From positions 1-64,000 of the forward strand of contig JADZCU010000045.1 of assembly GCA_020851415.1 (NCBI GenBank): DNA of 64,000 bases. Reading direction: 5' to 3'. Positions 1-64,000 of the stretch are shown one piece after another. The notes beneath the pieces were generated by a model. That model had not been told where the DNA came from, did not search any database, and was given only the letters and a program-made list of their open reading frames with translations. The translations under genes and the position numbers were made by a program. Origin of the DNA: Candidatus Peregrinibacteria bacterium (GTDB lineage: Bacteria > Patescibacteriota > Gracilibacteria > UBA1369). Within the stretch, counting starts at the first letter, position 1; the number at the start of each line of letters is the position of its first letter.

Positions 1-59
1 ATTTAGACAGAGCACATGCGGCTCAAATGCTTGCGGATTTTTTGAAGAAAAATAAGTAG
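1..59 (+). CDS. 3' end of an unidentified gene (cut by window edge)
   Basis: The frame ending in TAG at 57-59 is open to the left edge and encodes 18 residues rich in Ala, Leu and Lys, ending in ADFLKKNK. It stops two bases before the end of the convergent thioredoxin-like gene, which is the tight packing expected of a real gene end. Too little is visible to name the family. Confidence 0.45.
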   Translation, partial: LDRAHAAQMLADFLKKNK

Positions 60-61
60 TT

Positions 62-799
62 TTATTTCAGCTCCGCGTCTATGAGTGCTTTGAGCACTTC
101 GTATTTTTGGATGCCTTTGTAGAGTTTGCCGTTGATGAAATATGTTGGTGTAACTTCGACTTTGTGTTTTTCGCCATCGGCGATATCGAGGGCAATTTCT
201 CCTTCCATTGCACCGGTTTTTACACACACGTAAAAATCATCAACCAGTGGAAGCTTTAACTCTTCCGCATATTGTCTAAAGATGAGATCTCCACGGTCTT
301 TGCCAATCCATTCATCTTGGGTCGTGAAAAGTTTTTCGTGCATTTGGTAATAATGATTTTGTTCTCCGGCACATTCGGCTGCCTCGGCGGCGAGTAATGA
401 GTTTTTATGCTGTTCTAAAGGGAAATCGCGGAAGGCGTATAGGACTTTGCCGGTTTCTATATATTCCTTTTCGAGGGGAATGAAGAGCGTGTCGAAAGAT
501 TTTTTGCAGGTTGGGCATTCATAGTCACTGAATTCGATGATGGTAACTTTTGCATTGGGGTCGCCAATTGTGGCGTCGTCGTCGGGGGATATGATTCCCG
601 GTGTTTGTGGAACAAACTCTGTTTTTACAACGGTGTTAATGATTGGCGACTGTTCTACATCTGATTCGTTTCCGAGTATCTGTTGTTTCTTAGCTTCATC
701 TATCACATTGACGCTGTTTCCTATGAGAAACCCCAATAAAACGCCAACTCCAAAAAGTCCGACGGTTATGTAAAAGTAACGGCGATCTATTTTTTGCAT
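62..799 (-). CDS. DsbA-like thiol:disulfide oxidoreductase, membrane-anchored
   Basis: This 245-residue protein has an N-terminal transmembrane segment at about residues 8-27, a polar linker, and a thioredoxin fold of the DsbA/DSBA_2 type. The active-site CPTC lies at 95-98 after the strand VTIIEFSDYE, and the cis-proline loop appears as VTPTYFING near residue 216. Such proteins oxidise or isomerise disulfides in exported proteins outside the membrane. The 1376-residue surface protein in this window has many cysteines and could be a client (inference). The gene is convergent with the partial gene at the left edge and stands 52 bp downstream of the minus-strand lamin-tail-domain gene. Family assignment is secure; the substrate is unknown. 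Confidence 0.88.
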   Translation of the reverse strand: MQKIDRRYFYITVGLFGVGVLLGFLIGNSVNVIDEAKKQQILGNESDVEQSPIINTVVKTEFVPQTPGIISPDDDATIGDPNAKVTIIEFSDYECPTCKKSFDTLFIPLEKEYIETGKVLYAFRDFPLEQHKNSLLAAEAAECAGEQNHYYQMHEKLFTTQDEWIGKDRGDLIFRQYAEELKLPLVDDFYVCVKTGAMEGEIALDIADGEKHKVEVTPTYFINGKLYKGIQKYEVLKALIDAELK

Positions 800-851
800 G
801 ATGAAGGAGTCAAAATTATAAATTGATGGGCATCACGGGTGCTTTTTTGTA

Positions 852-2690
852 CTATACAGAGTTTGTGCTTTTTTGTGTAGAGCTTGCCATATTTTTTTGC
901 CATGGGAGTTTTTTTTGAAGATAAAGAAATGTTCCACCGCCGCTTAGAACAAACCCAATGATGAGCCAGGGGAGAATGCTGAAGTCGGGTGCCGGACTGT
1001 TTATTGCCAGGACTTCATACTTTTCCATCCAAAGATCTCCGTTTTCGTCCGGTTTCAGGAGAAGATCGATTTCTGCATTTTGAGTGAAGAGTGATTCGGC
1101 AAGCGGTGCTTTAATAATGCTTTCATCAAAGTAGATGGTGATTTCCTTGTTTTGATGCAGAGGTTTTACCTTAAAGGAGTAGGGGATATCGAAGCGTGGT
1201 TCTTCTGATATTGTTGCGTGGATTTTTTGCATGGCCGGGTTTTGTTGGCCCGGAGTTCCTTCTTTTACCCACATCCAGGTATTTTCTATAGTTGAATTAT
1301 CGTCTGAATCTGCGGTTGTTTGTTCTGATGCAGAAATTTCTTGTGCCATTGCTACTTCGATGATGTTACTTAGGAGTGCCGCTTTGGTTTGAGGTGAAGT
1401 GGGAGTGATTTCTTGCGTGTCCGGTGGCGTGCGGGTTTCTTCTGCGATGGAGATCCGGGCGTAGGACATGTCTTCACCGGCGTCCTGGTAGGTTACTTCG
1501 TCAATTATTTCTTCGTTGTAGTTCATGATGCGTACGGTATCCTGCTTATTGGCCAAAGAGATTTTAGATTCTGTTATTGGGATTAAGAGCGGGGTGTTTG
1601 GCTCAAGGGTGATTGTGTCCGGGATAACGTAGGGTTTACTGCCACCTTCGTCATCGTCCAGTTGCCAGTTTCCCATGTTTACCGGTGTAGTTCCGGCGTT
1701 GATGATTTCAATCCATTCGTTTTGTTGATCCGGCTCGGACGGGTTGGCCATAATTTCGTTGATGTGAATGTCTGAACTTTCATCTCCGTTTTGGTATGTT
1801 TTTTTTGTACTTTTTTTCTTGGTTGAACTCTTTTTTGTTGTTTTGGAGGTAACAGTTTTGGTTGGAGATTTTGCTGTAGTGCTTTTTGGAAATGTACTGA
1901 TGGTGATTGGTTCTGATTCAATATCATTCTCTTTTTCAGTTTCGGGTAGTTCTTCTATTTCGATGTTGTTTTCTTCTTCAGGGGTTGTTGATTCAGCGGT
2001 TGAAGGTGTTGATGGTGGGGGATTTGGGGTGGGTGGCGGTGTTGTTGAGGGGGGAGTCTCTTCAACAGTTTCCTGATTGCCGATAATTTCCCAGTCGCTG
2101 AGGCTGTTGGTGTCTATGAGGCTTTTTCGTTGAATGATTGCGTCTGTTTCTACTTCGTCACTCGGGATGCAGCTGCCTGGCGTGTTGCTGATCCAGGCTT
2201 GCTTGGTGTAGAGATCGCTTAGTTCTGTCAGCTCTGATTCGGTGGGTTTGCTGCTGGCCCAACATGCTGCGTCCATGATTGTGCCTTTTTCGTTTTTGAT
2301 TATTATTTGTTCGGTGGTTGCGGTTAGGCCTGTTCTGGTGGTGTTGATGGTTGGGACTGCGTCTGCTGCACTTTGCTTAAAGAGAAGAGTAATGACTTGT
2401 CCGGGGTAGACCAAAAAGTCAGTGTTGAGGGTTTTGAAATCACTATCATCCTGGAAAGTGAGACCTTTGAGGTTGAGAGGTGACTGCGGGGCGGAACTGA
2501 CTGTGAACTTTACGAAATCCGCCTGTGCGTTCTTGAAGCTTATTTCAGTGATGAGTATTTTGGTTTTTTCTAAAACCGATGCCGAAGGGGTGGCCTCAGA
2601 TTCGGTTATGGGTTGGGCGACACCGAGTGCTATGTCCCCAAAAAAGATAAGCAATATGGAAATGACATGAGCTTTTTGAAGATATTTCAT
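852..2690 (-). CDS. Secreted lamin-tail-domain (LTD) surface protein
   Basis: This 612-residue protein starts with a signal peptide (hydrophobic stretch about 8-24, cleavage likely after GVAQ). A first beta-rich module opens with ILITEISF. A Pro/Thr-rich linker at about 210-300 ends in a Lys/Thr-rich stretch. A lamin-tail domain follows at about 308-430 (INEIMANPS, NEWIEIIN, GNWQLDDDEGG). The protein ends in a transmembrane helix (about 570-592) and a short basic tail. LTD modules occur in bacterial surface proteins and nucleases; no nuclease motif is visible here. It is most likely a membrane-anchored extracellular adhesin or scaffold. The low-complexity linker explains several spurious overlapping frames. 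Confidence 0.75.
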   Translation of the reverse strand: MKYLQKAHVISILLIFFGDIALGVAQPITESEATPSASVLEKTKILITEISFKNAQADFVKFTVSSAPQSPLNLKGLTFQDDSDFKTLNTDFLVYPGQVITLLFKQSAADAVPTINTTRTGLTATTEQIIIKNEKGTIMDAACWASSKPTESELTELSDLYTKQAWISNTPGSCIPSDEVETDAIIQRKSLIDTNSLSDWEIIGNQETVEETPPSTTPPPTPNPPPSTPSTAESTTPEEENNIEIEELPETEKENDIESEPITISTFPKSTTAKSPTKTVTSKTTKKSSTKKKSTKKTYQNGDESSDIHINEIMANPSEPDQQNEWIEIINAGTTPVNMGNWQLDDDEGGSKPYVIPDTITLEPNTPLLIPITESKISLANKQDTVRIMNYNEEIIDEVTYQDAGEDMSYARISIAEETRTPPDTQEITPTSPQTKAALLSNIIEVAMAQEISASEQTTADSDDNSTIENTWMWVKEGTPGQQNPAMQKIHATISEEPRFDIPYSFKVKPLHQNKEITIYFDESIIKAPLAESLFTQNAEIDLLLKPDENGDLWMEKYEVLAINSPAPDFSILPWLIIGFVLSGGGTFLYLQKKLPWQKNMASSTQKSTNSV

Positions 2691-3090
2691 AGTTTTTGTT
2701 AAAGGAAATTGTTTTGATAGTAGGGAAGGAGGGTAAAAAATTCTTAAACGGATTCTGGATATATGTATGTTTATGAAATATTTATGCTTTTAATCAATCC
2801 GTTTTCGTGGGATTTTTATCTTGTTGGCTCAGTTGAGACTTTTGGCTTTATTGACGGAAGTGCTTGATGAAAGGTATGCTGAAAGGCGGCATGTTGAATG
2901 CCTAAAAAATCTTCTACAGAAATAGATTCCTAGATAGATGTCGCCCATGATTCGTTTTCTTTTGTCACAACAATACCGTCTGAATTTGGCTTTCTTACAA
3001 TCGATTCTTTCCGCTTCGGTATACGGTGGTACGACCATCCGACACACTCACTATTTCTGTTAGAGATTATCGCTCTCTAACAACTTTCAT
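2691..3090. other. Intergenic region between divergent LTD gene and rny
   Basis: These 400 bases should hold the divergent promoters for the LTD gene and rny. A minus-strand frame at 2829-3047 has no recognisable product and is rejected. A short hairpin (GGCAT/ATGCC) sits at 2888-2902. The strongest element is the 9-bp hairpin just before rny, listed separately. I see no tRNA and no second gene. Confidence 0.4.
3058..3082 (+). promoter_or_regulatory. Perfect 9-bp hairpin in the rny 5' leader
   Basis: TGTTAGAGA and TCTCTAACA form a perfect 9-bp stem around the loop TTATCGC, ending eight bases before the rny start codon. There is no T-run, so it is not a terminator. It could shape rny mRNA stability or translation, perhaps as an autoregulatory site for the nuclease, but that is inference. 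Confidence 0.5.
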
Positions 3091-4611
3091 ATGTTTTATT
3101 TTTTCATCGGCCTCATTGCTTTTGCGTTGGGGGCTGGAGCTGGTTTCATTGTCAGAAAACAGCAAACGGAACAGAAAAATCAGGATATGCACGAAAAGGG
3201 ACAGCTTTTGGTGCAACAGGCTAATACCAAATCACAGGAGGTTTTATTTAAGGCTAAGAACGAAGCTTTAAAGATTATTGAAGATACAAAGCACGAAGAG
3301 GAAAAGAAGCGCGATTTGCTTAGAAAACAGGAAGAAAGACTGGTTTCTAAGGAGGAGGCTCTGGATAAAAAGATCCAGGATATGGATAACGCGCGCAACG
3401 ATCTGGAGAGCAAAATGGCTTCAGCACGTCAACTGCGTGAAGAGGTTCAGAAGCTTCATGATATGCAGGTGGAGGAATTGAATAAGATTAGTGGCATGTC
3501 CCGCGATGAGGCTAAGGCTATGCTTTTGAAGCAGGTTGAGGAAATGGCTCGTGAGGATATGGCCATGACTATTAAAAAGGCTGATAAGGAGTTGCAGGAA
3601 AAGGCTAAGGAGCGCGCTAAATTTATTTTGGCGGATGCAATTCAGAAGTATGCAGCAGAAACTGCTACCGAATCTACCGCTACCATGGTGAACCTTCCAA
3701 GTGATGATATGAAGGGTCGTATCATTGGTAAGGAAGGTCGTAATATTAACTCTTTTGAGCAGGCTACCGGTATTGACGTGATTGTGGACGATACGCCTGG
3801 ATCAATCGTTATTTCGGGCTTTGATTTGGTACGCCGTTATATTGCCAAGATTGCCCTTGAAAAACTGATTTCCGATGGTCGTATTCATCCGGCACGTATT
3901 GAAGAAACGGTTGAGCAAACCAAGGAAGAGATTAACGTCATGATTAAGGAGCTGGGTGAAAAAGCTGCCTTTGAAACTGGTGTTACCGGTCTCCATCCAA
4001 ATTTGATCAAACTGTTGGGACGTTTGAAATTCCGTACAAGTTTTGGTCAGAATGTTTTGAAGCATTCTATGGAAGTGGCTATGCTTTCGGCTAACATTGC
4101 TTCCGATTTGGGAGCTGATGTTACGGTGTGCCGTAAAGCCGGTTTGCTTCATGATGTTGGAAAGGCTGTTGATCATGAAATTCAGGGGCATCATGCGATT
4201 ATCGGTCGTGATATTGCCAAGAAATTCGGTCTTCCGGACAATGTCGTTCATGCAATTGAGGCTCACGAGGGGGATATTCAACCAAACAGTGTTGAGGCCA
4301 TGATCGTGTCGGCTGCCAATGCGATCGCCAACGCTCGTCCGGGTGCTACAAAGGATAATCTTGATACGTTCATCAAGCGTCAGGAAGAGCTTGAAAACGT
4401 TGCGAAGTCTTTTGAAGGTGTTCAGAAAGTTTTTGCCGTTCAGGCTGGAAATGAGGTTCGCGTATTTGTTACTCCGCAGGATGTTGATGATTATGCCGCT
4501 GTGAAGCTTTCTCATGATATTGCCCGAAAGATTGAACGTGATTTGCAGTATCCTGGAATTGTGAAGGTGAGCGTTATTCGTGAAACACGCGCCGAGCACT
4601 TTGCCATGTAA
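3091..4611 (+). CDS. rny: Ribonuclease Y
   Basis: This 506-residue protein has the full RNase Y layout. An N-terminal membrane helix at about 2-21 is followed by a long coiled coil at about 25-200 rich in Glu, Lys and Gln. Next is a KH RNA-binding domain with GRIIGKEGRNI at about 210-220, then an HD domain with LLHDVGKAVDHE at about 350-361. The length matches the family, usually about 520 residues. RNase Y is a membrane-bound endoribonuclease that starts mRNA decay. A 9-bp hairpin precedes the start. An uncharacterised gene follows after a 9-bp gap, suggesting co-transcription. A long antisense frame at 3802-4599 is a shadow. Confidence 0.96.
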   Translation: MFYFFIGLIAFALGAGAGFIVRKQQTEQKNQDMHEKGQLLVQQANTKSQEVLFKAKNEALKIIEDTKHEEEKKRDLLRKQEERLVSKEEALDKKIQDMDNARNDLESKMASARQLREEVQKLHDMQVEELNKISGMSRDEAKAMLLKQVEEMAREDMAMTIKKADKELQEKAKERAKFILADAIQKYAAETATESTATMVNLPSDDMKGRIIGKEGRNINSFEQATGIDVIVDDTPGSIVISGFDLVRRYIAKIALEKLISDGRIHPARIEETVEQTKEEINVMIKELGEKAAFETGVTGLHPNLIKLLGRLKFRTSFGQNVLKHSMEVAMLSANIASDLGADVTVCRKAGLLHDVGKAVDHEIQGHHAIIGRDIAKKFGLPDNVVHAIEAHEGDIQPNSVEAMIVSAANAIANARPGATKDNLDTFIKRQEELENVAKSFEGVQKVFAVQAGNEVRVFVTPQDVDDYAAVKLSHDIARKIERDLQYPGIVKVSVIRETRAEHFAM

Positions 4612-4620
4612 TCACATTTT

Positions 4621-5478
4621 ATGGCTGAAGATACTTCAAAAGGTATTAGTAGTATTCGAGTTCAAGGCGAAAAGCTCTTGGTGATCGATGATGTTTTGGG
4701 CTGGGGGAAGGTACGAAAACTGGCCGGGGATCATAAGGTGAAAGCTCTGGGTATGCTTTCAGGCTTTCTGTTTAAACCGAAAGCGGAGGAGATCTCTATT
4801 GTGTATGAGGAAAAACGTTATCAGGCTTTTTGGCATATTGTCGGGAATTCCTATTTCGAATATAAAAGAAAAGTTCGTTACCATGTGCCGGTACAGACAG
4901 TTGTTGAGGATGTGACTTTTATGGATAAGATGTGTGTGGTGAACACAAACGACCGCACGTTTGAAATTGAAGGAGTTGAGCATTGCAAAGAAAATTATCA
5001 ACAAGAGGTTATGGTTGATGCTCAAACCGATCAACCTGGTGATTTTAGTAAGTATCTTAAAGCTCCTATGCGGGTGATTCAGTCTACGGACGAACTGATG
5101 GAAGACGGCACCAGTATTGTGAATCTGGAAACAAAAGCGTCGTTTTTGGTTCGTAAGGTTTTGAACGATTTGGTGAAGCCGATTAAGGCTGACCAGATTT
5201 TGGATGAAAAAATTGCCATTGAGGAGTTGAGTTTGTATTTTTATCCGGTGTATACGTTTGAGTATTACTGGCAGCCAAAGGATAAGCGGGTGCTGGTGGA
5301 GTTTGACGGAGTTACGACGGAGATCAGAAAAGGCAGGAAGCTGACTGATAAACTGCGGGACTCTTTTACAACGGATGAGCTTTTTGAATTTGCCAAAGAG
5401 GTGGCCAATTTTGTACCTGGAGGGGGACTGGCCATGATGGCCGGGCGAAAGGCTATTCAGATCGCTAAAAAGAAGTAA
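4621..5478 (+). CDS. Uncharacterised 285-aa protein downstream of rny
   Basis: I do not recognise this protein. It starts 9 bp after rny and probably shares its transcript. It has no signal peptide and no clear membrane helix, apart from a moderately hydrophobic Gly/Ala stretch near the C-terminus (FVPGGGLAMMAG) before a Lys-rich end. The middle has aromatic beta-strand stretches (FWHIVGNSYFEYKRK, LYFYPVYTFEYYW) that suggest two similar beta-rich modules, perhaps a duplicated domain binding a hydrophobic or lipid ligand (inference). A terminator-like structure follows at 5482. Confidence 0.7.
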   Translation: MAEDTSKGISSIRVQGEKLLVIDDVLGWGKVRKLAGDHKVKALGMLSGFLFKPKAEEISIVYEEKRYQAFWHIVGNSYFEYKRKVRYHVPVQTVVEDVTFMDKMCVVNTNDRTFEIEGVEHCKENYQQEVMVDAQTDQPGDFSKYLKAPMRVIQSTDELMEDGTSIVNLETKASFLVRKVLNDLVKPIKADQILDEKIAIEELSLYFYPVYTFEYYWQPKDKRVLVEFDGVTTEIRKGRKLTDKLRDSFTTDELFEFAKEVANFVPGGGLAMMAGRKAIQIAKKK

Positions 5479-5481
5479 TGT

Positions 5482-5537
5482 AAGCGGCTCTATCTTCAGC
5501 TTTGGATAGGTCTCTTTTGGCGTTTTACCGCTTTTTA
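5482..5537 (+). terminator. Possible branched terminator after the rny operon
   Basis: AAGCGG at 5482 pairs with CCGCTT about 45 bases downstream, followed by a T-run, and encloses a smaller hairpin (CTATC/GGATAG). The arrangement fits a Rho-independent terminator with a side hairpin. It precedes a TATAAT box at 5555-5560 that probably serves the next gene. Confidence 0.4.
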
Positions 5538-5586
5538 ATGCGGCTCTTTTGTGATATAATAATAAGATTATTAATTTTCACCCAGT

Positions 5587-7008
5587 ATGTCTAAAAATAT
5601 TCAACATAGTGATCGTTTGACTACGAAAACTATTTTTTCAAGTCGTATGGTGTTTGAGAAAAAAGGAAGTGGTGATTCTGAACCGTATGAGGAGGTTGTA
5701 GAAATTGGATCGGAGAAAAAAGAGGGTGGGAAAAAAGATAAGGGAGCATTGAAGGCTGAGTATGAAAAAGCCCGTAACGATGTTCGTGAAAAACTGAAGA
5801 AGTTTGAAGATAAAAAAGGTCAGTACAAGGTTTTTTTGGATTATGCCGAGCAACGTTTAAATCAGGTGGATCGTGATTTGCAGCATTTTGACGTTCTGGA
5901 TGAAAAGCATATTCGCGATAATTTAAAAAGACTGCAAAATATTTTGATTTTTACTTTGGACGATTCACTCAAGGATCGCAGAAAAGAGATAGTGGCCATG
6001 ATTGAACGTCAGAAGAAGGCCGCGGTCAAAAAACTTGAAGACAGGGCGAAACAGCATGCCCAGATGCTTGCCGATGAAGTGAAACCGGAGACGCTTAAAT
6101 TTGCGCAAACTAAATTTAATGAAGTGAAAGCTCAGACAAATTTTTTGTTTAACTCCAGAATTCAGGCTGTTGATACCTCCATGTACAGAGCACAGGATCC
6201 AAAATGGGGAGATATGGCCACAAGAACCGAAACGCTTATGATTTATTTTCAAAGCGTGGAGGATGGACTGAATTCAAATGAAGAGGGATCTACAAATGCC
6301 GAAGCGGAAAAACTTTTTAAAGATTATGAAAGTGCGGTTCGCGGACAGTACTGTCTGGAAGAGACAAAACAGGGTGTTGCGGTTCACAAAATTCAGACGA
6401 TTTGTTTGGAATATAAGGTGAATTATGTGGATAAGAGAAAGGATGTTTATGATGCTTTTGATAAGCTTGGTGCTAAATACAAAGTGTTGATGGAAGGTGT
6501 GAAAGGCGCTGATGCTTATAAAATACAGGGTGTCATTTATGGCCAGTTTTTAGATGAGGTCCGTGAAATATATCGAACTTTATTGGCCGGAGATAAGGAT
6601 GTTCCTGTTCGAAATTTTGGTTTATCTGCAATGGATCAGGTGAACGCCGGCAGAAAGGCCAACGAGAAAAAATGGGATAAGGTGGATAGAAATGATGTGC
6701 GTCTTGTTGCGTATAGGCCAACCACTGAGTTTGTTATGAAAAGCGGTCAGGATATTCACTACCTGGCTGAGGGTGACGCGCCTGAGGGGATGAATGGTGT
6801 CGCTATTGATCATGTGCGTGGTGGTGAAACGGTTTTTCTGGTTGATCAAAATCCTGTGAAGGTTGGCGGGAAAGAGTACTTGCACGTTGAAGTGCGCGAC
6901 AAAAAAGGAAATGTTACTTCCGATGGCTGGGTTCGATCTGATGCTATGAACCCATTTGATGATACAAAGAAAAAAGCCGACAAGAAAAAGAAAGGTGACA
7001 TAGCTTAG
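5587..7008 (+). CDS. Uncharacterised coiled-coil protein with C-terminal SH3-like domain
   Basis: This 473-residue protein has no signal peptide or membrane helix. Residues of about 50-330 are charged and helical, with coiled-coil character. The last ~90 residues look like a bacterial SH3-type domain (HVEVRDKKGNV then GWVRSDAM), followed by a Lys-rich tail. The GWV element resembles the SH3-like segment of the 2028-aa protein at 46133-52219 (GWVKRSL). The N-terminus also carries a motif (SSRMVFEKKG) similar to that protein's NRLTFKKGG, so the two may belong to one lineage-specific family. A TATAAT box at 5555-5560 stands upstream, so the gene probably has its own promoter. Function unknown. 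Confidence 0.7.
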   Translation: MSKNIQHSDRLTTKTIFSSRMVFEKKGSGDSEPYEEVVEIGSEKKEGGKKDKGALKAEYEKARNDVREKLKKFEDKKGQYKVFLDYAEQRLNQVDRDLQHFDVLDEKHIRDNLKRLQNILIFTLDDSLKDRRKEIVAMIERQKKAAVKKLEDRAKQHAQMLADEVKPETLKFAQTKFNEVKAQTNFLFNSRIQAVDTSMYRAQDPKWGDMATRTETLMIYFQSVEDGLNSNEEGSTNAEAEKLFKDYESAVRGQYCLEETKQGVAVHKIQTICLEYKVNYVDKRKDVYDAFDKLGAKYKVLMEGVKGADAYKIQGVIYGQFLDEVREIYRTLLAGDKDVPVRNFGLSAMDQVNAGRKANEKKWDKVDRNDVRLVAYRPTTEFVMKSGQDIHYLAEGDAPEGMNGVAIDHVRGGETVFLVDQNPVKVGGKEYLHVEVRDKKGNVTSDGWVRSDAMNPFDDTKKKADKKKKGDIA

Positions 7009-7041
7009 TTTTTCTTCCCGGCAATTGAGTTTTATTTAGAC

Positions 7042-7686
7042 TTATTTGTGAGGCACCAGTGGTGAAGTTGTGTTTTTAAGTTTTTTTGCCGCGTCAGCTC
7101 CGTTTGCCAACAGTAAACAGAATATTACTCTGACAAGAATAGCTGAACCTGAAACGCGTCCTCCTTCTGATACCGCCATGAAGCTCATGACCATGTCGGC
7201 TGCCAATACGGCAATCGCTATCATGAAAGCGGTTGCTGAGTTTTTTTGTTTGCCCCAAATTGCCAGTGCCAAAAAAACTGCTCCGGTAATTACGGTTCCA
7301 AGGCCAACGCCAAGCCCAAGAAGTATAGAAACTTTTCCAATCATGGCCAATAATCCAAGACCTATGTTTAACGCAGCCAGGACGAGTAAAAGTACGTAAG
7401 CGTTTTTTACTTGAGTTACCGGATCGGCGGGGCTTCCGGGTACCGGTTTACCGCTTACGAGCAGTTCCAGCTCCGGCGAAAAGCCCCATTTCATATTCAG
7501 TTTGGCGGAGACTGGTTCACCGTTTTGAAGTTTGAAAGATTTTCCTTCTTTTAACTCTTTTGCATCTGCAATTTCACCAACAAGATGATTGTTGTGGGTA
7601 ATTTTCAGGTTTTTCCAGCCAAGTTTCCATTCAACTTTTAGCGGATTGGTTTTGGCTTGATCCAGATAATAGGTGGCTGATGGCAT
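7042..7686 (-). CDS. Uncharacterised membrane protein, 214 aa
   Basis: The first ~95 residues are soluble and beta-rich; the rest holds about four closely spaced hydrophobic helices, starting near YVLLLVLAALNIGLGLLAMI and ending in a Lys-rich tail. I recognise no motif. It is convergent with the coiled-coil gene and divergent from groES, so its promoter lies in the same 150-bp gap as the CIRCE site. Whether CIRCE affects it cannot be judged. Confidence 0.65.
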   Translation of the reverse strand: MPSATYYLDQAKTNPLKVEWKLGWKNLKITHNNHLVGEIADAKELKEGKSFKLQNGEPVSAKLNMKWGFSPELELLVSGKPVPGSPADPVTQVKNAYVLLLVLAALNIGLGLLAMIGKVSILLGLGVGLGTVITGAVFLALAIWGKQKNSATAFMIAIAVLAADMVMSFMAVSEGGRVSGSAILVRVIFCLLLANGADAAKKLKNTTSPLVPHK

Positions 7687-7768
7687 AAAAATCTATAAGG
7701 GTATAATGCGGCTATTTTAACTTATTTGGTTGTTTTCGAAAGATCAGAATTATTTTGAAAACCAGGAA

Positions 7769-7795
7769 TTAGCACTTGACGATATCGGGTGCTAA
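7769..7795 (+). promoter_or_regulatory. CIRCE operator (HrcA binding site) of groESL
   Basis: The half-sites TTAGCACTT and GGGTGCTAA are separated by exactly nine bases, matching the CIRCE consensus (TTAGCACTC-N9-GAGTGCTAA) with small deviations at the inner positions. The site overlaps the -35 box of the groES promoter, so bound HrcA repressor should block transcription until heat stress. No hrcA gene is in the window. Confidence 0.85.
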
Positions 7796-7804
7796 ATCTA
7801 TTAT
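7776..7804 (+). promoter_or_regulatory. groES promoter
   Basis: TTGACG at 7776-7781 and TATTAT at 7799-7804 are separated by 17 bp, a near-consensus sigma-70 promoter. The -35 box lies inside the CIRCE palindrome. The groES ATG follows 35 bp after the -10 box. Confidence 0.75.
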
Positions 7805-7838
7805 TGCGAATGCATTTTATTCATTAATACATACAAAT

Positions 7839-8147
7839 ATGTCAGATCAGAAAAAACTGGCACTTCGCCCTTTAGAGGATCGTCTCGTTGTTGAAGCTGT
7901 GAACGAAATGGAAACACGAGCTTCGGGTATCATTATTCCGGAAAGCGCTTCAAAAGAGAAACCACAACGTGGAAAGGTTTTGGCTGTTGGTGATGGTCGT
8001 TTTGATAACGAAGGCAAACGTGTTCCTATGGAGGTGAAAGTTGGTGACACAGTTCTTTTCACTAAATATGGTCCAACTGAAGTAAAGGTTGAAGGCAAAG
8101 AGCTTTTGATTCTTAGCCAGTCCGATGTTTTAGCTATTCTTGGCTAA
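7839..8147 (+). CDS. groES: Co-chaperonin GroES
   Basis: This 102-residue protein matches GroES in length and sequence. It starts LALRPLEDRLVVE, carries the mobile loop with GIIIPESA (about 31-38), and has the GDTVLFTKYGPTEV strand near the C-terminus. It caps the GroEL ring during protein folding in the cytoplasm. The ATG at 7839 is chosen over an upstream TTG at 7776, because that TTG lies inside the promoter and the GroES fold begins at 7839. groEL follows after 45 bp. Confidence 0.97.
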   Translation: MSDQKKLALRPLEDRLVVEAVNEMETRASGIIIPESASKEKPQRGKVLAVGDGRFDNEGKRVPMEVKVGDTVLFTKYGPTEVKVEGKELLILSQSDVLAILG

Positions 8148-8192
8148 TATTTTTTTATAAAACTTATACTTTATAATTAACAACTTATTGAT

Positions 8193-9851
8193 ATGGCAAA
8201 ACAGATTTTTTATGGGGACGAGGCTCGTCAAAAGATTATCGCAGGTGTGAATCAGTTGGCGAAGGCTGTTGCTGTGACCATCGGTCCGAAGGGTCGCAAT
8301 GTGATTTTTGATCGCAAATACGGCGCTCCGATGATTACCAACGATGGTGTAACTATTGCCAAGGAGATTGACCTCAAAGATCCCTTTGAGAACATGGGTG
8401 CTCAACTGGTAAAAGAGGTTGCTACCAAAACGAACGATGTGGCCGGTGACGGTACAACAACCGCTACTATTTTGGCTGCACATATTATTGCTGAAGGTTT
8501 ACGCAATGTTACTGCAGGGGCAAATCCGGTTCAGTTGAAACGTGGTATCGACAAAGCCGTTGCACAAATTTGTGATGAGCTTGAGAAGATGAAAGTTGAT
8601 ATTGGTGATTCAAAAGAAAAGATTGCCCAGGTTGCGACTATTTCTGCTCAGGATCCAGATGTTGGTCAGTTTATTGCCGATATTTTAGAGGAGGTTGGAC
8701 ACGATGGTGTGATCACGGTTGAAGAGTCTCAGGCAATGGGACTTGGCAAAGAGGTAGTGAAAGGTATGCAGTTTGATAACGGTTATATTTCCGCTTACAT
8801 GGTGACGGATCCGGCTCGTATGGAGGCTATGTATGAGGATGTGAAGATCCTTATCACTGATAAGAAAATCAGCTCAGTTCAGGAGCTTCTTCCGATTATT
8901 GAGAAACTTGCTCAGGCAGGTAAAAAAGAGCTCGTAATTATTGCCGAGGATGTGGATGGTGAAGCACTCGCTACATTTGTTTTGAATAAGCTCCGTGGTA
9001 TTTTCAGCGTTTTGGCTGTGAAAGCACCTGCGTATGGAGACCGTCGCAAAGAGATGTTAAAAGACATCGCAGCGTTGACGGGTGGCACATTTATCACCGA
9101 AGAACTTGGTTTGAAACTTGAAACAACCGAACTTTCTGACCTGGGGGAAGCCCGCAAGGTTATTGCCGACAAAGACAAATGTATTATCGTTGAAGGCAAA
9201 GGTCACAAAGCAAATGTTGATGCTCGTATTTCTGAAATTAAGGTGTTGATGGAAAAATCTACATCAGATTTCGATAAGGAAAAATTGATTGAACGTATGG
9301 CAAAATTGGCTGGTGGCGTGGGAGTTATCAAAGTCGGTGCTGCTACGGAAACTGAATTGAAGGAAAAGAAACTTCGTATTGAAGATGCGGTTTCTGCGAC
9401 CAAAGCTGCTGTGGAAGAAGGCATCGTTCCGGGTGGTGGTGTTGCGCTTGTTCACGCTTCAAAAGTGCTTTTGAAATTTGAAGGCGACAGTGATGAGACT
9501 ACCGGTGCTCACATTTTGATGCGTTCACTCATCTGGCCACTTTATTACATCGCTCAGAATGCCGGCAAACAGGCTCCGGTTATTGTGAATGCTGTTATGG
9601 AATCTAAAGGCAATCATGGTTACGATGCTGCCAAAGACGAGTTTGTTGATATGGTAAAAGCCGGAATCATTGATCCGAAAAAGGTTACCCGTTCTGCTTT
9701 GCAAAATGCTGCTTCGATTGCAGGAATCTTCCTGACTACGGAAGCTGCTATTAGCGATATTCCTGAAGAGAAACCATCTGCCGGCGGTATGCCAGGCGGC
9801 ATGGGAGGAATGGGCGGTATGGGGATGGGTGGTATGGGCGGAATGATGTAA
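8193..9851 (+). CDS. groL: Chaperonin GroEL
   Basis: This 552-residue protein is a complete GroEL. It has the ATP-binding [11 protein letters not shown] near residue 86, the apical-domain segments ([27 protein letters not shown]), the signature [12 protein letters not shown] near 405, and the flexible Gly/Met C-terminal tail. It forms the double-ring folding chamber capped by GroES. It is the second gene of the CIRCE-controlled operon. A nested-hairpin element starts one base after its stop codon and may form the mRNA 3' end. A low-complexity frame antisense to the gene is a shadow. Confidence 0.98.
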
Positions 9852-9852
9852 T

Positions 9853-9975
9853 AAAACCCTCGAAAATTTGCTGTAGCTTCGTCGCTGCGAAAAAAAATCC
9901 CCTCAACGTACCAGTTAGTACGTATCGGGGATTTTTTTTCTGGCTTCTCGCTACAGCGAAATTTTGGAGGGTTTT
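9853..9975 (+). repeat. Nested-hairpin element, copy 1 (after groL)
   Basis: This 123-bp element has three nested stems. The outer stem pairs AAAACCCTCGAAAATTT with AAATTTTGGAGGGTTTT and continues into GCTGTAG/CTACAGC. The middle stem is AAAAAAAATCCCC/GGGGATTTTTTTT. The inner stem is ACGTAC/GTACGT around CAGTTA. Internal loops are CTTCGT opposite CTCG, and TCA opposite ATC. It begins one base after the groL stop codon. It shares this architecture with the copies at 13753, 31654, 38614 and 60516. It might act as a terminator, 3' mRNA stabiliser or mobile repeat. Confidence 0.85.
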
Positions 9976-10076
9976 GAAATAAGCTTTTCTAGTCTCCTCG
10001 TATAAACAGAATTTTGAAAAGATTTGAAGAGACTTTATTGCCACAGCGAAATTTTGGAGAGTTTTGAAATTAAGCT
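9976..10076 (+). repeat. Decayed tandem 3' halves of the nested-hairpin element
   Basis: After copy 1 come two more segments resembling only the 3' half of the element. One at about 9993-10029 (CTCCTCGTATAAACAG and onward) is closest to the 3' half of copy 2. One at about 10040-10076 repeats the 3' arm of copy 1, including CAGCGAAATTTTGGAG and TTTTGAAATTAAGCT. The matching 5' halves are absent, so these look like remnants of duplication and deletion. Confidence 0.65.
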
Positions 10077-10123
10077 AATGAGAATTATATAAACGATTTT
10101 ATTCTCAAAAAAACTGGCTTGTG

Positions 10124-10129
10124 ATATAC
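10124..10129 (+). promoter_or_regulatory. Probable extended -10 promoter box
   Basis: TGATATACT contains a TATACT -10 box preceded by an extended -10 TG, 38 bp before the start of the 211-aa gene. No good -35 box is visible. It would drive the 211-aa gene, pyrH, frr and rseP. Confidence 0.4.
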
Positions 10130-10166
10130 TGCGCGTAACCCTAGAAGGCCACTAAACTCATGATTT

Positions 10167-10802
10167 ATGGCACCAGCCAAAACTTCGTCAAAACTTAAAG
10201 CAAAATCAAAATCTTCGTCAGCGTCAAAGCCAAAAGCCAAGACGATTCAGTCTAAGCCGCGTCAGTTTACCGTGCGTGGACTTACTCGTGATCAGGTTCC
10301 CAAAGTGGAACCTTTGATTGATGATGGTTATGATGATATGACCAATGTTCCGGTGAAACATTTGCAGCGGTCTGAAGAACCTCAGGAAATGGATGTTCCG
10401 CCTCCGGTTCAGATTGCTCCGGCTCAACCGGCTCCGGTTGTTATGACTCAACAGCGGATTGAATCTGCTCCACGTATGGAAATTTCTCATGTTTCTGCTT
10501 ACGAAGAAGAAGAGGAGGAAGATCTTGAAGAAGAGCCTTATTTGCAGGCTTTGGATATTGATAATGCTAATCCGCGCGATACTATTAAGGTGAAGTTTGG
10601 TAAGTTTGTGCAATTGGTGAACAGCCATGATTTTGCCGATGTGGTTACCACTCATGCTCAGGAAGAGATTATTATGAGCACGGATTTGTTGACTGAACTT
10701 GCGGGTTCTCACGATCGTCGTGAGGAACGAAAGATTCCTTTGGTGTTTTTGGTGGGTATTGCCATTGGAGTTGTTTTAACGTACATTTTCTTCTCAAAAT
10801 AA
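10167..10802 (+). CDS. Uncharacterised tail-anchored protein, 211 aa
   Basis: The N-terminus is a Lys/Ser/Ala-rich basic stretch. It is followed by a Pro/Gln-rich segment (about 70-105), an acidic patch (YEEEEEEDLEEE near 112-123), and a soluble domain. The C-terminal transmembrane helix (IPLVFLVGIAIGVVLTYIFF) has only SK after it, so the protein is probably anchored by its tail with the bulk in the cytoplasm. It lies 7 bp before pyrH. No family recognised. Confidence 0.65.
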   Translation: MAPAKTSSKLKAKSKSSSASKPKAKTIQSKPRQFTVRGLTRDQVPKVEPLIDDGYDDMTNVPVKHLQRSEEPQEMDVPPPVQIAPAQPAPVVMTQQRIESAPRMEISHVSAYEEEEEEDLEEEPYLQALDIDNANPRDTIKVKFGKFVQLVNSHDFADVVTTHAQEEIIMSTDLLTELAGSHDRREERKIPLVFLVGIAIGVVLTYIFFSK

Positions 10803-10809
10803 TTTACGT

Positions 10810-11526
10810 ATGCCTCAAAAGACAAAGTATAAAAGAGTTCTCCTGAAGCTTTCGGGAGAGGTTTTGGAAGGGGACCAAGATGGTGGTATAGATTTCAAGT
10901 TTTTGGATGTCCTTTGTAAGGAGATAGCCGAAGTTCATAAGCTGGGTGTGCAGATTGCAATTGTTGTTGGAGGCGGAAATTTCTGGCGCTTTCGGGACTT
11001 TGCCAAATCCGGCCTGGATCGTGTGCATTCTGACAGCATGGGTATGCTTGCCACTGTTATGAATGCTCTTGCGCTAGCTCATGGATTTGCCGCCTACAAG
11101 ATTGAGGCTTTGCCTTTTTCGGCAATTCCGATGGAAAAGATTTGTCCTACTTATGTGCGTGATTTGGCTCTTGCACATATGAAAAATGGTAAAATTGCCA
11201 TTTGTGCCGCCGGTACCGGTAGTCCGTTTTTTACTACGGATACGGCAGCCGCACTGAGAGCTCTTGAACTGCAATGTGACGTACTATTGAAAGCGACGAA
11301 TGTTGATTATGTTTATAATAAGGATCCTCACAAGTTTAAGGATGCTAAAAAATATACAGATGTTTCTTATGAAGTGGTTTTGGAGAAACAGCTGGGTGTT
11401 ATGGATTTAAGCGCTACGGCACTTTGTGCTTCTTCCAGACTTCCTGTTTTGGTCTTTAATTTGATGAAACGTGGAAATATTTTGAAGGCTGTGAAAGGGG
11501 AAACTTTGGGTACACTCATTCATTAA
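10810..11526 (+). CDS. pyrH: UMP kinase
   Basis: This 238-residue protein belongs to the amino-acid-kinase-fold UMP kinases, which convert UMP to UDP with ATP. Visible motifs are LLKLSGEVLEG near residue 11, VVGGGNFWR near 56, FTTDTAAALRALE near 140, and the nucleotide-binding NVDYVYNKDPHKF near 165. Length matches the family. The order pyrH-frr is widely conserved in bacteria and supports the call. The frr start follows after 18 bp. Confidence 0.95.
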   Translation: MPQKTKYKRVLLKLSGEVLEGDQDGGIDFKFLDVLCKEIAEVHKLGVQIAIVVGGGNFWRFRDFAKSGLDRVHSDSMGMLATVMNALALAHGFAAYKIEALPFSAIPMEKICPTYVRDLALAHMKNGKIAICAAGTGSPFFTTDTAAALRALELQCDVLLKATNVDYVYNKDPHKFKDAKKYTDVSYEVVLEKQLGVMDLSATALCASSRLPVLVFNLMKRGNILKAVKGETLGTLIH

Positions 11527-11544
11527 TATTTTAATTTTCTTGTT

Positions 11545-12102
11545 ATGACTGATGATATTCTTTCATCTGCGGAATCAGATTTTAAAAAGGTTTTGGAACA
11601 TTTACATTCTGAATATTCCCATCTTCAGATCGGTCGCGCTTCGGCTGCGATTGTTGAGGGTTTGATGGTTGAGGCTTATGGCACCAAACAGCCACTGAAA
11701 TCTGTTGCGAGCATTTCTATTCCAGATGCGAAGACTGTTCAGATTCAACCATGGGATCGTGGTCAGCTTCAGGCTATTGAGAAGGCTATTATCAATTCCG
11801 ATTTGAATTTGGCTCCATCGAATGATGGTGTGGTGATTCGTTTGAATTTACCTCCAATGACTGAGGAGCGCCGTAAGGATCTTTCAAAGGTTGTGACTCG
11901 AATGGCTGAAGAGGCTCGTATTAGTGTTCGTCATAGCCGTCAGAAAGCTTTGGATGCTGTGAAAGAGCTTTCTAAAAACAGTCAGGTTACCGAAGATCAG
12001 GTGAAGAGTTTTGAGAAAAAACTTCAGGAGAAAGTTGATCACTACAATGTTGAAATTGAAAAATCTTCCAAGACCAAGGAACATGATATTTTGACTGTGT
12101 AA
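11545..12102 (+). CDS. frr: Ribosome recycling factor
   Basis: At 185 residues this has the exact usual length. It shows the conserved IGRASAAIVEGLMVEAYG segment, PWDRGQLQAIEKAI and PPMTEERRKDLSKVV. With EF-G it splits the post-termination ribosome. It sits between pyrH and rseP, a common gene order. Confidence 0.97.
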   Translation: MTDDILSSAESDFKKVLEHLHSEYSHLQIGRASAAIVEGLMVEAYGTKQPLKSVASISIPDAKTVQIQPWDRGQLQAIEKAIINSDLNLAPSNDGVVIRLNLPPMTEERRKDLSKVVTRMAEEARISVRHSRQKALDAVKELSKNSQVTEDQVKSFEKKLQEKVDHYNVEIEKSSKTKEHDILTV

Positions 12103-12128
12103 ATTTTTTTTATTAAATAATTTTTCCG

Positions 12129-13754
12129 ATGGACCTGCTTATTACCGTTATTGCGTTCCTGGTTATTTTTTCTTTGCTTGTACTTATTCACGAGTGGGGA
12201 CATTTTTTTACCGCCCGAAAGGCCGGAATTAAGGTTGAAGAGTTTGGTTTTGGACTCCCGCCAAGAATTTGGGGCGTGAAAAAAGGGGAGACTTTGTATT
12301 CAATCAACTGGATTCCTTTTGGTGGATTTGTGCGATTGTTGGGGGAAGATAGCCGTGATCCCAAATTGGCGAAAGATAAACGAAGCTTTATCGCCAAGCC
12401 GCCGCGAGTACGTATTATGGTTATTGTGGCGGGGGTTGTGATGAACTTTTTGTTGGCGTACGTTTTGCTTACCGTAGGTTTTATCATTGGTATTAAGCCG
12501 TTAATTTTGAGCGGAGATGATGTTATCGCCAGACTGAATGACGGTACAATCGAGACCAGTCCGGGCTTTGTTGTTAAAGATGTGACACAAGATGGTCCTG
12601 CGGCCAAAGCTGGGATGCTGGTAAATGATAAGGTGGTGGCTGTTGATCAGAAACCTGTGGTTTCAAATGAGGAATTGACCAATTTGTTGAAATCTCAAAA
12701 TGATACGGGACACACGGTGAGTGTAGAACGTGGTACGGATCGTCTGGATTTGACGGTTGCTGCTGACCAAAAACAGGGACTTGGATTTTCGACTTTTGAA
12801 ATTATGTTTTTACCCCGGGTAGAGATTTTAAATGTAAAAGAAAATTCTGCTTCGGCCATGGCGGGACTTTTACCTTCCGACATTATTTTGAAAATTAACG
12901 ATCAGCCGATTTATTATTTGGATGAGTATCTGAATGCCATTCGTTCTTCAGGGACTCTGAATTTTATGGTCCAGCGTGGGAATGAGATTCGTAATGTGCA
13001 GGTACGGATGATTCAGGCACCTTCTGTGATTATGAGTGGAGTTTTCCCTGGAACGCCGGCTGAAAAGGCTGGTGTGGCCAAAGGGGATCTTTTGATTTCA
13101 ATCGATGGTCAGACATTTAGTACACCGGATGAAGTTATTGCTTATACAAAGCAAAAAGCGAATAAAGTTCTTCATTATGTCTTTGATCGTCAGGGGCAGC
13201 TTGTGGAGTTTGATATTACCCCTAGTGAACAGGGTTTGATCGGTGTTGGACTCTCACCTGTGTTTTCATTTGAAAATCAGGAGTTGAGCGTTTATACAAC
13301 AGATTCTCCAGTATCGGTTTTGTTGATTCATGATGTGCAGTATACTTTCTGGGTTGCTCCGTTCAGGGCGTTTGAGGAGGCAGGCAGATTATCTGTTTTG
13401 ACGGCGCAGATGTTTGGAAATGTTATTCATCAGGTGGTAACACAATTTAGCGTTCCGGAAGGTGTTGCCGGACCTGTTGGTATTGCTCAACTGACCTATC
13501 AGTTTGTTCAGGAGGGGGCCATGTCATTGTTGCGCTTTGTGGCTTTGCTTTCGCTCAGTTTGGCAATTATCAATATTTTGCCTTTGCCGGCACTTGATGG
13601 CGGTAGACTCTTATTCATTGTCATTGAGGTGATAACCGGTAAGCGTGTGAGCGCAAAACTTGAGGGATTGATACATGCGGTTGGATTTCTTTTGTTGATT
13701 ACATTGATTTTCGCCGTTACCTATAATGATATTTTGCGATTGATACCAAGGTAA
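12129..13754 (+). CDS. rseP: RseP-type site-2 protease with three PDZ modules
   Basis: This 541-residue membrane metalloprotease has the zinc motif HEWGH at about 21-25 in its first helix and the second active-site element NILPLPALDGGRLLF near 481. Between them are three PDZ-like modules: about 135-205, 225-300 and 305-375 (each with an xAxxAGL/GM/GV element). E. coli RseP is about 450 residues with two PDZ domains, so this one is enlarged. Site-2 proteases cut membrane-embedded substrates such as anti-sigma factors or signal-peptide remnants. It ends the pyrH-frr-rseP run. A nested-hairpin element overlaps its stop codon. Confidence 0.93.
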   Translation: MDLLITVIAFLVIFSLLVLIHEWGHFFTARKAGIKVEEFGFGLPPRIWGVKKGETLYSINWIPFGGFVRLLGEDSRDPKLAKDKRSFIAKPPRVRIMVIVAGVVMNFLLAYVLLTVGFIIGIKPLILSGDDVIARLNDGTIETSPGFVVKDVTQDGPAAKAGMLVNDKVVAVDQKPVVSNEELTNLLKSQNDTGHTVSVERGTDRLDLTVAADQKQGLGFSTFEIMFLPRVEILNVKENSASAMAGLLPSDIILKINDQPIYYLDEYLNAIRSSGTLNFMVQRGNEIRNVQVRMIQAPSVIMSGVFPGTPAEKAGVAKGDLLISIDGQTFSTPDEVIAYTKQKANKVLHYVFDRQGQLVEFDITPSEQGLIGVGLSPVFSFENQELSVYTTDSPVSVLLIHDVQYTFWVAPFRAFEEAGRLSVLTAQMFGNVIHQVVTQFSVPEGVAGPVGIAQLTYQFVQEGAMSLLRFVALLSLSLAIINILPLPALDGGRLLFIVIEVITGKRVSAKLEGLIHAVGFLLLITLIFAVTYNDILRLIPR

Positions 13755-13875
13755 ACCTTCGAAAATTTGTTGTAGCTTCGTCGCTGCGAAAAAAAATCCC
13801 CTCAACGTACCAAGTTCGTACGTATCGGGGATTTTTTTTTCTGGCTCCTCGCTACAACAGAATTTTGGAAGGTTT
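13753..13875 (+). repeat. Nested-hairpin element, copy 2 (after rseP)
   Basis: This 123-bp copy starts inside the rseP TAA stop codon. Its middle stem and loops are nearly identical to copy 1. The outer stem has paired changes: CCCTC to CCTTC matched by GGAGGG to GGAAGG, and GCTGTAG to GTTGTAG matched by CTACAGC to CTACAAC. The inner stem ACGTAC/GTACGT encloses CAAGTTC. The compensatory changes show that the fold, not just the sequence, is kept. Confidence 0.85.
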
Positions 13876-14228
13876 TAAACATAATATGTGAAAGACGCAT
13901 TAAGCGCATCAGCCCTGCTTTCTGCTCTTTATAACCATGGTGAGAATGCATAAATTTTGGCTTTTATAAGCTAAAAAAGTTGAGTTTTGCACTTTTTAAC
14001 TTGCGGGGATTTCTTAACTGATTTGTAGTCCCCCTTGTTAAGTTTTTTTAAATATATTTTTATATTTTTTTTATACTAGAGCTAGTAGGTGGTGGTGGAA
14101 AAATCTCAATAGATGGTGAAAGGTTTTTGTAGGTTCATAAACTTGAGAAGGGGGTGGAAAGTCGATAGTATACGATGTGCTTTTGAGATAAAAAAATATT
14201 AAAAAAGCATTTTTTCAGTGTTTTTCGT
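13876..14228 (+). other. Region upstream of dnaA, possible replication origin
   Basis: These 353 bases hold an AT-rich tract at about 14040-14076, including a possible TATACT box near 14071. A G-rich segment with repeated GGTGG and GGTGGAAA elements follows at about 14090-14165. No canonical TTATCCACA DnaA box is visible on either strand. An origin is plausible from position beside dnaA and from the AT-rich tract, but it is not shown by the sequence. A dnaA promoter must lie here as well. Confidence 0.3.
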
Positions 14229-15662
14229 ATGGATTACAAATTCCTTTGGCAAAACGTTTTGACCAAGCTTTCTCCAATAATCGGAAGATCGCACATTTTG
14301 ACCGTTTTCAAAGATACGGCCATTTTGAACGTTGAAAACGGGGTAATGACCATAGGTGTTTCTTCACCGATTACCTATTCTTTCATCAAACAGCGTTTTG
14401 AGGTGAAACTGGTGCAGGTAGTGCGTGAGGCCGTGGATGGTATTCGCGAGGTGGTTTTTGAAATCAAGAGTTCACTGATGGATGAAACCCATCCGCACAA
14501 AGTTGATGTGAAAACGTTGGAAACGCTTTCATCTGATGATAAAGCTCCCCGTAAGGTCCCGAACAAGCAGGAGGTTATCTTGAGTGACGGTACTCGCAGC
14601 AAAATGTTTAACAACAAATACACTCTGCAAACCTTTTTGGCCGGCACGGTAAACCGTTTGGCGCATGCGGCCTGTATGGCTGTAGCGGCAAAGCCCGGTA
14701 GCATTTATAACCCGCTCTTTTTGTATGGCGGGGTAGGTCTTGGGAAAACGCATCTTTTGCAGGGTATTGGTAACGAGATCAATAAACAGTATCCAAACAA
14801 GAAGGTGGTTTATATGACTTCAGAGAAATTTATTAACGAGATCGTTCAGGCTATTGGTTTCAAGCACACACGCAATTTTAAAGATAAGTATCGCAATGTG
14901 GACTGTTTAATTGTTGATGATATTCAGTTCTTTGGAAACAAAGCTACTTCACAACAGGAGTTCTTTCATACTTTTAATGAACTCTATGATGCCGGTAAGC
15001 AGATTATTATCAGTTCTGATCGACCACCGAGTGAACTGGATCAGCTTGAAGACCGCTTAACCAGCCGCTTTAAAATGGGCATGGTGATTGAAGTACAGAT
15101 GCCGGATATTGAAACCCGCATGGCAATTTTGATGGATAAATGTCAGGAACTGGAAGTGATGATCGACCGTGAAGTTCTTGAACTTGTAGCAACGCATGTG
15201 ACATCCAGCGTTCGTGAATTGGAAGGGATCTTGTTACAGGCTATTGCCGAGGCTCAGCTTACGAATACCAACCCAACCATGAGATCGGTGGCGGACGTTA
15301 TGAAAAAACTTTATTCCCGCATGCCGTCTTTACAAACAAATTCCATCGATATACCAAAGCGTCCGGATGTTCGTACTTGTGATGATTTGATTGCCGTGGT
15401 TGCCGACTATTATAAACTTTCCCGTGCGGAACTTGTGAGCGAAGGTCGTAAAAAAGAGATTATGATTCCACGACAGATCTGTATGTATTTGATTCGTGAG
15501 ATGCTTTCTCAATCATATGAGACTATTGGTGATCATTTTGGCGGGAAAAATCACACGACTGTCATGCACGCATGTCATAAAGTTGAAGAAGAGATAAAAG
15601 CTGAAGGAAAAATTCTGCGTGATATCAATGCGTTGAAGAGGGAAATAGGTTTTATGCACTAA
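14229..15662 (+). CDS. dnaA: Chromosomal replication initiator DnaA
   Basis: This 477-residue protein has the full DnaA layout. Domain I lies at about 1-85, a linker follows, and the AAA+ domain has Walker A GGVGLGKTHLL near 166 and Walker B CLIVDDIQFF near 228. Domain IV carries the DnaA signature GGKNHTTVMHACHK near 440, which recognises DnaA boxes. It opens the origin for replication. Unlike in many bacteria, dnaN and recF are not adjacent; rseP lies upstream and a FecR-domain gene downstream. The start codon gives a complete domain I. Confidence 0.97.
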   Translation: MDYKFLWQNVLTKLSPIIGRSHILTVFKDTAILNVENGVMTIGVSSPITYSFIKQRFEVKLVQVVREAVDGIREVVFEIKSSLMDETHPHKVDVKTLETLSSDDKAPRKVPNKQEVILSDGTRSKMFNNKYTLQTFLAGTVNRLAHAACMAVAAKPGSIYNPLFLYGGVGLGKTHLLQGIGNEINKQYPNKKVVYMTSEKFINEIVQAIGFKHTRNFKDKYRNVDCLIVDDIQFFGNKATSQQEFFHTFNELYDAGKQIIISSDRPPSELDQLEDRLTSRFKMGMVIEVQMPDIETRMAILMDKCQELEVMIDREVLELVATHVTSSVRELEGILLQAIAEAQLTNTNPTMRSVADVMKKLYSRMPSLQTNSIDIPKRPDVRTCDDLIAVVADYYKLSRAELVSEGRKKEIMIPRQICMYLIREMLSQSYETIGDHFGGKNHTTVMHACHKVEEEIKAEGKILRDINALKREIGFMH

Positions 15663-15755
15663 AAACTTATTTTCAAGGTTTTGCCTCAAAAAAAACTTTA
15701 CACCGCGGCAAGAATTATTGTATTGTGCTCGACAGATTTTTAAGCACTTTTGCCT

Positions 15756-17345
15756 ATGCGTCGCGTGGTTCGTCGAAAAGGTCCGATAGATTACGTTCTT
15801 CCATTTTTGATGCTCGTTGGATTGGGTATCATTATGATTTTGGGCTACCAGATCTGGTCTAACTTTGATAAGCAAAATAAGAGTGATGTGTATTTTTACG
15901 TTCCACAAGGTAAGGCTCGGATTCTTCCTTATGGTTTGACGGCATGGGATGAAGCATATAGTGGTACAAAACTTCATCTTGGCGACACACTTAAAACATC
16001 TTCACTCGGACGAGTTGTTATGGAGTTTTTTAACGGTACTGTGGTTCGATTGGGTGAGGATAGTGCTGCAACGCTGGTTGATGTAGTAAAAGAGTCTGAC
16101 CATGAGGAGATTGTTTTCAATCTTGATAATGGGAAACTATGGTTGAAAGGCCAGAAAAGTCCGGGAGTTCGTGAAGCGCGTTATGAAGTTCGTACGACTC
16201 ATATGAAAGTGAAAGCGAAAGGTACAGTATTTGAAGTTGAAAGTGACACGCATGAATCCGTTCGCGTATTGGAAGGTGATGTGGATGTTGATATTATTGT
16301 GAAAACAAATGGTCAGGAACGTGTTGCTGATACAGTTCAAGTTGGTGTCGGCCAGGAGCTTGTTTTGGATGAAGCTTCATTGAAAGCTTTTGAATCAAGC
16401 TTAAGTCCATCGGTCATCATGGCTATCAGTGAAGATTTCAAAGATTCACCTTGGTATAGATGGAATATGAGTGAAGATGAAACCCCTACAAACTTCACAT
16501 CAACACAGGCTACAACTGTTGAGACTGTTGATACGTCTTTTGGTACTCAGGAAGATCAGGGAACATTTGCCCCGGTAACTTCTACACAGGAAACTTCCGA
16601 TGCCGAAGAAGTGGATGAATCGAATAACGATAATTTTGGTTTGGGAGCTCCAGATATTACTTCACCACTTACGTCTACGAGTACCGTTACAACCGGTAAG
16701 GCGACTTTGGCAGGAACGGTTCCATCCGGTACGGAAAAAGTTATAGTTGAAAGTACGGTTGGAGGTTCTACCGACAGTTATACTTTGAGTAAGTTTACTT
16801 CCGGTCAGACCACATGGTCTTATAACGTTTCAGAGCAGATTGGAAATTTGAAGCCTGGTGATAATGTTTACCGTGTCTATGCTGTTGATGGTGATGGCAA
16901 AAAGAGTGATCCGGCGCAGGTGACTATTACCTATGATAAAGAGAGCGTGGCTATTGAAGATCCTTTGGCTGCTCCTACCGTTGATACCTTTAATGGTTCA
17001 AGTTCTTCAACTGTCACTACCGATACAGTAAAAGTTGTCGGTTCCGTGAAGGGTGCTGAAAAAGTTGTAGTGAACGGATATACATTGAGCGCGTTCCAGG
17101 CCGGTGCAACTTCCTGGTCTTATTCAGCGAAAGAGTCTCTTGGAAATTTGAAACCAGGCGTGAACGACTATGAAGTGTATGCGATTGATGAAGAAGGGAA
17201 CAAATCTTCCATTGTGAAATTCACCATCACCTACAGTAAATCCGAGACTTCAGGTTCAGGTACTACGGGAAGCACCGGAACCGGCACTACAACAACTACC
17301 ACCGGTTCACAGCAAACCACTCCTGTAGCTCCAAGCGGGTTTTAA
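15756..17345 (+). CDS. FecR-domain membrane protein with two Ig-like repeats
   Basis: This protein of about 529 residues starts with a basic N-terminus and one transmembrane helix at about 14-34, placing the rest outside. A FecR domain follows at about 50-190 (VVMEFFNGTVVRLGEDS, MKVKAKGTVFEVESD, VRVLEGDVDVDI). After an acidic Thr-rich linker come two homologous beta-sandwich repeats of about 85 residues. They share TWSYNVSEQIGNLKPGDN and SWSYSAKESLGNLKPGVN. The tail is Gly/Thr/Ser-rich. In classical systems FecR regulates a sigma factor, but here the layout suggests a surface protein. The ATG at 15756 is preferred to a TTG at 15750. Confidence 0.8.
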   Translation: MRRVVRRKGPIDYVLPFLMLVGLGIIMILGYQIWSNFDKQNKSDVYFYVPQGKARILPYGLTAWDEAYSGTKLHLGDTLKTSSLGRVVMEFFNGTVVRLGEDSAATLVDVVKESDHEEIVFNLDNGKLWLKGQKSPGVREARYEVRTTHMKVKAKGTVFEVESDTHESVRVLEGDVDVDIIVKTNGQERVADTVQVGVGQELVLDEASLKAFESSLSPSVIMAISEDFKDSPWYRWNMSEDETPTNFTSTQATTVETVDTSFGTQEDQGTFAPVTSTQETSDAEEVDESNNDNFGLGAPDITSPLTSTSTVTTGKATLAGTVPSGTEKVIVESTVGGSTDSYTLSKFTSGQTTWSYNVSEQIGNLKPGDNVYRVYAVDGDGKKSDPAQVTITYDKESVAIEDPLAAPTVDTFNGSSSSTVTTDTVKVVGSVKGAEKVVVNGYTLSAFQAGATSWSYSAKESLGNLKPGVNDYEVYAIDEEGNKSSIVKFTITYSKSETSGSGTTGSTGTGTTTTTTGSQQTTPVAPSGF

Positions 17346-17433
17346 TTTGTGAAGAGCCTTCTTTTTGTCGCTGCTGATTTTTTAGGAGACCGGTAACAAG
17401 CGGACACTTGGCACTTTTGCTTTGTGTACCTTT

Positions 17434-18243
17434 TTACTCGAAATTTCCTTTGGCACATTCGGCAACCCCTCTTTGAAAGCTTGCCACTTCGCCAACTTCA
17501 ATTGGTAGTATTTCTACATGTGTTACGCCCAAAACTCTTACCAGTTCCCGCACCTCGGTTATTTTTTTATTGGGTACTTCCACTAATTTTATTGAACTTG
17601 GTGAAATTGTTGAACCGTTGCGTACTTCAAAATCGTTGAGGCCCAGGGGTAATTCTATTGGTGTAACAGCTTTTTCATCAACACCAATGATGATTGGATA
17701 ATTGCCGGCTACAGCTGCTTTGTTGGCGAACCATCGTGCTTTGTGGAAATCTTTATCACGCCAGTGTCTTGCTTCTTCCGGCGTGAATCTGGTTTTAAAA
17801 TTTTTGTGCAGTGTGTTGAGCCATCGCGCGTTTCTAATGTTTTGCCCACGACTCATACATTCATCAATGTAGTATTTCCACCATTCGGCGTGATTGCCAA
17901 AGGTGTATTCCAGGTGCGTTTGTTTTTGATCATTTTCACCAAACTTTTCGCCATAGAGGCGCGCATAAATGCGCTGGCGAGTGAGTGAGACGGTTTTGGT
18001 TATCGGTAAAATCAGTTTGGCGATATGATCGGCCTGTGGTTGTAAACCTTCAGTTAGAACGGCCGATAGTACGTCTTTGGTTTTACCGTTGGGTTTGGAT
18101 TTGTCTCGGTCGTCATAATCTTTGGCCAGGCGTCCGGTGCCGTGGAAAAGAGTTCCTTGATGGAGTTTTTGTGTTTTTTCTACATCTGGATGATGAAGAT
18201 ACTCTTCCGGTGGGGGAGTTACGTGAATGTTGAGATTTGTCAT
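17434..18243 (-). CDS. Uncharacterised protein, possible ADP-ribosyltransferase fold
   Basis: From the ATG at 18243 the protein has 269 residues; a TTG at 18294 could add 17. An LFHGTG segment near residue 31, an SLTRQRIYARLYG segment near 90, and a C-terminal part with VRNGSTISPSSIKLVEV recall the spacing of ART-fold proteins, where HGT contacts NAD and a late strand-loop carries the last catalytic residue. This is a weak, by-eye resemblance and not a firm assignment. There is no signal peptide or membrane helix. It lies downstream of mltG on the same strand across a 196-bp gap with structure potential. Confidence 0.5.
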   Translation of the reverse strand: MTNLNIHVTPPPEEYLHHPDVEKTQKLHQGTLFHGTGRLAKDYDDRDKSKPNGKTKDVLSAVLTEGLQPQADHIAKLILPITKTVSLTRQRIYARLYGEKFGENDQKQTHLEYTFGNHAEWWKYYIDECMSRGQNIRNARWLNTLHKNFKTRFTPEEARHWRDKDFHKARWFANKAAVAGNYPIIIGVDEKAVTPIELPLGLNDFEVRNGSTISPSSIKLVEVPNKKITEVRELVRVLGVTHVEILPIEVGEVASFQRGVAECAKGNFE

Positions 18244-18343
18244 TTCTGCAAGAAAAAAGGGGCCAATATTAAGAGAAGCCTTCTGATTGGTCAATCCTTA
18301 CAAAAATCGGTTGCAGAGACGTGGGTTTTGGTTGCGCTGGTGT

Positions 18344-18414
18344 GGTGATCCAAAATGTCCAGTTGGCCGTCGGGAGCTAACAGGTATTAGTTGGAACGTT
18401 TAGGCGGAGTCACC
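18344..18414. other. Structured intergenic segment, possible RNA element
   Basis: Between two minus-strand genes, GGTGATCC at 18344 pairs with GGAGTCACC ending at 18414 (eight pairs with one bulged G). Inside, TCCA at 18358 can pair with TGGA at 18392, and CTAA/TTAG enclose CAGGTA at 18377-18390. The fold is possible on either strand; from the neighbours the minus strand is more likely transcribed. It matches no riboswitch, SRP or 6S pattern that I recognise. Confidence 0.35.
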
Positions 18415-18439
18415 CAATAAAAATTTTCTCTTCTACCTC

Positions 18440-19498
18440 TTAATAGAGGTAGCGTGCTTTATTTAAATTATGTTCGTCGTTGGTTCTTGCGTATACTACT
18501 TCGCCGCTGCCAGGTTTGGTGAGATAGAAGTAGTATGGGCTTTCTTCAGGGTGCAGTGTTGCCAATATGGATTTGAGTCCGGGATTGCAGATTGGACCTG
18601 GTGGAAGTCCTTTATTGAGACGGGTGTTATAGGGAGTGTCCTCTTTGAGATCTTCCTGATCGATGGAGCGATCTTTTTTTAAGTAAAGCATGGTGGCATC
18701 CGCTCCCAAGAGCCAGCCTTCATCTATACGTTTCCAGAGTACGCCCGCTACGATTGGAATGTCTTTTTCGGTTTTGACCTCTTTCTCCACTATGGAGGCC
18801 ATAGTGATGATCTCTTGCCAGCCGCGTTCGGGTTGTTGCTGAAGTTCATCGCCGAGGCGTTTTTGGAAATTGTTTAACATTAATTGAATGAGATCTGCAC
18901 TTTGGAAGTTTTGGGAATCTAGATAGTAGGTGTCGGGGAAGAGGAAGCCTTCCAGCGGGTGGGTGAGATTTTGTTGTTTGTCCGCATCCAGGAAAGGGTA
19001 TTTGTCGTAGTCTTTGAAATCATCCACGGCCTTGATAAATTCTCCGGATTGGATTGCTTCCAGATCGGTAAGTTTTTGGTCAATATCCTGAATGGTGTAA
19101 CCTTCCGGTACGGTGAGAGCTAATTGTGATTTCTCCGAATCGGTCAGGTGTTCGGCAATTTCCGGGATGGTGAGGTTTGGGCTGAGCATGAAACGACCAG
19201 CGACAATTTTTCGATCCAGACCGTTTTCTTTCATGTATTTTTTGAGGGCATCTTCATCTATCACCAGATTTGCTTCTTTGAGTGATTTGGCAATTTCACT
19301 GAGGGTTTCTCCTTTTTTTACCACCAGATTTTGTGTTTTTGCGTTGTTTGGGTCAACTGCCTGGGTTAGGAGAGACTGATAGCGGCTGTTTTGAAACCAG
19401 AACCAGCCGAAACCCAGAACTGTCAATATGGCTATAACTGGCCATATTTTGGTTCTTTTTTGCTGGTTTCTTCGGCGGCGATAGGATGAATGTTCCAT
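18440..19498 (-). CDS. mltG: Endolytic murein transglycosylase MltG
   Basis: This 352-residue protein has a basic N-terminus, one transmembrane helix at about 19-38, and a LysM-like subdomain at about 58-105 (VKKGETLSEIAKSLKEANLV). The YceG/MltG catalytic domain follows, with ASIVEKEV near 235 carrying the catalytic Glu and DTPYNTRLNKGLPPGPICNP near 290. MltG cuts nascent glycan strands at the outer face of the membrane and is thought to end their elongation. It starts one base before the end of ybaB, so the two are co-transcribed. Confidence 0.95.
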   Translation of the reverse strand: MEHSSYRRRRNQQKRTKIWPVIAILTVLGFGWFWFQNSRYQSLLTQAVDPNNAKTQNLVVKKGETLSEIAKSLKEANLVIDEDALKKYMKENGLDRKIVAGRFMLSPNLTIPEIAEHLTDSEKSQLALTVPEGYTIQDIDQKLTDLEAIQSGEFIKAVDDFKDYDKYPFLDADKQQNLTHPLEGFLFPDTYYLDSQNFQSADLIQLMLNNFQKRLGDELQQQPERGWQEIITMASIVEKEVKTEKDIPIVAGVLWKRIDEGWLLGADATMLYLKKDRSIDQEDLKEDTPYNTRLNKGLPPGPICNPGLKSILATLHPEESPYYFYLTKPGSGEVVYARTNDEHNLNKARYLY

Positions 19499-19804
19499 TT
19501 ATTTTTTTTCTTCTGCTGGTAAGTTTGGCATGTTCATACCACTCATAAGCGGTTTCATTTTTTCTGCGGCAATCTGCTGGGCTTTTTTAATACCTTTGTT
19601 GGAAGCTTTTACGATGTTTTCCTGGAGTTTTTTAGGGTTTGATTCGGCTCCTTCTGCCCATGTAATAGAGATAACTTCCTGTTCGCCGTCTACAATTACT
19701 ATAACTCCATCAACTTCTGCCTCGATATGGGTATTTTTGAGTTCCTTTTTGAGCTCTTTGGCCATTTTCTGCAGCTGGTAGACATCTTTGATCTTATCGA
19801 ACAT
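19499..19804 (-). CDS. YbaB/EbfC family nucleoid-associated protein
   Basis: This 101-residue protein has the family layout: an N-terminal helix (QKMAKELKKELKNTHIEAE), the strand VEVDGVIVIVDGEQEVISI-like core, and a C-terminal helical segment ending in SGMNMPNLPAEEKK. YbaB/EbfC proteins form dimers that bind DNA. The stop codon abuts the mltG start, which is unusual company; in many bacteria ybaB neighbours dnaX and recR. Confidence 0.9.
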   Translation of the reverse strand: MFDKIKDVYQLQKMAKELKKELKNTHIEAEVDGVIVIVDGEQEVISITWAEGAESNPKKLQENIVKASNKGIKKAQQIAAEKMKPLMSGMNMPNLPAEEKK

Positions 19805-19970
19805 AGGTGTATTTTTATTAAATGGAATATTAGCCTTTTGATTGTAAAGAAGCCCTTTTCCGGCGTCAATACTGGCTTGCCATCTTTTGGCATGGTAACT
19901 ACCAACAAATAATATTGCGTCACATTTAGCTTTCAGGTAAACTGCCTGTGCATTTTATCAATTTTGGCTT

Positions 19971-20651
19971 ATGGCTACGGCTTCACTTACAGTACAGACT
20001 CGCGATGCGAAGACTAACACTTATAATCTTCGTAAAGTGAGCATTCTCCCAGGCGTATATTATGGCAAAGGCATTGAGCCTGTGTCTCTTCAGATGGACT
20101 ATCAGTCTTTCCGCAAAGTGTTCTTAAAGACAGGTACGAACTCTCTGATCGATTTGAATATTGATGGGAAGAAGAACGAGAAGGTTCTTGTTCATGATCT
20201 TCAATATGATCCTTTGAAAGGTACGGTTTCTCATGTTGATTTTATCCACGTGAACCTTAAAGAGGAGGTTACTACTCATATCCCGGTTGTTGTGGTTGGA
20301 GTTGCTCCAGCTGTTAAAGCTTTCGGTGGTATTTTGAATACTGTTAAGCATGAACTGAACGTTCGTTGTTTGCCGCTTGATCTTCCTCATACTATCGAGG
20401 TTGATGTGGCAAGTTTGGTAGATCTTTCAAGCTCAATTCACGTCAGTGATTTGACTCCACCAAAAGGTGTGGTGTTTGTGGACTCTCCAGACGATGTAGT
20501 TGTTACTGTTACTACTGCTTCAGACGAAGCTGATACGCTCCCAACTGCTCAGACTGCTGAAGAGGCTGCTGGTGAAGCTGGCGCTGCTCCTGCTGAAGGT
20601 GCTGCAGCTGCTCCTGCCGCAGAAGAAGCCAAGAAAGAAGAGAAAAAATAG
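19971..20651 (+). CDS. rplY: Ribosomal protein bL25, long CTC form
   Basis: This 226-residue protein is the long TL5/CTC form of bL25. The N-terminal 5S-rRNA-binding beta barrel covers about 1-95 (LRKVSILPGVYYGKG, VLVHDLQYDPLKGTVSHVDF). The C-terminal CTC domain (IPVVVVGVAPAVKAFGG, LPHTIEVDVASL) runs to about 185. An Ala/Glu-rich tail follows. It stands alone, divergent from ybaB, and is followed by a strong terminator. Confidence 0.95.
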   Translation: MATASLTVQTRDAKTNTYNLRKVSILPGVYYGKGIEPVSLQMDYQSFRKVFLKTGTNSLIDLNIDGKKNEKVLVHDLQYDPLKGTVSHVDFIHVNLKEEVTTHIPVVVVGVAPAVKAFGGILNTVKHELNVRCLPLDLPHTIEVDVASLVDLSSSIHVSDLTPPKGVVFVDSPDDVVVTVTTASDEADTLPTAQTAEEAAGEAGAAPAEGAAAAPAAEEAKKEEKK

Positions 20652-20680
20652 AGTGAATGTGAAAATTTGTTTTTGAATTT

Positions 20681-20711
20681 AAAAAGCCCCGCCGAAAGGT
20701 GGGGCTTTTTT
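20681..20711 (+). terminator. Rho-independent terminator of rplY
   Basis: AAAAAGCCCCGCC, the tetraloop GAAA and GGTGGGGCTTTTTT make a GC-rich stem of about 12 bp ending in a T-run, 29 bp after the rplY stop. The A-run on the other side lets it also work for the convergent toxin gene. Confidence 0.92.
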
Positions 20712-20733
20712 GGGATAAATTTATTTAGAAATA

Positions 20734-20994
20734 TTAGTAAACTTGATTGTGTGTTCCGACACTTAGCATTGTAACTATCATGTAGTTTCCTTCTAGTTCA
20801 AAAACTATTCTGAGGTCGAATCCTGCAGAGATGCTTCTTTTTCCTGTCAATTTACCTGTGAGAGCATGATTTTTTAATTGAGGATCGTGGGGATTTTTCT
20901 CAAATAATCTTAATGTATTATCAATTTTACTCTGGCTCGCTTTTTGAAGCTTCTGATATTGCTTCACAAAGCTTTTCTTCAAAACAATCAGCAT
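20734..20994 (-). CDS. RelE/YafQ-family toxin (mRNA interferase)
   Basis: This 86-residue protein has the small RelE/ParE fold, with a helix-rich start (FVKQYQKLQKASQSKI), the strand KLTGKRSISAGFDLRIVFE, and the YafQ-like end SVGTHNQVY. The conserved C-terminal H and Y and the internal R residues fit a ribosome-dependent mRNase. Its start overlaps the antitoxin stop by one base, the usual antitoxin-first order. Confidence 0.85.
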   Translation of the reverse strand: MLIVLKKSFVKQYQKLQKASQSKIDNTLRLFEKNPHDPQLKNHALTGKLTGKRSISAGFDLRIVFELEGNYMIVTMLSVGTHNQVY

Positions 20995-21278
20995 TATTTA
21001 GACTTCTTATGGAGTTCAGTAATAGCATCGTTTGCTGATTTGAATGGACCTATTTGATCTTTCTCAGTAGATGCTTTTAATACTTCTTCTTCGAACTCTT
21101 CGGTAAAACCGTTGTCAGTGCGGGTGCTTTTGAGTTCGAAAGGAATGGACTTAGAAGCAACCACCTTTTTAAGGAATAGGCGGATTGCAGTTGGTGTGTC
21201 TAAGCCAAGATCTTCGAAGATTAAATCAACATCTTCTTTCAGTTTTTGATCTACTCTAATTTGTATAGCCTTGGTCAT
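20994..21278 (-). CDS. RelB/DinJ-family antitoxin
   Basis: From the ATG at 21278 this encodes 94 residues. It begins with a ribbon-helix-helix segment (KAIQIRVDQKLKEDVDLIFE, LGLDTPTAIRLFLKKVV) typical of RelB/DinJ. The C-terminal half is charged, and it would wrap and neutralise the toxin. An upstream in-frame start at 21326 would add 16 residues without similarity. An AT-rich TTGCAA and TATACA pair near 21300-21335 could be an autoregulated promoter. Confidence 0.85.
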   Translation of the reverse strand: MTKAIQIRVDQKLKEDVDLIFEDLGLDTPTAIRLFLKKVVASKSIPFELKSTRTDNGFTEEFEEEVLKASTEKDQIGPFKSANDAITELHKKSK

Positions 21279-21380
21279 ATGCAAAGTGTTTAATAACTGA
21301 TGCAATTGTATACTAAATGTTTGCAATTTGCAACTTTTTTATATGGTTGTCGCTAGATTAAGCAATAAAGGCTATGTGAT

Positions 21381-21408
21381 TTGACAAATTGACAAATATA
21401 ATTATAAT
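21381..21408 (+). promoter_or_regulatory. Near-consensus promoter of the DGR target gene
   Basis: TTGACA at 21381-21386 and TATAAT at 21403-21408 are both perfect hexamers with a 16-bp spacer, 31 bp before the ATG. It is one of the best sigma-70-type promoters in the window, so the target gene is probably well expressed. Confidence 0.8.
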
Positions 21409-21439
21409 GTTAGCCAATCATCTTTAAAAATCATATTTT

Positions 21440-22384
21440 ATGGCTTCAACTGAATTAGAATCGACGGGGCAACCGTTAGATCTTTCTGGTACTTCTCGTG
21501 AGGAATTAGAAGCTCTGGTGAAAGGTCTTGTTGGAAAACGTATTGTGTCTGCAGAAGCAGTAAATAACGAACTTGGTCAAATACGGGCAATAACCAGTGA
21601 GCGTGTAAATGCTGCGTCAGCAGTAACAAGTGAAAGTGGGCACGTTGCAGGTTACAGATCCCCAGCCTCAAAAGGTCCAGAAATTATCATCAGTTCACCA
21701 GAAAAGAAACTTTTAGGGAAACTTGAAGAAGATTATGAAAAACAAGCTGAAGATCTTCGTGCAACAGGTCAGGCAAATGAAGGTATGTTTAGTAGACTCC
21801 AAATTATCAAAGCTTTGACCCCTGAAGTTCTTGCTAAAGCTTTACGAATCGAAAAACTTGGTAAAGGCGCAACCATAAAAGGTCTTTTAATTCCTGATAA
21901 TGATCGCCACGGAAAGGTAACAGCAATAAATGGCAACAAAGTGTCAGGTCAAAAATATGACACGGCTTTCTATGATGAAGATAACAAAGATTTATGGAAT
22001 GGTGGACAAGAATGGTCTGAACGTGGCCAATGGCAGTACAAACTTTTTCAAGGAGAGCAAGATGTAGCTGATGATTCAAATATCCGAGGTACCAATTTCA
22101 AAAGATCAAAAGCATGGGTAACTAAAATAGAAAAAGCTGGCCTGGGTGTCTTTACCGGTGCTGACCCATATTTAGCTGCAATGAGACAAGCACTTATCGA
22201 AGGGAAACCTCTTGATCCAAACACATTCGCGGTTCTCAATGCTCAGAACTTGACAAATTCCTCGAGTGTGGCGTGCGGTCGTTGGGACGACGTTCAGGTG
22301 TACTTGAACTTCGATGGTCCTGATGATTCCAGCGCTGACCTTCGTGTTCGTGCGTTGGTGGGGGTAGATGTGCCTAGGGTTTAG
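21440..22384 (+). CDS. DGR variable target protein (C-type-lectin-like C-terminus)
   Basis: This 314-residue protein ends in the variable repeat (residues about 274-306). Its C-terminal ~150 residues (from about DTAFYDEDNKDLWNGGQEW) look like a C-type-lectin or formylglycine-enzyme-like fold of the kind DGRs diversify. The invariant GRW and LRVRA elements flank variable positions. The N-terminal half is helical and polar, with no signal peptide or membrane helix, so export would need another route or the protein is cytoplasmic. Compared with the template, variable codons have become Ser, Cys, Arg, Asp, Val, Tyr, Phe, Gly and Ala. Its own promoter and terminator flank it. Confidence 0.9.
   Translation: MASTELESTGQPLDLSGTSREELEALVKGLVGKRIVSAEAVNNELGQIRAITSERVNAASAVTSESGHVAGYRSPASKGPEIIISSPEKKLLGKLEEDYEKQAEDLRATGQANEGMFSRLQIIKALTPEVLAKALRIEKLGKGATIKGLLIPDNDRHGKVTAINGNKVSGQKYDTAFYDEDNKDLWNGGQEWSERGQWQYKLFQGEQDVADDSNIRGTNFKRSKAWVTKIEKAGLGVFTGADPYLAAMRQALIEGKPLDPNTFAVLNAQNLTNSSSVACGRWDDVQVYLNFDGPDDSSADLRVRALVGVDVPRV
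22260..22355 (+). repeat. DGR variable repeat (VR)
   Basis: This 96-bp core matches the template repeat at 22730-22825 at a constant offset of 470 bp. It differs at 17 positions, and every one is an adenine in the template: ten A to G, five A to T, two A to C. The last 18 bp (22338-22355) are identical. Partial similarity continues to 22373 with mismatches also at non-A positions, as expected for the IMH region that sets homing direction. Confidence 0.95.
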
Positions 22385-22406
22385 CCTTTAATTCTTGATT
22401 TTTCTT

Positions 22407-22440
22407 AGCCTCCGCCGCAGCGGGGGCTTTTTTCTTTTTA
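22407..22440 (+). terminator. Terminator after the DGR target gene
   Basis: AGCCTCCGC and GCGGGGGCT pair around CGCA (one T-G pair), followed by a T-rich run. It lies 22 bp after the target stop and separates the target transcript from the template region. Confidence 0.85.
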
Positions 22441-22729
22441 CTTTTAATTCACAAAGTTTTACTCTTTCATCAAGTGGTGAATAGTCACCTGGGTTCGAAA
22501 ATTTTTGGTTGAGCCGCAGGCTACCACGCGTTGTCTCTCATCAAAAGGTTAATAAACTGGTTTTGCAGTTAGCAAGACTCCAGTAGGCCTTGAGAAAACA
22601 ATAAAGCAAAAAGCACATCTGCCCTCACGATTGAGCTCAGCTTATCCCGCTTGTCGGGATGAAAAAGCAAACCAATGCAAACATAGTGGTTGCGACTGCT
22701 GTTGTTTTACTGGAAGGGCTGAGTCATGA
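22441..22729 (+). other. Non-coding DGR leader between target terminator and template repeat
   Basis: These 289 bases have no supported gene. They contain a short hairpin (ATCCCG CTTGT CGGGAT) near 22647-22664. In known DGRs the template RNA starts upstream of TR and continues past it, so the template RNA promoter should lie here. I see no convincing -35/-10 pair. Confidence 0.45.
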
Positions 22730-22825
22730 CCTCGAATGTGGCGAACGGTAATTGGAACAACGATCAGGTGAACTTGAACAACGATAATCCTGATAATTCC
22801 AACGATAACCTTCGTGTTCGTGCGT
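22730..22825 (+). repeat. DGR template repeat (TR)
   Basis: This is the invariant template for mutagenic retrohoming into VR. In the VR-matched frame it is dominated by AAC and AAT (Asn) codons, the usual design because adenine mutagenesis of AAY reaches many residues without making stops. Similarity to the VR flank extends to 22843 with non-A mismatches (IMH*-like). A plus-strand frame through it (22726-22908) is not a gene. Confidence 0.95.
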
Positions 22826-22835
22826 CGGTAAGGGC

Positions 22836-23183
22836 TTATGTGCTTTGCGTTGCCTTTAACCAGCCGCCCAGCATTCTACCTATCTCTGCGAGCTTGGCTT
22901 GCAGTTGAAATAACTTGGTTTCGTTCACAAGTTTTAATTCAAGTAACAAACGGAGTTTTAATGTGCTGATTTCGAGCTTTGCTATGGCTTTTAATAAATA
23001 TCCTGCCTTGAGCGGTTTAGGTGCAGATTTTGCCATTACCAGAATTTCCATGCAATCAAGAACAGAGTTTTCTAAACCTAATCCCAGGCTGTTGCGCCAA
23101 CGCTTCTCGAGTTTGTTGTTCAGGTCTATAATTGCTTTATAAGCTTCATAAGTTTTGTTGATTATGGGGAGTGTTGAGTCCAT
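22836..23183 (-). CDS. DGR accessory variability protein, bAvd family
   Basis: From the ATG at 23183 this encodes 115 residues with the bAvd four-helix-bundle pattern. It starts STLPIINKTYEAYK, continues with LGLENSVLDCMEILVMAK, and ends in the hallmark AEIGRMLGGWLKA. Avd proteins form a basic barrel-shaped pentamer that binds the reverse transcriptase and the template RNA. The gene is on the strand opposite to TR and RT. Its 5' end overlaps the RT start by 20 bp, and its 3' end lies 11 bp from the TR core. It is therefore antisense to the whole region just downstream of TR, where the spacer RNA is found in studied DGRs. A longer frame to 23237 has no family support. Confidence 0.88.
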   Translation of the reverse strand: MDSTLPIINKTYEAYKAIIDLNNKLEKRWRNSLGLGLENSVLDCMEILVMAKSAPKPLKAGYLLKAIAKLEISTLKLRLLLELKLVNETKLFQLQAKLAEIGRMLGGWLKATQST

Positions 23184-24181
23184 AGATTTGAGTTTAGAGA
23201 ATATTTGGAGGAGCTGGTTTGAGTTCAAGAAAGGCAAGCGTTTTACTTTTGAGCTGCATACTTTTCAGTATTACCTCGAAAAAAATCTTTACAAACTTTT
23301 TCTGGATTTGAATAACGGCTGTTATCGGCATGGGAGCTACAAAAAATTCATCGTTTGCGACAACAAACGACGTGAAATTTCGGTTGCTTCGGTGCGTGAC
23401 AGGGTGGTGCACCGATTGATGTATGATTATTTGGAAAAAATTTACGACAAAACTTTTATTTATGATGCCTGGTCTTGCCGAAAAGAGAAGGGATTGCTTG
23501 GTGCTATTGAACGAACGCAGGAATTTTTGAAACCATTGAGGAAATACCCCCCCCTATAACCTTAAAAATGGCTATGGCAAGCCGTTTGCCTGGGTTTGGA
23601 AGTGCGATGTGAAAAAGTTTTTTGATAGTGTCGATCAGGAGACTTTGTTGAAAAATTTTTCGTTGCGCATCAAAGATAGTACAACTTTGAATCTGTTAAA
23701 AGAAGTAGTCGGCAGTTTTACAACGGTTGCAGGAAGAAAAGTGGGTATACCAATTGGCAATCTCACGAGCCAGATTTTTGCGAATATTTATCTGAACGAG
23801 TTGGATCGATTTGTGAAACATACATTAAAAGTAAAGGCTTATTTGCGGTATGGTGATGATTTTATTTTATTGGAAAATGATTTGGGAAAACTGAAACTTT
23901 TTCGAGCTCAAACTGTCGATTTTTTGAGAAATGAACTCAAATTACAGGTGAATCCTAAAAGTGATAGAATCATCAAACCTGCGCATGGGCTTAAATTTTT
24001 AGGGATAAAATTTTGGCCTTCAGGAAGAAACTTAACAAAACGAAATCTTAGGCGAATTCAATCAAGGCTTAACACCAAAAATATCTCAAGTTATAGCGGA
24101 TTGATGAAAAAGCATGGAAATAGTAAACAGGTGAAGCGATTTAACTGGTTGGTTTATGAAAAGCTATTTACCGACGAGTAA
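23164..24181 (+). CDS. DGR reverse transcriptase, split by a one-base frameshift
   Basis: Two frames together encode a complete DGR-type reverse transcriptase of about 338 residues. The first (23164-23559) carries the N-terminal part (IWRSWFEFKKGKR, SVRDRVVHRLMYDYLE). The second (open from before 23609 to 24181) carries KCDVKKFFDSVDQ with the first catalytic Asp, the DGR-specific IGNLTSQ in place of QGxxxSP, and the YGDD box at about 23849. They join in a run of eight C's at 23547-23554. Removing one C gives the smooth reading RKYPPYNLKNGYG. The break is a sequencing error, a phase-variable tract, a translational frameshift or a recent mutation. VR is heavily diversified, so the system has worked. 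Confidence 0.9.
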
Positions 24182-24262
24182 AAATGAGTATCGAAAATTA
24201 GCTTAGTAGTTTTTTTGTTTTTACTGATTTGCGTGGAGTCGTTTGAATATGATTAGTAATTC

Positions 24263-24730
24263 TTACCCATTGAGGATGTTTTCTAGGAGTTTGCGCATGC
24301 GGGTTTGTTTTGGGTCTTCGGGGGTGTTGACGGTGCCAGTGGTTGGAGTTACTTCGAGGGAGGTTTCTTTTGAGGGAACTTTGGATGAAGATGGTGAATC
24401 TTTTATCTTTGTGGAAGAGTTGTCCTTTTCAGCTTGGTTTTGTTTGGAGGTTGAGTCGATATCTTTGGCTGAGATGACGTAGCCTTTTATTTTTGGGGCG
24501 GGGGATTCTTGAGGTTGGTCGGTGGATTCGAGTTTTAGGTTGAGGGTTTTTCCGAGAGTGAGAGGTTTTGCTAGTTGGTTGAGTGGCCAGTGGATGAGGT
24601 CGCCGTTGGGGGTTTCGAGTACTAATGCTTCACCATCGATGGCTTTTACTACAACTTCCAGGGAGTTCTCGGAGTTTTTGTTTTGGTCGGGCATAAAGGA
24701 AAATGAGAAATGGAGCGGTTGTTCCGCCAT
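24263..24730 (-). CDS. Uncharacterised 155-aa protein
   Basis: No family recognised. The first ~75 residues look like a small beta-barrel domain (LEVVVKAIDGEALVLETPNG, LTLGKTLNLKLES) of the kind that could bind nucleic acid or a peptide. A Ser/Lys/Thr-rich low-complexity linker follows, ending in a short helix (TRMRKLLENILNG) that may be a docking peptide. No signal peptide. It lies downstream of hppA on the same strand but beyond a terminator. Confidence 0.6.
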   Translation of the reverse strand: MAEQPLHFSFSFMPDQNKNSENSLEVVVKAIDGEALVLETPNGDLIHWPLNQLAKPLTLGKTLNLKLESTDQPQESPAPKIKGYVISAKDIDSTSKQNQAEKDNSSTKIKDSPSSSKVPSKETSLEVTPTTGTVNTPEDPKQTRMRKLLENILNG

Positions 24731-24764
24731 TTGAAAGCGGTTCGTTATTATTGCATAAGCTTTT

Positions 24765-24802
24765 CACAAAAAAAAGCAGTCCCACTTGAGAGGACTGCTT
24801 TT
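24765..24802 (-). terminator. Terminator of hppA
   Basis: Read on the minus strand, AAAAGCAGTCC and GGGACTGCTTTTTTTT pair in an 11-bp stem with a loop of about eight bases and a T-run, 48 bp after the hppA stop. Confidence 0.88.
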
Positions 24803-24849
24803 GTGTTGCGAATGTTGGAGAGCTCTTGTGGAGCTACTGTTTGATAGAA

Positions 24850-26919
24850 CTATTTGACCATCAATGCTGCGAGTACCGGAGCGATGATGAGAGCGATAGT
24901 GTTGATAACTTTGATGAGTGAGTTGATAGCCGGACCTGCTGTGTCTTTGAACGGATCACCAACTGTGTCACCGACAACTGCAGCTTTGTGTGCATCTGAA
25001 CCTTTGCCGCCGTATTTGCCGTCTTCAATGAATTTCTTGGCATTGTCCCATGCGCCACCACCTGTACACATTTGGAGAGCGAGTACGAGACCTGAAACGA
25101 TGACACCGCCGAGTAAACCACCGAGGGCGATAGGGCCGAGGAGGAATCCAACTACGAGTGGAGAGAATACTGCGAGAAGACCAGGGAATACCATCTCTTT
25201 GAGCGCAGCTTTTGTTACGATGTCTACTGTGCGGCCGTAGTCAGGTTTTTCTTTGCCAGACATGATTCCTTTTTTGGTCTTGAATTGATGACGTACTTCT
25301 TCAACTACTTTGAAGGCTGTTTTTCCTACTGATTCCATGCATGATGCTGCAAAGAGGAATGGAAGGATTGCTCCAAGGAAGAGACCGATGAGTACACGGT
25401 AGTCTGTGAGGTTGAAGACGAAGCTGATTGATGGAGCGTGTGCAGTGAGTTCTTCCGTGTATGCCTGGAAAAGAACGAGAGCTGCAAGGGCTGCAGAACC
25501 GATGGCGTAACCTTTGGTTACAGCTTTTGTGGTGTTTCCAACTGCATCCAGGGCGTCGGTATTTTTGCGAACTTTTTCTGGGAGATGGCACATTTCTGCG
25601 ATACCACCGGCGTTGTCTGTGATTGGACCGTATGAGTCTGTGGCGATAACCATACCGGTTGTTGAGAGCATGGCTACTGCTGCGATAGCGATACCATAGA
25701 TACCGTTGTTGAGTGATGATGCTTCACCGAAGAAATATGAAAGGAAGATACCGACTACGATGAGTATAACCGGGAGGAATGTGCTTTCCAGACCAACTGC
25801 GATACCGGAAATGATGTTTGTGCCGGCACCTGTTTGTGAAGCTTTTGCGATGCGTTGTACCGGAGCATACTCTTTTGCTGTGTAATATTCAGTGATGAGT
25901 GTGATGAAGAAAGTTACGCCGATACCAACGAGTGTTGCGTAGAAAATGTAGATATCACGGATATAGTATTCAGTTGCGAAGTAGAAACCGATTGCTGAGA
26001 TGAGACCGGTAACGATCATGCCTTTATACAGTGCCTGCATGATTTTTTTGTTCTTACCGAGTTTTACGAAGAATGTTCCGGCGATTGTTGCCACTGCGGC
26101 GATTGAACCGAGAACCAATGGATATTCAATTCCTGCGCTGCCGAGCACTGATGTGAGAGTTGAAGCAGCCAGAATCATGGCAGCGATCAATGTTACTGCG
26201 TATGTTTCAAAAAGATCGGCGCCCATACCTGCACAGTCACCTACGTTGTCACCAACGTTGTCGGCAATTACACCTGGATTTCTTGGATCATCTTCAGGGA
26301 TGCCCTGTTCGATTTTTCCTACCAAGTCTGTTCCAACGTCAGCCGCTTTGGTGAAGATACCTCCACCTACACGGGCGAAGAGAGAAACCAGTGATGCACC
26401 GAAACCGAAACCTACGAGGAGTTTTGGAGCTTCACCAACCGGGATACCAAGTATAGTTGTGAAGAAATAGTAAAAGCTGCTTACGCCAAGAAGTGCCAGA
26501 CCCACTACGGCAAGACCTGTTACAGATCCGCCGCGAAAAGCTACGGTGAGAGCGTCCTGGAGACTGTTTTTTGCCGCTTCTGTTGTGCGTACATTGGCGC
26601 GTACGGAAACGCTCATACCAATGTAGCCTGCGATTGTTGAGAAGATTGCACCGACGATAAATCCAACTGCGGTGAGAACACCGTCGTTATGTTGCCCTTT
26701 TGGTAAGACGAATGCCAATAGTGCAAAAATGAGTACTGCAAAAACACCGATTGTGAGAGTTTGACGGTTGAGGTACGCCATGGCACCTTCTTGAATAGCT
26801 TTGGCGATAGCCTGCATGTCCGGAGTTCCGGTGCTACGTTTTAACACCATAATGATAAGTACCACAGCATAGAGTAGTGCGACTACACTGACCGCCATGG
26901 CAATAATGGGCACGTTCAT
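24850..26919 (-). CDS. hppA: Membrane-bound proton-pumping pyrophosphatase
   Basis: This 689-residue protein with about 16 membrane helices is a complete H+-PPase. It hydrolyses cytoplasmic pyrophosphate and pumps ions outward. The substrate site shows [18 protein letters not shown] near 187 and [20 protein letters not shown] near 212. Further acidic clusters include DNAGGIAEM and the C-terminal [16 protein letters not shown]. The segment GNTTKA near 461-466 has Lys where K+-dependent enzymes have Ala, which marks the K+-independent, H+-pumping type (family knowledge). It is a single-gene unit ended by its own terminator. Confidence 0.97.
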
Positions 26920-27287
26920 AACGATTTGGAATTAGTAATAATAAATAAGTAATTGTTTTTGTAAATGTTGTTCAATCGACCATGAATTTTATGCTGAAAA
27001 AGGGCTTCAATAAATGCTTTTTCGCAATATTGATTTGATAATATGTCTATTTTATGGTTTGGCTAGAGGGCTGAATGGAGGTGGGTAGATGGAGGATCTG
27101 CAGGATTATGGTGGCAAATATGTGTTATTTTTGATTATTCTAGTTAACGTATTTCAATAATATTGTTGTTTTTTAGTTAACTGTTTGTGTCTTATTTTGC
27201 TTTATTGGTAGGGGTTAAGTGGATTTGTTTGTTTCTAGATTGTTTTACTGATATAATTATATTTCAATTTTTAAGTTAACTAAATAG
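26920..27287 (+). promoter_or_regulatory. Intergenic region between hppA and fic with repeated AGTTAAC sites
   Basis: This 368-bp AT-rich region must hold divergent promoters. It carries AGTTAACG at 27142, the palindrome AGTTAACT at 27175 and again at 27274, the last just before the Fic start. ATTTCAAT also occurs twice (about 27150 and 27261). The repeated palindrome may be an operator for the Fic gene; this is inference. Nothing else is recognised. Confidence 0.4.
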
Positions 27288-28199
27288 ATGAAATTTATTA
27301 CTAAGAAAGTTATCAAAGGGAACGATTATTACTATTTGCAGTATAAAGGGTATACAAAATTGCTTGGGAGGGTTATTCCAAGTGAGATTAAGAAGAAACT
27401 GGAAGATTTCTTTCGTATGGTTGCGGTTAAGGAATATATCAAAGTTAACTCAAAAACTCTTGCTTTGTTTCATCCCAAAAAGTTGGAGCATCTTGAGCGA
27501 TATCATTATACGTTTTTGGTTTGCTCAGAAAGTGAACTGTTTCAACATAAATATGCTGATTTTAAGTTGTGGTTTGCGGTTTTTTTTACTTTTAATTCAA
27601 ATCGTTCTGAGGGGTCAAAGGTTACCAGGCCTGAAATTGAAAAAGTTATTTTAAAAAATATCAAAAAGCCGAAAACACGGACAGATCGGGAAATTTATAA
27701 TTCGACTCGTGCACTTTGGTATGTTTTGTCTAAGGATATGAAATGGACATTGAAAGATATTAAGAAAGTTCACTTTTTATTGCTTGAGGGGCTTGATGAC
27801 GAGCACATTGTGGGGCGATGGAAGAATGAAAATAATGTGGCGCCTGGAAATCAGCCAACGGTTTCAGCTCAAGAGGTGGCTGTTGAGATGGCTGGTTTGA
27901 TGAATTGGTTGAAGAAAGAGATAAAAGGGAAAAGATATCCTCCACTTTTGGCTTTAGATTTTTATAGTCGTTTTGAGCGCATTCATCCATTCCTGGATGG
28001 CAATGGTAGGGTTGGCCGTTTATTATTGAACGGTTTGCTATGGAAATTTAGATATATGCCAGTTGTGTTTTTTACATCTGCACATCAGTCTCACTGTGAG
28101 GCTCTTCGTCAGGCTCTGGATGGTAGGCCATGGAAGTTTTATCGACATTTTTTGGATCAGGCTGATAAAACTTATAAGTTATTGGTGGAAGGTGGATGA
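27288..28199 (+). CDS. Fic-domain protein (AMP transferase family)
   Basis: This 303-residue protein carries the complete Fic motif HPFLDGNGRVGR at 233-244, with the catalytic His and the anion-binding GNGR loop. Upstream, SNRSEG at 104-109 matches the inhibitory (S/T)xxxE(G/N) helix, so it looks like a class II Fic protein, self-inhibited by an N-terminal segment. Such enzymes usually transfer AMP from ATP to Ser, Thr or Tyr of target proteins. The first ~95 residues are a Lys/Tyr-rich domain of unknown role. TGA is the stop codon. The AT-rich base composition and repeated AGTTAAC sites upstream fit an accessory gene. Confidence 0.9.
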   Translation: MKFITKKVIKGNDYYYLQYKGYTKLLGRVIPSEIKKKLEDFFRMVAVKEYIKVNSKTLALFHPKKLEHLERYHYTFLVCSESELFQHKYADFKLWFAVFFTFNSNRSEGSKVTRPEIEKVILKNIKKPKTRTDREIYNSTRALWYVLSKDMKWTLKDIKKVHFLLLEGLDDEHIVGRWKNENNVAPGNQPTVSAQEVAVEMAGLMNWLKKEIKGKRYPPLLALDFYSRFERIHPFLDGNGRVGRLLLNGLLWKFRYMPVVFFTSAHQSHCEALRQALDGRPWKFYRHFLDQADKTYKLLVEGG

Positions 28200-28398
28200 T
28201 GTATTAGTAAGCAATGATCTTTATAGAGCGATAAAATCTCTGGCACCGAGCCATGCCGGATTGAAACATGCTCCGATTGAAACTGGAGAACCCGTCTTTG
28301 AGATGCCACTTTTGTAGGTCTGAATTTGCATTTGGCTGTGATTTGCCTATAATGTGCAGGTAAATATTCTTTATTTTACTTTTTAACTTTTTTTTGTC
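28200..28398 (+). other. Gap between fic and the YIP1-like gene with a possible gene remnant
   Basis: One plus-strand frame continues from inside fic to 28317 and reads like protein for its last ~35 codons (LYRAIKSLAPSHAGLKH, GEPVFEMPLL). It has no start of its own, so it could be the tail of a decayed gene. Two near-copies of CGATTGAAAC lie at about 28257 and 28273, too few and too close for a CRISPR. Confidence 0.3.
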
Positions 28399-29067
28399 AT
28401 GGAAGAACATAACAAAACACCACATACAGAACACAAGTCTGAACCTATGCCTGATATTGGAAAGGTTGATTTGAAGAGTGTTAGTCCAGATGCGCTTAAA
28501 GGTGGTTTTGGTGACGTTATTGAGATTTTGAAAATGAACCAGGCGAAGATGGATGCTGTTGCGGCTCGTGACGGTGAAGGTATTACTCTGGCTTTAGTTT
28601 ACTTGGTTGTTGGTCAATTGGTTGCATCTCTTGGTGGTGCAGTTCTTGGTTATACAATTCTTGGTACTACTTTCCGCACTCCAATTGTGAACGCACTTAT
28701 TGGTGGTGTTGTTTCTGCAGCTATTTCTGCTGCTGTTCTTTACATTACCAGCTTGATCGCTGTTCGTGTTTTCAACGGTAAAGGTAAATTCCCTGCATAT
28801 TTCCGTGTTATGGGTTATGCATCTTTGATTAACGTTGTTGGTTTTGTAACTATGGTTCCATTCCTTACAGCTATCTCCGGTATCTGGTTGCTTGTTATCA
28901 ACTACAAAGCTTTGATGTCTGTTCACAAGCTTGATTCTACCAATGCAATTCTTTCTATCGTTTTGACTGTTGTTGCTTTCTTCGTTCTTACATACCTTGT
29001 TGGTATGATCGGTTTGAACGCTATGATGGCGGGTGGAGCCGGCGCTGTGAACTACTCGGCTGTTTAA
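28399..29067 (+). CDS. YIP1-family-like membrane protein
   Basis: This 222-residue protein has a polar N-terminus of about 65 residues. About five hydrophobic segments follow (LALVYLVVGQLVASLGGAVL, LIGGVVSAAISAAVLYITSL, VVGFVTMVPFLTAISGIWLL and a C-terminal pair). The YFRVMGYASLINVVGF element is typical of the Yip1 domain. Bacterial Yip1-type proteins have no settled role. It is a single gene with its own terminator. Confidence 0.75.
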   Translation: MEEHNKTPHTEHKSEPMPDIGKVDLKSVSPDALKGGFGDVIEILKMNQAKMDAVAARDGEGITLALVYLVVGQLVASLGGAVLGYTILGTTFRTPIVNALIGGVVSAAISAAVLYITSLIAVRVFNGKGKFPAYFRVMGYASLINVVGFVTMVPFLTAISGIWLLVINYKALMSVHKLDSTNAILSIVLTVVAFFVLTYLVGMIGLNAMMAGGAGAVNYSAV

Positions 29068-29088
29068 TAATTTTTAGAGTATAAGATT

Positions 29089-29126
29089 AAAAGCCTCTTC
29101 TCACCTTGGTGGGGAGGGGCTTTTTT
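29089..29126 (+). terminator. Terminator of the YIP1-like gene
   Basis: AAAAGCC with TCACC on the left pair with GGTGGGG and GGCTTTTTT on the right around TT, with some internal mismatch. The stem is GC-rich and ends in six T's, 21 bp after the stop codon. Confidence 0.8.
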
Positions 29127-29291
29127 AGTTGTGTTTTTAGTTTTTGAGTGTTGGGTAAGTTTTGTTCGTTTGAGTGCTAAAATGCTGTTTAGAAAATTAA
29201 AATTGTCTTTAGTCAAGGGTGTTTGTTGTATTCTTGAAGGTTTTGAGGGGGCTTCTGGGCGCAATGGCTTATCAGAAAGCGGTTTTTTTGC

Positions 29292-29297
29292 TATAAT
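29292..29297 (+). promoter_or_regulatory. -10 box upstream of the large acidic membrane protein gene
   Basis: A perfect TATAAT lies 22 bp before the ATG at 29320. A weak -35 (TTATCA near 29269) is possible. It probably drives the following gene. Confidence 0.5.
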
Positions 29298-29319
29298 GGT
29301 AAGAATTTAATTGTACTTC

Positions 29320-31656
29320 ATGGCGGGTGCTCAAGACTCAAATTTGGAAGATGAGAATCAGGATGACCTGGACTCGAAAACCCAGGCGAATGACGTGCCT
29401 GCCACGGGTTCGGAAAAGAAAAAGAAAACACCTGAACAAATCGAACGTGAGCGTATGCGCAGACGTCGCCGTCGACAACGACAGCGGATTATGCGTAGTG
29501 TGCAAGCGATTCCCGATGCAGAAAAAAATCAAACCCAAAAACCGGGTGACGCTGAAAAAGTTGTTGATGAAAAAAAACTGAGAGAGGATCGTGAGCGGAA
29601 GCAGCAATTGCGTGAGGAGTCACATCCGAGGGTTTTGGATGCGAATGTTCCGCCGGATATGAAATTTGATAAGCCGGTGAATAATGATCAGGGCTTTGGG
29701 GAATTGGATGAGAAAAAAAAGAAGGATGAAGCGGAAAAATTGCAGAAAGAAAAAAATGAGCGTGATGAAAAAGAAAAGGCGCAATTGAAAAAGAAGGAAC
29801 CTCAAGATGCTGAAAAACAGGAACCTAAAAAGGAGATAAAATCTGAACGACAGGTTGTTGAAGAGGAATCACCGAAGATTGAAGAGCCGGATGAACCTGT
29901 TGCTGTTTATCATCCTGAACCTTCGTACACGACGAATAGTTTTGCTTTTGAAGAATCAAAAACAGAAAAACCATTGAGTGAGGGAATACAGGCTGAGCCA
30001 GATATTGATTTGGTTTCTGAGGAGAAAAATGCTGGTGAACCGGATTTGGAGTTGGTGTCTGAAGTGATGGATAAAGGATCCGTTGAGCCGGAGAGTCAAC
30101 CTCAAGAGATTGAGGAGCAGACTATTGAGGTTTCTGAAACAGAAAAAGAGCCGGCTGAGGGTGCTGTGAATCCAGAAGATGAAGCTCCTGTTTTGGAAGA
30201 GGAGTCGGAATTGGAATTAAATGAAGAACCTGCTCAACAAGTTTTGGCGGATGATAAAGACGATGAACTTGATCTTACTCCATTGGAAAATCCTGAAGAT
30301 GATACGTTGGTTCCTGCAGATTCTGTGGTGGATGAGGTCCCTATTTTCCCGACTACAGAGGAAAATGCTCCGGCAGAGGAGGCGCCTGAAGATGAGTTAA
30401 CTTTTGGTGACTCGAATGATGGAAATGAAGGACCGTTGATTCCGACCGGTAAAATGCGTGAGGATCATGGAGGGGCTTCTGCAGATTTACAGCAGGCCTA
30501 TGAAAGTAACCCGATTATACGAACTCCCGGTACGACCGAGAGTCCGAACGCTTTGAATGAGAATGTTGAGCCTGAATCGAAAGAGGCCACAGATGATATT
30601 TCAGAGAAACCCGAGAAAAAAGAGGAAGCAAATGTTGCTGAGGAGTTAAATGAAAAAAAGGCTCCGGCTGTGGATTTTGCTATGAAGTTGGCAAAATCGA
30701 TCAGTGAAGTTTTGAAAAAAATTATTCCAGCGGTGGGAGGTTTTTTTGGCGGGGCAGGAAAATTTTTGAAAGGTATTTTTGGTAAATTGAATATTCGTGT
30801 GGTTGGAGGACTGGTATCTGTGCTTGTTGTGGTTGGTTTGGGATATTTTGGATTTACACAAAAATGGCATGAACAGGCCTGGGGATTTGTGAGTGGAACT
30901 TTTGGGTCTTTCTTTAAACCGAAAGCTGAGGAACCAAAGGTGGAGATAAAACCCGACGTGAATGATCAGCGTGCTTTTGGGATAACGACTGGTTTGCTTT
31001 TTGCCGGAAATAAAGGGGCGGCCTCTGACCGATTGCCAGGAAATATCTGGATTGCTTTGTACTATGGTGCGTTACAGGAGCCCCGTGTTCAGGGGGAAAC
31101 GGGTGTTTCTGCGGCAACTTTTTTTGGTGAATTGAGAGATCAGGCCGATTTTGTGAATGTGTATGTTGAGTATGTGGATAACCTGGAACACATGCAGAGT
31201 TTGTATAAAACCGATGTGTATAAGCTTTTGGATCAGACTACCAGACGTGATGAGGCGCTTTTGAAGCATCTGGATGAGTTGAAAGCTATGAAGGAAGAAG
31301 GTATGAGGATTCAGACTCAACTTGGTATTAACCTGGATGATTTGAAGGTTTCTTATGAGAGTTTGAATGGTGAAAAAAATAAGGGTGAAACAGACTTTTT
31401 TGCGGCATTGGCTGATTTGCAGGGACAAAAAAGTGATACTTTGTTGAAACAGTTTATTGAGGTTTCACAAAAGCAGATTGCTTTGAAAGCCCGTATTGCC
31501 GCTTTGGGGAAACTTCAGTCGTACTATGTTACAGCCCTGGCTCGTTTGGATAAACGGCTTGAGGCGATTGATAAGAATCGTGATCCGTTGATTCAGGGGA
31601 TTCGGGTTGTGGATGTGCCGGGGTCCGACCTGGATTTGATTATCCGCGAGCAGTAG
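29320..31656 (+). CDS. Large acidic single-pass membrane protein, uncharacterised
   Basis: From the ATG at 29320 (a TTG at 29311 would add three residues) this encodes 778 residues. An Arg-rich patch near residue 45 (ERMRRRRRRQRQRIMR) is followed by about 400 residues of Glu/Asp/Pro-rich, probably disordered sequence. A helical segment and a transmembrane helix near 500-520 (VVGGLVSVLVVVGLGYFGF) come next. The last ~230 residues form a soluble helical domain with coiled-coil character. The long acidic part is probably cytoplasmic, with the basic patch possibly binding nucleic acid (inference). A nested-hairpin element begins exactly at its stop codon. Confidence 0.7.
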   Translation: MAGAQDSNLEDENQDDLDSKTQANDVPATGSEKKKKTPEQIERERMRRRRRRQRQRIMRSVQAIPDAEKNQTQKPGDAEKVVDEKKLREDRERKQQLREESHPRVLDANVPPDMKFDKPVNNDQGFGELDEKKKKDEAEKLQKEKNERDEKEKAQLKKKEPQDAEKQEPKKEIKSERQVVEEESPKIEEPDEPVAVYHPEPSYTTNSFAFEESKTEKPLSEGIQAEPDIDLVSEEKNAGEPDLELVSEVMDKGSVEPESQPQEIEEQTIEVSETEKEPAEGAVNPEDEAPVLEEESELELNEEPAQQVLADDKDDELDLTPLENPEDDTLVPADSVVDEVPIFPTTEENAPAEEAPEDELTFGDSNDGNEGPLIPTGKMREDHGGASADLQQAYESNPIIRTPGTTESPNALNENVEPESKEATDDISEKPEKKEEANVAEELNEKKAPAVDFAMKLAKSISEVLKKIIPAVGGFFGGAGKFLKGIFGKLNIRVVGGLVSVLVVVGLGYFGFTQKWHEQAWGFVSGTFGSFFKPKAEEPKVEIKPDVNDQRAFGITTGLLFAGNKGAASDRLPGNIWIALYYGALQEPRVQGETGVSAATFFGELRDQADFVNVYVEYVDNLEHMQSLYKTDVYKLLDQTTRRDEALLKHLDELKAMKEEGMRIQTQLGINLDDLKVSYESLNGEKNKGETDFFAALADLQGQKSDTLLKQFIEVSQKQIALKARIAALGKLQSYYVTALARLDKRLEAIDKNRDPLIQGIRVVDVPGSDLDLIIREQ

Positions 31657-31778
31657 TAGTGCTGAAAAAACGCCTCTTACTTCGTTAAAAACCTAAAAGC
31701 AGCTCACCGTATTTGCGAATACGGATCGCTTTGCTTTTAGGTTTTTGCCTCGTAATAGGCATTTTTTGAGCACTACTA
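31654..31778 (+). repeat. Nested-hairpin element, copy 3
   Basis: This 125-bp copy begins with the TAG stop codon of the preceding gene. The outer stem pairs TAGTAGTGCT with AGCACTACTA and continues through an A-run to CGCCTCTTA/TAATAGGC. The middle stem AAAAACCTAAAAGCA/TGCTTTTAGGTTTTT is perfect. The inner stem CCGTATT/AATACGG encloses TGCG. The loops match the family: CTTCGT opposite CCTCG, and TCA opposite ATC. Stem sequences are unrelated to copies 1 and 2. Confidence 0.85.
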
Positions 31779-31855
31779 AGAGCAAAATTCACTTTTAAAT
31801 AAAGTTTGCCTTTTTTTTGAGGAAAGGTTATTCTTAAGCGTCCTTAAGGCTTACT

Positions 31856-34111
31856 ATGGCCACTTTCGCAAAGTTAAAGGAAAGAGTTCAGGAAATGAAT
31901 CCCGGCTGTGACGCGAAGCGGCTGGAAGAGGCCTTTGTGTATGCAAAGAAGCGATTTGATGGCTTGTACCATTCATCCGGTGAAACGTATGTGCAGCATG
32001 TGCTTTTGGTTGCGATGAATCTGTTGGATTTTCATCCGGACGACAATATGATTATTGCGGCGCTGCTTCATTCTTTGCCGAATACGAACAGTTATGATCC
32101 AACCAACATAGAGAAACATTTTGGGAGCGATGTGGCGGATTTGGTGGTTGCGATGGAACGGTTGAATATTGTGAAAAAGGTTGATCAGAAGACTGAGCTG
32201 GAAAATTTGCGTAAAATGTTTTTGGCAATGGCCAAGGATATTCGAGTGGTGCTGCTGCTTCTAGCGGACAGGTTGCAAACCATGTCGGCTTTGGAGAGTG
32301 AACCAGCTTCGGTACGAAAGACTCAGGCTCAGAAGACGATGAGTATTTATGCTCCGATTGCGGCGCGTCTTGGTATCTATACTTACAAAGGGTTGCTTGA
32401 GGATTTGAGTTTTAAAATTCTTTCTCCACGTCAGTATGAGAACCTTTTGGCCCAGCTAAAGGATTATCAGTTTAAGCGCGGGCGTTCCATGGAGGAGACC
32501 AAAAAAGAGCTGGACGATTTTTTGAAGGCCAATAATATTTCTGCCGTTGTGGATGGACGTATTAAGAATGTTTATAGTATTTATAAAAAACTGAAAATTA
32601 AGAATCATACGACGATCAGTGATATTCACGATATTTTTGCGATTCGCGTTATTTTGCCGACGAAACGATCTCCACGGGGTGAAGAGGCGGTTGATCATTT
32701 GTATGCCGTGCTTGGTTTGATTCACAGCAAATGGAGACCGATTCCGAACCGTTTTAAGGATTATGTGGCTATGCCGAAACCCAATGGTTATAAGAGTTTG
32801 CATACTGCGGTGCTTGGCCTTTCCATTGATTCGCCAAATCAGTCCACGGAGATTCAGATCCGCTCTCAAAAGATGCATGAGGAAGCTGAATATGGTGTTG
32901 CTTCTCATTGGCTGTATGAAGATATGAAAAAGGCACTCAACAGGTATCACACTGACCGTAACGCCAGACATGGCGTGATTTTGGAGACTGAACCGGCCAG
33001 AAACTATCTGCAGTGGATTGAGGCTTTGTCCAGTGTTCAGAAGGAGCTTCAAGAGGGAAAAGATTTTAGTGAATCGATGGGACTGGATGTGTTTAGTGAC
33101 CGGATTTTTGTGCTCACTCCGCAGGGGCAGGTGAAAGATTTGCCGCTTGGTTCTACACCGCTGGATTTTGCTTATTCGGTTCATACTGATTTGGGGAACC
33201 GTTGTGTGCATGCAAGGGTGAATGGTGTGGTTGTGCCGCTTAATTATGAATTGAAAAACGGTGAAGTGGTGGAGATTGAAACGAACGCGAAGGCAAATCC
33301 AAAACTTCATTGGGTATCTTTTGTGAAAACTGTTTCGGCTAAAAATAAGATCAGGGCTTTTTTTAGGGGACTTGATAAAGACAGAAGTTTCCGTGATGGG
33401 AGAGAGCTGATCAATAAGCATTTGTTGAAACTCAAGAAACCTTTGCTTGATGATGATCTTTCGTTGTTCCGTTTTTATAACGGGAAAAGACTTTCTTATA
33501 AAGAGCGTGTGGGGCTTATTGAAGAGATTGGTAATGGGTCGGTCTTGCCGGCTCCGGTGGTGCGTAAAGCTTTGGGGCAGGCTGAAGTTAGACCGGTCGA
33601 GGCGTTGTCTGCGGATGAAACTTCTAAAGTTCTTTTACCCAAGATTCAGCAAAAAAGACGAGCGGGTGATAGTGCTTTAACTATTTCCGGTGAAACCGGA
33701 GTTCCGTATCGATTTGCTTCTTGTTGCAAACCAACAGATGCCGACGCCATTGTTGCCTATGTTACTCGCGGTCATGCCGTGACGGTTCATAAAGAGAGCT
33801 GTAAAGTTTTGCGACAGGCTGATCAGAGCCGTTTGATTGACGCGAACTGGGGCGGGCATGTGGATTATCATCGTTTTCCGGTGAAGGTGCGGTTGACGGC
33901 ACAGGATCGTATTGGACTTATTCGTGATATTGCTGATGTTATTTCTTCGGCCAATATCAATATTTTAGATTTTGGGAAAGAGCAGCGTCTGGAGCGTGAG
34001 ATTGAACGTGAGATGATTTTGGAAGTGATCAGTCAGGATCAGTTTCAGGATGTTTTGCAAAAACTTCGCCGGGTACGAAATATTGTGGGAGTTCAGCAGT
34101 CGGAGTCTTAG
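31856..34111 (+). CDS. RelA/SpoT-type (p)ppGpp synthetase with degenerate hydrolase site
   Basis: This 751-residue protein has the long RSH layout: HD hydrolase domain (about 20-180), synthetase (about 215-370), TGS (about 410-470) and C-terminal ACT (about 675-748). The hydrolase HDxxED motif reads HSLPNT at 72-77, so the metal-binding Asp and the catalytic Glu-Asp pair are missing; hydrolysis is probably lost. The synthetase keeps RFKDYVAMPKPNGYKSLHT from 299, EIQIRS and a conserved His. RFKD is the RXKD form usual for bifunctional Rel enzymes, not the EXDD of RelA. It makes the stringent-response alarmone. It is convergent with recO and overlaps it by four bases. Confidence 0.93.
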   Translation: MATFAKLKERVQEMNPGCDAKRLEEAFVYAKKRFDGLYHSSGETYVQHVLLVAMNLLDFHPDDNMIIAALLHSLPNTNSYDPTNIEKHFGSDVADLVVAMERLNIVKKVDQKTELENLRKMFLAMAKDIRVVLLLLADRLQTMSALESEPASVRKTQAQKTMSIYAPIAARLGIYTYKGLLEDLSFKILSPRQYENLLAQLKDYQFKRGRSMEETKKELDDFLKANNISAVVDGRIKNVYSIYKKLKIKNHTTISDIHDIFAIRVILPTKRSPRGEEAVDHLYAVLGLIHSKWRPIPNRFKDYVAMPKPNGYKSLHTAVLGLSIDSPNQSTEIQIRSQKMHEEAEYGVASHWLYEDMKKALNRYHTDRNARHGVILETEPARNYLQWIEALSSVQKELQEGKDFSESMGLDVFSDRIFVLTPQGQVKDLPLGSTPLDFAYSVHTDLGNRCVHARVNGVVVPLNYELKNGEVVEIETNAKANPKLHWVSFVKTVSAKNKIRAFFRGLDKDRSFRDGRELINKHLLKLKKPLLDDDLSLFRFYNGKRLSYKERVGLIEEIGNGSVLPAPVVRKALGQAEVRPVEALSADETSKVLLPKIQQKRRAGDSALTISGETGVPYRFASCCKPTDADAIVAYVTRGHAVTVHKESCKVLRQADQSRLIDANWGGHVDYHRFPVKVRLTAQDRIGLIRDIADVISSANINILDFGKEQRLEREIEREMILEVISQDQFQDVLQKLRRVRNIVGVQQSES

Positions 34112-34851
34112 GCTCGGGGGGCGAGGATGTGGTGGGTGTTTATTTCTCGTTCCAGGAAGTTATGCAGGAAGAAATCTGTGAGTTTTTTGAGATGGTTTTC
34201 TTCGCTTAAGGTAAGCGCGAATTTTTCAATGGTCTCGTACGTTTGCTGGTGAAGATGATAGCCGAGTTTTGCGATAGTAAACGGAACGATGGCAACCTGC
34301 TTATGCGCTGTACTACAATCGTAACAGGTTATCTGCCCGCCTTCTTCCAGTGTAATATGGTCTGTTTCCAGCCATTTTCTTTGGCAAACGGTGCAGTGCG
34401 CGAAATCGGGCAGGACGCCGAGTTCGGCCAGGAGTTTGATTTTGAAAGATTCTACGGTGAGTGTGGTTTTGGTGGTTTTGCTGAGCTGTTCAAGTGTTGT
34501 GCGGATAAGTTCAAAGAGTCTTGTCCCGGTTTCTGTTGAGTAGGTGGTTTTTTGGACGATTTCAAGTAGGAGGAGCGCCATGACGGAACGTTCCAGGTCG
34601 TCGCGGATTTCTTTGTGGGTATTAACGGCCTGACATTGGGTAATGGTGAAATGAGGGCCGTTGCAATACAGCTGAATGCGGCAGATGTTGAGTGTGTCCA
34701 GGTGGCCGGTGAAATTGCTGTGAATTTTGCGGGCGCCTTTGGCTGTGGCTTGGATACGTCCAAGAGTCGGGGTGTACAGTGTTACACTGACATCGTGTTC
34801 GCCGCGCGGATGTTTTTTGAGGATGACGGCGTCTACCGTTAGATTTCTCAT
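34108..34851 (-). CDS. recO: DNA repair protein RecO
   Basis: This 247-residue protein has the RecO layout: an N-terminal OB fold (AVILKKHPRGEHDVSVTLYT, GRIQATAKGARKI), a helical middle part, and a zinc site with CTVC near 155 and CYDC near 180. RecO with RecR loads RecA on SSB-coated DNA. Its start overlaps the ftsX stop in an ATGA-type junction (34848-34851), so it is co-transcribed with ftsX. Confidence 0.93.
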   Translation of the reverse strand: MRNLTVDAVILKKHPRGEHDVSVTLYTPTLGRIQATAKGARKIHSNFTGHLDTLNICRIQLYCNGPHFTITQCQAVNTHKEIRDDLERSVMALLLLEIVQKTTYSTETGTRLFELIRTTLEQLSKTTKTTLTVESFKIKLLAELGVLPDFAHCTVCQRKWLETDHITLEEGGQITCYDCSTAHKQVAIVPFTIAKLGYHLHQQTYETIEKFALTLSEENHLKKLTDFFLHNFLEREINTHHILAPRA

Positions 34852-35900
34852 GCGTTAACCGTAAGTTTGCCTTTGAGATATTTTTCAACGGCTGAATAGC
34901 TGCTGATAATTGCCAGCATTACGCTGATGAAGAGTTCGCCCAGAATGATGCGGTCGAACTGAAGGCTTTGATAGTAGTCCCAGAGGTTGCTGTTTTCAAT
35001 TTGGATCGAGTTGCTGAGGAAAGCCAAAATCATAAAACTGACCAGGATGGCGAAAACGCCGTAGAGTATTCCTTCAAAAATGAACGGCATGCGAATGAAA
35101 TTTGGTGTGGCTCCCACCAGGCGCATGATGTGGATTTCGCTTCTGCGGGTGTAAATGGTGAGCTGAATGGCGTTTACCACTACCAGTGTTCCACCTAAAA
35201 CGAAGACCAGTACCATCCAGAAAATGATCTGTCTGACGAATTTGCTGACGTTTCCTAAGTTTTTGGCGACTGCAGAAAGGATCAGGCTTTCGTTGCTGCT
35301 GCCCTGGGTTATGTAACTTTGCATGAGCGGTTTGTATTCAGGCTTTTCCAGAAGTGTTTGCACGTTGATGTGATCTTCGGCGCTGCTGGTTGTTATGCTG
35401 ATGCTTGGGGGAAGGGGATTTTTGAGGTTGAATTTGCGTAAGAAGTCTGCGGTTTTTGGATGGGTTTTTCCTACAATTCCCAGAGCTTCATCTTTTGATG
35501 TGTATTTGACCTGTTTTACTCCATCTACCTGTTCAAGGGCTTCGGTGAGATGTTTGGCGTCATAAAAATCTATATCGTCACGCAGATAGATGACTATGTC
35601 TACGTGTTCACTGAGGGTTTGCAGCGCTTCGTTGCTGACAAACTGAATGGTGAGAATGATGTTGAATATGAAAATGATGACAGCCATCACCATAACGGTA
35701 GCGATGGAGAGTACTTTGTTGCGCCAAAAATTTGCGAGGCCGAGTTTGAGCCCACGACCGAACGCCACCAGTACGTTTCCTGTTGCATCCAAAGCTTTGA
35801 GTTTTTTCTGCTTTACCGGAGCTTTGAGTGTTTTAGGTTTTTCTTTGGTGTGCGCTGCTATTTTAGGCGCCGGTTTTTGTGGCAGATATTGGCTGTTCAT
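34848..35900 (-). CDS. ftsX: Cell division protein FtsX
   Basis: This 350-residue protein has the FtsX layout. A Lys/Pro-rich cytoplasmic N-terminus leads into the first helix near 52-75 (LSIATVMVMAVIIFIFNIIL). An extracellular domain follows (DIVIYLRDDIDFYDAKHL, VKYTSKDEAL), then three C-terminal helices with YTRRSEIHIMRLVGATPNFI between them. FtsX with the ATPase FtsE activates peptidoglycan hydrolases at the septum. No ftsE is in the window. The first 38 bp overlap the end of the upstream nucleotidyltransferase gene, with no later Met that would keep the first helix. Confidence 0.93.
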   Translation of the reverse strand: MNSQYLPQKPAPKIAAHTKEKPKTLKAPVKQKKLKALDATGNVLVAFGRGLKLGLANFWRNKVLSIATVMVMAVIIFIFNIILTIQFVSNEALQTLSEHVDIVIYLRDDIDFYDAKHLTEALEQVDGVKQVKYTSKDEALGIVGKTHPKTADFLRKFNLKNPLPPSISITTSSAEDHINVQTLLEKPEYKPLMQSYITQGSSNESLILSAVAKNLGNVSKFVRQIIFWMVLVFVLGGTLVVVNAIQLTIYTRRSEIHIMRLVGATPNFIRMPFIFEGILYGVFAILVSFMILAFLSNSIQIENSNLWDYYQSLQFDRIILGELFISVMLAIISSYSAVEKYLKGKLTVNA

Positions 35901-36369
35901 ATCGTTTTATTTTGGAAATTGCTGTTTCTACTTCACCTTTTTCCTGCAGGGAACGTTTGATGAGTGAAGATTTGTAAACTTGAGGGAAGAAAGCTTCTAC
36001 GCGCTCTACTACGGCGTTGAGTTTGAGATCGATCAGTGTTTTTTCGAGTTTTTGGGTGAAAATGAACTGATCATATCCAAGGGCGATGACCGACGGACGA
36101 TATTTTTTGAGTACTTTGTGTTTGTCGCCGTGGAACCCCAGGATTACTTTATCTGCAATGCCACTTTGTTTTACGGTGTGGGCGCGCTGGTTTTCGCTGT
36201 GAACCGGCATTTCGCCTTTGGTTTGGCGGACGGTGCGGTCACGGGCTATAACCACAAGCAGGTAATCTCCCAATTCCTTGGCTTTTTTCAGGTAATATTC
36301 GTGACCTTCGTGAAAGTAGTCAAAAGTTCCGAAAGCCATTACTATTTTTTTATTCTTTGGTTCAAACAT
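35863..36369 (-). CDS. Cytidylyltransferase-fold enzyme, RibL-like (possible FAD synthase)
   Basis: This 168-residue protein is a HxGH nucleotidyltransferase: GTFDYFHEGH at about 13-22, the basic ARDRTVRQTKG near 42, and ALGYDQF near 96. The closest pattern I know is the archaeal FAD synthase RibL and the related TagD/GCT group. The window also encodes a stand-alone riboflavin kinase at 55514, so a RibL-like FMN adenylyltransferase would complete FAD synthesis (inference). Glycerol-3-phosphate cytidylyltransferase is the main alternative. It starts two bases after the upstream gene ends. Confidence 0.78.
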   Translation of the reverse strand: MFEPKNKKIVMAFGTFDYFHEGHEYYLKKAKELGDYLLVVIARDRTVRQTKGEMPVHSENQRAHTVKQSGIADKVILGFHGDKHKVLKKYRPSVIALGYDQFIFTQKLEKTLIDLKLNAVVERVEAFFPQVYKSSLIKRSLQEKGEVETAISKIKRYEQPISATKTGA

Positions 36370-36371
36370 GG

Positions 36372-36695
36372 TTACGACACGATTTTATCGGGTACAAGGA
36401 GGTTAATATAGATCAAAAACAGAAAAACGAGAAGTGCAATTGCGCCGATAATGTATCCTGCTACCTTTTTGTGATGTTCGTGTACGGCGGAATAGATGTT
36501 GGAAAGCCCGTACAAAAGCGCACTCATGGCGAAAGGTATATCCAGGATCCGATTCATGATGAAGCTGGTTGGCATCATGTAATTATTGCTTGCCATGAGG
36601 CCTGAAAAAATGTGCAAAATGCCAAGTACAATGAAGAAGACCAGAGATACCTTTCTGATGTTTTGAACCGTTGTAGTTAAGGGGTTTTCAGACAA
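36372..36695 (-). CDS. Small three-helix membrane protein
   Basis: These 107 residues contain three hydrophobic helices (about 16-33, 53-70, 81-100) with short loops. No motif is recognised. It is the first gene of a minus-strand run with the RibL-like gene, ftsX and recO, with a 2-bp gap to the next gene. It is divergent from gatC. Confidence 0.65.
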   Translation of the reverse strand: MSENPLTTTVQNIRKVSLVFFIVLGILHIFSGLMASNNYMMPTSFIMNRILDIPFAMSALLYGLSNIYSAVHEHHKKVAGYIIGAIALLVFLFLIYINLLVPDKIVS

Positions 36696-36793
36696 AAGAT
36701 TGTTCTACTTACAAAATCTTTCAAAGTATACGTTCCCAGCTCTTGAGGAGCAAGATGTTTCTCATGTAAACTGCCTTTGTAATTTCTACTTTT

Positions 36794-37084
36794 ATGCTTT
36801 CAATTGAACAGATAAAACATATAGCTAAACTGGCTCGCCTGGGGGTGTCCGACGTGGAGGCGGAGAAGTTTTCTCAACAGTTAAGCAGCATTCTTGGATA
36901 TGTGGAACTTTTGAATGAGGTTGATGTGAAAGATGTTTTGCCGACTTCACAGGTTACGGGCTTGCAGAATGTTATGCGTGAAGACACCGTGAAACCTTTC
37001 TGTACCAAGGAAGAACTTTTGGGGTGCACTGAACTTCCGGTGCAGTTGGATCAGATCAAAGTGAAACCAGTTATGAATCAGTAG
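36794..37084 (+). CDS. gatC: Asp/Glu-tRNA amidotransferase subunit C
   Basis: This 96-residue protein has the GatC pattern: IKHIAKLARLGVSDVEAEKF, then LSSILGYVELLNEVDV and the C-terminal TREDxV-like segment VMREDTVKPF. GatC supports GatA in the GatCAB complex that converts Glu-tRNA(Gln) and Asp-tRNA(Asn) to the amides. gatA follows at once; gatB is not in the window. Confidence 0.95.
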   Translation: MLSIEQIKHIAKLARLGVSDVEAEKFSQQLSSILGYVELLNEVDVKDVLPTSQVTGLQNVMREDTVKPFCTKEELLGCTELPVQLDQIKVKPVMNQ

Positions 37085-37139
37085 TTTGAGGTTTTTTTAT
37101 TTCTTGAGGCGCCACGGATGTGCGCTTGAATCGAATGTT

Positions 37140-38615
37140 ATGTTGAATACTTTAACTCTTACAGAAGCCAGCCAGGGTTTGCGTGACAAGAAATTTTCTT
37201 CGGTTGAACTTACCAAGGCTTGTCTTGATCAGATTAAAAAACATAATGAGGCTATGAATGCTTTTGTTTTGGTGACTGAGGATTTGGCTTTGAAACAGGC
37301 TGAAGCTGCTGATGCTGTTTTGGCAAAAGGCGGTGCGCATGTTCTTGCGGGTATTCCTATGGGTTTGAAAGATATTTTTAATACCAAGGGTGTCCGCACC
37401 ACTTGTTGTTCAAAGATTATTCGTGATTTTGTGCCGCCTTATAATGCGACTGTTGTTGATAAATTATCCGATGCCGGAATGGTTTTGCTTGGGAAACTGA
37501 ATATGGATGAGTTTGCCTGTGGTGGTTCTACCGAACATTCTTGTTTTGGAGTAACAAAGAACCCATGGGATTTGGAACGTGTAGCCGGTGGGTCGTCCGG
37601 TGGATCTGCAGCGGCTGTTGCTGCTGACATGGCTTACTATACTTTGGGTACCGATACGGGTGGATCTATTCGCCAGCCGGCTTCATTGAGCGGTTGCGTG
37701 GGACTGAAAGTTACGTATGGCCGTGTGTCTCGCAGTGGTGTTACCGCCATGGCGTCTTCATGGGATACCATTGGTCCGTTTGGAAAAACTGTTCAGGATA
37801 CGGCTACGGTTTTGCAGGCGATTGCTGGACATGATGGCCGTGATGCGACAACTCCGATGGTTGATGTTCCTGATTACAGCAAGAGTTTGGGACAGTCCGT
37901 GCAGGGTTTAAAGATTGGCGTGCCAAAAGAGTATTTTGGAGAGGGGACTGATCCGGAAGTTGAAAAGGCTGTTCGTGATGCTTTGAAAGAGTATGAAAAA
38001 ATGGGCGCAACTATTCATGAAGTGAGTTTGCCTTATACCAAATATGCGATTGCGGTTTATTACGTGGCAATGCCGGCGGAACTTTCTGCGAATCTGGCTC
38101 GTTTTGATGGTATTCGTTTTGGTTCTAAGCCAAGTACCGAAGCTGATTCACTTTTGGATTATTATTTGAAAGTTCGCAGTGAAGGTTTTGGGGATGAGAT
38201 TAAGCGTCGTATTATGATCGGAACGTATGTGTTATCTGCAGGTTATTACGATGCCTACTACCGAAAGGCTCAAAAGGTTCGAACGCTTATTATCCAGGAT
38301 TTTGAAAACGCTTTTAAGAATGTGGATGTGATGATTACTCCGGTATCACCGTTCCCAGCATTTAAGATTGGCGAAAAGAAAGATGATCCACTCGCGATGT
38401 ATTTGGCTGATGCACTCACTATTCCAGTGAGTTGCGCGGGCGTTCCCGCCATGAGTGTGCCTTGCGGGTTTAGTTCCGGTACTGCGACTGGCGGGAAGAA
38501 ACTGCCAATCGGTATGCAAATTATCGGTCCTCAGTTTAGTGAGGATTTACTGTTCAAAGTTGGTTCTGCGTATGAGCAGGTGACTGAGTGGCATAAGATG
38601 AAACCAACGTTGTAA
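37140..38615 (+). CDS. gatA: Asp/Glu-tRNA amidotransferase subunit A
   Basis: From the ATG at 37140 this encodes 491 residues, the normal GatA length. An upstream start at 37086 would add 18 residues unlike the family. It is an amidase-signature enzyme releasing ammonia from glutamine. The catalytic Lys lies in GIPMGLKDIF near 79. The Ser/cis-Ser pair lies in the Gly/Ser-rich GGSSGGSAAAVAADM and GTDTGGSIRQPAS segments near 155-185. It works with GatC and GatB. A nested-hairpin element overlaps its stop codon. Confidence 0.96.
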   Translation: MLNTLTLTEASQGLRDKKFSSVELTKACLDQIKKHNEAMNAFVLVTEDLALKQAEAADAVLAKGGAHVLAGIPMGLKDIFNTKGVRTTCCSKIIRDFVPPYNATVVDKLSDAGMVLLGKLNMDEFACGGSTEHSCFGVTKNPWDLERVAGGSSGGSAAAVAADMAYYTLGTDTGGSIRQPASLSGCVGLKVTYGRVSRSGVTAMASSWDTIGPFGKTVQDTATVLQAIAGHDGRDATTPMVDVPDYSKSLGQSVQGLKIGVPKEYFGEGTDPEVEKAVRDALKEYEKMGATIHEVSLPYTKYAIAVYYVAMPAELSANLARFDGIRFGSKPSTEADSLLDYYLKVRSEGFGDEIKRRIMIGTYVLSAGYYDAYYRKAQKVRTLIIQDFENAFKNVDVMITPVSPFPAFKIGEKKDDPLAMYLADALTIPVSCAGVPAMSVPCGFSSGTATGGKKLPIGMQIIGPQFSEDLLFKVGSAYEQVTEWHKMKPTL

Positions 38616-38735
38616 GCTTGATGAAAAAGCATCATCTACTTCGTCAAAGTCAGCAAAGCAGCTCAACGTACTTTGAGTACGTATCGCTTTACTTTGCTGA
38701 CTTTTCCTCGTATCTGATACTTTTTGATCAAGCTT
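38614..38735 (+). repeat. Nested-hairpin element, copy 4 (after gatA)
   Basis: This 122-bp copy starts in the gatA TAA stop codon. The outer stem pairs AAGCTTGATGAAAAAGCATC with GATACTTTTTGATCAAGCTT. The middle stem AAAGTCAGCAAAG/CTTTGCTGACTTT is perfect. The inner stem is ACGTAC/GTACGT, within AGC/GCT. The loops again are CTTCGT opposite CCTCG, and TCA opposite ATC. A G-G mismatch just before the A-run of the outer stem also occurs in copies 1-3. Confidence 0.85.
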
Positions 38736-38750
38736 GAATTTTAGTTTTCT

Positions 38751-39647
38751 CTAAAAAAGACTGACCTGATCTTCGGCAGGAGCTTCTTCTTTTTTCTCGG
38801 TTTTTTTGAGACCGCCGACTTTGCGGATGGTCATTTCCGGGGCTTCTGCAGGGGCAGCGCCAAACGCTGGTGCGTTGGTGCCGAATGCAGACACTTTGGC
38901 GTTGGCAAAGTTCCAGATCATTTCGAAGAGGGCGCGTTGAGTGTTGGCGATTTCGACACTTTCGATAATCATGCCAATAAGTTCATCTTTGGTGGAGATG
39001 ATGGAAACTTTGTTGTCGTAGATGTTGATTTCGTTGGTGAAATTGTATTGGTCTTTGGAGATCAATCTGATTTCGCGCATGGAGTCAGGGTCTTTTGCCT
39101 GGACGTTTTTTCCGTATTCATCGTCCAGTGCTATGCCGCGGAGTTGGATACCTTTTTCGATACGTTTTTGGACGTATTCTGTGTCGTATTCCGGCCAGGA
39201 TTCACGGATAGCTTGTGAGTTGCAGTAGTTGAGAATTTCTGTGTTGCTGTTGAGAGTGTCTGAGTAAATTCGTTTGATGCCTTCCAACCCTTCAAAGTAC
39301 TGAATTTTTGGGTGGCTGGTTTCACCGCGGAGTCTTTTGAGTTCCGGGAGCGCTTTTTCCAGTTCATCGGCGCGTTTTTTGAACTCTTCGGTTACCAGGG
39401 CGGGATCGGTAGCTGTGTAGTACTTGATATCACGTTTGATCATGAAGTTTACCAGACCTTTTTTGCCGAGTTTTTCTAAAATGTCGTAGGTGGAAACACG
39501 GTTGATTTTGGCTTTGCTGCCGATGGCTGATACCGGGCTGGAGCCAAGTTCCAGCGCTGCCAGATATACTTTTGCTTCTTTTGGTTGTAGCCCTAGTCCT
39601 TCGAGAATTTTGTGAATCATGGGGAAATTTTCATTAGGAAATTTCAT
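38751..39647 (-). CDS. TrmB-family transcriptional regulator
   Basis: This protein of up to 298 residues begins with a winged helix-turn-helix of the TrmB type (LGLQPKEAKVYLAALELGSS, INRVSTYDILEKLGKKGLV). A helical segment follows, then a TrmB-like effector domain (YFEGLEGIKRIYSDTL). TrmB proteins regulate sugar and other metabolic genes. A later Met at 39620 is an alternative start. The Ala/Glu/Lys-rich tail is unusual. It is convergent with gatA. Confidence 0.82.
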   Translation of the reverse strand: MKFPNENFPMIHKILEGLGLQPKEAKVYLAALELGSSPVSAIGSKAKINRVSTYDILEKLGKKGLVNFMIKRDIKYYTATDPALVTEEFKKRADELEKALPELKRLRGETSHPKIQYFEGLEGIKRIYSDTLNSNTEILNYCNSQAIRESWPEYDTEYVQKRIEKGIQLRGIALDDEYGKNVQAKDPDSMREIRLISKDQYNFTNEINIYDNKVSIISTKDELIGMIIESVEIANTQRALFEMIWNFANAKVSAFGTNAPAFGAAPAEAPEMTIRKVGGLKKTEKKEEAPAEDQVSLF

Positions 39648-39892
39648 GTCGGATGTACTGACAACACTATAACAGTTTCTAAAATTATCGGGCGGCTGTA
39701 GCGGGATTTTGTCAATTTATTTTTGCTGTCGGAAGTTTCGACAGTGGGTGATTTTGTTTGGGGGCTTTTATTTTTGTTGAGCCAAAAATTATTCTGTCAT
39801 ACTTTTCAACTTGAATTTTTGAGCTTTCAGTTGTGTTGCAATTTGGCTTCCGGCTGAGTAGGTTATCACTGTTTTTTCATAACAACTGTTGT

Positions 39893-40561
39893 ATGTTTGG
39901 TGCACTGGGGGCGACTGTCCAACTTGAAGGATCTGATGGTAAGCTCAATTCTGCTGTAGATGGGAAATCTGTTGAATCACGTACTGCCGACAGGGTTGTT
40001 TCGGATGGTGTTGAATTACAGGTAAAAAATACGCTCGCGGGGCGGACTTCAGACATGGATGCAGCTTTGGCATTAGCTGCTGATGTTGGAAATGTGGACA
40101 AAACTACGCAGCGGGATGTTGTGTTTTCTCAGGTTGGTCTTTCGTTTACTCCCTGGACGTTTAAGGTTTTTGTGACTGAATTTGCTGCTTCGGTGGAGGC
40201 ACTTTCAAGGCAGGATCAGATGGAGGTTGTTCGCAGACTTTTGCATCATACATATCTTCAACTTCCTGATATTAAGAACGCTTTTCCGGGGATTGAATGG
40301 AACGCGGAGTTGGCTCATTATCTGATTCAGCCCGGTTCTTTTTGGTCGATTTATTTGTATCCGCAGGAGTTTGGAGTGTTACCTGTGGAAGTTTTCCTGA
40401 AACTTTTGCAGTATAAAGGGCATGAAAGTTTGTATGCCGTTCGAAGATACGGCAAACTTTCAGCCGAGGATCAAGGGGTTTTTGATGCTGCTTTGAAAGA
40501 GGCGTCGGATTTAAAAACGCATACGGTTAAAGGCACGCTTTCACAAGAAGCTGCTCAATAG
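39893..40561 (+). CDS. Uncharacterised 222-aa protein
   Basis: No family recognised. The ATG at 39893 is preferred to a TTG at 39833, which would add an atypical stretch. It has no signal peptide or membrane helix. The first ~75 residues are polar and low in structure; the rest is helical with aromatic clusters (FWSIYLYPQEFGVLPVEVFL). Its last 35 bp overlap the end of holA on the other strand. Confidence 0.6.
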   Translation: MFGALGATVQLEGSDGKLNSAVDGKSVESRTADRVVSDGVELQVKNTLAGRTSDMDAALALAADVGNVDKTTQRDVVFSQVGLSFTPWTFKVFVTEFAASVEALSRQDQMEVVRRLLHHTYLQLPDIKNAFPGIEWNAELAHYLIQPGSFWSIYLYPQEFGVLPVEVFLKLLQYKGHESLYAVRRYGKLSAEDQGVFDAALKEASDLKTHTVKGTLSQEAAQ

Positions 40562-41516
40562 CCAGGCGGAGTTCGGAATTGTCGTTGGTGACGGTTTTGA
40601 TGCGGCCGCTTTTGGTGTCGATGTCGATTTTGAGGAGGGTTTGGTACAGTTGTGTGAGCTTTTCGATTGAGAAGTTTTTACTTTGACTGAGCGCGTTGGT
40701 TACGACAAACGGATGTTCTTTTATTTTGGCGACCATTTGATCTTTGCTCAGGTTTTGGTTGTGAAGGGTTTTTACCTGGATAAGGATGCGGACATGGCGC
40801 ACCAGCATAAAGAAAATCTGGAAAAGATCCTGATTACTGGCTAAGAGATTTTGCAGGGTTTTGAAAGCGAGTTTAATATTTTTTTGGCCGAGGTAATCTG
40901 TGAGTTTGAAAACTGAAGCGTCTACATTAGCGCTGGCGAGTTTTTCGATGGCCTCAGTAGTGATTTGTTTGCCGTTACTGTACAGGGTGAGCTTTTCGAG
41001 TTCGTGGCTCATTTGCCAGAGATCAGGGCCGACAGTTTCGGCCAGAAGTCCGGCTTCTCGACTGGAAATTGAGCCACCTTTTGCTTGTGTGGTTTTGGTA
41101 ATCCATTGGACGAGTTCGAATTTTTCCAGATCCGGAAACTCAATTGCTTGTCCGATTTTGTTGAGACGTTTGTAGATGGCGGTACGGCCGTCCGGTTTTC
41201 CTCGTTCCAGGAAAACGACCACGTTGTAGTCGGGAATTTCTTCCAGCATATCTGCAACTTCCTGAAGATCTGCTGTTGCTGCGTCTGCCAAAAAATCACG
41301 AATGACGATCAGTTTTTTTTCACTGAGAAAGGGAACGGTGGAGATCGCTTCCTGAAAATTGCTGGCGGTGAAATCTTCTCCCTGGAAAGTTTGCATGTTT
41401 AAATCACCGTATTTTTTGATAAATTCATCGGTCCAGTGTTTGATTTTATGCTGGGCTGAGAAGTGATCCGATCCGTGGAAAAGGTAGAGCGCTTTTTTGG
41501 CTTTGGCGGTGGGCAT
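40527..41516 (-). CDS. holA: DNA polymerase III delta subunit
   Basis: This 329-residue protein matches the HolA family. The N-terminal clamp-loader-type domain has LYLFHGSDHFSAQHKI and the strand KKLIVIRDFL. The middle contains FPDLEKFELVQWI, and the helical C-terminal domain includes DYLGQKNIKLAFKTLQNLL. Delta opens the sliding clamp within the clamp loader. Length is normal. The 3' end overlaps the 222-aa gene by 35 bp. Confidence 0.9.
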   Translation of the reverse strand: MPTAKAKKALYLFHGSDHFSAQHKIKHWTDEFIKKYGDLNMQTFQGEDFTASNFQEAISTVPFLSEKKLIVIRDFLADAATADLQEVADMLEEIPDYNVVVFLERGKPDGRTAIYKRLNKIGQAIEFPDLEKFELVQWITKTTQAKGGSISSREAGLLAETVGPDLWQMSHELEKLTLYSNGKQITTEAIEKLASANVDASVFKLTDYLGQKNIKLAFKTLQNLLASNQDLFQIFFMLVRHVRILIQVKTLHNQNLSKDQMVAKIKEHPFVVTNALSQSKNFSIEKLTQLYQTLLKIDIDTKSGRIKTVTNDNSELRLAIEQLLVKACL

Positions 41517-41612
41517 GGGTTTTTAGAAGTTGTGGTTTTTAAAGTAGCATATTTAGTTTTTCTTGACGATTATTTATGTGCGAATGGCTTAATAAAGACC
41601 TAAAATAGCCAT

Positions 41613-41636
41613 AAAAGTCTGCACGTGCAGACTTTT
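41613..41636. promoter_or_regulatory. Perfect 24-bp palindrome upstream of holA
   Basis: The sequence from AAAAGTCTGCAC to GTGCAGACTTTT is a perfect 24-bp palindrome with no loop. It lies about 97 bp before the holA start and downstream of the surface-protein operon. With no spacer it suits a dimeric DNA-binding protein better than an RNA hairpin. The regulator is unknown. Confidence 0.5.
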
Positions 41637-41672
41637 GAATTTAAAAATATTTCCTGATATTGCAAATTTATA

Positions 41673-41703
41673 AAGAAAACCCCGTTTGTGGCGGGGTTTT
41701 CTT
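41673..41703 (-). terminator. Bidirectional terminator of the surface-protein operon
   Basis: AAGAAAACCCCG and CGGGGTTTTCTT pair perfectly around a short loop, with A/T tracts on both sides. On the minus strand it lies 67 bp after the stop of the 1376-aa gene and should end the 11-kb operon. Confidence 0.88.
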
Positions 41704-41770
41704 GGTTTGTGGTTGCGGAGCTAGGACACCTGTTTTGTTTTTGTACGACGGTTGCCCGTTGGAACTTGTT

Positions 41771-44700
41771 TTAGCGTGCTACATCACTTTGGGTGACCGT
41801 TAAGATGTCGCGGAGGCCTGGCGGGGTGTTCAAGATAACACGTTCATCGAAACGAATTACTATTCCGGCTTCTTCCTGGGCAGGATCGCCTGCATAGAGG
41901 CGGCTGAGGAAGAGTGGTTCGATGTCGCCGTAGACTGAACCGAAGATTTCGAGTCTGTTGTCGTATGTTTTGGCGCTGTCACCTGTGTTGCCAGGGGATC
42001 CTGGGTAGAGGTGGCCTTTGTCGCCTTGACCTTGAACGAAGAATACTCCGGACATTTCTGTGACTGATGGGTCTACGTAGACGTTACCGCCGAGAACGAT
42101 GAAGGCGAGAGACGCTGTATCTGTTACGTTACATACTCCTCCGTTTTTGTTGCATGTTCCGTACTTGATGTTGTTTTTGATGATCAGGTCGCCGTCTTCA
42201 ACGATGATGGTTTTTGCTCCTTCACCGTCTGAGAGTGTGTAGTCTTGGTCTACTGTGAGGCTGCCTTTGACGCGGAGTACCTCAAGGTCCGGATTTGCGC
42301 CGGCAAGAGCTGCGAGCGATGTTGAAATGGTTGATGTTGGTTTCCAGCGTGAAATGCGGGTTTTGTTTTCTTCGATGCTGTTCACGATAGTTGTTTTTTT
42401 CCATTGTTCACCCGGTTGGAGTTTTACCTCACAAATCTGGCTTGAAAGGTTTTCCGATACACCTTGGCCATAGAATGGTTTGAGTGCAGGATCCAAACTT
42501 CCGGTTTGTCCTTCTGTACAGATTTCGTGACTGATGGAAACGATTTCTGTTGGGATACCGGTACTTGGTGTGTTTGGTGGTGGAGGTGGTGCTGGAGTGA
42601 GAATTACACCGGTTGTGCTCTTGTATTTAGAACATTTGCGGATATCTACACCTGCATCCAGATCTTTTTCCAGATATACGTCGCCGGCAGCACGAGTGAG
42701 GATGTACTGACAGAAGAGTTGTACTGTAGATGAACTGAAGAGTGGGTTGTCGGATTCAAGGAGTACTTCATCGTTTTCGTCTACTACTTTGTACTGAGCG
42801 CGAGCAACGTTGACGAACTTTTCCTGACAGATTTTTCCTTCTTTACAGCTGGCTTCTGTGAGTACAGGAGCTACTTTACCCTTGTATGTGATGGTAACCG
42901 GATTGCTTACTTTTACGAGTTCAATGCCGTTTAAGTCGGGACCGTTGTAGCAGTGTTCTTTGTCTGCATCATCAGCGAGTGAAGTACATTCTGGAAGATC
43001 ACCGTAACCTGCTTCTGAAATGTTTAAGCTGTCGTCGTAAGTAATTTCTCCGCCCGGTTGTGCGCCATCTTCACCGTAGGTAATGCCCGGGATGCCCTGG
43101 TCGATAGTATCGGTGATGAAGGCGATAGTGTTTGGTTCAGATGGTGTGAATACGAGTTTGTATTCTACAGATGTTTCTGTTGTGGCTACGCTTACTACTT
43201 TACGGTAGTCTTTGCCGATACGTCGGACATATTTTTCCAGAGTTGGAGGACGTTTGCCGGTATTGCGGTCGTCGTCACGGCAGGCTGCGTTGTTTGGTTC
43301 GTCTGTCGCATAGAGGTCGTACTCTGTGTTTGCCGGTACTTCTACACAACCTGGAACGTATTTAGTTTTTGTTTGGTTGCCGTATTCAATAGTGAAGCGA
43401 CCGTTTTTGTCGATGTATTCATTGTTTGAGTCGACACAGATTTCGAAGTTGCCGTTTGGTAACTGTTTTTCTGTTGTGTCGAAGTATTCACATTTTTCGT
43501 TTTCGTTTGGTTTCTTGAATTTGTGAAGATCTTTACATATTCCCAGGCTGCTATCCGGAATGCCTGTAATTGAGAGTACTTTTACTCCGGCTTCTGAATT
43601 GTCGGCATCGTTTGCTTCAAATCTTGTGAAGAAGTTTTTGCCGAAAGATTCTTGCTGGTTTGAGCTTGTTTCTGCCGGAGAGAAGTTGTCGAAGTTTCCG
43701 TCACCACTCCATTGAACTGTTGTTTCATGTGGGAGGCCGTCGTCGTTACCAATCAATACTGTGGCGTGAAGATTTGTTGTTCCATCTTCATCGAGTTTGT
43801 TTGGATCGAGTACGAGACCTGCACAGTATGGTTCGTCGTTGTCAGGTGCGTCACTTTCGGTTATTTCACCCTTACAGATGGCTTTATTGCCATTGTTTGG
43901 CTCGGCTTCAAAGCTGCCTGATCCTGTGCCGTCCGGACTTGCGTTGTAGTAGTAGTCACAAACGTATGGGGCAGAGAAACTTGTATTGGCTGAATGCGGG
44001 TCTGATGGAATTGGACATGTTCCCGGGAAGAACGCGTTGGCGAAGTCGCTGGTTGGGCCTGTTGTGAACCAGCCGTCACCGTTTTCTGACCAGTGAATAT
44101 TTGATGGTTTGGTTCCATCTGTGTTTTCCGGGTCGGCTTTAATGAGTACACTTCCGCCTGCCGGTACATCGATTGATGAACCAGGAGTTGCATTGAGTGC
44201 TTTACATTCGTTGTCCGGAGGAGTGTCAGTGATGGTTGTGCCGTTCTGACAAATTGGAGAGTTATCAACACCTACCGGGACGCTGGTAACTTTTACGTTT
44301 ACTGAAGCTGTGTCGGATGATGTGTTATAAGTGTTGGTGAAATTTGTACTGCTTGAGTGCGTTTGTGTTGTTCCACTTGAGAATGTACCGCTACCAACCT
44401 GAGACCAGGTTACTCCTGTGTTGTAACTGTTGCCGTCAGAGTAGGTAACTGTGGCACTTAAAGGTGTTGAACCCGGAGCTGTTAAGCCTGAAGGTGACAG
44501 AGTAATACCAGTACAGTATGGGTTTCCACCTGGTGGATTTTTTACTTTTACGCCGGCTGCACATTTTACCGAATTGGCTGCGCCTGTGATGGCTGTAACT
44601 TTCGCTGTTACTTCACCGGTATTTGCCGCTGTGTTATATGAGTTGGTGAAATTTGTACTGCTTGAGTGTGTTTGTGTTGTTCCACCGGAGAATGTACCAC

Positions 44701-45901
44701 TGCCAACCTGAGACCAGGTTATTGTTGTGTTGTAGCTGTTACCGTCGTCGAATGTAACAGTTGCCGTGTAGTTGGTTGTACCTGGGGCGTTTACTGTTGC
44801 AGGAGTTAAAGTGATGTCTTCACAAACTGCGTCTGGTGGCGGTGGAGTTGTTGGTTTCCATACTGTTGTTACTGTACCGATTGGTACCCAGTAGTATTTT
44901 GCTGTTGTGTTTACCGGATCACCGTATGGTCCTGGTGATGAATTGTTATATACTTCCGGATTGCTGGCGTAATCTACCGCACACCAACCGTTGCTTGGAT
45001 TGCTCAAATTTGGTTTATCAGGACAACTTGGAGACAGGTTATAGTTGTTTTTATTTCCTGTATAAAGTACTGCGTCACGAATCAGTACTCGTGATGTTGT
45101 TGTTCCTGTCCAGATTTTTGCCGGACTTTTATCATTTGCTTTGAGATATACGTTCATACCTTCCTCTGAATCCATTACTCCATTGGTGTTTGCCGGGAAG
45201 GAACGGTTGATATCTGTGCTTGTATTGAATGGGAAAATTTGTGGTGAGTCGCCGATATCTACTCCCGGGTTTTCACCTGATTCCCAAGGTTTTTTTGACC
45301 CGTCTACTGTACCAAAATCCCAGCGTAAAATTACTTTTCCACCGGAATTTGTTCTGGTGAGTTTGATTCCACCAAAGTGGTTTGGATCGTTATCTGTGGC
45401 ACCATCTACACAATTTAAGAAATTGTCGTATGTTGTGCCTGATTGGCCACCGAAGACAGGACATTGTAATTCTCCCAAATCGGTATTGTTTACTGCATCG
45501 CTTTGGACTGTGATTTCAAAAGCTGCGATATAGGATTTGTAGTAAAAATTGTCTTGAACGGAATTGTTGTAATAAAAATGACGGTGACGTGTCCATGGAC
45601 CGTGAATGTTATCGTCTATAGCAGCCTGTTGGACTGTGTAAACGTTCTGAGCATCACTGTCAGATATTGGATTGTGTGGACCAGGGTATGGAGCATGCGT
45701 TTTACATGCGCTCTCGCTGAAATATTTAAGATATATGCTGGTATCACCCGCTGCATATACCCCACTTGGATTGAACGGATTGAGCATTTCCGTACAGTCA
45801 GGGCCGATTGCTCCGCCGACTGCGGCTGATGCCATCTGTCCGCCCAAACTTGCTGCCACTAAACTGGCAGTGAGCAAAAGATGTAGTGTTTTGTTTTTCA
45901 T
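41771..45901 (-). CDS. Large secreted surface protein with Ig-like repeats
   Basis: This 1376-residue protein has a clear signal peptide (residues 1-26, ending ASA). About 330 residues of Tyr/Asn-rich sequence follow. Two near-identical Ig-like repeats of about 103 residues share TWSQVGSGTFS and TTQTHSSSTNFTN. More cysteine-containing beta-rich modules follow. The last ~250 residues resemble surface-exposed beta-sheet modules with SLAFIVLGGNVYVDP and MSGVFFVQG. There is no LPXTG motif or C-terminal membrane helix. Many cysteines suggest disulfide-stabilised domains. Likely an adhesin or S-layer-like protein. It is the last gene of a four-gene operon, starting 11 bp after the 68-aa gene. Confidence 0.82.
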   Translation of the reverse strand: MKNKTLHLLLTASLVAASLGGQMASAAVGGAIGPDCTEMLNPFNPSGVYAAGDTSIYLKYFSESACKTHAPYPGPHNPISDSDAQNVYTVQQAAIDDNIHGPWTRHRHFYYNNSVQDNFYYKSYIAAFEITVQSDAVNNTDLGELQCPVFGGQSGTTYDNFLNCVDGATDNDPNHFGGIKLTRTNSGGKVILRWDFGTVDGSKKPWESGENPGVDIGDSPQIFPFNTSTDINRSFPANTNGVMDSEEGMNVYLKANDKSPAKIWTGTTTSRVLIRDAVLYTGNKNNYNLSPSCPDKPNLSNPSNGWCAVDYASNPEVYNNSSPGPYGDPVNTTAKYYWVPIGTVTTVWKPTTPPPPDAVCEDITLTPATVNAPGTTNYTATVTFDDGNSYNTTITWSQVGSGTFSGGTTQTHSSSTNFTNSYNTAANTGEVTAKVTAITGAANSVKCAAGVKVKNPPGGNPYCTGITLSPSGLTAPGSTPLSATVTYSDGNSYNTGVTWSQVGSGTFSSGTTQTHSSSTNFTNTYNTSSDTASVNVKVTSVPVGVDNSPICQNGTTITDTPPDNECKALNATPGSSIDVPAGGSVLIKADPENTDGTKPSNIHWSENGDGWFTTGPTSDFANAFFPGTCPIPSDPHSANTSFSAPYVCDYYYNASPDGTGSGSFEAEPNNGNKAICKGEITESDAPDNDEPYCAGLVLDPNKLDEDGTTNLHATVLIGNDDGLPHETTVQWSGDGNFDNFSPAETSSNQQESFGKNFFTRFEANDADNSEAGVKVLSITGIPDSSLGICKDLHKFKKPNENEKCEYFDTTEKQLPNGNFEICVDSNNEYIDKNGRFTIEYGNQTKTKYVPGCVEVPANTEYDLYATDEPNNAACRDDDRNTGKRPPTLEKYVRRIGKDYRKVVSVATTETSVEYKLVFTPSEPNTIAFITDTIDQGIPGITYGEDGAQPGGEITYDDSLNISEAGYGDLPECTSLADDADKEHCYNGPDLNGIELVKVSNPVTITYKGKVAPVLTEASCKEGKICQEKFVNVARAQYKVVDENDEVLLESDNPLFSSSTVQLFCQYILTRAAGDVYLEKDLDAGVDIRKCSKYKSTTGVILTPAPPPPPNTPSTGIPTEIVSISHEICTEGQTGSLDPALKPFYGQGVSENLSSQICEVKLQPGEQWKKTTIVNSIEENKTRISRWKPTSTISTSLAALAGANPDLEVLRVKGSLTVDQDYTLSDGEGAKTIIVEDGDLIIKNNIKYGTCNKNGGVCNVTDTASLAFIVLGGNVYVDPSVTEMSGVFFVQGQGDKGHLYPGSPGNTGDSAKTYDNRLEIFGSVYGDIEPLFLSRLYAGDPAQEEAGIVIRFDERVILNTPPGLRDILTVTQSDVAR
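44333..44766 (-). repeat. Two-copy internal repeat in the surface-protein gene
   Basis: Segments at about 44333-44457 and 44642-44766 are near-identical at a 309-bp offset, equal to 103 codons. They encode the conserved core of two consecutive Ig-like domains. Matching third-codon bases indicates a recent duplication or gene conversion. Confidence 0.85.
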
Positions 45902-45912
45902 GGTGTCAAAAA

Positions 45913-46119
45913 TTAAATATCAGCGGGAGTGGCACCGGCAGCCTGCAAATCTGTTGAAATTACGGCCGGTGGTGTGTTGGTATCACCAGGAAGTGAACCA
46001 TTTTGTTTTGTTACCTGGTTCATTGAATTCAAACTGACCAGAAGCACGAGAACTACTACTGCAACGATGGCAAATTTGAATCCAAGATTGTTTTGTTTTT
46101 TGTTTTTATGTGTAGTCAT
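45913..46119 (-). CDS. Small single-pass membrane protein, 68 aa
   Basis: A basic N-terminus (HKNKKQNN) precedes one transmembrane helix at about 14-32 (FKFAIVAVVVLVLLVSL). A short polar tail ends in GATPADI. The neighbouring 2028-aa protein ends in GATPDDI, and the last codons and stop of both genes are almost the same DNA. It lies between the 2028-aa and 1376-aa genes with gaps of 13 and 11 bp. It may be an assembly or anchoring partner for the two large proteins (inference). Confidence 0.7.
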   Translation of the reverse strand: MTTHKNKKQNNLGFKFAIVAVVVLVLLVSLNSMNQVTKQNGSLPGDTNTPPAVISTDLQAAGATPADI

Positions 46120-46132
46120 AGTGGATTAATTT

Positions 46133-49100
46133 TTAAATATCGTCTGGAGTAGCTCCACCGCCAGGGGTTGGAGTTGTATCAACTTTACCCGGTGGTACTT
46201 TTGGTGTTTCACCTTCCGGCATGTCTCCGGTTGTGCTTCCTTCAGCAGCTGGTGCTGGTTCTTCTTTTGGTGGATTTTCACCCGGTGGTTTCTTTGGTGG
46301 GGGGATATCATCTTTCTTTCCAACATCAATCGTAACAACACCTGCGATACCAAAGCTGATAAAGCGGGTAACTGTTTCCGGTGATACTGTGGCTACGGAC
46401 TCTTTGCCGCCGGCAACAACCATGCCTTCGCCGGGTTTGATGCGGGCGAAGATTTGGAGACCTTCGTTGACACCGAACGATGCGTTTCCACAACGTGCGT
46501 GTGCTGCGTCTGCAACTTTTGTATCAAGACGGAATTCGAATGAGTTGCCGTTTTCAGCTGTGTAGATGAATACGTTTCCTCCTTTTAACTGTGTTTCACG
46601 AATACTGAGGAGTATTTTTTTGAATTCATCGTATCCTTTGTTTCCTTCAACTTTTTCACCCTTTAATGCTTTTTCCATACCTTCAACGGCCTGGTTTGCC
46701 ATACTGTCACCCAGTACGAACCACATACCCGGCATTGAGATAAGTTTTTTAGCGAGAGGGGATTCCATCATGGCCTTGTCGCTCTTGCGATCAAGGGGAC
46801 TTTCGAGTTCCAGGATTACTTTGGCCAGATCACCTTCGATTCCAGGTTTTGTAAGGTCTACTTCGCTTAAACCAAGTACACCATATTTATCTTGTGAAAT
46901 GTAACCTGGTACTCCACGAAGACCTGTACCGATAGCACCTGCAACTGAACTGAAGAGCCAGTTTGGACCAAGTTGTTTTCCCGGTTTACCAAGTTCTTCA
47001 TCTTTTACATTGGTGCGAAGACGTTTTATAAGGTAATCAACGAGTTGCTCTGGAGTGCTTGTGAAAGTGAAGCCTCTGTCTGTGAGCTCTTTTACCTTGT
47101 TACGGAAGAATGGTAGAAGGACTGCATTTTTTGACCATTCAAGGTTTGATTCAAAGCGGGCGCGTTTGTCGCCAGCTTTTTCTAATTCGCTGAAACTCAA
47201 ATCCATGAGCTCTGACATTACAAAGTTCATTTGAAGGTCGGAGAGTGCTGCACCAACTCCAACTGGCGCTTTTTCTTTTGCGTCTTTTTGAATGAGTTCT
47301 GCAAGTTTGCGTCTCTTTTCGTTTACTACTTCTTCACTGTCTGTTGGCTTCACTGTTGTGAGTTCTTTGTATTGGGTTAAACGGCGAGGTAAGAACTTGG
47401 AACTGAAACTTTTGAGTTCTTTTACTTTTTCTGGAGTGAGATCCGGTTCTGGATCTTTTACGAATGGAAGCTTGTTAATACGATCTTCATAAGCTTTCCA
47501 TTTTGTTTCATCGAAGCCAGATACTTTTTCGGTAAAGGCTTCAAAATTTGCCTTGAATTTCTCGTAGGCTGCTGCGTCCATTACGTTGCCGTTTGCGGCG
47601 TTTGGGGCGCTGATAATTTCCCATTCTTTTCCGGCCTTACGGTAGAGATAAGCTCCGGACTGTTCTACTTCGCCACTGATTTCGCTGCGTGAGCGTTTTG
47701 GCGTGTCTGTGAGCGTAATGATAGTATTTTGGTAGAAACCTTTCTTTGGGAATGGTGTGAAAAACTCTTCACGAGTGATGAAAAGTTCTGGGTTAGCTCC
47801 TGGAGCTACATAGACTTTTCCATCTTTCAAAATCAGGCCTTTCTTTTCCATGCCTGGGTCCATGTATATTTCCAGGTTCCCAAGTGCGCCAAATATTTGG
47901 AGTTCAAGAAGTCCCGAACCGTCTGGTACCAATTTCATGTCATATGGTTTGAGAGCTTCGTTATATTTTTCAACGCTTGGTTTATCTTTGAATGGTGCAA
48001 GATCAACTTGCTGAGTGCTTTTGCGGACAGCAATATTACCTTGAGCGTCAACAATTACGTCGCCACTTTGACCAGCTTTTGCTTCTTTGTATACAGCGTT
48101 TCCTTCCGGATGCTTCTTTTTAACATCTTCCATAATGAGACGTTGTGCTTCAGCTTCGGAAACTTTATCCATCTCTTTTGAAGATGCAGAAGGACGACGA
48201 TATACGTACGTTGTTTTATCAACAGTAAATGTGAGATAAGGTCCAACCCATGGGACTGGAACTCCACCAATCATGGCAAATCCTGCAGCAATGCCAAATC
48301 CTGAAACGATTGGATTTGAATTTTGTTCTGCGGCTTTACCGGAGATGCTTGATCTATGAGCTTCATAGAGATCGAGTACTACTTGTTTTTGATCTTCGAG
48401 TTTTGGAAATTCTGCAGCTGCAGAACGATAATATGCTCCAATCTTCGGATTGTTGATAATGAGCATGTATTTCTTATCTGGATCTTTTTCTTTATCGATT
48501 TCTGCTGGATCAAATCCACCAATCTCTTTTTCAAGATTTTGATGTGCTGCTTCGAAATTTTTGGCAAAACCAATACCACCTCCGGCACCGGCAACCAATA
48601 CACCAACGCTTCCACCGACAAAGGCTTTCATGTCCCATGCGTCAGAAATTGGCCATGTAACATCTACTGCTGCACCAATGCTTGGTCCTGTAAGACCAAT
48701 GCCCGGGCCGACTGATACGCCGATTTCTGTACGTTTTTTTTCACCCAATTTCCAACCTTTGCGAATGGCGATTCCAAGCATAGGTTGTGGATGATCGGCG
48801 ATACTATCTACACCGATACCAACCATTAACGTGAATCCGTCGCCAAGATCTACGCCAGTTCCCAGCCCAAGGCCGATAGCCTGGTTGACCGGTTTTGTAG
48901 TATCTACTTTAATTGCGAGACCTCCAAGGAAGATACTTTCAATTTTCTTTACGTTTTCTTTTGGATATCCTTGAGCAATGGCAGCTTCTTGAGCTTTGCG
49001 GATCATGGGGTTCATTGAGAGTTTTGACTCAATGCCTTCAGAGCCTTCCACAAGGCCTTTTTCTTCGTCACGTGAATCAAAATAGTAACCCATTTTGATG

Positions 49101-52100
49101 AGATCTTTACGATCTTCAACGAGCTCTTTGTATTGAGGAACATCCTCAGGTTTTGCTTCGAGATCGGCAAAGTTATTGATTTTTAATTTTTCAAAAGCGC
49201 TTTCTACAGCACCGGTAAGCATTGGAGCAAGTCGCGCAGCGTATGCTTCATTACCTTCACCGGCATCTTGTGCGGGAAGTACTACCGGGTTATCTGGACT
49301 GTATTTGTTTAAGAAAGCCACAACCTCTTTTGGGTTGTTTTTCCAAGCGATTAAACGCTTGAGGGATTTTCTCATTAAACGGTTAAACTCTTTGACGGTC
49401 TCGGCTTCACTGATGCGTTCAATGCCATCAAGTTCGCCAGTTTCGTTTGTATATTTATTGAGACGACTTCTGAGTCTTACGACAGGAGCATTTGCATCAA
49501 AGTATTGATTAAATCTGCTGACCGCATCTTTTTCCTGTTCTGTTCCTGCGACAACATCTTCCCAAGAAAATTTACGACTACCTGGATTTTCCTTTGCCCA
49601 TTTTTCCTGGTCTGCATCTTTGAATACAGCTTCCATGACTTCAACACTGCGTTTAGTTCCGGGAGCCATTTGTGAAGCTTCTCTTAAGGCAGCTCCTTGA
49701 TCAACTTTGAACTCTTTGACTTCAAGCTGACCGAGCGCTTCCAGGAGTTGTGCACCTTCGAAAAGTACGTAGTTTAAATAACCAACATTACTTGAAGCTA
49801 AGCGGTATGCATCCCAGGCTTTATAGTCTGGATCATCTTTTACTGCGCTTAATGCTTCGGTTGCGGCAACGTACTGTTTTGCCTGATCTTTTGTAAGGAG
49901 AGCAAATTCATCCAGACCTTGTGCTCTTGCCAGGCGCATTTTTTCTTCCACAACCAGAATAACTTCTGTTTGTTTCAAAATTCCATCGCCTTTTTTGGCT
50001 TCAAAAGCTTTCATGCCAGCTTCGTTCTTCTTCATGATGCTGGAATATTTTTCCAGGTCAGAAGTAAAATCACTGTATGAACCAACTTGGTCAGCTCCAC
50101 CTAATGGATTGGTTTTTCGGTAGATGCCAAGATAGTTCACGATATCTTCAAAATCCACTTCTTTGTTGCTGTATTCCTGAATTAATCCGCGAATTTTTTC
50201 ACGTGCATTTCCTTCAGTGACTCCAGCTTCTGCAAAAAGGGGATGTTTGAGTACACCAATGAGTTTATTTAAACCCACTAATTCACTGTTGGTATCGCCG
50301 TTCCAAGCTTTGCGGAATGCTTCATCGTCATCGACCACCTCCAGAAGACTGGCACGGAGTGTCACTTTATTTTTCATGTATTTATCCAGATCTGCTCGCA
50401 TAGCTTTTTCTGCACCTTCACGATTTTTTTTGAATTTTTCTGAATATGCTTTCGCACGGTCGGAGTATTTTTTCTCTGCCACTTCTGCTGCACTTGGGGC
50501 GCCTGCTTCTGCTGGTGTTGGAACTACAAAGTATACGGTATTTAGAGACTGATATTTCTTTAAAAGCTCAATATATTTTTCTGCTGTAATACCTGTACTT
50601 TTGATTGCCGGTAACTGTAAAGCTTCATCGGCAAGAGCTTCATATGTGTCACCAGGTTTGAGAACACGCTTTTCAAGGTATGTTCTGCTTGGGGCTTCCG
50701 CCATTGCTTCAGCTTTCCATCGAGGAAGGACTGTGTAGTTATTGTAAATTTTGGCGCGTTCACCACCCTTGTAAAAATATTGACCTTTGGCTGCGTCAAA
50801 TTTAGCAACACGTGGGTTGCCACCCGGAGCTTTGATAACGATTTCATCTCCGTTTTTCTGATTTGGGAAAAGGTCGCCAAGTTTTACTTTCATTTCTGCT
50901 TTGTAATCAACTTTTCCTTTATCATCTACGAAACTGATTTTTCCCGTGTCAGGGTTGTAATATTTTTTCTGTACGGCCGCTTCTTTTTTCTCTGGAGCCG
51001 CTTTGTAGGCAACCTCCGGAGCTTTTGCTTTGGTCTCAACCAAACTTCGTTTTACCCAGCCACGATCCGTTCCACCCTTTTTGTTGATTTCAACATACAA
51101 ATACTCATCATTGCCAACTTTACGAATTTTATCGCTGACAACTTTGAGCTTGTCTCCAGCCTTAAATTCGCGGAGCATAAGACCTGTTTTGCCGTGGTAT
51201 AAAACTCCTTCCATTTTTGCATCACGTTCTGTGAGTTCGGCTTTTTCTTCTGAATAGTCTGCTTTTTTTGTCCATTCACTTTCAGTTTTTACTGATTCAT
51301 TTCCTTTGAGAAGGGTTGAAAGTTCAATCCAACCGGATCTTTTCCCGTCCAAATCTCTAAATACTCCAACGATGTCAGCCTCTATATAGACAAATTTCGC
51401 CATGGTTCCACTTTCGTTTGGAGCCTGGACTACATATGGTGAAAGAATTGTTGCAGCCACTTTTTGGATATTTTCGTTGGTCATAGTTAACTTACCGCTT
51501 TCTCCATAGAGAATGGCAAGTCTGTCCATAGCACGACTCATACGTACTCTTGCTTTTGTTCCAGCTTCAACTTTTTCGGCTGAAAGATTAATTTGTTCTT
51601 TTTTTAATTTGGGAAATGATTTGAGAAACTGGCCAAGGACTTCCTTTGATGGGTCTTCTTTTGGTGCTTCATCTTTTTTAGCCGGCGCTTCCTTTTTTGC
51701 GTCGTCCGGTTTTTTTTCTGGTGCGCCAGGTTTTTGCGGGCCCTGGTCGATTGCTACGCCTTTTGGTTTGAGTTGAGCTACTTCAGGAAGGTTTCCGTCT
51801 TTATTGCTGAATACAAACTTTCCCTCTTTATTGATTGTGACATTTTCAACTTTTTGTGATGCCAAAAATTCCCAGAAGGATTTAACATCACCTTTTGGGT
51901 CTGATTTTTTTACCGCTTCGTCGATCGCTTGTTCCATTTCCATGGCAAACAGTTCCTGCTTTTTTTTGCCGGTATAGACTTTTTTTGCGATTTCTTCGAG
52001 ATTTTTTTTATGATCTTTATCAAATTTTACCCCTTTATCTTTGCCACCGTTGAGGATTTTATCAATCTCTTCAAAAGTTTTGTCTTTTTCCTTATCTCCA

Positions 52101-52219
52101 GTTGGCTCTTCTGCTTGAACTTCAGGGCCTCCTTTTTTGAAGGTTAGGCGATTTTGAACTGCAAAGCTGTGATACAAGTCTGTTTTGCAGACGAGCAGTT
52201 TGTTAGTTGATTCGAACAT
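46133..52219 (-). CDS. Giant 2028-aa multidomain protein, uncharacterised
   Basis: No signal peptide is visible. Residues of about 25-34 carry NRLTFKKGG. A domain at about 70-120 (NLEEIAKKVYTGKKKQE to KSFWEFLASQ) is related to one in the 190-aa protein next door. A Lys/Ala/Pro-rich linker follows, then an SH3-like domain at about 325-395 (GWVKRSL). A long helical region runs to about 1100, and a Gly-rich beta-strand block covers about 1105-1220 (GLGTGVDLGDGFTLMVGIGV, IGVSVGPGIGLTGP), resembling membrane-barrel strands. More mixed domains precede a Pro/Gly-rich tail ending GATPDDI. Function unknown; a surface or cell-wall scaffold is possible. Confidence 0.8.
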   Translation of the reverse strand: MFESTNKLLVCKTDLYHSFAVQNRLTFKKGGPEVQAEEPTGDKEKDKTFEEIDKILNGGKDKGVKFDKDHKKNLEEIAKKVYTGKKKQELFAMEMEQAIDEAVKKSDPKGDVKSFWEFLASQKVENVTINKEGKFVFSNKDGNLPEVAQLKPKGVAIDQGPQKPGAPEKKPDDAKKEAPAKKDEAPKEDPSKEVLGQFLKSFPKLKKEQINLSAEKVEAGTKARVRMSRAMDRLAILYGESGKLTMTNENIQKVAATILSPYVVQAPNESGTMAKFVYIEADIVGVFRDLDGKRSGWIELSTLLKGNESVKTESEWTKKADYSEEKAELTERDAKMEGVLYHGKTGLMLREFKAGDKLKVVSDKIRKVGNDEYLYVEINKKGGTDRGWVKRSLVETKAKAPEVAYKAAPEKKEAAVQKKYYNPDTGKISFVDDKGKVDYKAEMKVKLGDLFPNQKNGDEIVIKAPGGNPRVAKFDAAKGQYFYKGGERAKIYNNYTVLPRWKAEAMAEAPSRTYLEKRVLKPGDTYEALADEALQLPAIKSTGITAEKYIELLKKYQSLNTVYFVVPTPAEAGAPSAAEVAEKKYSDRAKAYSEKFKKNREGAEKAMRADLDKYMKNKVTLRASLLEVVDDDEAFRKAWNGDTNSELVGLNKLIGVLKHPLFAEAGVTEGNAREKIRGLIQEYSNKEVDFEDIVNYLGIYRKTNPLGGADQVGSYSDFTSDLEKYSSIMKKNEAGMKAFEAKKGDGILKQTEVILVVEEKMRLARAQGLDEFALLTKDQAKQYVAATEALSAVKDDPDYKAWDAYRLASSNVGYLNYVLFEGAQLLEALGQLEVKEFKVDQGAALREASQMAPGTKRSVEVMEAVFKDADQEKWAKENPGSRKFSWEDVVAGTEQEKDAVSRFNQYFDANAPVVRLRSRLNKYTNETGELDGIERISEAETVKEFNRLMRKSLKRLIAWKNNPKEVVAFLNKYSPDNPVVLPAQDAGEGNEAYAARLAPMLTGAVESAFEKLKINNFADLEAKPEDVPQYKELVEDRKDLIKMGYYFDSRDEEKGLVEGSEGIESKLSMNPMIRKAQEAAIAQGYPKENVKKIESIFLGGLAIKVDTTKPVNQAIGLGLGTGVDLGDGFTLMVGIGVDSIADHPQPMLGIAIRKGWKLGEKKRTEIGVSVGPGIGLTGPSIGAAVDVTWPISDAWDMKAFVGGSVGVLVAGAGGGIGFAKNFEAAHQNLEKEIGGFDPAEIDKEKDPDKKYMLIINNPKIGAYYRSAAAEFPKLEDQKQVVLDLYEAHRSSISGKAAEQNSNPIVSGFGIAAGFAMIGGVPVPWVGPYLTFTVDKTTYVYRRPSASSKEMDKVSEAEAQRLIMEDVKKKHPEGNAVYKEAKAGQSGDVIVDAQGNIAVRKSTQQVDLAPFKDKPSVEKYNEALKPYDMKLVPDGSGLLELQIFGALGNLEIYMDPGMEKKGLILKDGKVYVAPGANPELFITREEFFTPFPKKGFYQNTIITLTDTPKRSRSEISGEVEQSGAYLYRKAGKEWEIISAPNAANGNVMDAAAYEKFKANFEAFTEKVSGFDETKWKAYEDRINKLPFVKDPEPDLTPEKVKELKSFSSKFLPRRLTQYKELTTVKPTDSEEVVNEKRRKLAELIQKDAKEKAPVGVGAALSDLQMNFVMSELMDLSFSELEKAGDKRARFESNLEWSKNAVLLPFFRNKVKELTDRGFTFTSTPEQLVDYLIKRLRTNVKDEELGKPGKQLGPNWLFSSVAGAIGTGLRGVPGYISQDKYGVLGLSEVDLTKPGIEGDLAKVILELESPLDRKSDKAMMESPLAKKLISMPGMWFVLGDSMANQAVEGMEKALKGEKVEGNKGYDEFKKILLSIRETQLKGGNVFIYTAENGNSFEFRLDTKVADAAHARCGNASFGVNEGLQIFARIKPGEGMVVAGGKESVATVSPETVTRFISFGIAGVVTIDVGKKDDIPPPKKPPGENPPKEEPAPAAEGSTTGDMPEGETPKVPPGKVDTTPTPGGGATPDDI

Positions 52220-52251
52220 ATGTGTGGGGTTTTAATTTTTATTTTTTATAA

Positions 52252-52824
52252 TTAAGCTTGAGTAGAAGCATTGCCCTGAATTTCGGCAAGCAATGCCATA
52301 AGATCACTTTTGGTTTTTGATATTTCTTTTTGACGTTCTTCACGTAATGTTTCGTGTAAATTGCTTTCTGCGCGGATTTCAATTGGCTTCAAAAATTGAG
52401 CGATACTGATTTCTTTTTCGCCTTTTACTCCTGCAAAAAATCGAAGAATACCCTCGATTATTGCACTGGTTTGGCAAAGATTCTCTCTCAAGTATTTCCA
52501 CAGAGATTCCATATTTTGGCCTTCTTTCAAATGGGCTTCGAGCGATGCTTTAATTTTTTGGCCGTAGCGCTCTTGTTCGGCTTTATTGCCCGGATAGGCT
52601 TCCTGAGCCAGCATTTGAATGTTTTTCTCGGGATTTGGTGAAAAACGGGTCTCCGCATTTAACGGTTCTTCCATGCGCTCTTTCCTTTCCATGGCTTTTT
52701 CGGCCAGACTTTTATCAGCTGATTCAAGTTTTGCCGCGCCTCCATTAAGGTAGACAAAACGTTTATTCTCAGCTGTTTTTAGAATTCCGGATTCTGATTG
52801 AATTGGCGAGTGGAGGTGAGTCAT
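52252..52824 (-). CDS. Uncharacterised 190-aa protein, first gene of the giant-protein operon
   Basis: Its residues of about 66-115 (EKNIQMLAQEAYPGNKAEQE to ESLWKYLREN) align with about 70-120 of the 2028-aa protein. Its N-terminal KRFVYLNGG resembles that protein's NRLTFKKGG. So it looks like a short paralogue of the giant protein's N-terminus. The rest is helical and Glu/Lys-rich. There is no signal peptide. It precedes the giant gene by 32 bp and is divergent from tpiA, so the operon promoter lies at 52825-52948. Confidence 0.7.
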   Translation of the reverse strand: MTHLHSPIQSESGILKTAENKRFVYLNGGAAKLESADKSLAEKAMERKERMEEPLNAETRFSPNPEKNIQMLAQEAYPGNKAEQERYGQKIKASLEAHLKEGQNMESLWKYLRENLCQTSAIIEGILRFFAGVKGEKEISIAQFLKPIEIRAESNLHETLREERQKEISKTKSDLMALLAEIQGNASTQA

Positions 52825-52948
52825 GGTCGTTTTGGTTTTTATTTTGGGTTTTGAAAATCTTTAAATTATAGCAAAAATGGCAATAAAGGTCAAACTTGCC
52901 CCTTGGGACGGTCTCCAGTAGATTGTTCGTAACTCTAATGGATTTTTT

Positions 52949-53608
52949 ATGCGTTTGCCGGTTCTGGTTGTAAATTTCAAAACTTATCCTTCAGCAACAG
53001 GGAAAAATGCTGTTGAATTAGCCAAAATTCATCAAAAAATGGCTGAGAAAACTGGTATAAGTATTGCACTGGCGGTTCAGGCGGTTGATTTGCGATTTGT
53101 GACTGAAAATGTTGATCTTCCGGTTTTTGCCCAGCATTTTGACGTGGCTGAACAGGGAGCGTTTACCGGTTATGTTTCACCATACAGTTTAAAAGATGCT
53201 GGAGCTTATGGTTCTTTGTTAAATCATGCAGAGCGAAAGTTGCCCGTTGATGTTTTGCAGAGCTCTATTGATCTGGCCCGCAGTCAGGGACTTTTTACCA
53301 TTGTTTGTGCCGAATCGGTTTTTGCGTCAAAAGCGGTTTCGGAGCTTAGTCCTGACCTTGTAGCTTTTGAGCCTCCTGAGCTTATTGGTGGAGATGTTTC
53401 CGTGAGTAATGCTCAGCCGCAGCTTATCCAGGATGCCGTGGCAATGATGGGAAAGGGGAAAGTACTGGTTGGAGCAGGGATAAAAACCGCTGAAGATGTA
53501 AAATTAGCGTTGAAATTTGGTGCTGCCGGGGTGCTTGTTTCTTCTGTAGTTACCAGAGCGCACGATCCTGAAAAAGCTCTTGAGGAACTGCTGAAAGGCT
53601 TTCTTTAG
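52949..53608 (+). CDS. tpiA: Triosephosphate isomerase, archaeal type
   Basis: This 219-residue enzyme is shorter than the usual bacterial form (about 250) and follows the archaeal pattern. It starts LVVNFKTYPSATG with the catalytic Asn and Lys. It then has FAQHFDVAEQGAFTG and GSLLNHAERKLP with the catalytic His. FEPPELIGG carries the catalytic Glu, and VLVGAGIKTAEDV binds phosphate. It interconverts dihydroxyacetone phosphate and glyceraldehyde 3-phosphate. No other glycolytic gene is near. The sequence type suggests old transfer from archaea or a shared CPR inheritance. Confidence 0.92.
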   Translation: MRLPVLVVNFKTYPSATGKNAVELAKIHQKMAEKTGISIALAVQAVDLRFVTENVDLPVFAQHFDVAEQGAFTGYVSPYSLKDAGAYGSLLNHAERKLPVDVLQSSIDLARSQGLFTIVCAESVFASKAVSELSPDLVAFEPPELIGGDVSVSNAQPQLIQDAVAMMGKGKVLVGAGIKTAEDVKLALKFGAAGVLVSSVVTRAHDPEKALEELLKGFL

Positions 53609-53716
53609 GAAGGTGTTAGAGTAAGTATTGTCGTGCTTTGCAAGGCTGGTTCGTTGTGAAGATTTTTGCAGTGGCGTATACTGTTTTTTGAGATACTTTT
53701 TTATTTATAAAAAACT

Positions 53717-54292
53717 ATGCAAGTTCAGATTTTTGATCGCAACATCACTTTGAGTGACGATCAGACAGATTACATTCGTGAGAAAATTTTTGCTTTAAAA
53801 GATTATGGTCATGAAGTTGACGATGAATCTACTGTTGTTCGAGTAGATGTTGAATCCAACAAGATGAAAACTTCCAACAAAAATATTACCGTTCAGGTAA
53901 CAATGTTTATTCCGCACGCAGTTATTCGCTCTGAAGTTTATGCGACAACTGTTGAGGAAGGTTTGGATCTTTCCGTAGGCAAACTCAAAAAACAGTTGGA
54001 GCGCTATAAGGGTAAACGTCATCGTCGTGATAAGTCCGGTAAATGGATTCCTTCTTCGACTCTGGAAGAGATTAGTGCTACGACCGGTGTTACCGAAGAG
54101 GTTTCCCAGATTTCCAAGCGTAAATCCATGGTTGAACTTGAACCTATGCATGAAGAAGAGGCTATTGAGCAGCTGGAACTTTTGGGTCATAGTTTTTATG
54201 CTTTCATTAACTCTGAAAATGGTCGTTTTGATGTAGTGTACCGCCGTGATGATGGTTCTTACGGTTTACTGGATTTTGCCCAGAAGCAGTAA
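53717..54292 (+). CDS. hpf: Ribosome hibernation-promoting factor, long form
   Basis: This 191-residue protein has the long HPF layout. The N-terminal ribosome-binding domain covers about 1-105 (ITLSDDQTDYIREKI). A linker follows, and the C-terminal dimerisation domain spans about 140-190 (EEAIEQLELLGHSFYAFINS, RFDVVYRRDDGSYGLLD). It joins ribosomes into inactive 100S pairs in slow growth. It is a single gene followed by a terminator. Confidence 0.95.
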   Translation: MQVQIFDRNITLSDDQTDYIREKIFALKDYGHEVDDESTVVRVDVESNKMKTSNKNITVQVTMFIPHAVIRSEVYATTVEEGLDLSVGKLKKQLERYKGKRHRRDKSGKWIPSSTLEEISATTGVTEEVSQISKRKSMVELEPMHEEEAIEQLELLGHSFYAFINSENGRFDVVYRRDDGSYGLLDFAQKQ

Positions 54293-54311
54293 GAATTTTG
54301 GATGAATTTGA

Positions 54312-54345
54312 AAGAGAGCCTTAGATTCTCAGGCTCTCTTTTTTG
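54312..54345 (+). terminator. Terminator of hpf
   Basis: AGAGAGCCT and AGGCTCTCT form a perfect 9-bp stem around TAGATTCTC with a following T-run, about 20 bp after the hpf stop. It is convergent with the 353-aa gene, which it may also serve. Confidence 0.9.
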
Positions 54346-54375
54346 CATTTAAATGATAACGGCTGAATCCCGGTT

Positions 54376-55437
54376 TTATTCTTTTTCAGGATTTGGGGCT
54401 TGATCTTGGATGGCCATGGGAGCTGCCGGTATTGTTTGACGGTTTCGTATTGCTTCCTTTTCTATGGCAATGGCAGAAGGAATCTCCGGTTGGGTTTGTC
54501 TCATGTCTTCTACTGGTGTCATTTGATTCATTACACTCATGTGGGTTTCCAGTACGCGGGCAACCAATCTGAGTTCTTGCGACACTGCCGAAGAGGTAGA
54601 GCCGTTTTTATGATAACGCTCGCGTTCCTGCATGATATTGAAAACCAAATGACTGAGTTGATGTACAATTGCGGCATCGTCCATTGTCGGGTTTTCTTCA
54701 ATAACTTTTTCCATGAAGAGCTGAATTGGTAGCCTTGCAGCTTGAGGCAGGCTTTCTTCATTGATTTTTTTGAGTGCATCTTTGACGATATTTTTTTTTC
54801 GACTGAGTTGCCCGATGATGGTGATGTATGTGGCTATTTCCGTATCTGACGGCATAGGATCAGTGCCGGATATGAAGTTGAGCACCATCGGTCTCAGATT
54901 TCCTTTTAGTTCCGGGGATAAAGTTTCCCATTCGGAGAAATGTTGTAGATAGAAATCCAGGTACTCCGATTTGACAGCTGCCTGTTCTAAATATTTTCGG
55001 TTAACGTTTAACCATTCACGTTTATTTATGGCTAAAAGATGCTGGTATTGCGCGTACAGGGCGATGTCAGATACCTCGGAATTTTCTCTTTCTGTGAAAA
55101 TAAATAAATTTCTTACAAATTTTTCCTGCTCGGTTGGTTCCAATTGATCGTATTCTTCAAACTGTTCGAGCCATGTTCTTAACATTTCTGCCGTGATTTT
55201 TATCGGCTCGACGTTTGCCGCCGGATTTTCTTCCGTACTAAAATACGGGTCCTGTTCGGGGTTAAAAAATCCACCTTCATTTTGGTCGAATTCCACATCT
55301 GCCAGTTGCGGTATTGCCGGTACAACCGCAGCAAATCTGCCGCTCGTGGAGCTGCGCATTGCCGGGGGGAGTGTGGATCTGATCGGTTGGTACGGTTGCT
55401 TTGCTACGAGTGCCAGTCTTGGCCCTTCATTACCCAT
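54376..55437 (-). CDS. Uncharacterised helical protein, 353 aa
   Basis: No family recognised. There is no signal peptide or membrane helix. Residues 1-80 are Pro/Ala-rich and probably disordered, about 80-310 are helical with many Gln, Glu and Leu (TWLEQFEEYDQLEPTEQEKF), and the tail is again Pro-rich. It could be a cytoplasmic scaffold. It is divergent from the riboflavin kinase gene. Confidence 0.65.
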   Translation of the reverse strand: MGNEGPRLALVAKQPYQPIRSTLPPAMRSSTSGRFAAVVPAIPQLADVEFDQNEGGFFNPEQDPYFSTEENPAANVEPIKITAEMLRTWLEQFEEYDQLEPTEQEKFVRNLFIFTERENSEVSDIALYAQYQHLLAINKREWLNVNRKYLEQAAVKSEYLDFYLQHFSEWETLSPELKGNLRPMVLNFISGTDPMPSDTEIATYITIIGQLSRKKNIVKDALKKINEESLPQAARLPIQLFMEKVIEENPTMDDAAIVHQLSHLVFNIMQERERYHKNGSTSSAVSQELRLVARVLETHMSVMNQMTPVEDMRQTQPEIPSAIAIEKEAIRNRQTIPAAPMAIQDQAPNPEKE

Positions 55438-55513
55438 AAAGTTTTGTTTAGTTTTTCTGGAATATTTTTGAACTTTGTGATTATATCAGTTTTGTTACTG
55501 ATATAAAAATTTT

Positions 55514-55891
55514 TTGATGAAGAAGATTGCAACTGTAAATGGTGTGGTGGTGAAGGGTGTTTTAATGGGGAAAAAAATCGGGTTTCCTACTATTAATGTA
55601 GATTTTATCGAAGCGAATATTGGTTTTGGTGTATATGCCAGTTTGGTGGAAACGCCACTTGGGGTATATAAAGGCGCGTTACATTTTGGACCACGTGCTG
55701 TACTTGGTATTACCGAACCGTGTTTGGAAGTACACTTGCTGGATTTCTCCGGAGATTTGTATGGAGAAAAAGTTGTTGTCCACATTTACGATAAGATTCG
55801 AGATACACAAGCTTTCGATTCTCTGGATAGTTTAAAACGCCAGATACGACTTGATGTTGAAAGTGTTAGAAGCGCAGAACTTGTGTTATAA
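55514..55891 (+). CDS. Riboflavin kinase, stand-alone domain
   Basis: This 125-residue protein is only the C-terminal (kinase) half of bacterial RibF. It has GVVVKGVLMGKKIGFPTIN near the start (GKKIGFPT is the ATP/substrate element), GVYASLVETPLGVYKGALHF, and LEVHLLDFSGDLYGEKV carrying the catalytic Glu. It makes FMN from riboflavin. The FAD synthase half is missing; the RibL-like gene at 35863 may replace it. The Mur ligase gene starts 8 bp downstream. Confidence 0.9.
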   Translation: MMKKIATVNGVVVKGVLMGKKIGFPTINVDFIEANIGFGVYASLVETPLGVYKGALHFGPRAVLGITEPCLEVHLLDFSGDLYGEKVVVHIYDKIRDTQAFDSLDSLKRQIRLDVESVRSAELVL

Positions 55892-55898
55892 TATTTCT

Positions 55899-57206
55899 AT
55901 GCTGCAATTTTTAAAGGATAAAATTTCACCAACAAATCCGCTCCGTCTTTTTTATCATAAGATGATGGCAGTTTTTGCCAGCATTTATTATCGCTTTCCT
56001 TCTCGTTATTTAACGGTTGTTGGAGTAACTGGTACCAAAGGTAAGACAACGACGACTAATTTAATTGCGTCTGTTTTGCAGGAGGCCGGATATAAAGTTG
56101 GTATGACATCGACTATCTTGTTTCAGATTGGTGATTTGAAATGGACCAATACAACCAAGCAGACGACGCTCGGACCATTTTTTCTGCAGAAAATGTTGCG
56201 ACAAATGGTGAATGAACGTTGTACACATGCGGTAATTGAGGTCTCGTCACATTCACTTTTGCAAAACCGGGTGTGGGGTGTGAACTTTGATATGGCGGTG
56301 TTTACAAACATTGGTGAGGATCATTTGGATTACCACGGCGGATTTGATAATTATCTTCGTGCCAAAGGTTTGCTTTTTTCTAAACTGAATCGTTCACAAC
56401 GTAAATCACGTATACCAAAAATTTCAATTCTGAATAAAGATGATTCAAACTTTAATTTCTTTGATCAGTTTTTGGCGGATAAAAAATATACCTATGGTAT
56501 GAACAGCGGTACATGTTTTGCAACCGACCTTGAAGTTTTGCCTACTGGATCAAATTTTGTTTTGCATATTCCCAATGATCAGGTAGCTGTAAATTTGAAA
56601 CTTCCGGGTGCTTTTAATGTTTATAACGCTGTTGCTGCTGCGACTGTTGGTTTAGCCAATAATGTTAATGTTTCAGTTTTAAAGTCGGCGTTGGAAAAAT
56701 CTTCGGCAATTCCGGGACGTTTTGAAAGTATTGATTGCGGACAGAAGTTTCACGTCATTGTTGATTATGCTCATACAACAGAATCTCTGGAAAATTTACT
56801 TTCCTTATATAAAGGTTTAACAAAAGGAAAATTGTATCTGGTTTTTGGAGCTACAGGTGGCGGACGTGATAAAGGGAAACGTCCAAAGATGGGTGCTGCA
56901 GCCGATAAATACGCCGATATGATTATTGTGACCGATGATGATCCTTATTCTGAAAATGAATGGGACATTGTTGAAGATATTTCTGCAGGTATTAAACGTA
57001 AAGAAGGTGAAGGGTTTTGGAAAATTCCTCATCGTGAGGAGGCTATTAAAATGGCCTTATCTTTGGCTCAACCGGGAGACACTGTTTTGATTGCCGGTAA
57101 GGGAGCTGAAGAGATTCAGATGATTCACGGCAAAGCAATTCCGTGGGATGACCGATCTGCTGTTCGCAGTTTGCTGGCACGGGATTTGAAGGTTGAACTG
57201 AAATAA
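55899..57206 (+). CDS. MurE-like UDP-MurNAc peptide ligase lacking the N-terminal domain
   Basis: From the ATG at 55899 this encodes 435 residues. Upstream TTG/ATG starts at 55851 lie inside the riboflavin kinase gene. The ATP site GVTGTKGKTTTT comes near residue 40, so the usual N-terminal UDP-binding domain of about 90 residues is absent. EVSSHSLLQNRVWGVNFD and FTNIGEDHLDYHGG match MurE. The specificity loop reads DDDPYSENE, in place of the DNPR of meso-diaminopimelate enzymes, so the added amino acid cannot be predicted. A role in peptidoglycan precursor synthesis is likely. Confidence 0.88.
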   Translation: MLQFLKDKISPTNPLRLFYHKMMAVFASIYYRFPSRYLTVVGVTGTKGKTTTTNLIASVLQEAGYKVGMTSTILFQIGDLKWTNTTKQTTLGPFFLQKMLRQMVNERCTHAVIEVSSHSLLQNRVWGVNFDMAVFTNIGEDHLDYHGGFDNYLRAKGLLFSKLNRSQRKSRIPKISILNKDDSNFNFFDQFLADKKYTYGMNSGTCFATDLEVLPTGSNFVLHIPNDQVAVNLKLPGAFNVYNAVAAATVGLANNVNVSVLKSALEKSSAIPGRFESIDCGQKFHVIVDYAHTTESLENLLSLYKGLTKGKLYLVFGATGGGRDKGKRPKMGAAADKYADMIIVTDDDPYSENEWDIVEDISAGIKRKEGEGFWKIPHREEAIKMALSLAQPGDTVLIAGKGAEEIQMIHGKAIPWDDRSAVRSLLARDLKVELK

Positions 57207-57211
57207 GTTTC

Positions 57212-57676
57212 TTATAACCAGCGGCGTACTTTCTTTTTATAGTCGTGGTATTTTTCGCCGTGGGCTTTGACGATTTTATCTTCTTCGAATGGGATGTAGA
57301 TAAAGTTCATGATGACGAAAAAGAGAATTGCCGGAAAGAAAAATGGTAATGTCCCCACTAAAAATCCAAGTCCCAGCAACATGAGCGTGATGCCAAGGTA
57401 CATTGGATTTCTGGTTAATTCAAAAGGTCCGTAGGTGATAATTTCTGCCGTTTCATCTGCAGGTTTAATATTGAGCTTATGTTTTTTAAAAAGGTGATAT
57501 GCCCAGGCTGACATAGTAAATCCACCTGCTATGAGTACAGCGCCGAGGATTGTTTCCGGGAAGAAAATAATTTTTCCCAGTGATGTGTATAAATAAAGTG
57601 CGCCGGCAATTAGAAGCAGTGCAATAATGACCAAAGGTATATGTACTTTTTGTGCAATGACGTGACGTTTTTTCAT
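57212..57676 (-). CDS. Isoprenylcysteine/phospholipid methyltransferase-family membrane protein
   Basis: This 154-residue protein has about four membrane helices and the conserved C-terminal region of the ICMT/PEMT family: YGPFELTRNPMYLGITLMLL near 87, then EEDKIVKAHGEKYHDYKKKV. These enzymes use S-adenosylmethionine at the membrane; the substrate is not predictable. It is convergent with the Mur ligase gene, five bases apart. Confidence 0.85.
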   Translation of the reverse strand: MKKRHVIAQKVHIPLVIIALLLIAGALYLYTSLGKIIFFPETILGAVLIAGGFTMSAWAYHLFKKHKLNIKPADETAEIITYGPFELTRNPMYLGITLMLLGLGFLVGTLPFFFPAILFFVIMNFIYIPFEEDKIVKAHGEKYHDYKKKVRRWL

Positions 57677-57771
57677 GTGTTGTTGATTAGTTTTTCTACT
57701 GCCAGGGATTATAGCTTCTTTCTACGGTAGCGCAATGTAGGGATTTGAATTACTTTGTCAGCTTTTCAAGT

Positions 57772-58104
57772 TTATTCTTTTCTGGTCCATAGCTGAAACT
57801 GTTCGTTTTTTGTGCTTGTTACCGATTTGATGACGTTTTCAAAATCGAAATCCGGGAATTTTGAAACAATATGATAGACGTCGTCATAGCCGTCTATTCC
57901 GTGTGGGATGACGCAGCCGTTTTGCTTTCCTATAAGGGCTAACCAGATGTCAGGCTCGGCGGGGCCGGCGTTGGTGTTTATCATTCGGATTTCATAAATT
58001 TCGTCCCAGCGGATGCTTTCGGTTTTTCTGCTTGGATGGCTTATGGTTACTGATTCTTGAGTGATGGTTAGTTTGAAATCGTTCATAGGGTTTGGGGCAG
58101 GCAT
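57772..58104 (-). CDS. Small uncharacterised protein, 110 aa
   Basis: This beta-rich cytoplasmic protein has WDEIYEIRMINTNAGP, DIWLALIG and a C-terminal FENVIKSVTSTKNEQFQLW. I recall a widespread small-protein family with this pattern but cannot name it. It follows the 109-aa gene after 13 bp. A later Met at 58086 may be the real start. Confidence 0.55.
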   Translation of the reverse strand: MPAPNPMNDFKLTITQESVTISHPSRKTESIRWDEIYEIRMINTNAGPAEPDIWLALIGKQNGCVIPHGIDGYDDVYHIVSKFPDFDFENVIKSVTSTKNEQFQLWTRKE

Positions 58105-58117
58105 AGCTGGCGTGCGG

Positions 58118-58447
58118 TTAGAGTAAGTGTGTTATTTTTGAAAAGATATTCCAAGTGATAGTTATACTGATGTCCCAGGTTTGGTCATCGTGTCCGATAA
58201 GGATTGATAGTGTCTCATCACTTTTGTTGTAAACCCAGAAAACGTTACTATTCGCTGAGATGCCTAGTTTTATAGCGTGTGTTTCATCCCAGGAATTTTG
58301 ATTTAGAGATTTGAGAATTTCTATCTGTGGTAAAGCGATATGTACATTTACCTCATATTGCTCTGATGCGAGTTTTATTGATTTACTTTGTTGTCCGTCT
58401 TCAAGCAAAGAATTATTTATCGAAATTTCGGGATTTGATGTGGTCAT
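58118..58447 (-). CDS. Small uncharacterised protein, 109 aa
   Basis: No family recognised. It is polar and beta-rich with no signal peptide. It pairs with the 110-aa gene as a two-gene unit between the methyltransferase gene and truB. Such small paired genes are often part of accessory or toxin-immunity loci, but nothing here proves that. Confidence 0.5.
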   Translation of the reverse strand: MTTSNPEISINNSLLEDGQQSKSIKLASEQYEVNVHIALPQIEILKSLNQNSWDETHAIKLGISANSNVFWVYNKSDETLSILIGHDDQTWDISITITWNIFSKITHLL

Positions 58448-58564
58448 TGATATATTTATGTCTGTGAATTGTAGTATAAGTTATCATCGCTTTGTGATGG
58501 AAGGTGTATTTTTTGACTTTATGGGCGCATTTTCTTATTGTGAGCGTCGTAATTGATTTGTTGT

Positions 58565-59431
58565 ATGATCGGATTTCTTTTTGTAGATAAGGCGAAAGGG
58601 GATACATCTTTTAACGGGGTTTCTGTGCTTCGAAAACTGTTTGATACGAGGCGTATTGGGTTTGTGGGGACGCTTGATCCTTTGGCTACTGGTTTAATGA
58701 TTTATGCAGTTGGTGAAGCGACGAAACTTATTTCTTATTTGGATAAAGCCGATAAAGTGTATGAGGCTACGGTGCGTTTCGGCGGCGTTTCCAGCACGTA
58801 CGATGCTGCGGGAACTATCGAGGTCAATGCGGGGTCTCCTGAACCAACCCGACGACAAATTGAAAAACTTTTGGAAGATAATTTTACAGGGGAGATTGAT
58901 CAGATTCCTCCCATTTTTTCGGCGATTAAAGTGAAAGGAAAGCCCGCATATGCTTATGCGAGGAAGGGAAAAAATATTGTTTTGAAGTCACGAAAAACCA
59001 CAATTTTTGAGATAGAAATTTTGACTTATGCCTGGCCGTTACTTCGGCTTCGGATTCATTGTAGTAGTGGAACGTATATTCGCAGTATTGCCCATGATTT
59101 GGGGAAAATGCTTGGTTGCGGTGGGTACGTGGAAGAGCTTCGGCGTACCAAAATCGGGCATTATAGTGTGAAAAATGCTGTGACGATGGAGAGTTTAAAT
59201 CCAGGAAATGTTTTGAAATTTCTTTTGCGACCAGAAGAGTTTTTTGATGACTATGCTCAGATAGAACTGAATAAAGGTGAGTTTGAAACATTGCGAAACG
59301 GTCACTCCCTGTATAAGGAAGTAGGAGATTTAAAAGGGCCTATCCTGACAATGTTTGAAGGACGGTGTGTTGGTGTGGTTCGGGCTGAGCGTGGAATTTT
59401 GAAGTTTGAAAAACAGCTGGTTCAACAGTAA
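58565..59431 (+). CDS. truB: tRNA pseudouridine-55 synthase
   Basis: From the ATG at 58565 this encodes 288 residues. It shows the TruB core: GFLFVDKAKGDTSF at the start, RIGFVGTLDPLATGLM with the catalytic Asp at 38, QIPPIFSAIKVKGKPAYAYA near 115, and CSSGTYIRSIAHDLG near 165. It makes the psi-55 of tRNA T-loops. It lies just before the TagO-like gene with a 9-bp gap. Confidence 0.95.
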   Translation: MIGFLFVDKAKGDTSFNGVSVLRKLFDTRRIGFVGTLDPLATGLMIYAVGEATKLISYLDKADKVYEATVRFGGVSSTYDAAGTIEVNAGSPEPTRRQIEKLLEDNFTGEIDQIPPIFSAIKVKGKPAYAYARKGKNIVLKSRKTTIFEIEILTYAWPLLRLRIHCSSGTYIRSIAHDLGKMLGCGGYVEELRRTKIGHYSVKNAVTMESLNPGNVLKFLLRPEEFFDDYAQIELNKGEFETLRNGHSLYKEVGDLKGPILTMFEGRCVGVVRAERGILKFEKQLVQQ

Positions 59432-59440
59432 GATGCGTAT

Positions 59441-60517
59441 ATGCAGCAATATTTACTCCCGGCACTTTTTGCTTTTGTTCTGACTTTTGGTCTGATTCGC
59501 GGGGCTTTGAAATTGTTCCCCAAGATTGGATTGATGGATCGTCCTCATAAGTATGGGCTTAAACGTGAGCCTATTCCTTATTATGGAGGCACGTTGATCG
59601 TGATTGCTTTTATGGTTTCGGTGTTTTTGTTTGTACCGATGCAGGATAAGGTTATGGGGTTACTGCTTGGGGCGATTTTGATTGCCGGTGTGAGTTTTAT
59701 GGATGATTTACAGGGATTGAGTCCGTGGCTTCGATTGGGGGTGCAGGTTTTATCTGCACTTATATTGGTAGGGGCGGGGATCGGCATTCATTCCATTACG
59801 AATCCGTTTGGAGCACCGATTATTTTTGATGGATGGATGGTGTCGGTGACAATTGATCAGGTGTATCAGATTTCTTTGATGGCGACCTTGTTTACGATTA
59901 TATGGGTGGTTGCGATTGTGAATACCATGAACTGGCTGGATGGATTAAATGGCTTACCGAGCGGTGTTACCACTATTGCGGCGCTTACGTTATTTTTCTT
60001 GAGTATTCGTCCGGGACTTCATTTTGACCCGGCTTCGCAGGTTCCGGTGGCAACGATGAGTATTATTTTGTGTGCGTGTGCGTTTGCATTTTGGTTACAC
60101 GATTTTTATCCGGCAAAGATTTTGATGGGGGATACCGGGAGTATGTTTTTTGGTTATCTGGTGGCGGCATTAGCTATTTTTTCAGGTGGAAAAGTAGCAA
60201 CGGCATTTTTGGTTTTGGGCTTCCCGATACTTGATGCCGGATGGGTGATTATCCGAAGACTTTTACAGAAAAAATCTCCGATGAAGGGCGACTTGAAACA
60301 TTTTCATCATAGACTATTAGAGAGCGGTTTTTCTCAGAGGAAAGCGCTTGTTTTGATTTATGCATTGTGTGCGGTTTTTGGCGGAACCGCGGTTTTATTG
60401 GAAGGTCAGCAGAAAGTGTATGCGGTTTTTGTGTTGTTGGTCTTAATGGTTGTTTTGGGTACTATGGCTGTGTATATGGGGGGAAAGAAGAAAGGTGATG
60501 TGAGTGCGAGGAGATAA
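59441..60517 (+). CDS. Undecaprenyl-phosphate sugar-1-phosphate transferase (WecA/TagO-like)
   Basis: This 358-residue protein has about 10-11 membrane helices. It carries the MraY/WecA-family motifs VSFMDDLQGL near 84, NTMNWLDGLNGL near 165, KILMGDTGSMFFG near 225 and the His motif HFHHRLLESG near 287, which marks WecA/TagO over MraY. It starts a lipid-linked glycan by adding a HexNAc-1-phosphate to undecaprenyl phosphate at the cytoplasmic face. The O-antigen-ligase-like gene follows, so both may build one surface polymer. A nested-hairpin element overlaps its stop codon. Confidence 0.9.
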   Translation: MQQYLLPALFAFVLTFGLIRGALKLFPKIGLMDRPHKYGLKREPIPYYGGTLIVIAFMVSVFLFVPMQDKVMGLLLGAILIAGVSFMDDLQGLSPWLRLGVQVLSALILVGAGIGIHSITNPFGAPIIFDGWMVSVTIDQVYQISLMATLFTIIWVVAIVNTMNWLDGLNGLPSGVTTIAALTLFFLSIRPGLHFDPASQVPVATMSIILCACAFAFWLHDFYPAKILMGDTGSMFFGYLVAALAIFSGGKVATAFLVLGFPILDAGWVIIRRLLQKKSPMKGDLKHFHHRLLESGFSQRKALVLIYALCAVFGGTAVLLEGQQKVYAVFVLLVLMVVLGTMAVYMGGKKKGDVSARR

Positions 60518-60637
60518 AAATTGATCTAATTGATTTGTACGTTGTCAGCTGCAGAAAATATCCTCGCCGTATTAATCTCATACTGTCTCGAATATTTTCT
60601 GCAGCTTCCTAGTAAAAATCTAATTATATCAATTTTT
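60516..60637 (+). repeat. Nested-hairpin element, copy 5 (divergent)
   Basis: This 122-bp copy starts inside the TAA stop codon of the transferase gene. The outer stem pairs AAAAATTGATCTAATT with AATTATATCAATTTTT. The middle stem AGCTGCAGAAAATAT/ATATTTTCTGCAGCT is perfect. The inner stem CGTAT/ATAC(T)G encloses TAATCTC. Loop motifs are weaker relatives of the others: CGTTGTC for CTTCGTC, CCTAG for CCTCG, and CTCG...CTCG for CTCA...ATCG. Confidence 0.75.
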
Positions 60638-60671
60638 GGGCTATAATGGCTTCACTTAATATTTAATCCAC

Positions 60672-61874
60672 ATGAATTTCAACAAAATCTTACTGTGGGT
60701 GAACCTGTTTTTTCTCCAATCTTATTTGGTGCGTTTTTCGATTGGACCGGTTCCGACCAATTTGCAGGAGGTTTTGATCGGATTAAATGTCGTGGCTTTT
60801 GGCTGGATGTTGTTGAAAGAGAAGAGATTTTTAAGAACTGTGAAAGATATTCCCAAGCACTGGGTTCTGCTTGGATTTGTTGTGCTTACCGTGCTTTCGT
60901 TTGTGATTGTACGGCCTCCGGTGAATGTTGATTTTATTCGCGCTGTGCGATTTTTACTTTTTGCGGTGCTGCTTACTTTTATGTTTGTACAGACGTTCCG
61001 GACGGATATGGAGAGGAGACATGCATTATTTGTAGCTGGTATGGGGGCAATATTTTTCGGAATATTTTCGGCCATTTATAATTTGGCAGGACAGAATGTT
61101 GCGTATGATTATAGGCTGCAGGGACCGCTTGATTCTGCGGTTTATTTGTCTTATTACCTGACTCCGTTTTTTCTGTTTTTTGTTATCGATTTTTTTCAGA
61201 ATATGGAAAAAAGAGCGAATATTTTTCACGCAATTTTGTTGGGTATTTTGATTTTGTTTACCCGTTCCATGGGATCGATTGTGGTTTCGGTTTTGCTTTT
61301 ATGTTTGTATTTTTTTAAAAGGAGCGACTTGAGATTTTTGCGCTCAAAAGCGGTGAAAACCGGATTGGGGATTGTTTTGGCATTGGTTTTGGGCATGGCT
61401 TTTTATGTGAAAATTTTGCCTTCATTTACGACCACGAATACCAGTTTGGGTGAGCGTGATGAGATTTGGGCGACTTCGATGTATTTATTGAAAGATCCAA
61501 AGAATCTGATGTTTGGCGTGGGATATGGACAGTTTCAAACTCAGTATGCGGCGAATGTAGATGCGGTTCTTGGACACAAACCCTTGGATTATATTATTTT
61601 GCAGCCGCATAATATTTTCCTGCTGTTTGTGTTTCAGTATGGATTATTGGGAGTGGCTTTTCTTTTGTTCTGTATGTATAAGGCGGCTCAGCAATTTTTG
61701 CATGCAGGGAAAAAGGATGAACTTAGGGTGATTGTTGGAATAATGTTGTTTTATTTCTTTTTGCATGGGTTGATTGATACTCCATTCTTCAAGAATGATT
61801 TATTGATATTGTTGGTCTTGTTGATGGAGTTGGGGACTGGGAATTTGCTTATTAAGCAAGGGAAGAAAGCTTGA
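60672..61874 (+). CDS. O-antigen ligase-like polytopic membrane protein
   Basis: This 400-residue protein has about ten membrane helices and a large external loop near 260-330. The segment GERDEIWATSMYLLKDPKNL followed by GVGYGQF and QPHNIFLLFVFQYG is typical of WaaL/Wzy-type ligases and polymerases. These join or polymerise lipid-linked glycans outside the membrane. It fits with the upstream WecA/TagO-like enzyme. Whether it is ligase or polymerase cannot be said. Confidence 0.8.
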   Translation: MNFNKILLWVNLFFLQSYLVRFSIGPVPTNLQEVLIGLNVVAFGWMLLKEKRFLRTVKDIPKHWVLLGFVVLTVLSFVIVRPPVNVDFIRAVRFLLFAVLLTFMFVQTFRTDMERRHALFVAGMGAIFFGIFSAIYNLAGQNVAYDYRLQGPLDSAVYLSYYLTPFFLFFVIDFFQNMEKRANIFHAILLGILILFTRSMGSIVVSVLLLCLYFFKRSDLRFLRSKAVKTGLGIVLALVLGMAFYVKILPSFTTTNTSLGERDEIWATSMYLLKDPKNLMFGVGYGQFQTQYAANVDAVLGHKPLDYIILQPHNIFLLFVFQYGLLGVAFLLFCMYKAAQQFLHAGKKDELRVIVGIMLFYFFLHGLIDTPFFKNDLLILLVLLMELGTGNLLIKQGKKA

Positions 61875-61920
61875 TCGTTACGGTAATAACCATGTATAAA
61901 GAGGTGCCGTAAACTTTTCT

Positions 61921-63684
61921 ATGTCTGTCGTTGATGAAATTAAGGATCGGTTGCCGATTGAGGATTTGGTTTCCCAGTATGTGCAGCTGAAAAAGGCGGG
62001 GAGAAGCCTGAAGGGGCTTTGCCCTTTTCATCAGGAGAAGAGTCCGAGTTTTGTGGTGAGTCCGGAACGCGGGATTGCTTACTGTTTTGGCTGTAACAAG
62101 GGTGGAGATGTTTTTAAGTTTATTCAGGAGATTGAAGGAATTGATTTTGGTGATGCTTTAAAACTTTTGGCTGAGAAGACCGGGGTGAAGTTGGAAAACT
62201 ATGCACATGAGAAACCAGTAGCAAAGGATCAAAAAGAGATGATGTTTGAGATCCACGAAATCGCCGCCGCCGAGTACGAGAAACAGCTGTGGACAACCGT
62301 AGATGGTGAAAAGGTACTGCAGTATTTGCGTGGCAGGGGACTTCTGGATGAAAATATAAAGAAATTTAGAGTGGGATTTGCTCCGGATAAGTATGATTTT
62401 TTGTATCCTGGGTTGCTGGAAAAAGGTTACAATAAGAAGCTTTTGGTGGCTTCGGGAATGGCTTTGACGCAGGACACAACTGTTGAGAAGATTTATGATC
62501 GATTCCGGGGACGATTGATGTTTCCGATTTTGGATAGTTTTGGACGAGTTGTGGCGTTTGGCGGAAGGGCTTTAAAGAGGGAGCAGGAGCCCAAATATCT
62601 GAATTCGCCTGAGACGCCGATTTATCATAAGAGTAAAATTTTGTATGGGTTTTTTCAGGCGAAGAATTTTATCAAGAACGCCAAGGAGGCGATGCTTGTT
62701 GAGGGGTATATGGATTTGATTATGAGTCACCAGGCAGGGGTTTCTATTGCTGTGGCGACTTCCGGAACGGCACTTACTCCAAAGCATTTACGAATCTTGA
62801 AACCTTTTATTGAGAAGCTGAGTTTGTGTTTTGATATGGATTTGGCAGGACAGGAAGCTGCGAAGCGCGCGTATGCACTTGCCCAGGAGATTGATGTGAC
62901 AGTGAATGTTGTGACTTTGCCTGAAGGGAAAGATCCTGCTGACTATGCAAAAGCTCATGGTGAAGAATTACGGAAAGTTGTTGAAGGGGGCGCAATTTAC
63001 ACGGACTATTTTTATGCCAAACTGCTTCGGGATTATGGGACTACCGGTATACAGGCGAAGAAAAAAATACTTTTGGAGTTCCTGCCTTTTTTTGCCGGAC
63101 TTCCCAGTTCCGTGGAAAAAGATGAGTATGTGAGACGTTTAGCGACCGATCTCGACTTGAAAGAATCGCAAATATATGATGAAATAAAGAATTTTAAACT
63201 TCCGGCCAATCATCCGGCTAGACGACATGCTGCCATCGGAAATGCCTCGAATATTGCTTCTAGGTTCACAAAAATCCTTACTTCAGAAGAGGAGCTTGTT
63301 GGGTATTTATTTGCATATCATGACAAGGTGCCAAGTTTATTTTTGAAAATTGAAGAAAGCATATTTTCAGATAGGTGGAAACCTCTTTACACTGCTATAT
63401 CTAGACATTATAATGGCGACCGTGTCGAGGTTCTGATGAATTTTCAAGAAGTTCCTGAAACTATAAAAGAGGAAGCTCAAGTCCTTTCATTGTATGTGCT
63501 TGAAAAGTACGGTGAAAAGGATGAATCGGCTCTCAATAAAGAAGTCGAGATCCTCATTAAGAACATTAAAGATGATTCACGTAAGCAACGTCGACTTCAG
63601 TTACATCGTAAACTTATGATTGCGGAAAAAAACGGTAATCAAGAAGTTTATAATCAGACAATGCAAGATTTGAATAATTTATAA
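61921..63684 (+). CDS. dnaG: DNA primase
   Basis: This 587-residue protein has the CHC2 zinc finger near the start (CPFHQEKSPSF, then CFGCNKGGD). The catalytic core has YDRFRGRLMFPI and the TOPRIM motifs VEGYMDLI near 260 and CFDMDLAGQEAAKRA near 300. The C-terminal part is shorter and less conserved. It makes RNA primers for replication. rpoD starts five bases after it, the classic dnaG-rpoD order. Confidence 0.96.
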   Translation: MSVVDEIKDRLPIEDLVSQYVQLKKAGRSLKGLCPFHQEKSPSFVVSPERGIAYCFGCNKGGDVFKFIQEIEGIDFGDALKLLAEKTGVKLENYAHEKPVAKDQKEMMFEIHEIAAAEYEKQLWTTVDGEKVLQYLRGRGLLDENIKKFRVGFAPDKYDFLYPGLLEKGYNKKLLVASGMALTQDTTVEKIYDRFRGRLMFPILDSFGRVVAFGGRALKREQEPKYLNSPETPIYHKSKILYGFFQAKNFIKNAKEAMLVEGYMDLIMSHQAGVSIAVATSGTALTPKHLRILKPFIEKLSLCFDMDLAGQEAAKRAYALAQEIDVTVNVVTLPEGKDPADYAKAHGEELRKVVEGGAIYTDYFYAKLLRDYGTTGIQAKKKILLEFLPFFAGLPSSVEKDEYVRRLATDLDLKESQIYDEIKNFKLPANHPARRHAAIGNASNIASRFTKILTSEEELVGYLFAYHDKVPSLFLKIEESIFSDRWKPLYTAISRHYNGDRVEVLMNFQEVPETIKEEAQVLSLYVLEKYGEKDESALNKEVEILIKNIKDDSRKQRRLQLHRKLMIAEKNGNQEVYNQTMQDLNNL

Positions 63685-63689
63685 ATGCT

Positions 63690-64000
63690 ATGGCCCAACA
63701 ACGTAAGTTCATCGTCCAACCAACCGACGACAAACTCGCCCAATTCCCCAACGCAGTAAGAGATCTGGTTAAGAAAGGTCAGGAACACGGTTTCGTTACA
63801 CATCAGGAACTTTTAAGAGCCATGCCAAATGTTGAGGAAGATCTCAATGTTTTGGATGAAATTTACGGGCTGTTTTTGGATTTGGGTATCGAAGTTATCG
63901 ACAGTAAGGAGGCAATGACTTTTAAATCGAATGAAAAGGATAACGATGAGGAAAAAGTCGTAGAAGAAAAGATTAAAAAAACAACCACGGCTCAGGTTGA
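63690..64000 (+). CDS. rpoD: RNA polymerase primary sigma factor, N-terminal part (cut by window edge)
   Basis: The frame from the ATG at 63690 is open to the window end. Its sequence matches sigma-70 region 1.1: VKKGQEHGFVTHQELLRAMP followed by EIYGLFLDLGIEVIDS, then an acidic Lys/Glu-rich linker. Regions 2-4 lie beyond the edge. Directly downstream of dnaG, as in many bacteria. The first ~25 codons use unusually many C-ending codons compared with neighbouring genes. Confidence 0.92.
   Translation, partial: MAQQRKFIVQPTDDKLAQFPNAVRDLVKKGQEHGFVTHQELLRAMPNVEEDLNVLDEIYGLFLDLGIEVIDSKEAMTFKSNEKDNDEEKVVEEKIKKTTTAQV

Follow-up and report, generated by a model that had tools for sequence, protein, structure and literature searches.

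The window, the whole stretch of 64,000 nucleotides analysed, derives from a Candidatus Peregrinibacteria bacterium known from a draft assembly (81 contigs, genome of 1.42 Mb). An intact nested palindrome, named E1, is found directly behind groL and is followed by two partial copies, half-copies A and B. Other members of the same hairpin family lie farther downstream.

8193-9851, + strand: groL, encoding GroEL of 552 aa (ORF, protein search); its TAA is 1 nt before E1
9853-9975, + strand: E1, intact nested palindrome of 123 nt (covariance model R1, fold)
9985-10023, + strand: half-copy A, right arm of a second element (blastn, nhmmer, shuffle test)
10035-10076, + strand: half-copy B, outer right arm, E1-like, plus 10-11 nt of the E1 downstream flank
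13752-13876, + strand: copy 2, 91% identical to E1, at the stop codon of ORF 12129-13754
31655-31777, + strand: family member, starting inside the stop codon of the upstream ORF
38614-38735, + strand: family member, starting inside the stop codon of the upstream ORF
60516-60637, + strand: family member, starting inside the stop codon of the upstream ORF

ORF 12129-13754 is taken by us, by inspection only, to encode a site-2-type metalloprotease. E1 is composed of an outer 9-bp arm, a G.G mismatch, a first internal loop around TTCGTC / TTCTC, an A8/T8 middle stem, a TCA/ATC loop and an ACGTAC-GTACGT apex. In a search of the own genome, model R1 recognises E1 with E 2.4e-28, E1 being one of the 11 sequences used to build the model.

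Half-copy A lacks the left arm and the apex; B lacks the left arm, the apex and the middle stem. The first-pass annotation had extended half-copies over all of 9976-10076. They are found at 9985-10023 and 10035-10076, and the 9 nt interposed between E1 and A (9976-9984) are flank. Locally aligned to the 18 elements of the own genome, A and B score 31.5 and 30.5, and none of 500 dinucleotide shuffles reached either value (shuffle maxima 16.5 and 19.0, respectively). A control stretch, 10091-10166, was no better than shuffles in the same alignment, 476 of 500 scoring as high. The best score of A is obtained with an element on contig C4 (C4:105079-105200), to the right arm of which residues 9985-10017 are 97% identical over 33 columns with one gap (blastn, E 2.0e-8 in the 1.42-Mb own genome). 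Copy 2, indicated earlier as the closest relative of this segment, ranks only fourth (22.5), and E1 is outside the best four. A profile of 109 right halves independently recovers A at 9985-10023 (nhmmer, E 0.0014 over all loci collected at that stage). B is closest to E1, as had been proposed: residues 10040-10076 are 92% identical to 9950-9985 (blastn, E 6.8e-8 in the own genome), and the match extends 10-11 nt past the palindrome into the flank (GAAATAAGCT / GAAATTAAGCT). This flank has no counterpart at copy 2, despite the identity of the latter to E1. The motif of about 35 bp reported to recur at 89-bp spacing corresponds to an ungapped repeat, 9945-9980 / 10035-10070, which is 89% identical and has a spacing of 90. 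Judged by these alignments, A and B are right-arm fragments of elements of the same kind as E1, and the original observation of two segments resembling only the 3' half of the element is confirmed.

The region behind groL was compared in 12 of the 13 genomes of the source's family, G012 having no groL match (G, C and L numbers denote genomes, contigs and loci). Arm profiles were scanned over up to 400 nt behind the groL stop, and over 164 nt only in G005, where the contig ends. The source genome (G000) features a full element and two right halves, G002 a full element and no halves, G008 a degenerate element (model E 0.026; left-arm profile E 0.053) and one right half. The latter has a profile E of 3.5e-5 among 11 short sequences, and of 0.0037 in a larger set. 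No element arm was detected by the profiles behind groL in G001, G003, G004, G005 (over the 164 nt), G006, G007, G009, G010 and G011. The state of the groL site is thus shown to vary among the 12 genomes. Since half-copies vary in number, they are not fixed; fixation in all relatives, the outcome that had been named as refuting the first-pass reading, is thus not observed. The genomes searched include none of the genus of the source, and therefore no empty groL site of the source species was seen.

Structure and spread of the hairpin family

The apex pattern retrieved seven copies in the own genome, four in G019 and one in G008, and none in a reversed control. With a covariance model built from 11 elements, 18 distinct loci were found in the own genome (20 rows, two being opposite strands). 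The same model gave matches at E<=0.1 in 26 of 57 genomes, own included, two of which, G022 and G032, have weak matches only (best E 4.5e-4 and 0.005). At this threshold 12 of the 13 genomes of the source's family are element-positive, the exception being G004. Across the class, matches at E<=0.001 were found in 25 of 117 genomes, own included.

Length is 118-127 nt in 124 of the 126 elements collected. Stems are mostly unrelated in sequence, yet paired: standard pairs make up 80.9% versus 59.5% in shuffles, two-sided changes are found at 36 of 47 pairs, and the covariation score is 0.527 versus 0.175 in shuffles. Every slid register was worse, although the unslid one had some advantage here, since the structure was derived from a member of the set of 11. 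In the first internal loop, CGTY occupies the left strand in 106 of 126 elements, and CCTHG the opposite strand in 111 of 126. Conservation extends to a second internal loop (CTC / TCG) and to the apex (GTA/TAC). The outer ends are the most variable part of the element, though paired. Conserved parts are unpaired or apical; stems are free to vary, Watson-Crick pairing being kept.

In Rfam 15, no match above gathering score was found for the window, and in ten element loci only a tRNA exceeded this score, none at the element. MicroRNA-precursor models touch the opposite strand in L134 (E 3e-4) and L136 (E 0.1 and 0.3), far below gathering score. No title or abstract dealing with such a family was found in the literature on repeats of Patescibacteria, Gracilibacteria and Peregrinibacteria, of which a part was covered.

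RNA helices usually tolerate G.U pairs. In 109 elements, aligned by fitting to the structure, 154 G.T cells were counted versus 120 A.C cells; the figures are 66 versus 68 in the outer 24 pairs, and 76 versus 44 in the middle helix. A set of 15 paralogues from one genus (11 of the 12 G112 copies and four from G157) comprises 616 Watson-Crick cells, 3 G.T, 8 A.C and 18 others, and at least two Watson-Crick types occur at 19 of 26 variable pairs. Since G.T overall hardly exceeds A.C and RNA helices tolerate G.U, the pairing seems to be chiefly a property of the DNA, whether it is needed there or originates there. Imperfect arms can be made to match by template switching (quasipalindrome mutation), a known route as far as the literature covered indicates. 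Arms may be matched in this way, during movement, or by selection that keeps stems paired in place; the counts of changes are mixed. Four orthologous pairs have 0 two-sided and 11 one-sided stem changes; the ten closest G112/G157 pairs (one of them orthologous) have 19 and 42. Two-sided and one-sided changes are 2/5 and 9/4 in two G112/G157 orthologues, 2/3 between E1 and copy 2, and 2/6 summed over three G019 pairs.

Placement behind genes and variation of sites

Stop codons of same-strand frames of at least 100 codons were sought from -60 to +15 of the left end of the 126 elements. A stop is in range for 67 left ends, at -3..+4 in 44, at +7..+13 in 17 and elsewhere in six; random points taken in the same loci predict 1.1 stops at -3..+4. 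A convergent stop is in range of 34 right ends, only three at -3..+4. Some elements have no such gene-end neighbour within range. Structural RNA neighbours were checked in nine RNA-rich loci. The element left end overlaps by 1-2 nt the 3' end of tRNA-Ala in L186, L192, L193, L205 and L209, and by 2 nt that of tmRNA in L211; it abuts 5S rRNA in L188. The L206 element starts 11 nt behind 5S rRNA, and that of L218 is located in a spacer. The tRNA-Ala genes mentioned lie downstream of 16S rRNA, in five genera. Elements were found also within the 16S rRNA match, around nt 70-85 of it, at L193:1331-1450 (G001) and L192:1278-1396 (G006); the copies involved are the first elements of those loci, and represent insertions in 16S rRNA.

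G112 hosts 12 copies, 11 intact (121-124 nt) and one, L320, with a replaced middle. Homology among the intact copies covers the element and stops at, or at most ~14 nt from, its ends, and the flanks are unrelated. The flanks of nine G112 loci were sought in the congener G157, and three aligned across the site. The L309 and L310 sites are empty in G157. At L310 the G112 element sits exactly between the stop codon and a native TTGT, and no target-site duplication is evident at the empty site. At the L315 site, G157 has no more than ~20-26 nt that by eye look like a left arm. Other sequence lies at the L313 site, and L311, L312, L314, L317 and L319 gave in G157 no hits, partial hits or hits in two places; the lack of a usable site for six of the nine loci counts against the mobile-hairpin reading. 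The idea that the outer 9-bp arms always correspond to the target sequence was discarded, as the L309 arm agrees with the coding DNA of the empty relative and the L310 arm does not.

At one locus compared in four congeners, G043 has a full element and G050 is empty. G055 carries there the same right half (profile E 2.9e-4) and another left half (E 0.13), and is thus chimeric; in G059 only a left-arm-like stretch was seen by eye, the profile having missed it. The whole hairpin unit is absent at the L309 and L310 sites of G157, and halves remain elsewhere. From such site comparisons the hairpin family is judged to be mobile. The first-pass annotation had derived mobility from the groL site; mobility is upheld by the empty sites found elsewhere, and not by groL itself. 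Movement is not frequent, since in several cases different genera carry an element at orthologous sites (e.g. L177 with G003, G007, G009 and G011). The elements L227 (G043) and L249 (G055) occupy the same locus and have nearly the same outer 8 bp; the interior is of another subtype, as if the inside of the element had been replaced.

Origin of the half-copies

Right halves are found downstream of full elements also in L299 (E 0.0015), L211 (E 0.0024) and L222 (E 0.054), and weaker ones in L220 and L260 (E 0.46-0.49). In an array located behind 5S rRNA in G002, the later tandem copies lack the outer left arm and repeat right arm and flank, the same pattern as E1 plus B. The right arm can also go: it is lost in G007 and kept at the same locus in the congener G011.

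In our interpretation, given a probability of about 0.7, A and B are defunct right arms that miniature mobile DNA hairpins left behind through repeated insertion or duplication. A hairpin of fixed size (~122 nt) would be recognised through its fold and conserved unpaired loops, not through stem sequence, and would integrate immediately after genes, oriented as they are. The most likely vehicle is a hairpin intermediate, single-stranded or cruciform, served by an enzyme acting in trans, a scheme resembling that put forward for REPINs (PMC3116915). No fewer than two different elements, one A-type and one E1-type, would once have been present at groL: the parent of A differs from E1, so that a second element or recombination is needed. 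The right end of the E1-type element, together with its flank, would have been duplicated locally to yield B; the sharing of the local flank of E1 fits this step. Later, A and B may have lost their left arms and apices by the deletion to which long palindromes are liable, or by recombination with a newer copy, the gene-proximal copy staying intact and the distal ones decaying. In the simplest history, an old A-type element would have been followed by an E1-type element with a duplicated right end, older left arms being lost; this order is reconstructed. Repeated insertion at groL is challenged by the consideration that one local duplication, plus recombination with the C4 element, could yield both A and B. 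Repeated insertion, slippage or recombination, as suggested at the outset, are supported as a set, and no single process is singled out by the different parent of A and the E1 flank carried by B.

Local tandem duplication only, in which slippage copied the right end and flank of E1 and decay followed with no repeated insertion, is tenable but not favoured. It accounts well for B, which carries 10-11 nt of E1 flank that copy 2, 91% identical to E1, does not have. It finds parallels in the G002 tandem copies, which repeat right arm and flank and lack the outer left arm, and in the tandem REPIN arrays including flanks described in Pseudomonas in the available part of PMC3116915. A does not fit, since it is not a copy of E1, and scores 31.5 with the C4 element and 22.5 with copy 2, E1 being outside the best four.

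Within the mobile-hairpin reading, a bolder formulation is possible, which we regard as doubtful. Candidate-phyla bacteria might harbour a novel class of miniature mobile DNA: hairpins recognised by their fold, with freely changing stems templated from arm to arm, which insert in the sense of the gene and precisely at its 3' end, whatever the gene type (stop codons, tRNA CCA ends, tmRNA, 5S rRNA). If so, machinery sensing mature RNA or translation ends would be implied, and the half-copies at groL would be what successive cycles at one gene end have left.

That the family is a functional RNA structure or a terminator kept by selection, and the halves neutral debris of terminator turnover, appears improbable. 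In its favour, elements are located at 3' ends in gene orientation, E1 has A8/T8 tracts in its middle stem, the right half contains a T6 run in 11 of the 18 elements of the own genome and in 42 of the 126 collected, and G.T outnumbers A.C in the middle helix (76 versus 44). Set against this, G.T and A.C cells are 154/120 overall, 66/68 in the outer 24 pairs and 3/8 in the 15 paralogues, rRNA operons are occupied as well, with two copies within a 16S match and others in spacers, and presence is patchy, with empty sites. E1 is also absent from a simple terminator scan, the rules of which would miss a hairpin with a paired T tract.

Integron attC sites have variable stems, conserved unpaired bases and a position behind stop codons. 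Use of the elements as attC-like sites by a tyrosine recombinase is very improbable: palindromes that fold, vary in their stems, keep conserved bases unpaired and directly follow stop codons, the left/right chimera in G055 and sub-cut-off tyrosine-recombinase matches in 20 of 20 genomes (also in 14 of 14 controls) would suit it, but the outer ends vary the most instead of forming conserved boxes, several loci are housekeeping genes such as groL and not cassettes, and none of the element-bearing genomes tested gave an integron integrase, TIGR02249 exceeding the cut-off in one of 20 genomes, G004, which lacks element matches. An assembly artefact of a repeat-rich region, conceivable in a draft of 81 contigs as palindromes are hard to assemble, has an equally slim chance, given that solo right halves recur behind groL in G008 and after the elements of L211 and L299, and that A differs from all 18 own elements and is therefore not a collapsed duplicate.

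Known repeats and candidate enzymes

REPINs are REP doublets forming hairpins (Bertels and Rainey 2011, PMC3116915). In the available part of that article they are miniature non-coding hairpins that keep length and pairing, with a spacer varying through compensatory changes; singlets are read as dead remnants, and tandem clusters include flanks. In these traits the hairpin family resembles them. REPINs differ in having conserved REP ends, GI-type 16-mers with first residues 71 bp apart (same part of PMC3116915), whereas in the hairpin family variability is greatest at the ends, and it is internal loops that are conserved. A pair of inverted, conserved REP ends is missing: termini differ between copies and stay paired. 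Furthermore, no Y1 transposase match was found in the own genome, nor in the element-rich G002, G008 and G019. Although REPIN-like in the way it works, the hairpin family is not classed with REPINs, because two defining features, conserved termini and a RAYT, fail.

CGTC-tagged REPs measure 20-40 bp, with stems of 8-9 bp and the tag at the end, as reported in the available part of Di Nocera et al. 2013 (PMC3733652). Likenesses are the CGTY in the loop at the foot of the inner helix (106 of 126 elements) and, according to the same portion of PMC3733652, the absence of a dedicated transposase and a location mostly downstream of genes. The hairpin family differs in measuring ~122 nt and carrying the motif ~25-35 nt inside, and falls outside that class. 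ERIC elements are about 127 bp long. ERICs and other MITEs are similarly short palindromic intergenic elements, some at gene 3' ends, in the available part of PMC10969869; in the hairpin family, by contrast, no conserved terminal repeats and no target duplication were recognised, and stem sequence is not conserved.

The hairpin family may be viewed as patchy, class-wide mobile hairpins marking gene 3' ends with near-nucleotide precision and with no recognised transposase, the decaying half-copies plausibly documenting several arrivals at a single site. Streamlining is the usual description of small candidate-phyla genomes. With sites in empty, filled and chimeric states, the insertion chemistry and the basis of 3'-end targeting can be tested directly.

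Candidate partners were searched for among known enzymes. Y1/RAYT transposases (PF01797) were found in 18 of 57 genomes, 8 of the 26 element-positive and 10 of the 31 element-negative at E<=0.1, with no matches in the own genome, G002, G008 and G019. Reverse transcriptases (PF00078) were found in 7 of 26 and 10 of 31, respectively. Both were rejected as partners, as their occurrence does not follow the elements over the 57 genomes. Integron integrase (TIGR02249) was rejected as well: in the 20 genomes tested it is above cut-off only in G004, where a full-length match (G004:C21:2406-3344, 460 bits) was found, and G004 is the one genome of the family with no element match. Generic tyrosine-recombinase matches below cut-off are present throughout, in each of the 20 genomes tested as well as in each of the 14 controls. 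Apart from the hairpins, the window contains at 22836-24181 a bAvd-like ORF (Pfam E 7e-8, below the curated cut-off) beside a reverse transcriptase. The frame of the latter seems split (23155-23559 and 23609-24181), RVT_1 matching the second part only, and the region looks like a diversity-generating retroelement.

Follow-up and report, generated by a model that had tools for sequence, protein, structure and literature searches.

Four adjacent minus-strand genes, two of which encode very large proteins, were noticed in the genome of a member of Candidatus Peregrinibacteria (Patescibacteria), within a window of 64,000 nucleotides, that is, the whole stretch of DNA analyzed here. The original prediction, made from the sequence alone, was that these genes, encoding proteins of 190, 2028, 68 and 1376 amino acids (aa), are co-transcribed and may specify a cell-surface machine peculiar to the lineage. 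Do these genes indeed constitute a conserved unit, and what could hold their products together?

A conserved operon between TPI and holA

The following features delineate the locus, in the order of transcription (gene boundaries are from ORF calls):

52865-52893, minus strand, promoter-like site TTGACC-17-(TG)TATAAT, 40 nt upstream of the first start codon
52252-52824, minus strand, gene for the 190-aa protein
46133-52219, minus strand, gene for the 2028-aa protein without signal peptide (hereafter, the giant)
45913-46119, minus strand, gene for the 68-aa protein with a single transmembrane segment (TM) (hereafter, the small protein)
41771-45901, minus strand, gene for the 1376-aa secreted protein with Ig-like domains
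41673-41703, minus strand, terminator hairpin GAAAACCCCG...CGGGGTTTTC followed by a T-run, 3' of the last gene

The coordinates, sizes and intergenic gaps (32, 13 and 11 bp) originally given for the operon are reproduced by the ORF calls. The predicted co-transcription is consistent with the short gaps, the near-consensus promoter in front of the 190-aa gene (11 of the 12 consensus positions and an extended TG) and the one strong terminator after the last gene, which reads as bidirectional. The operon is flanked by holA downstream and, in the divergent orientation, by the genes for TPI and HPF upstream. Searches of Pfam and NCBIfam recognized no family in any of the four proteins, in agreement with the initial assessment.

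Comparison of gene neighborhoods across the order, whose members are tiny and uncultured, revealed a conserved unit: a divergent TPI gene, then the giant, the secreted protein and holA, with the 190-aa gene (before the giant) and the small gene (after it) as optional parts. The secreted protein is present in 37 of the 41 nearest genomes (31 of the 33 good ones), and almost every one of the 16 sampled families of the order is represented. Pairwise comparison detects the giant in 16 of the same 41 genomes, and a profile of its last part matches 56 of the 89 genomes of the order, with a match in only one genome of family f13. On the gene maps, a giant-family protein directly precedes the secreted-protein gene in nearly every genome in which that side is in view (about 23), on the same strand and with at most one small gene in between. 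Downstream of the secreted-protein gene, holA is found in most genomes; the upstream flank, where in view, holds TPI in 13 genomes and an HPF-like gene in three. Thus the giant and the secreted protein stay together nearly everywhere among the relatives, which clearly runs counter to the condition given for refuting the original prediction (no relative keeping the genes together), and the retention of this block across many families of the order implies that the arrangement of ORFs is not due to chance. The exception is G015, where a holA-like start lies 26 nt downstream of the giant gene and no secreted-protein gene is present at this place. The small gene is missing from most genomes of the order. 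Where complete, the giants of the relatives span about 1570-2280 aa; the one in G027 is longer than 3300 aa (more than 3371 aa, running off the available stretch; L081:9384-19499, minus strand). The divergent TPI gene is kept beside the giant operon across the order (L067, L084, L078, L083) and is therefore a convenient anchor for locating this locus.

The suggestion that the unit is lineage-specific holds for the full gene set, which was seen within the order only, and does not extend to the C-terminal domain of the secreted protein, a portion of which recurs in other Patescibacteria and is the only, partial match found outside the order. A scan of named contigs with this domain identified 30 loci, most of them labeled Candidatus Peregrinibacteria, Gracilibacteria or Peribacteria; the rest are unresolved Patescibacteria or 'bacterium', together with one Nitrospirota locus that is possibly a binning error.

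Elsewhere in the window, a diversity-generating retroelement (21440-24181) comprises a target ORF (21440-22384) with a variable repeat (22260-22381), a template repeat (22730-22851), a bAvd-like ORF and a reverse transcriptase frame broken between 23559 and 23609; 19 of the 26 differences between the variable and template repeats fall at template adenines. Another gene (852-2690, minus strand) encodes a 612-aa protein with a lamin tail domain (PF00932, E-value 1.6e-21).

The secreted protein is a predicted chain of Ig-like domains

The features of the secreted protein are as follows:

45824-45901, minus strand, signal peptide MKNKTLHLLLTASLVAASLGGQMASA, recognized in the sequence
45572-45586, minus strand, HxHx(Y/F) motif in the conserved N-terminal domain (motif search)
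44595-44815, minus strand, Ig-like repeat 1 (DNA repeat copy, repeat comparison)
44286-44506, minus strand, Ig-like repeat 2 (DNA repeat copy, repeat comparison)
41771-42736, minus strand, conserved C-terminal domain, aa 1056-1376

The signal peptide and the two Ig-like repeats, which are 221 nt long, 75% identical and spaced by 309 nt, uphold the initial description of this protein as secreted and Ig-repeat-containing. AlphaFold2 modeling of a full-length relative (L108, 1160 aa) yields a chain of beta-sandwich domains, and Foldseek retrieves one S-layer protein along with Ig chains, for example, those of titin, contactin and A2M; these matches are all generic and have low TM-scores, so that only the general fold is claimed here. 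An HxHx-aromatic-type motif is present in 20 of 39 sequences of the family, compared to about 1.2 expected from shuffled sequences; the family also has conserved cysteines and, near the end of the C-terminal domain, the segment RVILNTPPGL (RIxLNTPPGL in homologs). No SLH domain was found with Pfam or NCBIfam, and PDB sequence searches with the C-terminal domain and with the whole protein returned nothing useful. The combination of a signal peptide with tandem Ig-like domains, the latter taken from the structure prediction for the relative, places the protein among Ig-like-domain surface proteins, and we conclude that it is a Sec-exported chain of Ig-like domains, with the fold assigned by prediction.

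S-layer proteins form a crystalline lattice at the cell surface. The secreted protein resembles multi-Ig adhesins and S-layer-associated proteins in its signal peptide, Ig-like domains and conserved cysteines but differs from them in that its C-terminal domain belongs to no known family and that it is tied to the giant and, in some species, to the small protein. The same genome encodes a second exported protein, of 966 aa, with a related C-terminal beta domain (L190:10242-13142, minus strand, contig C75), and many Patescibacteria carry similar exported proteins with a related beta domain, often of about 600-1200 aa. In one patescibacterial genome (G258), the C-terminal domain of the secreted protein (C2:316087-316587, minus strand) is found within one uninterrupted reading frame of 25,343 aa.

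The giant and the small protein share a species-specific C-terminal tail

The small protein from the window, initially described as a membrane protein, contains a single TM, with an N-in/C-out orientation according to the charge distribution. Three types of small protein occupy this position in the relatives, namely single-TM proteins of about 49-77 aa with a basic N-terminus; lipoproteins of 47-69 aa (a lipobox is found in G029, G020, G014, G384, G040 and G387); and, in family f7, proteins of approximately 163-178 aa that combine a TM with a cohesin-like domain. The latter domain matches PF00963 in one of the three f7 proteins (E-value 0.0018), at 18.9 bits, below the curated cut-off of 24.1, and was accordingly not accepted as evidence of a cohesin-type anchor. 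Judging by these sequence features, the small protein is a membrane anchor, either a single-TM protein or a lipoprotein, and all three types should place the C-terminus outside the cell.

Within a species, the giant and the small protein end alike, whereas the tails differ between species, even within families. In the window, the two tails were delineated by comparison:

46136-46156, minus strand, C-terminal tail of the giant, GATPDDI
45916-45936, minus strand, C-terminal tail of the small protein, GATPADI, matching that of the giant

Other giant/small protein pairs include NPDQSG/NPDQSG (G009), GTGDL/GTGSL (G376) and VPTE/VPE (G029) and, in newly added species, TAAGRR/QAAGRR (G375), SGAGV/SSAGV (G386), SSV/FGV (G163), NTF/QNF (G040) and two weaker ones; in G378, also newly added, 16 residues align (TQAAPQSSGNIDTTGF / TQIAPQSTGIIDPSGF). 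The small ORFs were picked by position and length, never by the tail. Among the 12 species of the discovery set, the last residue is identical in eight, compared to 1.6 expected under permutation of the pairs; p is the smallest value that the permutation test can yield and is still about 1e-4 after removal of the two best pairs. Seven species outside this set replicate the match for both the last three and the last five residues (p = 1.9e-4, about 1 in the 5040 possible pairings and the minimum attainable). For all 19 species, the last residue is identical in 13 (2.1 expected; p = 5e-6, the lowest value attainable) and the last three residues are identical at 30 of 57 positions (5.7 expected), all these p-values being approximate because the species are related.

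The shared tail residues can be encoded quite differently in the two genes. In G009, all six codons of NPDQSG have changed synonymously (AAC CCT GAC CAA TCC GGC / AAT CCG GAT CAG TCT GGT), as have five of five codons of shared tail residues in G375 and three of three in G386. An identical peptide under different codons indicates that selection acts on the peptide rather than on the DNA, and such saturation rules out recent DNA copying as the general cause of the match; a copying event may have occurred in G378, where the alignment extends over 16 residues. A related explanation is that, through duplication or gene conversion, the small gene repeatedly captures the 3' terminus of the gene for the giant, leaving a peptide devoid of function. 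The adjacency of the two genes and the long G378 alignment fit this scheme, but full synonymous divergence under identical peptides (G009, G375) requires selection on the peptide and the similarity is concentrated in the terminal residues, which makes a vestigial tail very unlikely.

We therefore conclude that the giant and the anchor share a species-private C-terminal peptide that is under selection at the peptide level. In whole-genome pattern searches, the tail was found in the giant and the small gene only (G000 and G009); in G001, where the small gene is absent, the tail was not found in any other gene, the one other site encoding a different residue at one position. The giant does not require the shared tail, given that most genomes of the order lack the small gene.

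How could such a tail work? Substrates of sortases and of the PEP-CTERM/exosortase system carry a conserved motif followed by a TM and basic residues at the C-terminus. The tails described here appear, as in those systems, to be short C-terminal peptides that are read as tags, but they vary from species to species without a conserved motif and end freely, with neither a TM nor a basic tail behind them. Alternatively, the tails could pair homotypically, the identical C-termini of the giant and the anchor forming a beta-zipper. This arrangement would require no reader and would account for identity that is kept without a fixed consensus, but the tails consist of few residues, with G, S, T and P abundant among them, the matches often involve only 2-4 residues, and giants without an anchor gene still bear such tails; hence we regard direct pairing as unlikely. 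The reading that we prefer involves a third protein that recognizes both tails (see below). We know of no described system with matched species-private tails, and our library searches, whose scope did not include bioRxiv and most subscription journals, retrieved none. The matched tails suggest a cell-surface machine not described before, in which a species-specific tag holds the parts together, and, in this indirect manner, lend support to the 'machine' of the original prediction.

The giant combines an N-leader, a variable half and a predicted barrel-like segment

The features of the giant are as follows:

52139-52219, minus strand, N-leader ending in RLTF (order consensus R[FLM][VI][FY])
46325-49312, minus strand, conserved C-half, aa ~970-1965, homologous across the order
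48560-48922, minus strand, 8-strand antiparallel beta-barrel-like segment, aa ~1100-1220 (AlphaFold2, Foldseek and hydrophobicity alternation)
46490-46492, minus strand, invariant Cys codon of the KCxN motif, aa 1910

Iterated profile searches delineate a variable N-half and a C-half of about 1000 residues whose homology extends over nearly all giants (most domain E-values range from 1e-70 to 1e-287). The protein ends in a disordered tail. Five residues, D, R, R, C and N, are invariant across 20 giants; the C and N belong to the KCxN motif near the C-terminus. As stated initially, the giant has no signal peptide: neither a Sec signal peptide nor a hydrophobic N-terminal segment was found in the giants examined. 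The protein is nearly free of Cys, and its N-half is highly charged. PDB sequence searches with the N-half gave nothing useful, and the best matches of the C-half, to de novo designed helical or repeat proteins (E-values from 3.5e-4 to 0.1), were judged to be due to composition; in the searches with the operon proteins, weak matches to Cas9 WED (E-value 0.63) and FctA (E-value 0.29) fell below the cut-off and were rejected.

Most giants start with a leader of about 15-27 residues, mostly basic and not acidic, with R[FLM][VI][FY] or a closely similar motif at its end and an acidic stretch behind it. The 190-aa protein, which has homologs in four other genomes of the family, carries such a leader with RFVY and is a stand-alone version of the N-terminal domain of the giant; the similarity is weak (E-value 0.01) but in line with its initial description as a small paralog. 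A scan of the proteome of this bacterium, covering about 56% of the genome, found R[FLM][VI][FY] nine times at residues 8-45 of proteins compared to 1.3 expected. Several of these carriers (219-1794 aa) are charged proteins without a known family that are encoded next to helical proteins of approximately 110-140 aa. The helical neighbors belong to a single family, present in 18 of 26 relatives (L203-L228), and the pairing recurs in other genomes of the order and is apparently Peregrinibacteria-wide. Because other large proteins have the leader as well, the giant seems, from its sequence, to be part of a wider leader-bearing class. Pairs of this kind in the genome of this bacterium are located at C32:1-18100 (L148), C9:5139-7223 (L125) and C44:8946-11064 (L160); in the window, a 473-aa protein without a Pfam family (5587-7008, plus strand) contains the leader motif SSRMVFEKK.

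An AlphaFold2 model of aa 960-1968, built with 20 sequences, has a mean pLDDT of 67; values of 80-95 are reached over much of the final 250 residues. Within aa 1100-1220, eight antiparallel strands follow in a run, at a pLDDT of about 45-67. With the model at this level of confidence, Foldseek matches the segment to a de novo designed transmembrane beta-barrel (TMB), 6x9z (E-value 4.6e-4, TMt 0.79); OprF (TMt 0.70), OmpA (0.65), PagP and OmpX are matched as well, the probability being 1.00 for OprF, OmpA, PagP and the designed TMBs, and a viral library returned the same kind of proteins. An independent test of the sequence is in agreement: across 18 homologs, hydrophobicity alternates along the segment with a mean z of 2.6, compared to values from -1.1 to 1.1 in comparison regions of the domain. 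Thus structure prediction, the check proposed with the original prediction, gave an Ig chain for the relative of the secreted protein and a barrel-like meander for the C-half of the giant, the latter only at the pLDDT given above. With moderate confidence, the C-half is predicted to hold an OmpA-like 8-strand beta-barrel.

BAM-dependent outer membrane proteins (OMPs) have at least eight amphipathic antiparallel strands that close into a barrel and a Sec signal peptide, and are encoded in genomes with Omp85/BamA; in two-partner secretion, an Omp85-type TpsB transporter adjoins the TpsA exoprotein. The segment of the giant resembles OmpA, OprF and PagP in its predicted 8-strand antiparallel meander with alternating hydrophobicity. 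Unlike these proteins, it is embedded in a 2000-aa protein that lacks a signal peptide and shows no Pfam sequence similarity, in a genome that, like its relatives, is without Omp85/BamA: PF01103 was detected in none of 21 genomes, whereas the control search found it in seven named genomes. Neither this search nor the gene maps revealed a TpsB-type transporter beside the giant.

The lack of a Sec signal, the near absence of Cys and the charged N-half imply that the giant could be cytoplasmic, for example, a scaffold or structural protein at the inner face of the membrane, with a soluble meander and with co-transcription ensuring dosage. The absence of BAM machinery and the occurrence of the N-leader in other cytoplasm-like proteins are compatible with this possibility. 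Against it stand the OMP-type barrel signature, itself a prediction, and the tail that the giant has in common with a protein whose C-terminus is outside, as in the lipoprotein versions. We regard a cytoplasmic giant as unlikely. Of the predicted surface location, the part concerning the secreted and small proteins stands, on the strength of the signal peptide and of the TM or lipobox, respectively; in the case of the giant, devoid of known export signals, we infer a position at the cell surface.

A tentative model of a cell-surface assembly

The explanation that we consider best, if at somewhat less than even probability, is that the operon encodes an order-specific cell-surface assembly in which the tails are docked by one reader and the giant is exported by a non-Sec route. 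Under this model, the tails of both the giant and the anchor would be docked outside the membrane by a single co-evolving reader, for which the neighboring secreted protein is the most likely candidate, and the Ig-chain would thereby be tied to both. Export of the giant would follow a route marked by the N-leader R[FLM][VI][FY], and the beta-barrel segment of the giant would be the membrane-inserting part, acting in the membrane of its own cell or in that of a partner cell. The low pLDDT of the barrel, the features of the giant that would fit a cytoplasmic protein, the putative status of the tail reader, the absence of the small gene from most genomes and the lack of the secreted-protein gene at the G015 locus count against such an assembly.

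The assembly might serve attachment to, or contact with, other cells. Such a role has been proposed for the unusually large surface proteins reported from related candidate phyla, namely, the large extracellular proteins of Peribacteria (PMC4736985) and the giant proteins of Vampirococcus (PMC8080830). These accounts apparently include neither the conserved operon nor the non-Sec giant nor the matched tails of the present locus.

In a broader and quite improbable extension of this model, the locus would exemplify a new principle of envelope assembly, whereby a private C-terminal address docks a barrel-bearing giant onto a secreted Ig stalk without BAM, following leader-guided export by a route not described before. 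This proposal jointly entails that the address peptide co-evolves in lock-step in the giant and the anchor, that the leader is common to many large Peregrinibacteria proteins and that several leader-bearing proteins are paired with small helical partners.

The matched private tails are an unusual and directly testable sign of physical partnership, and an OmpA-like barrel without BAM, if real, raises the question of how such barrels are exported and inserted. Patescibacteria are a very large bacterial group in which host attachment and the envelope are poorly known. With 11 kb of the 1.4-Mb genome taken up by it, the order-wide unit is likely to be important for this lineage.
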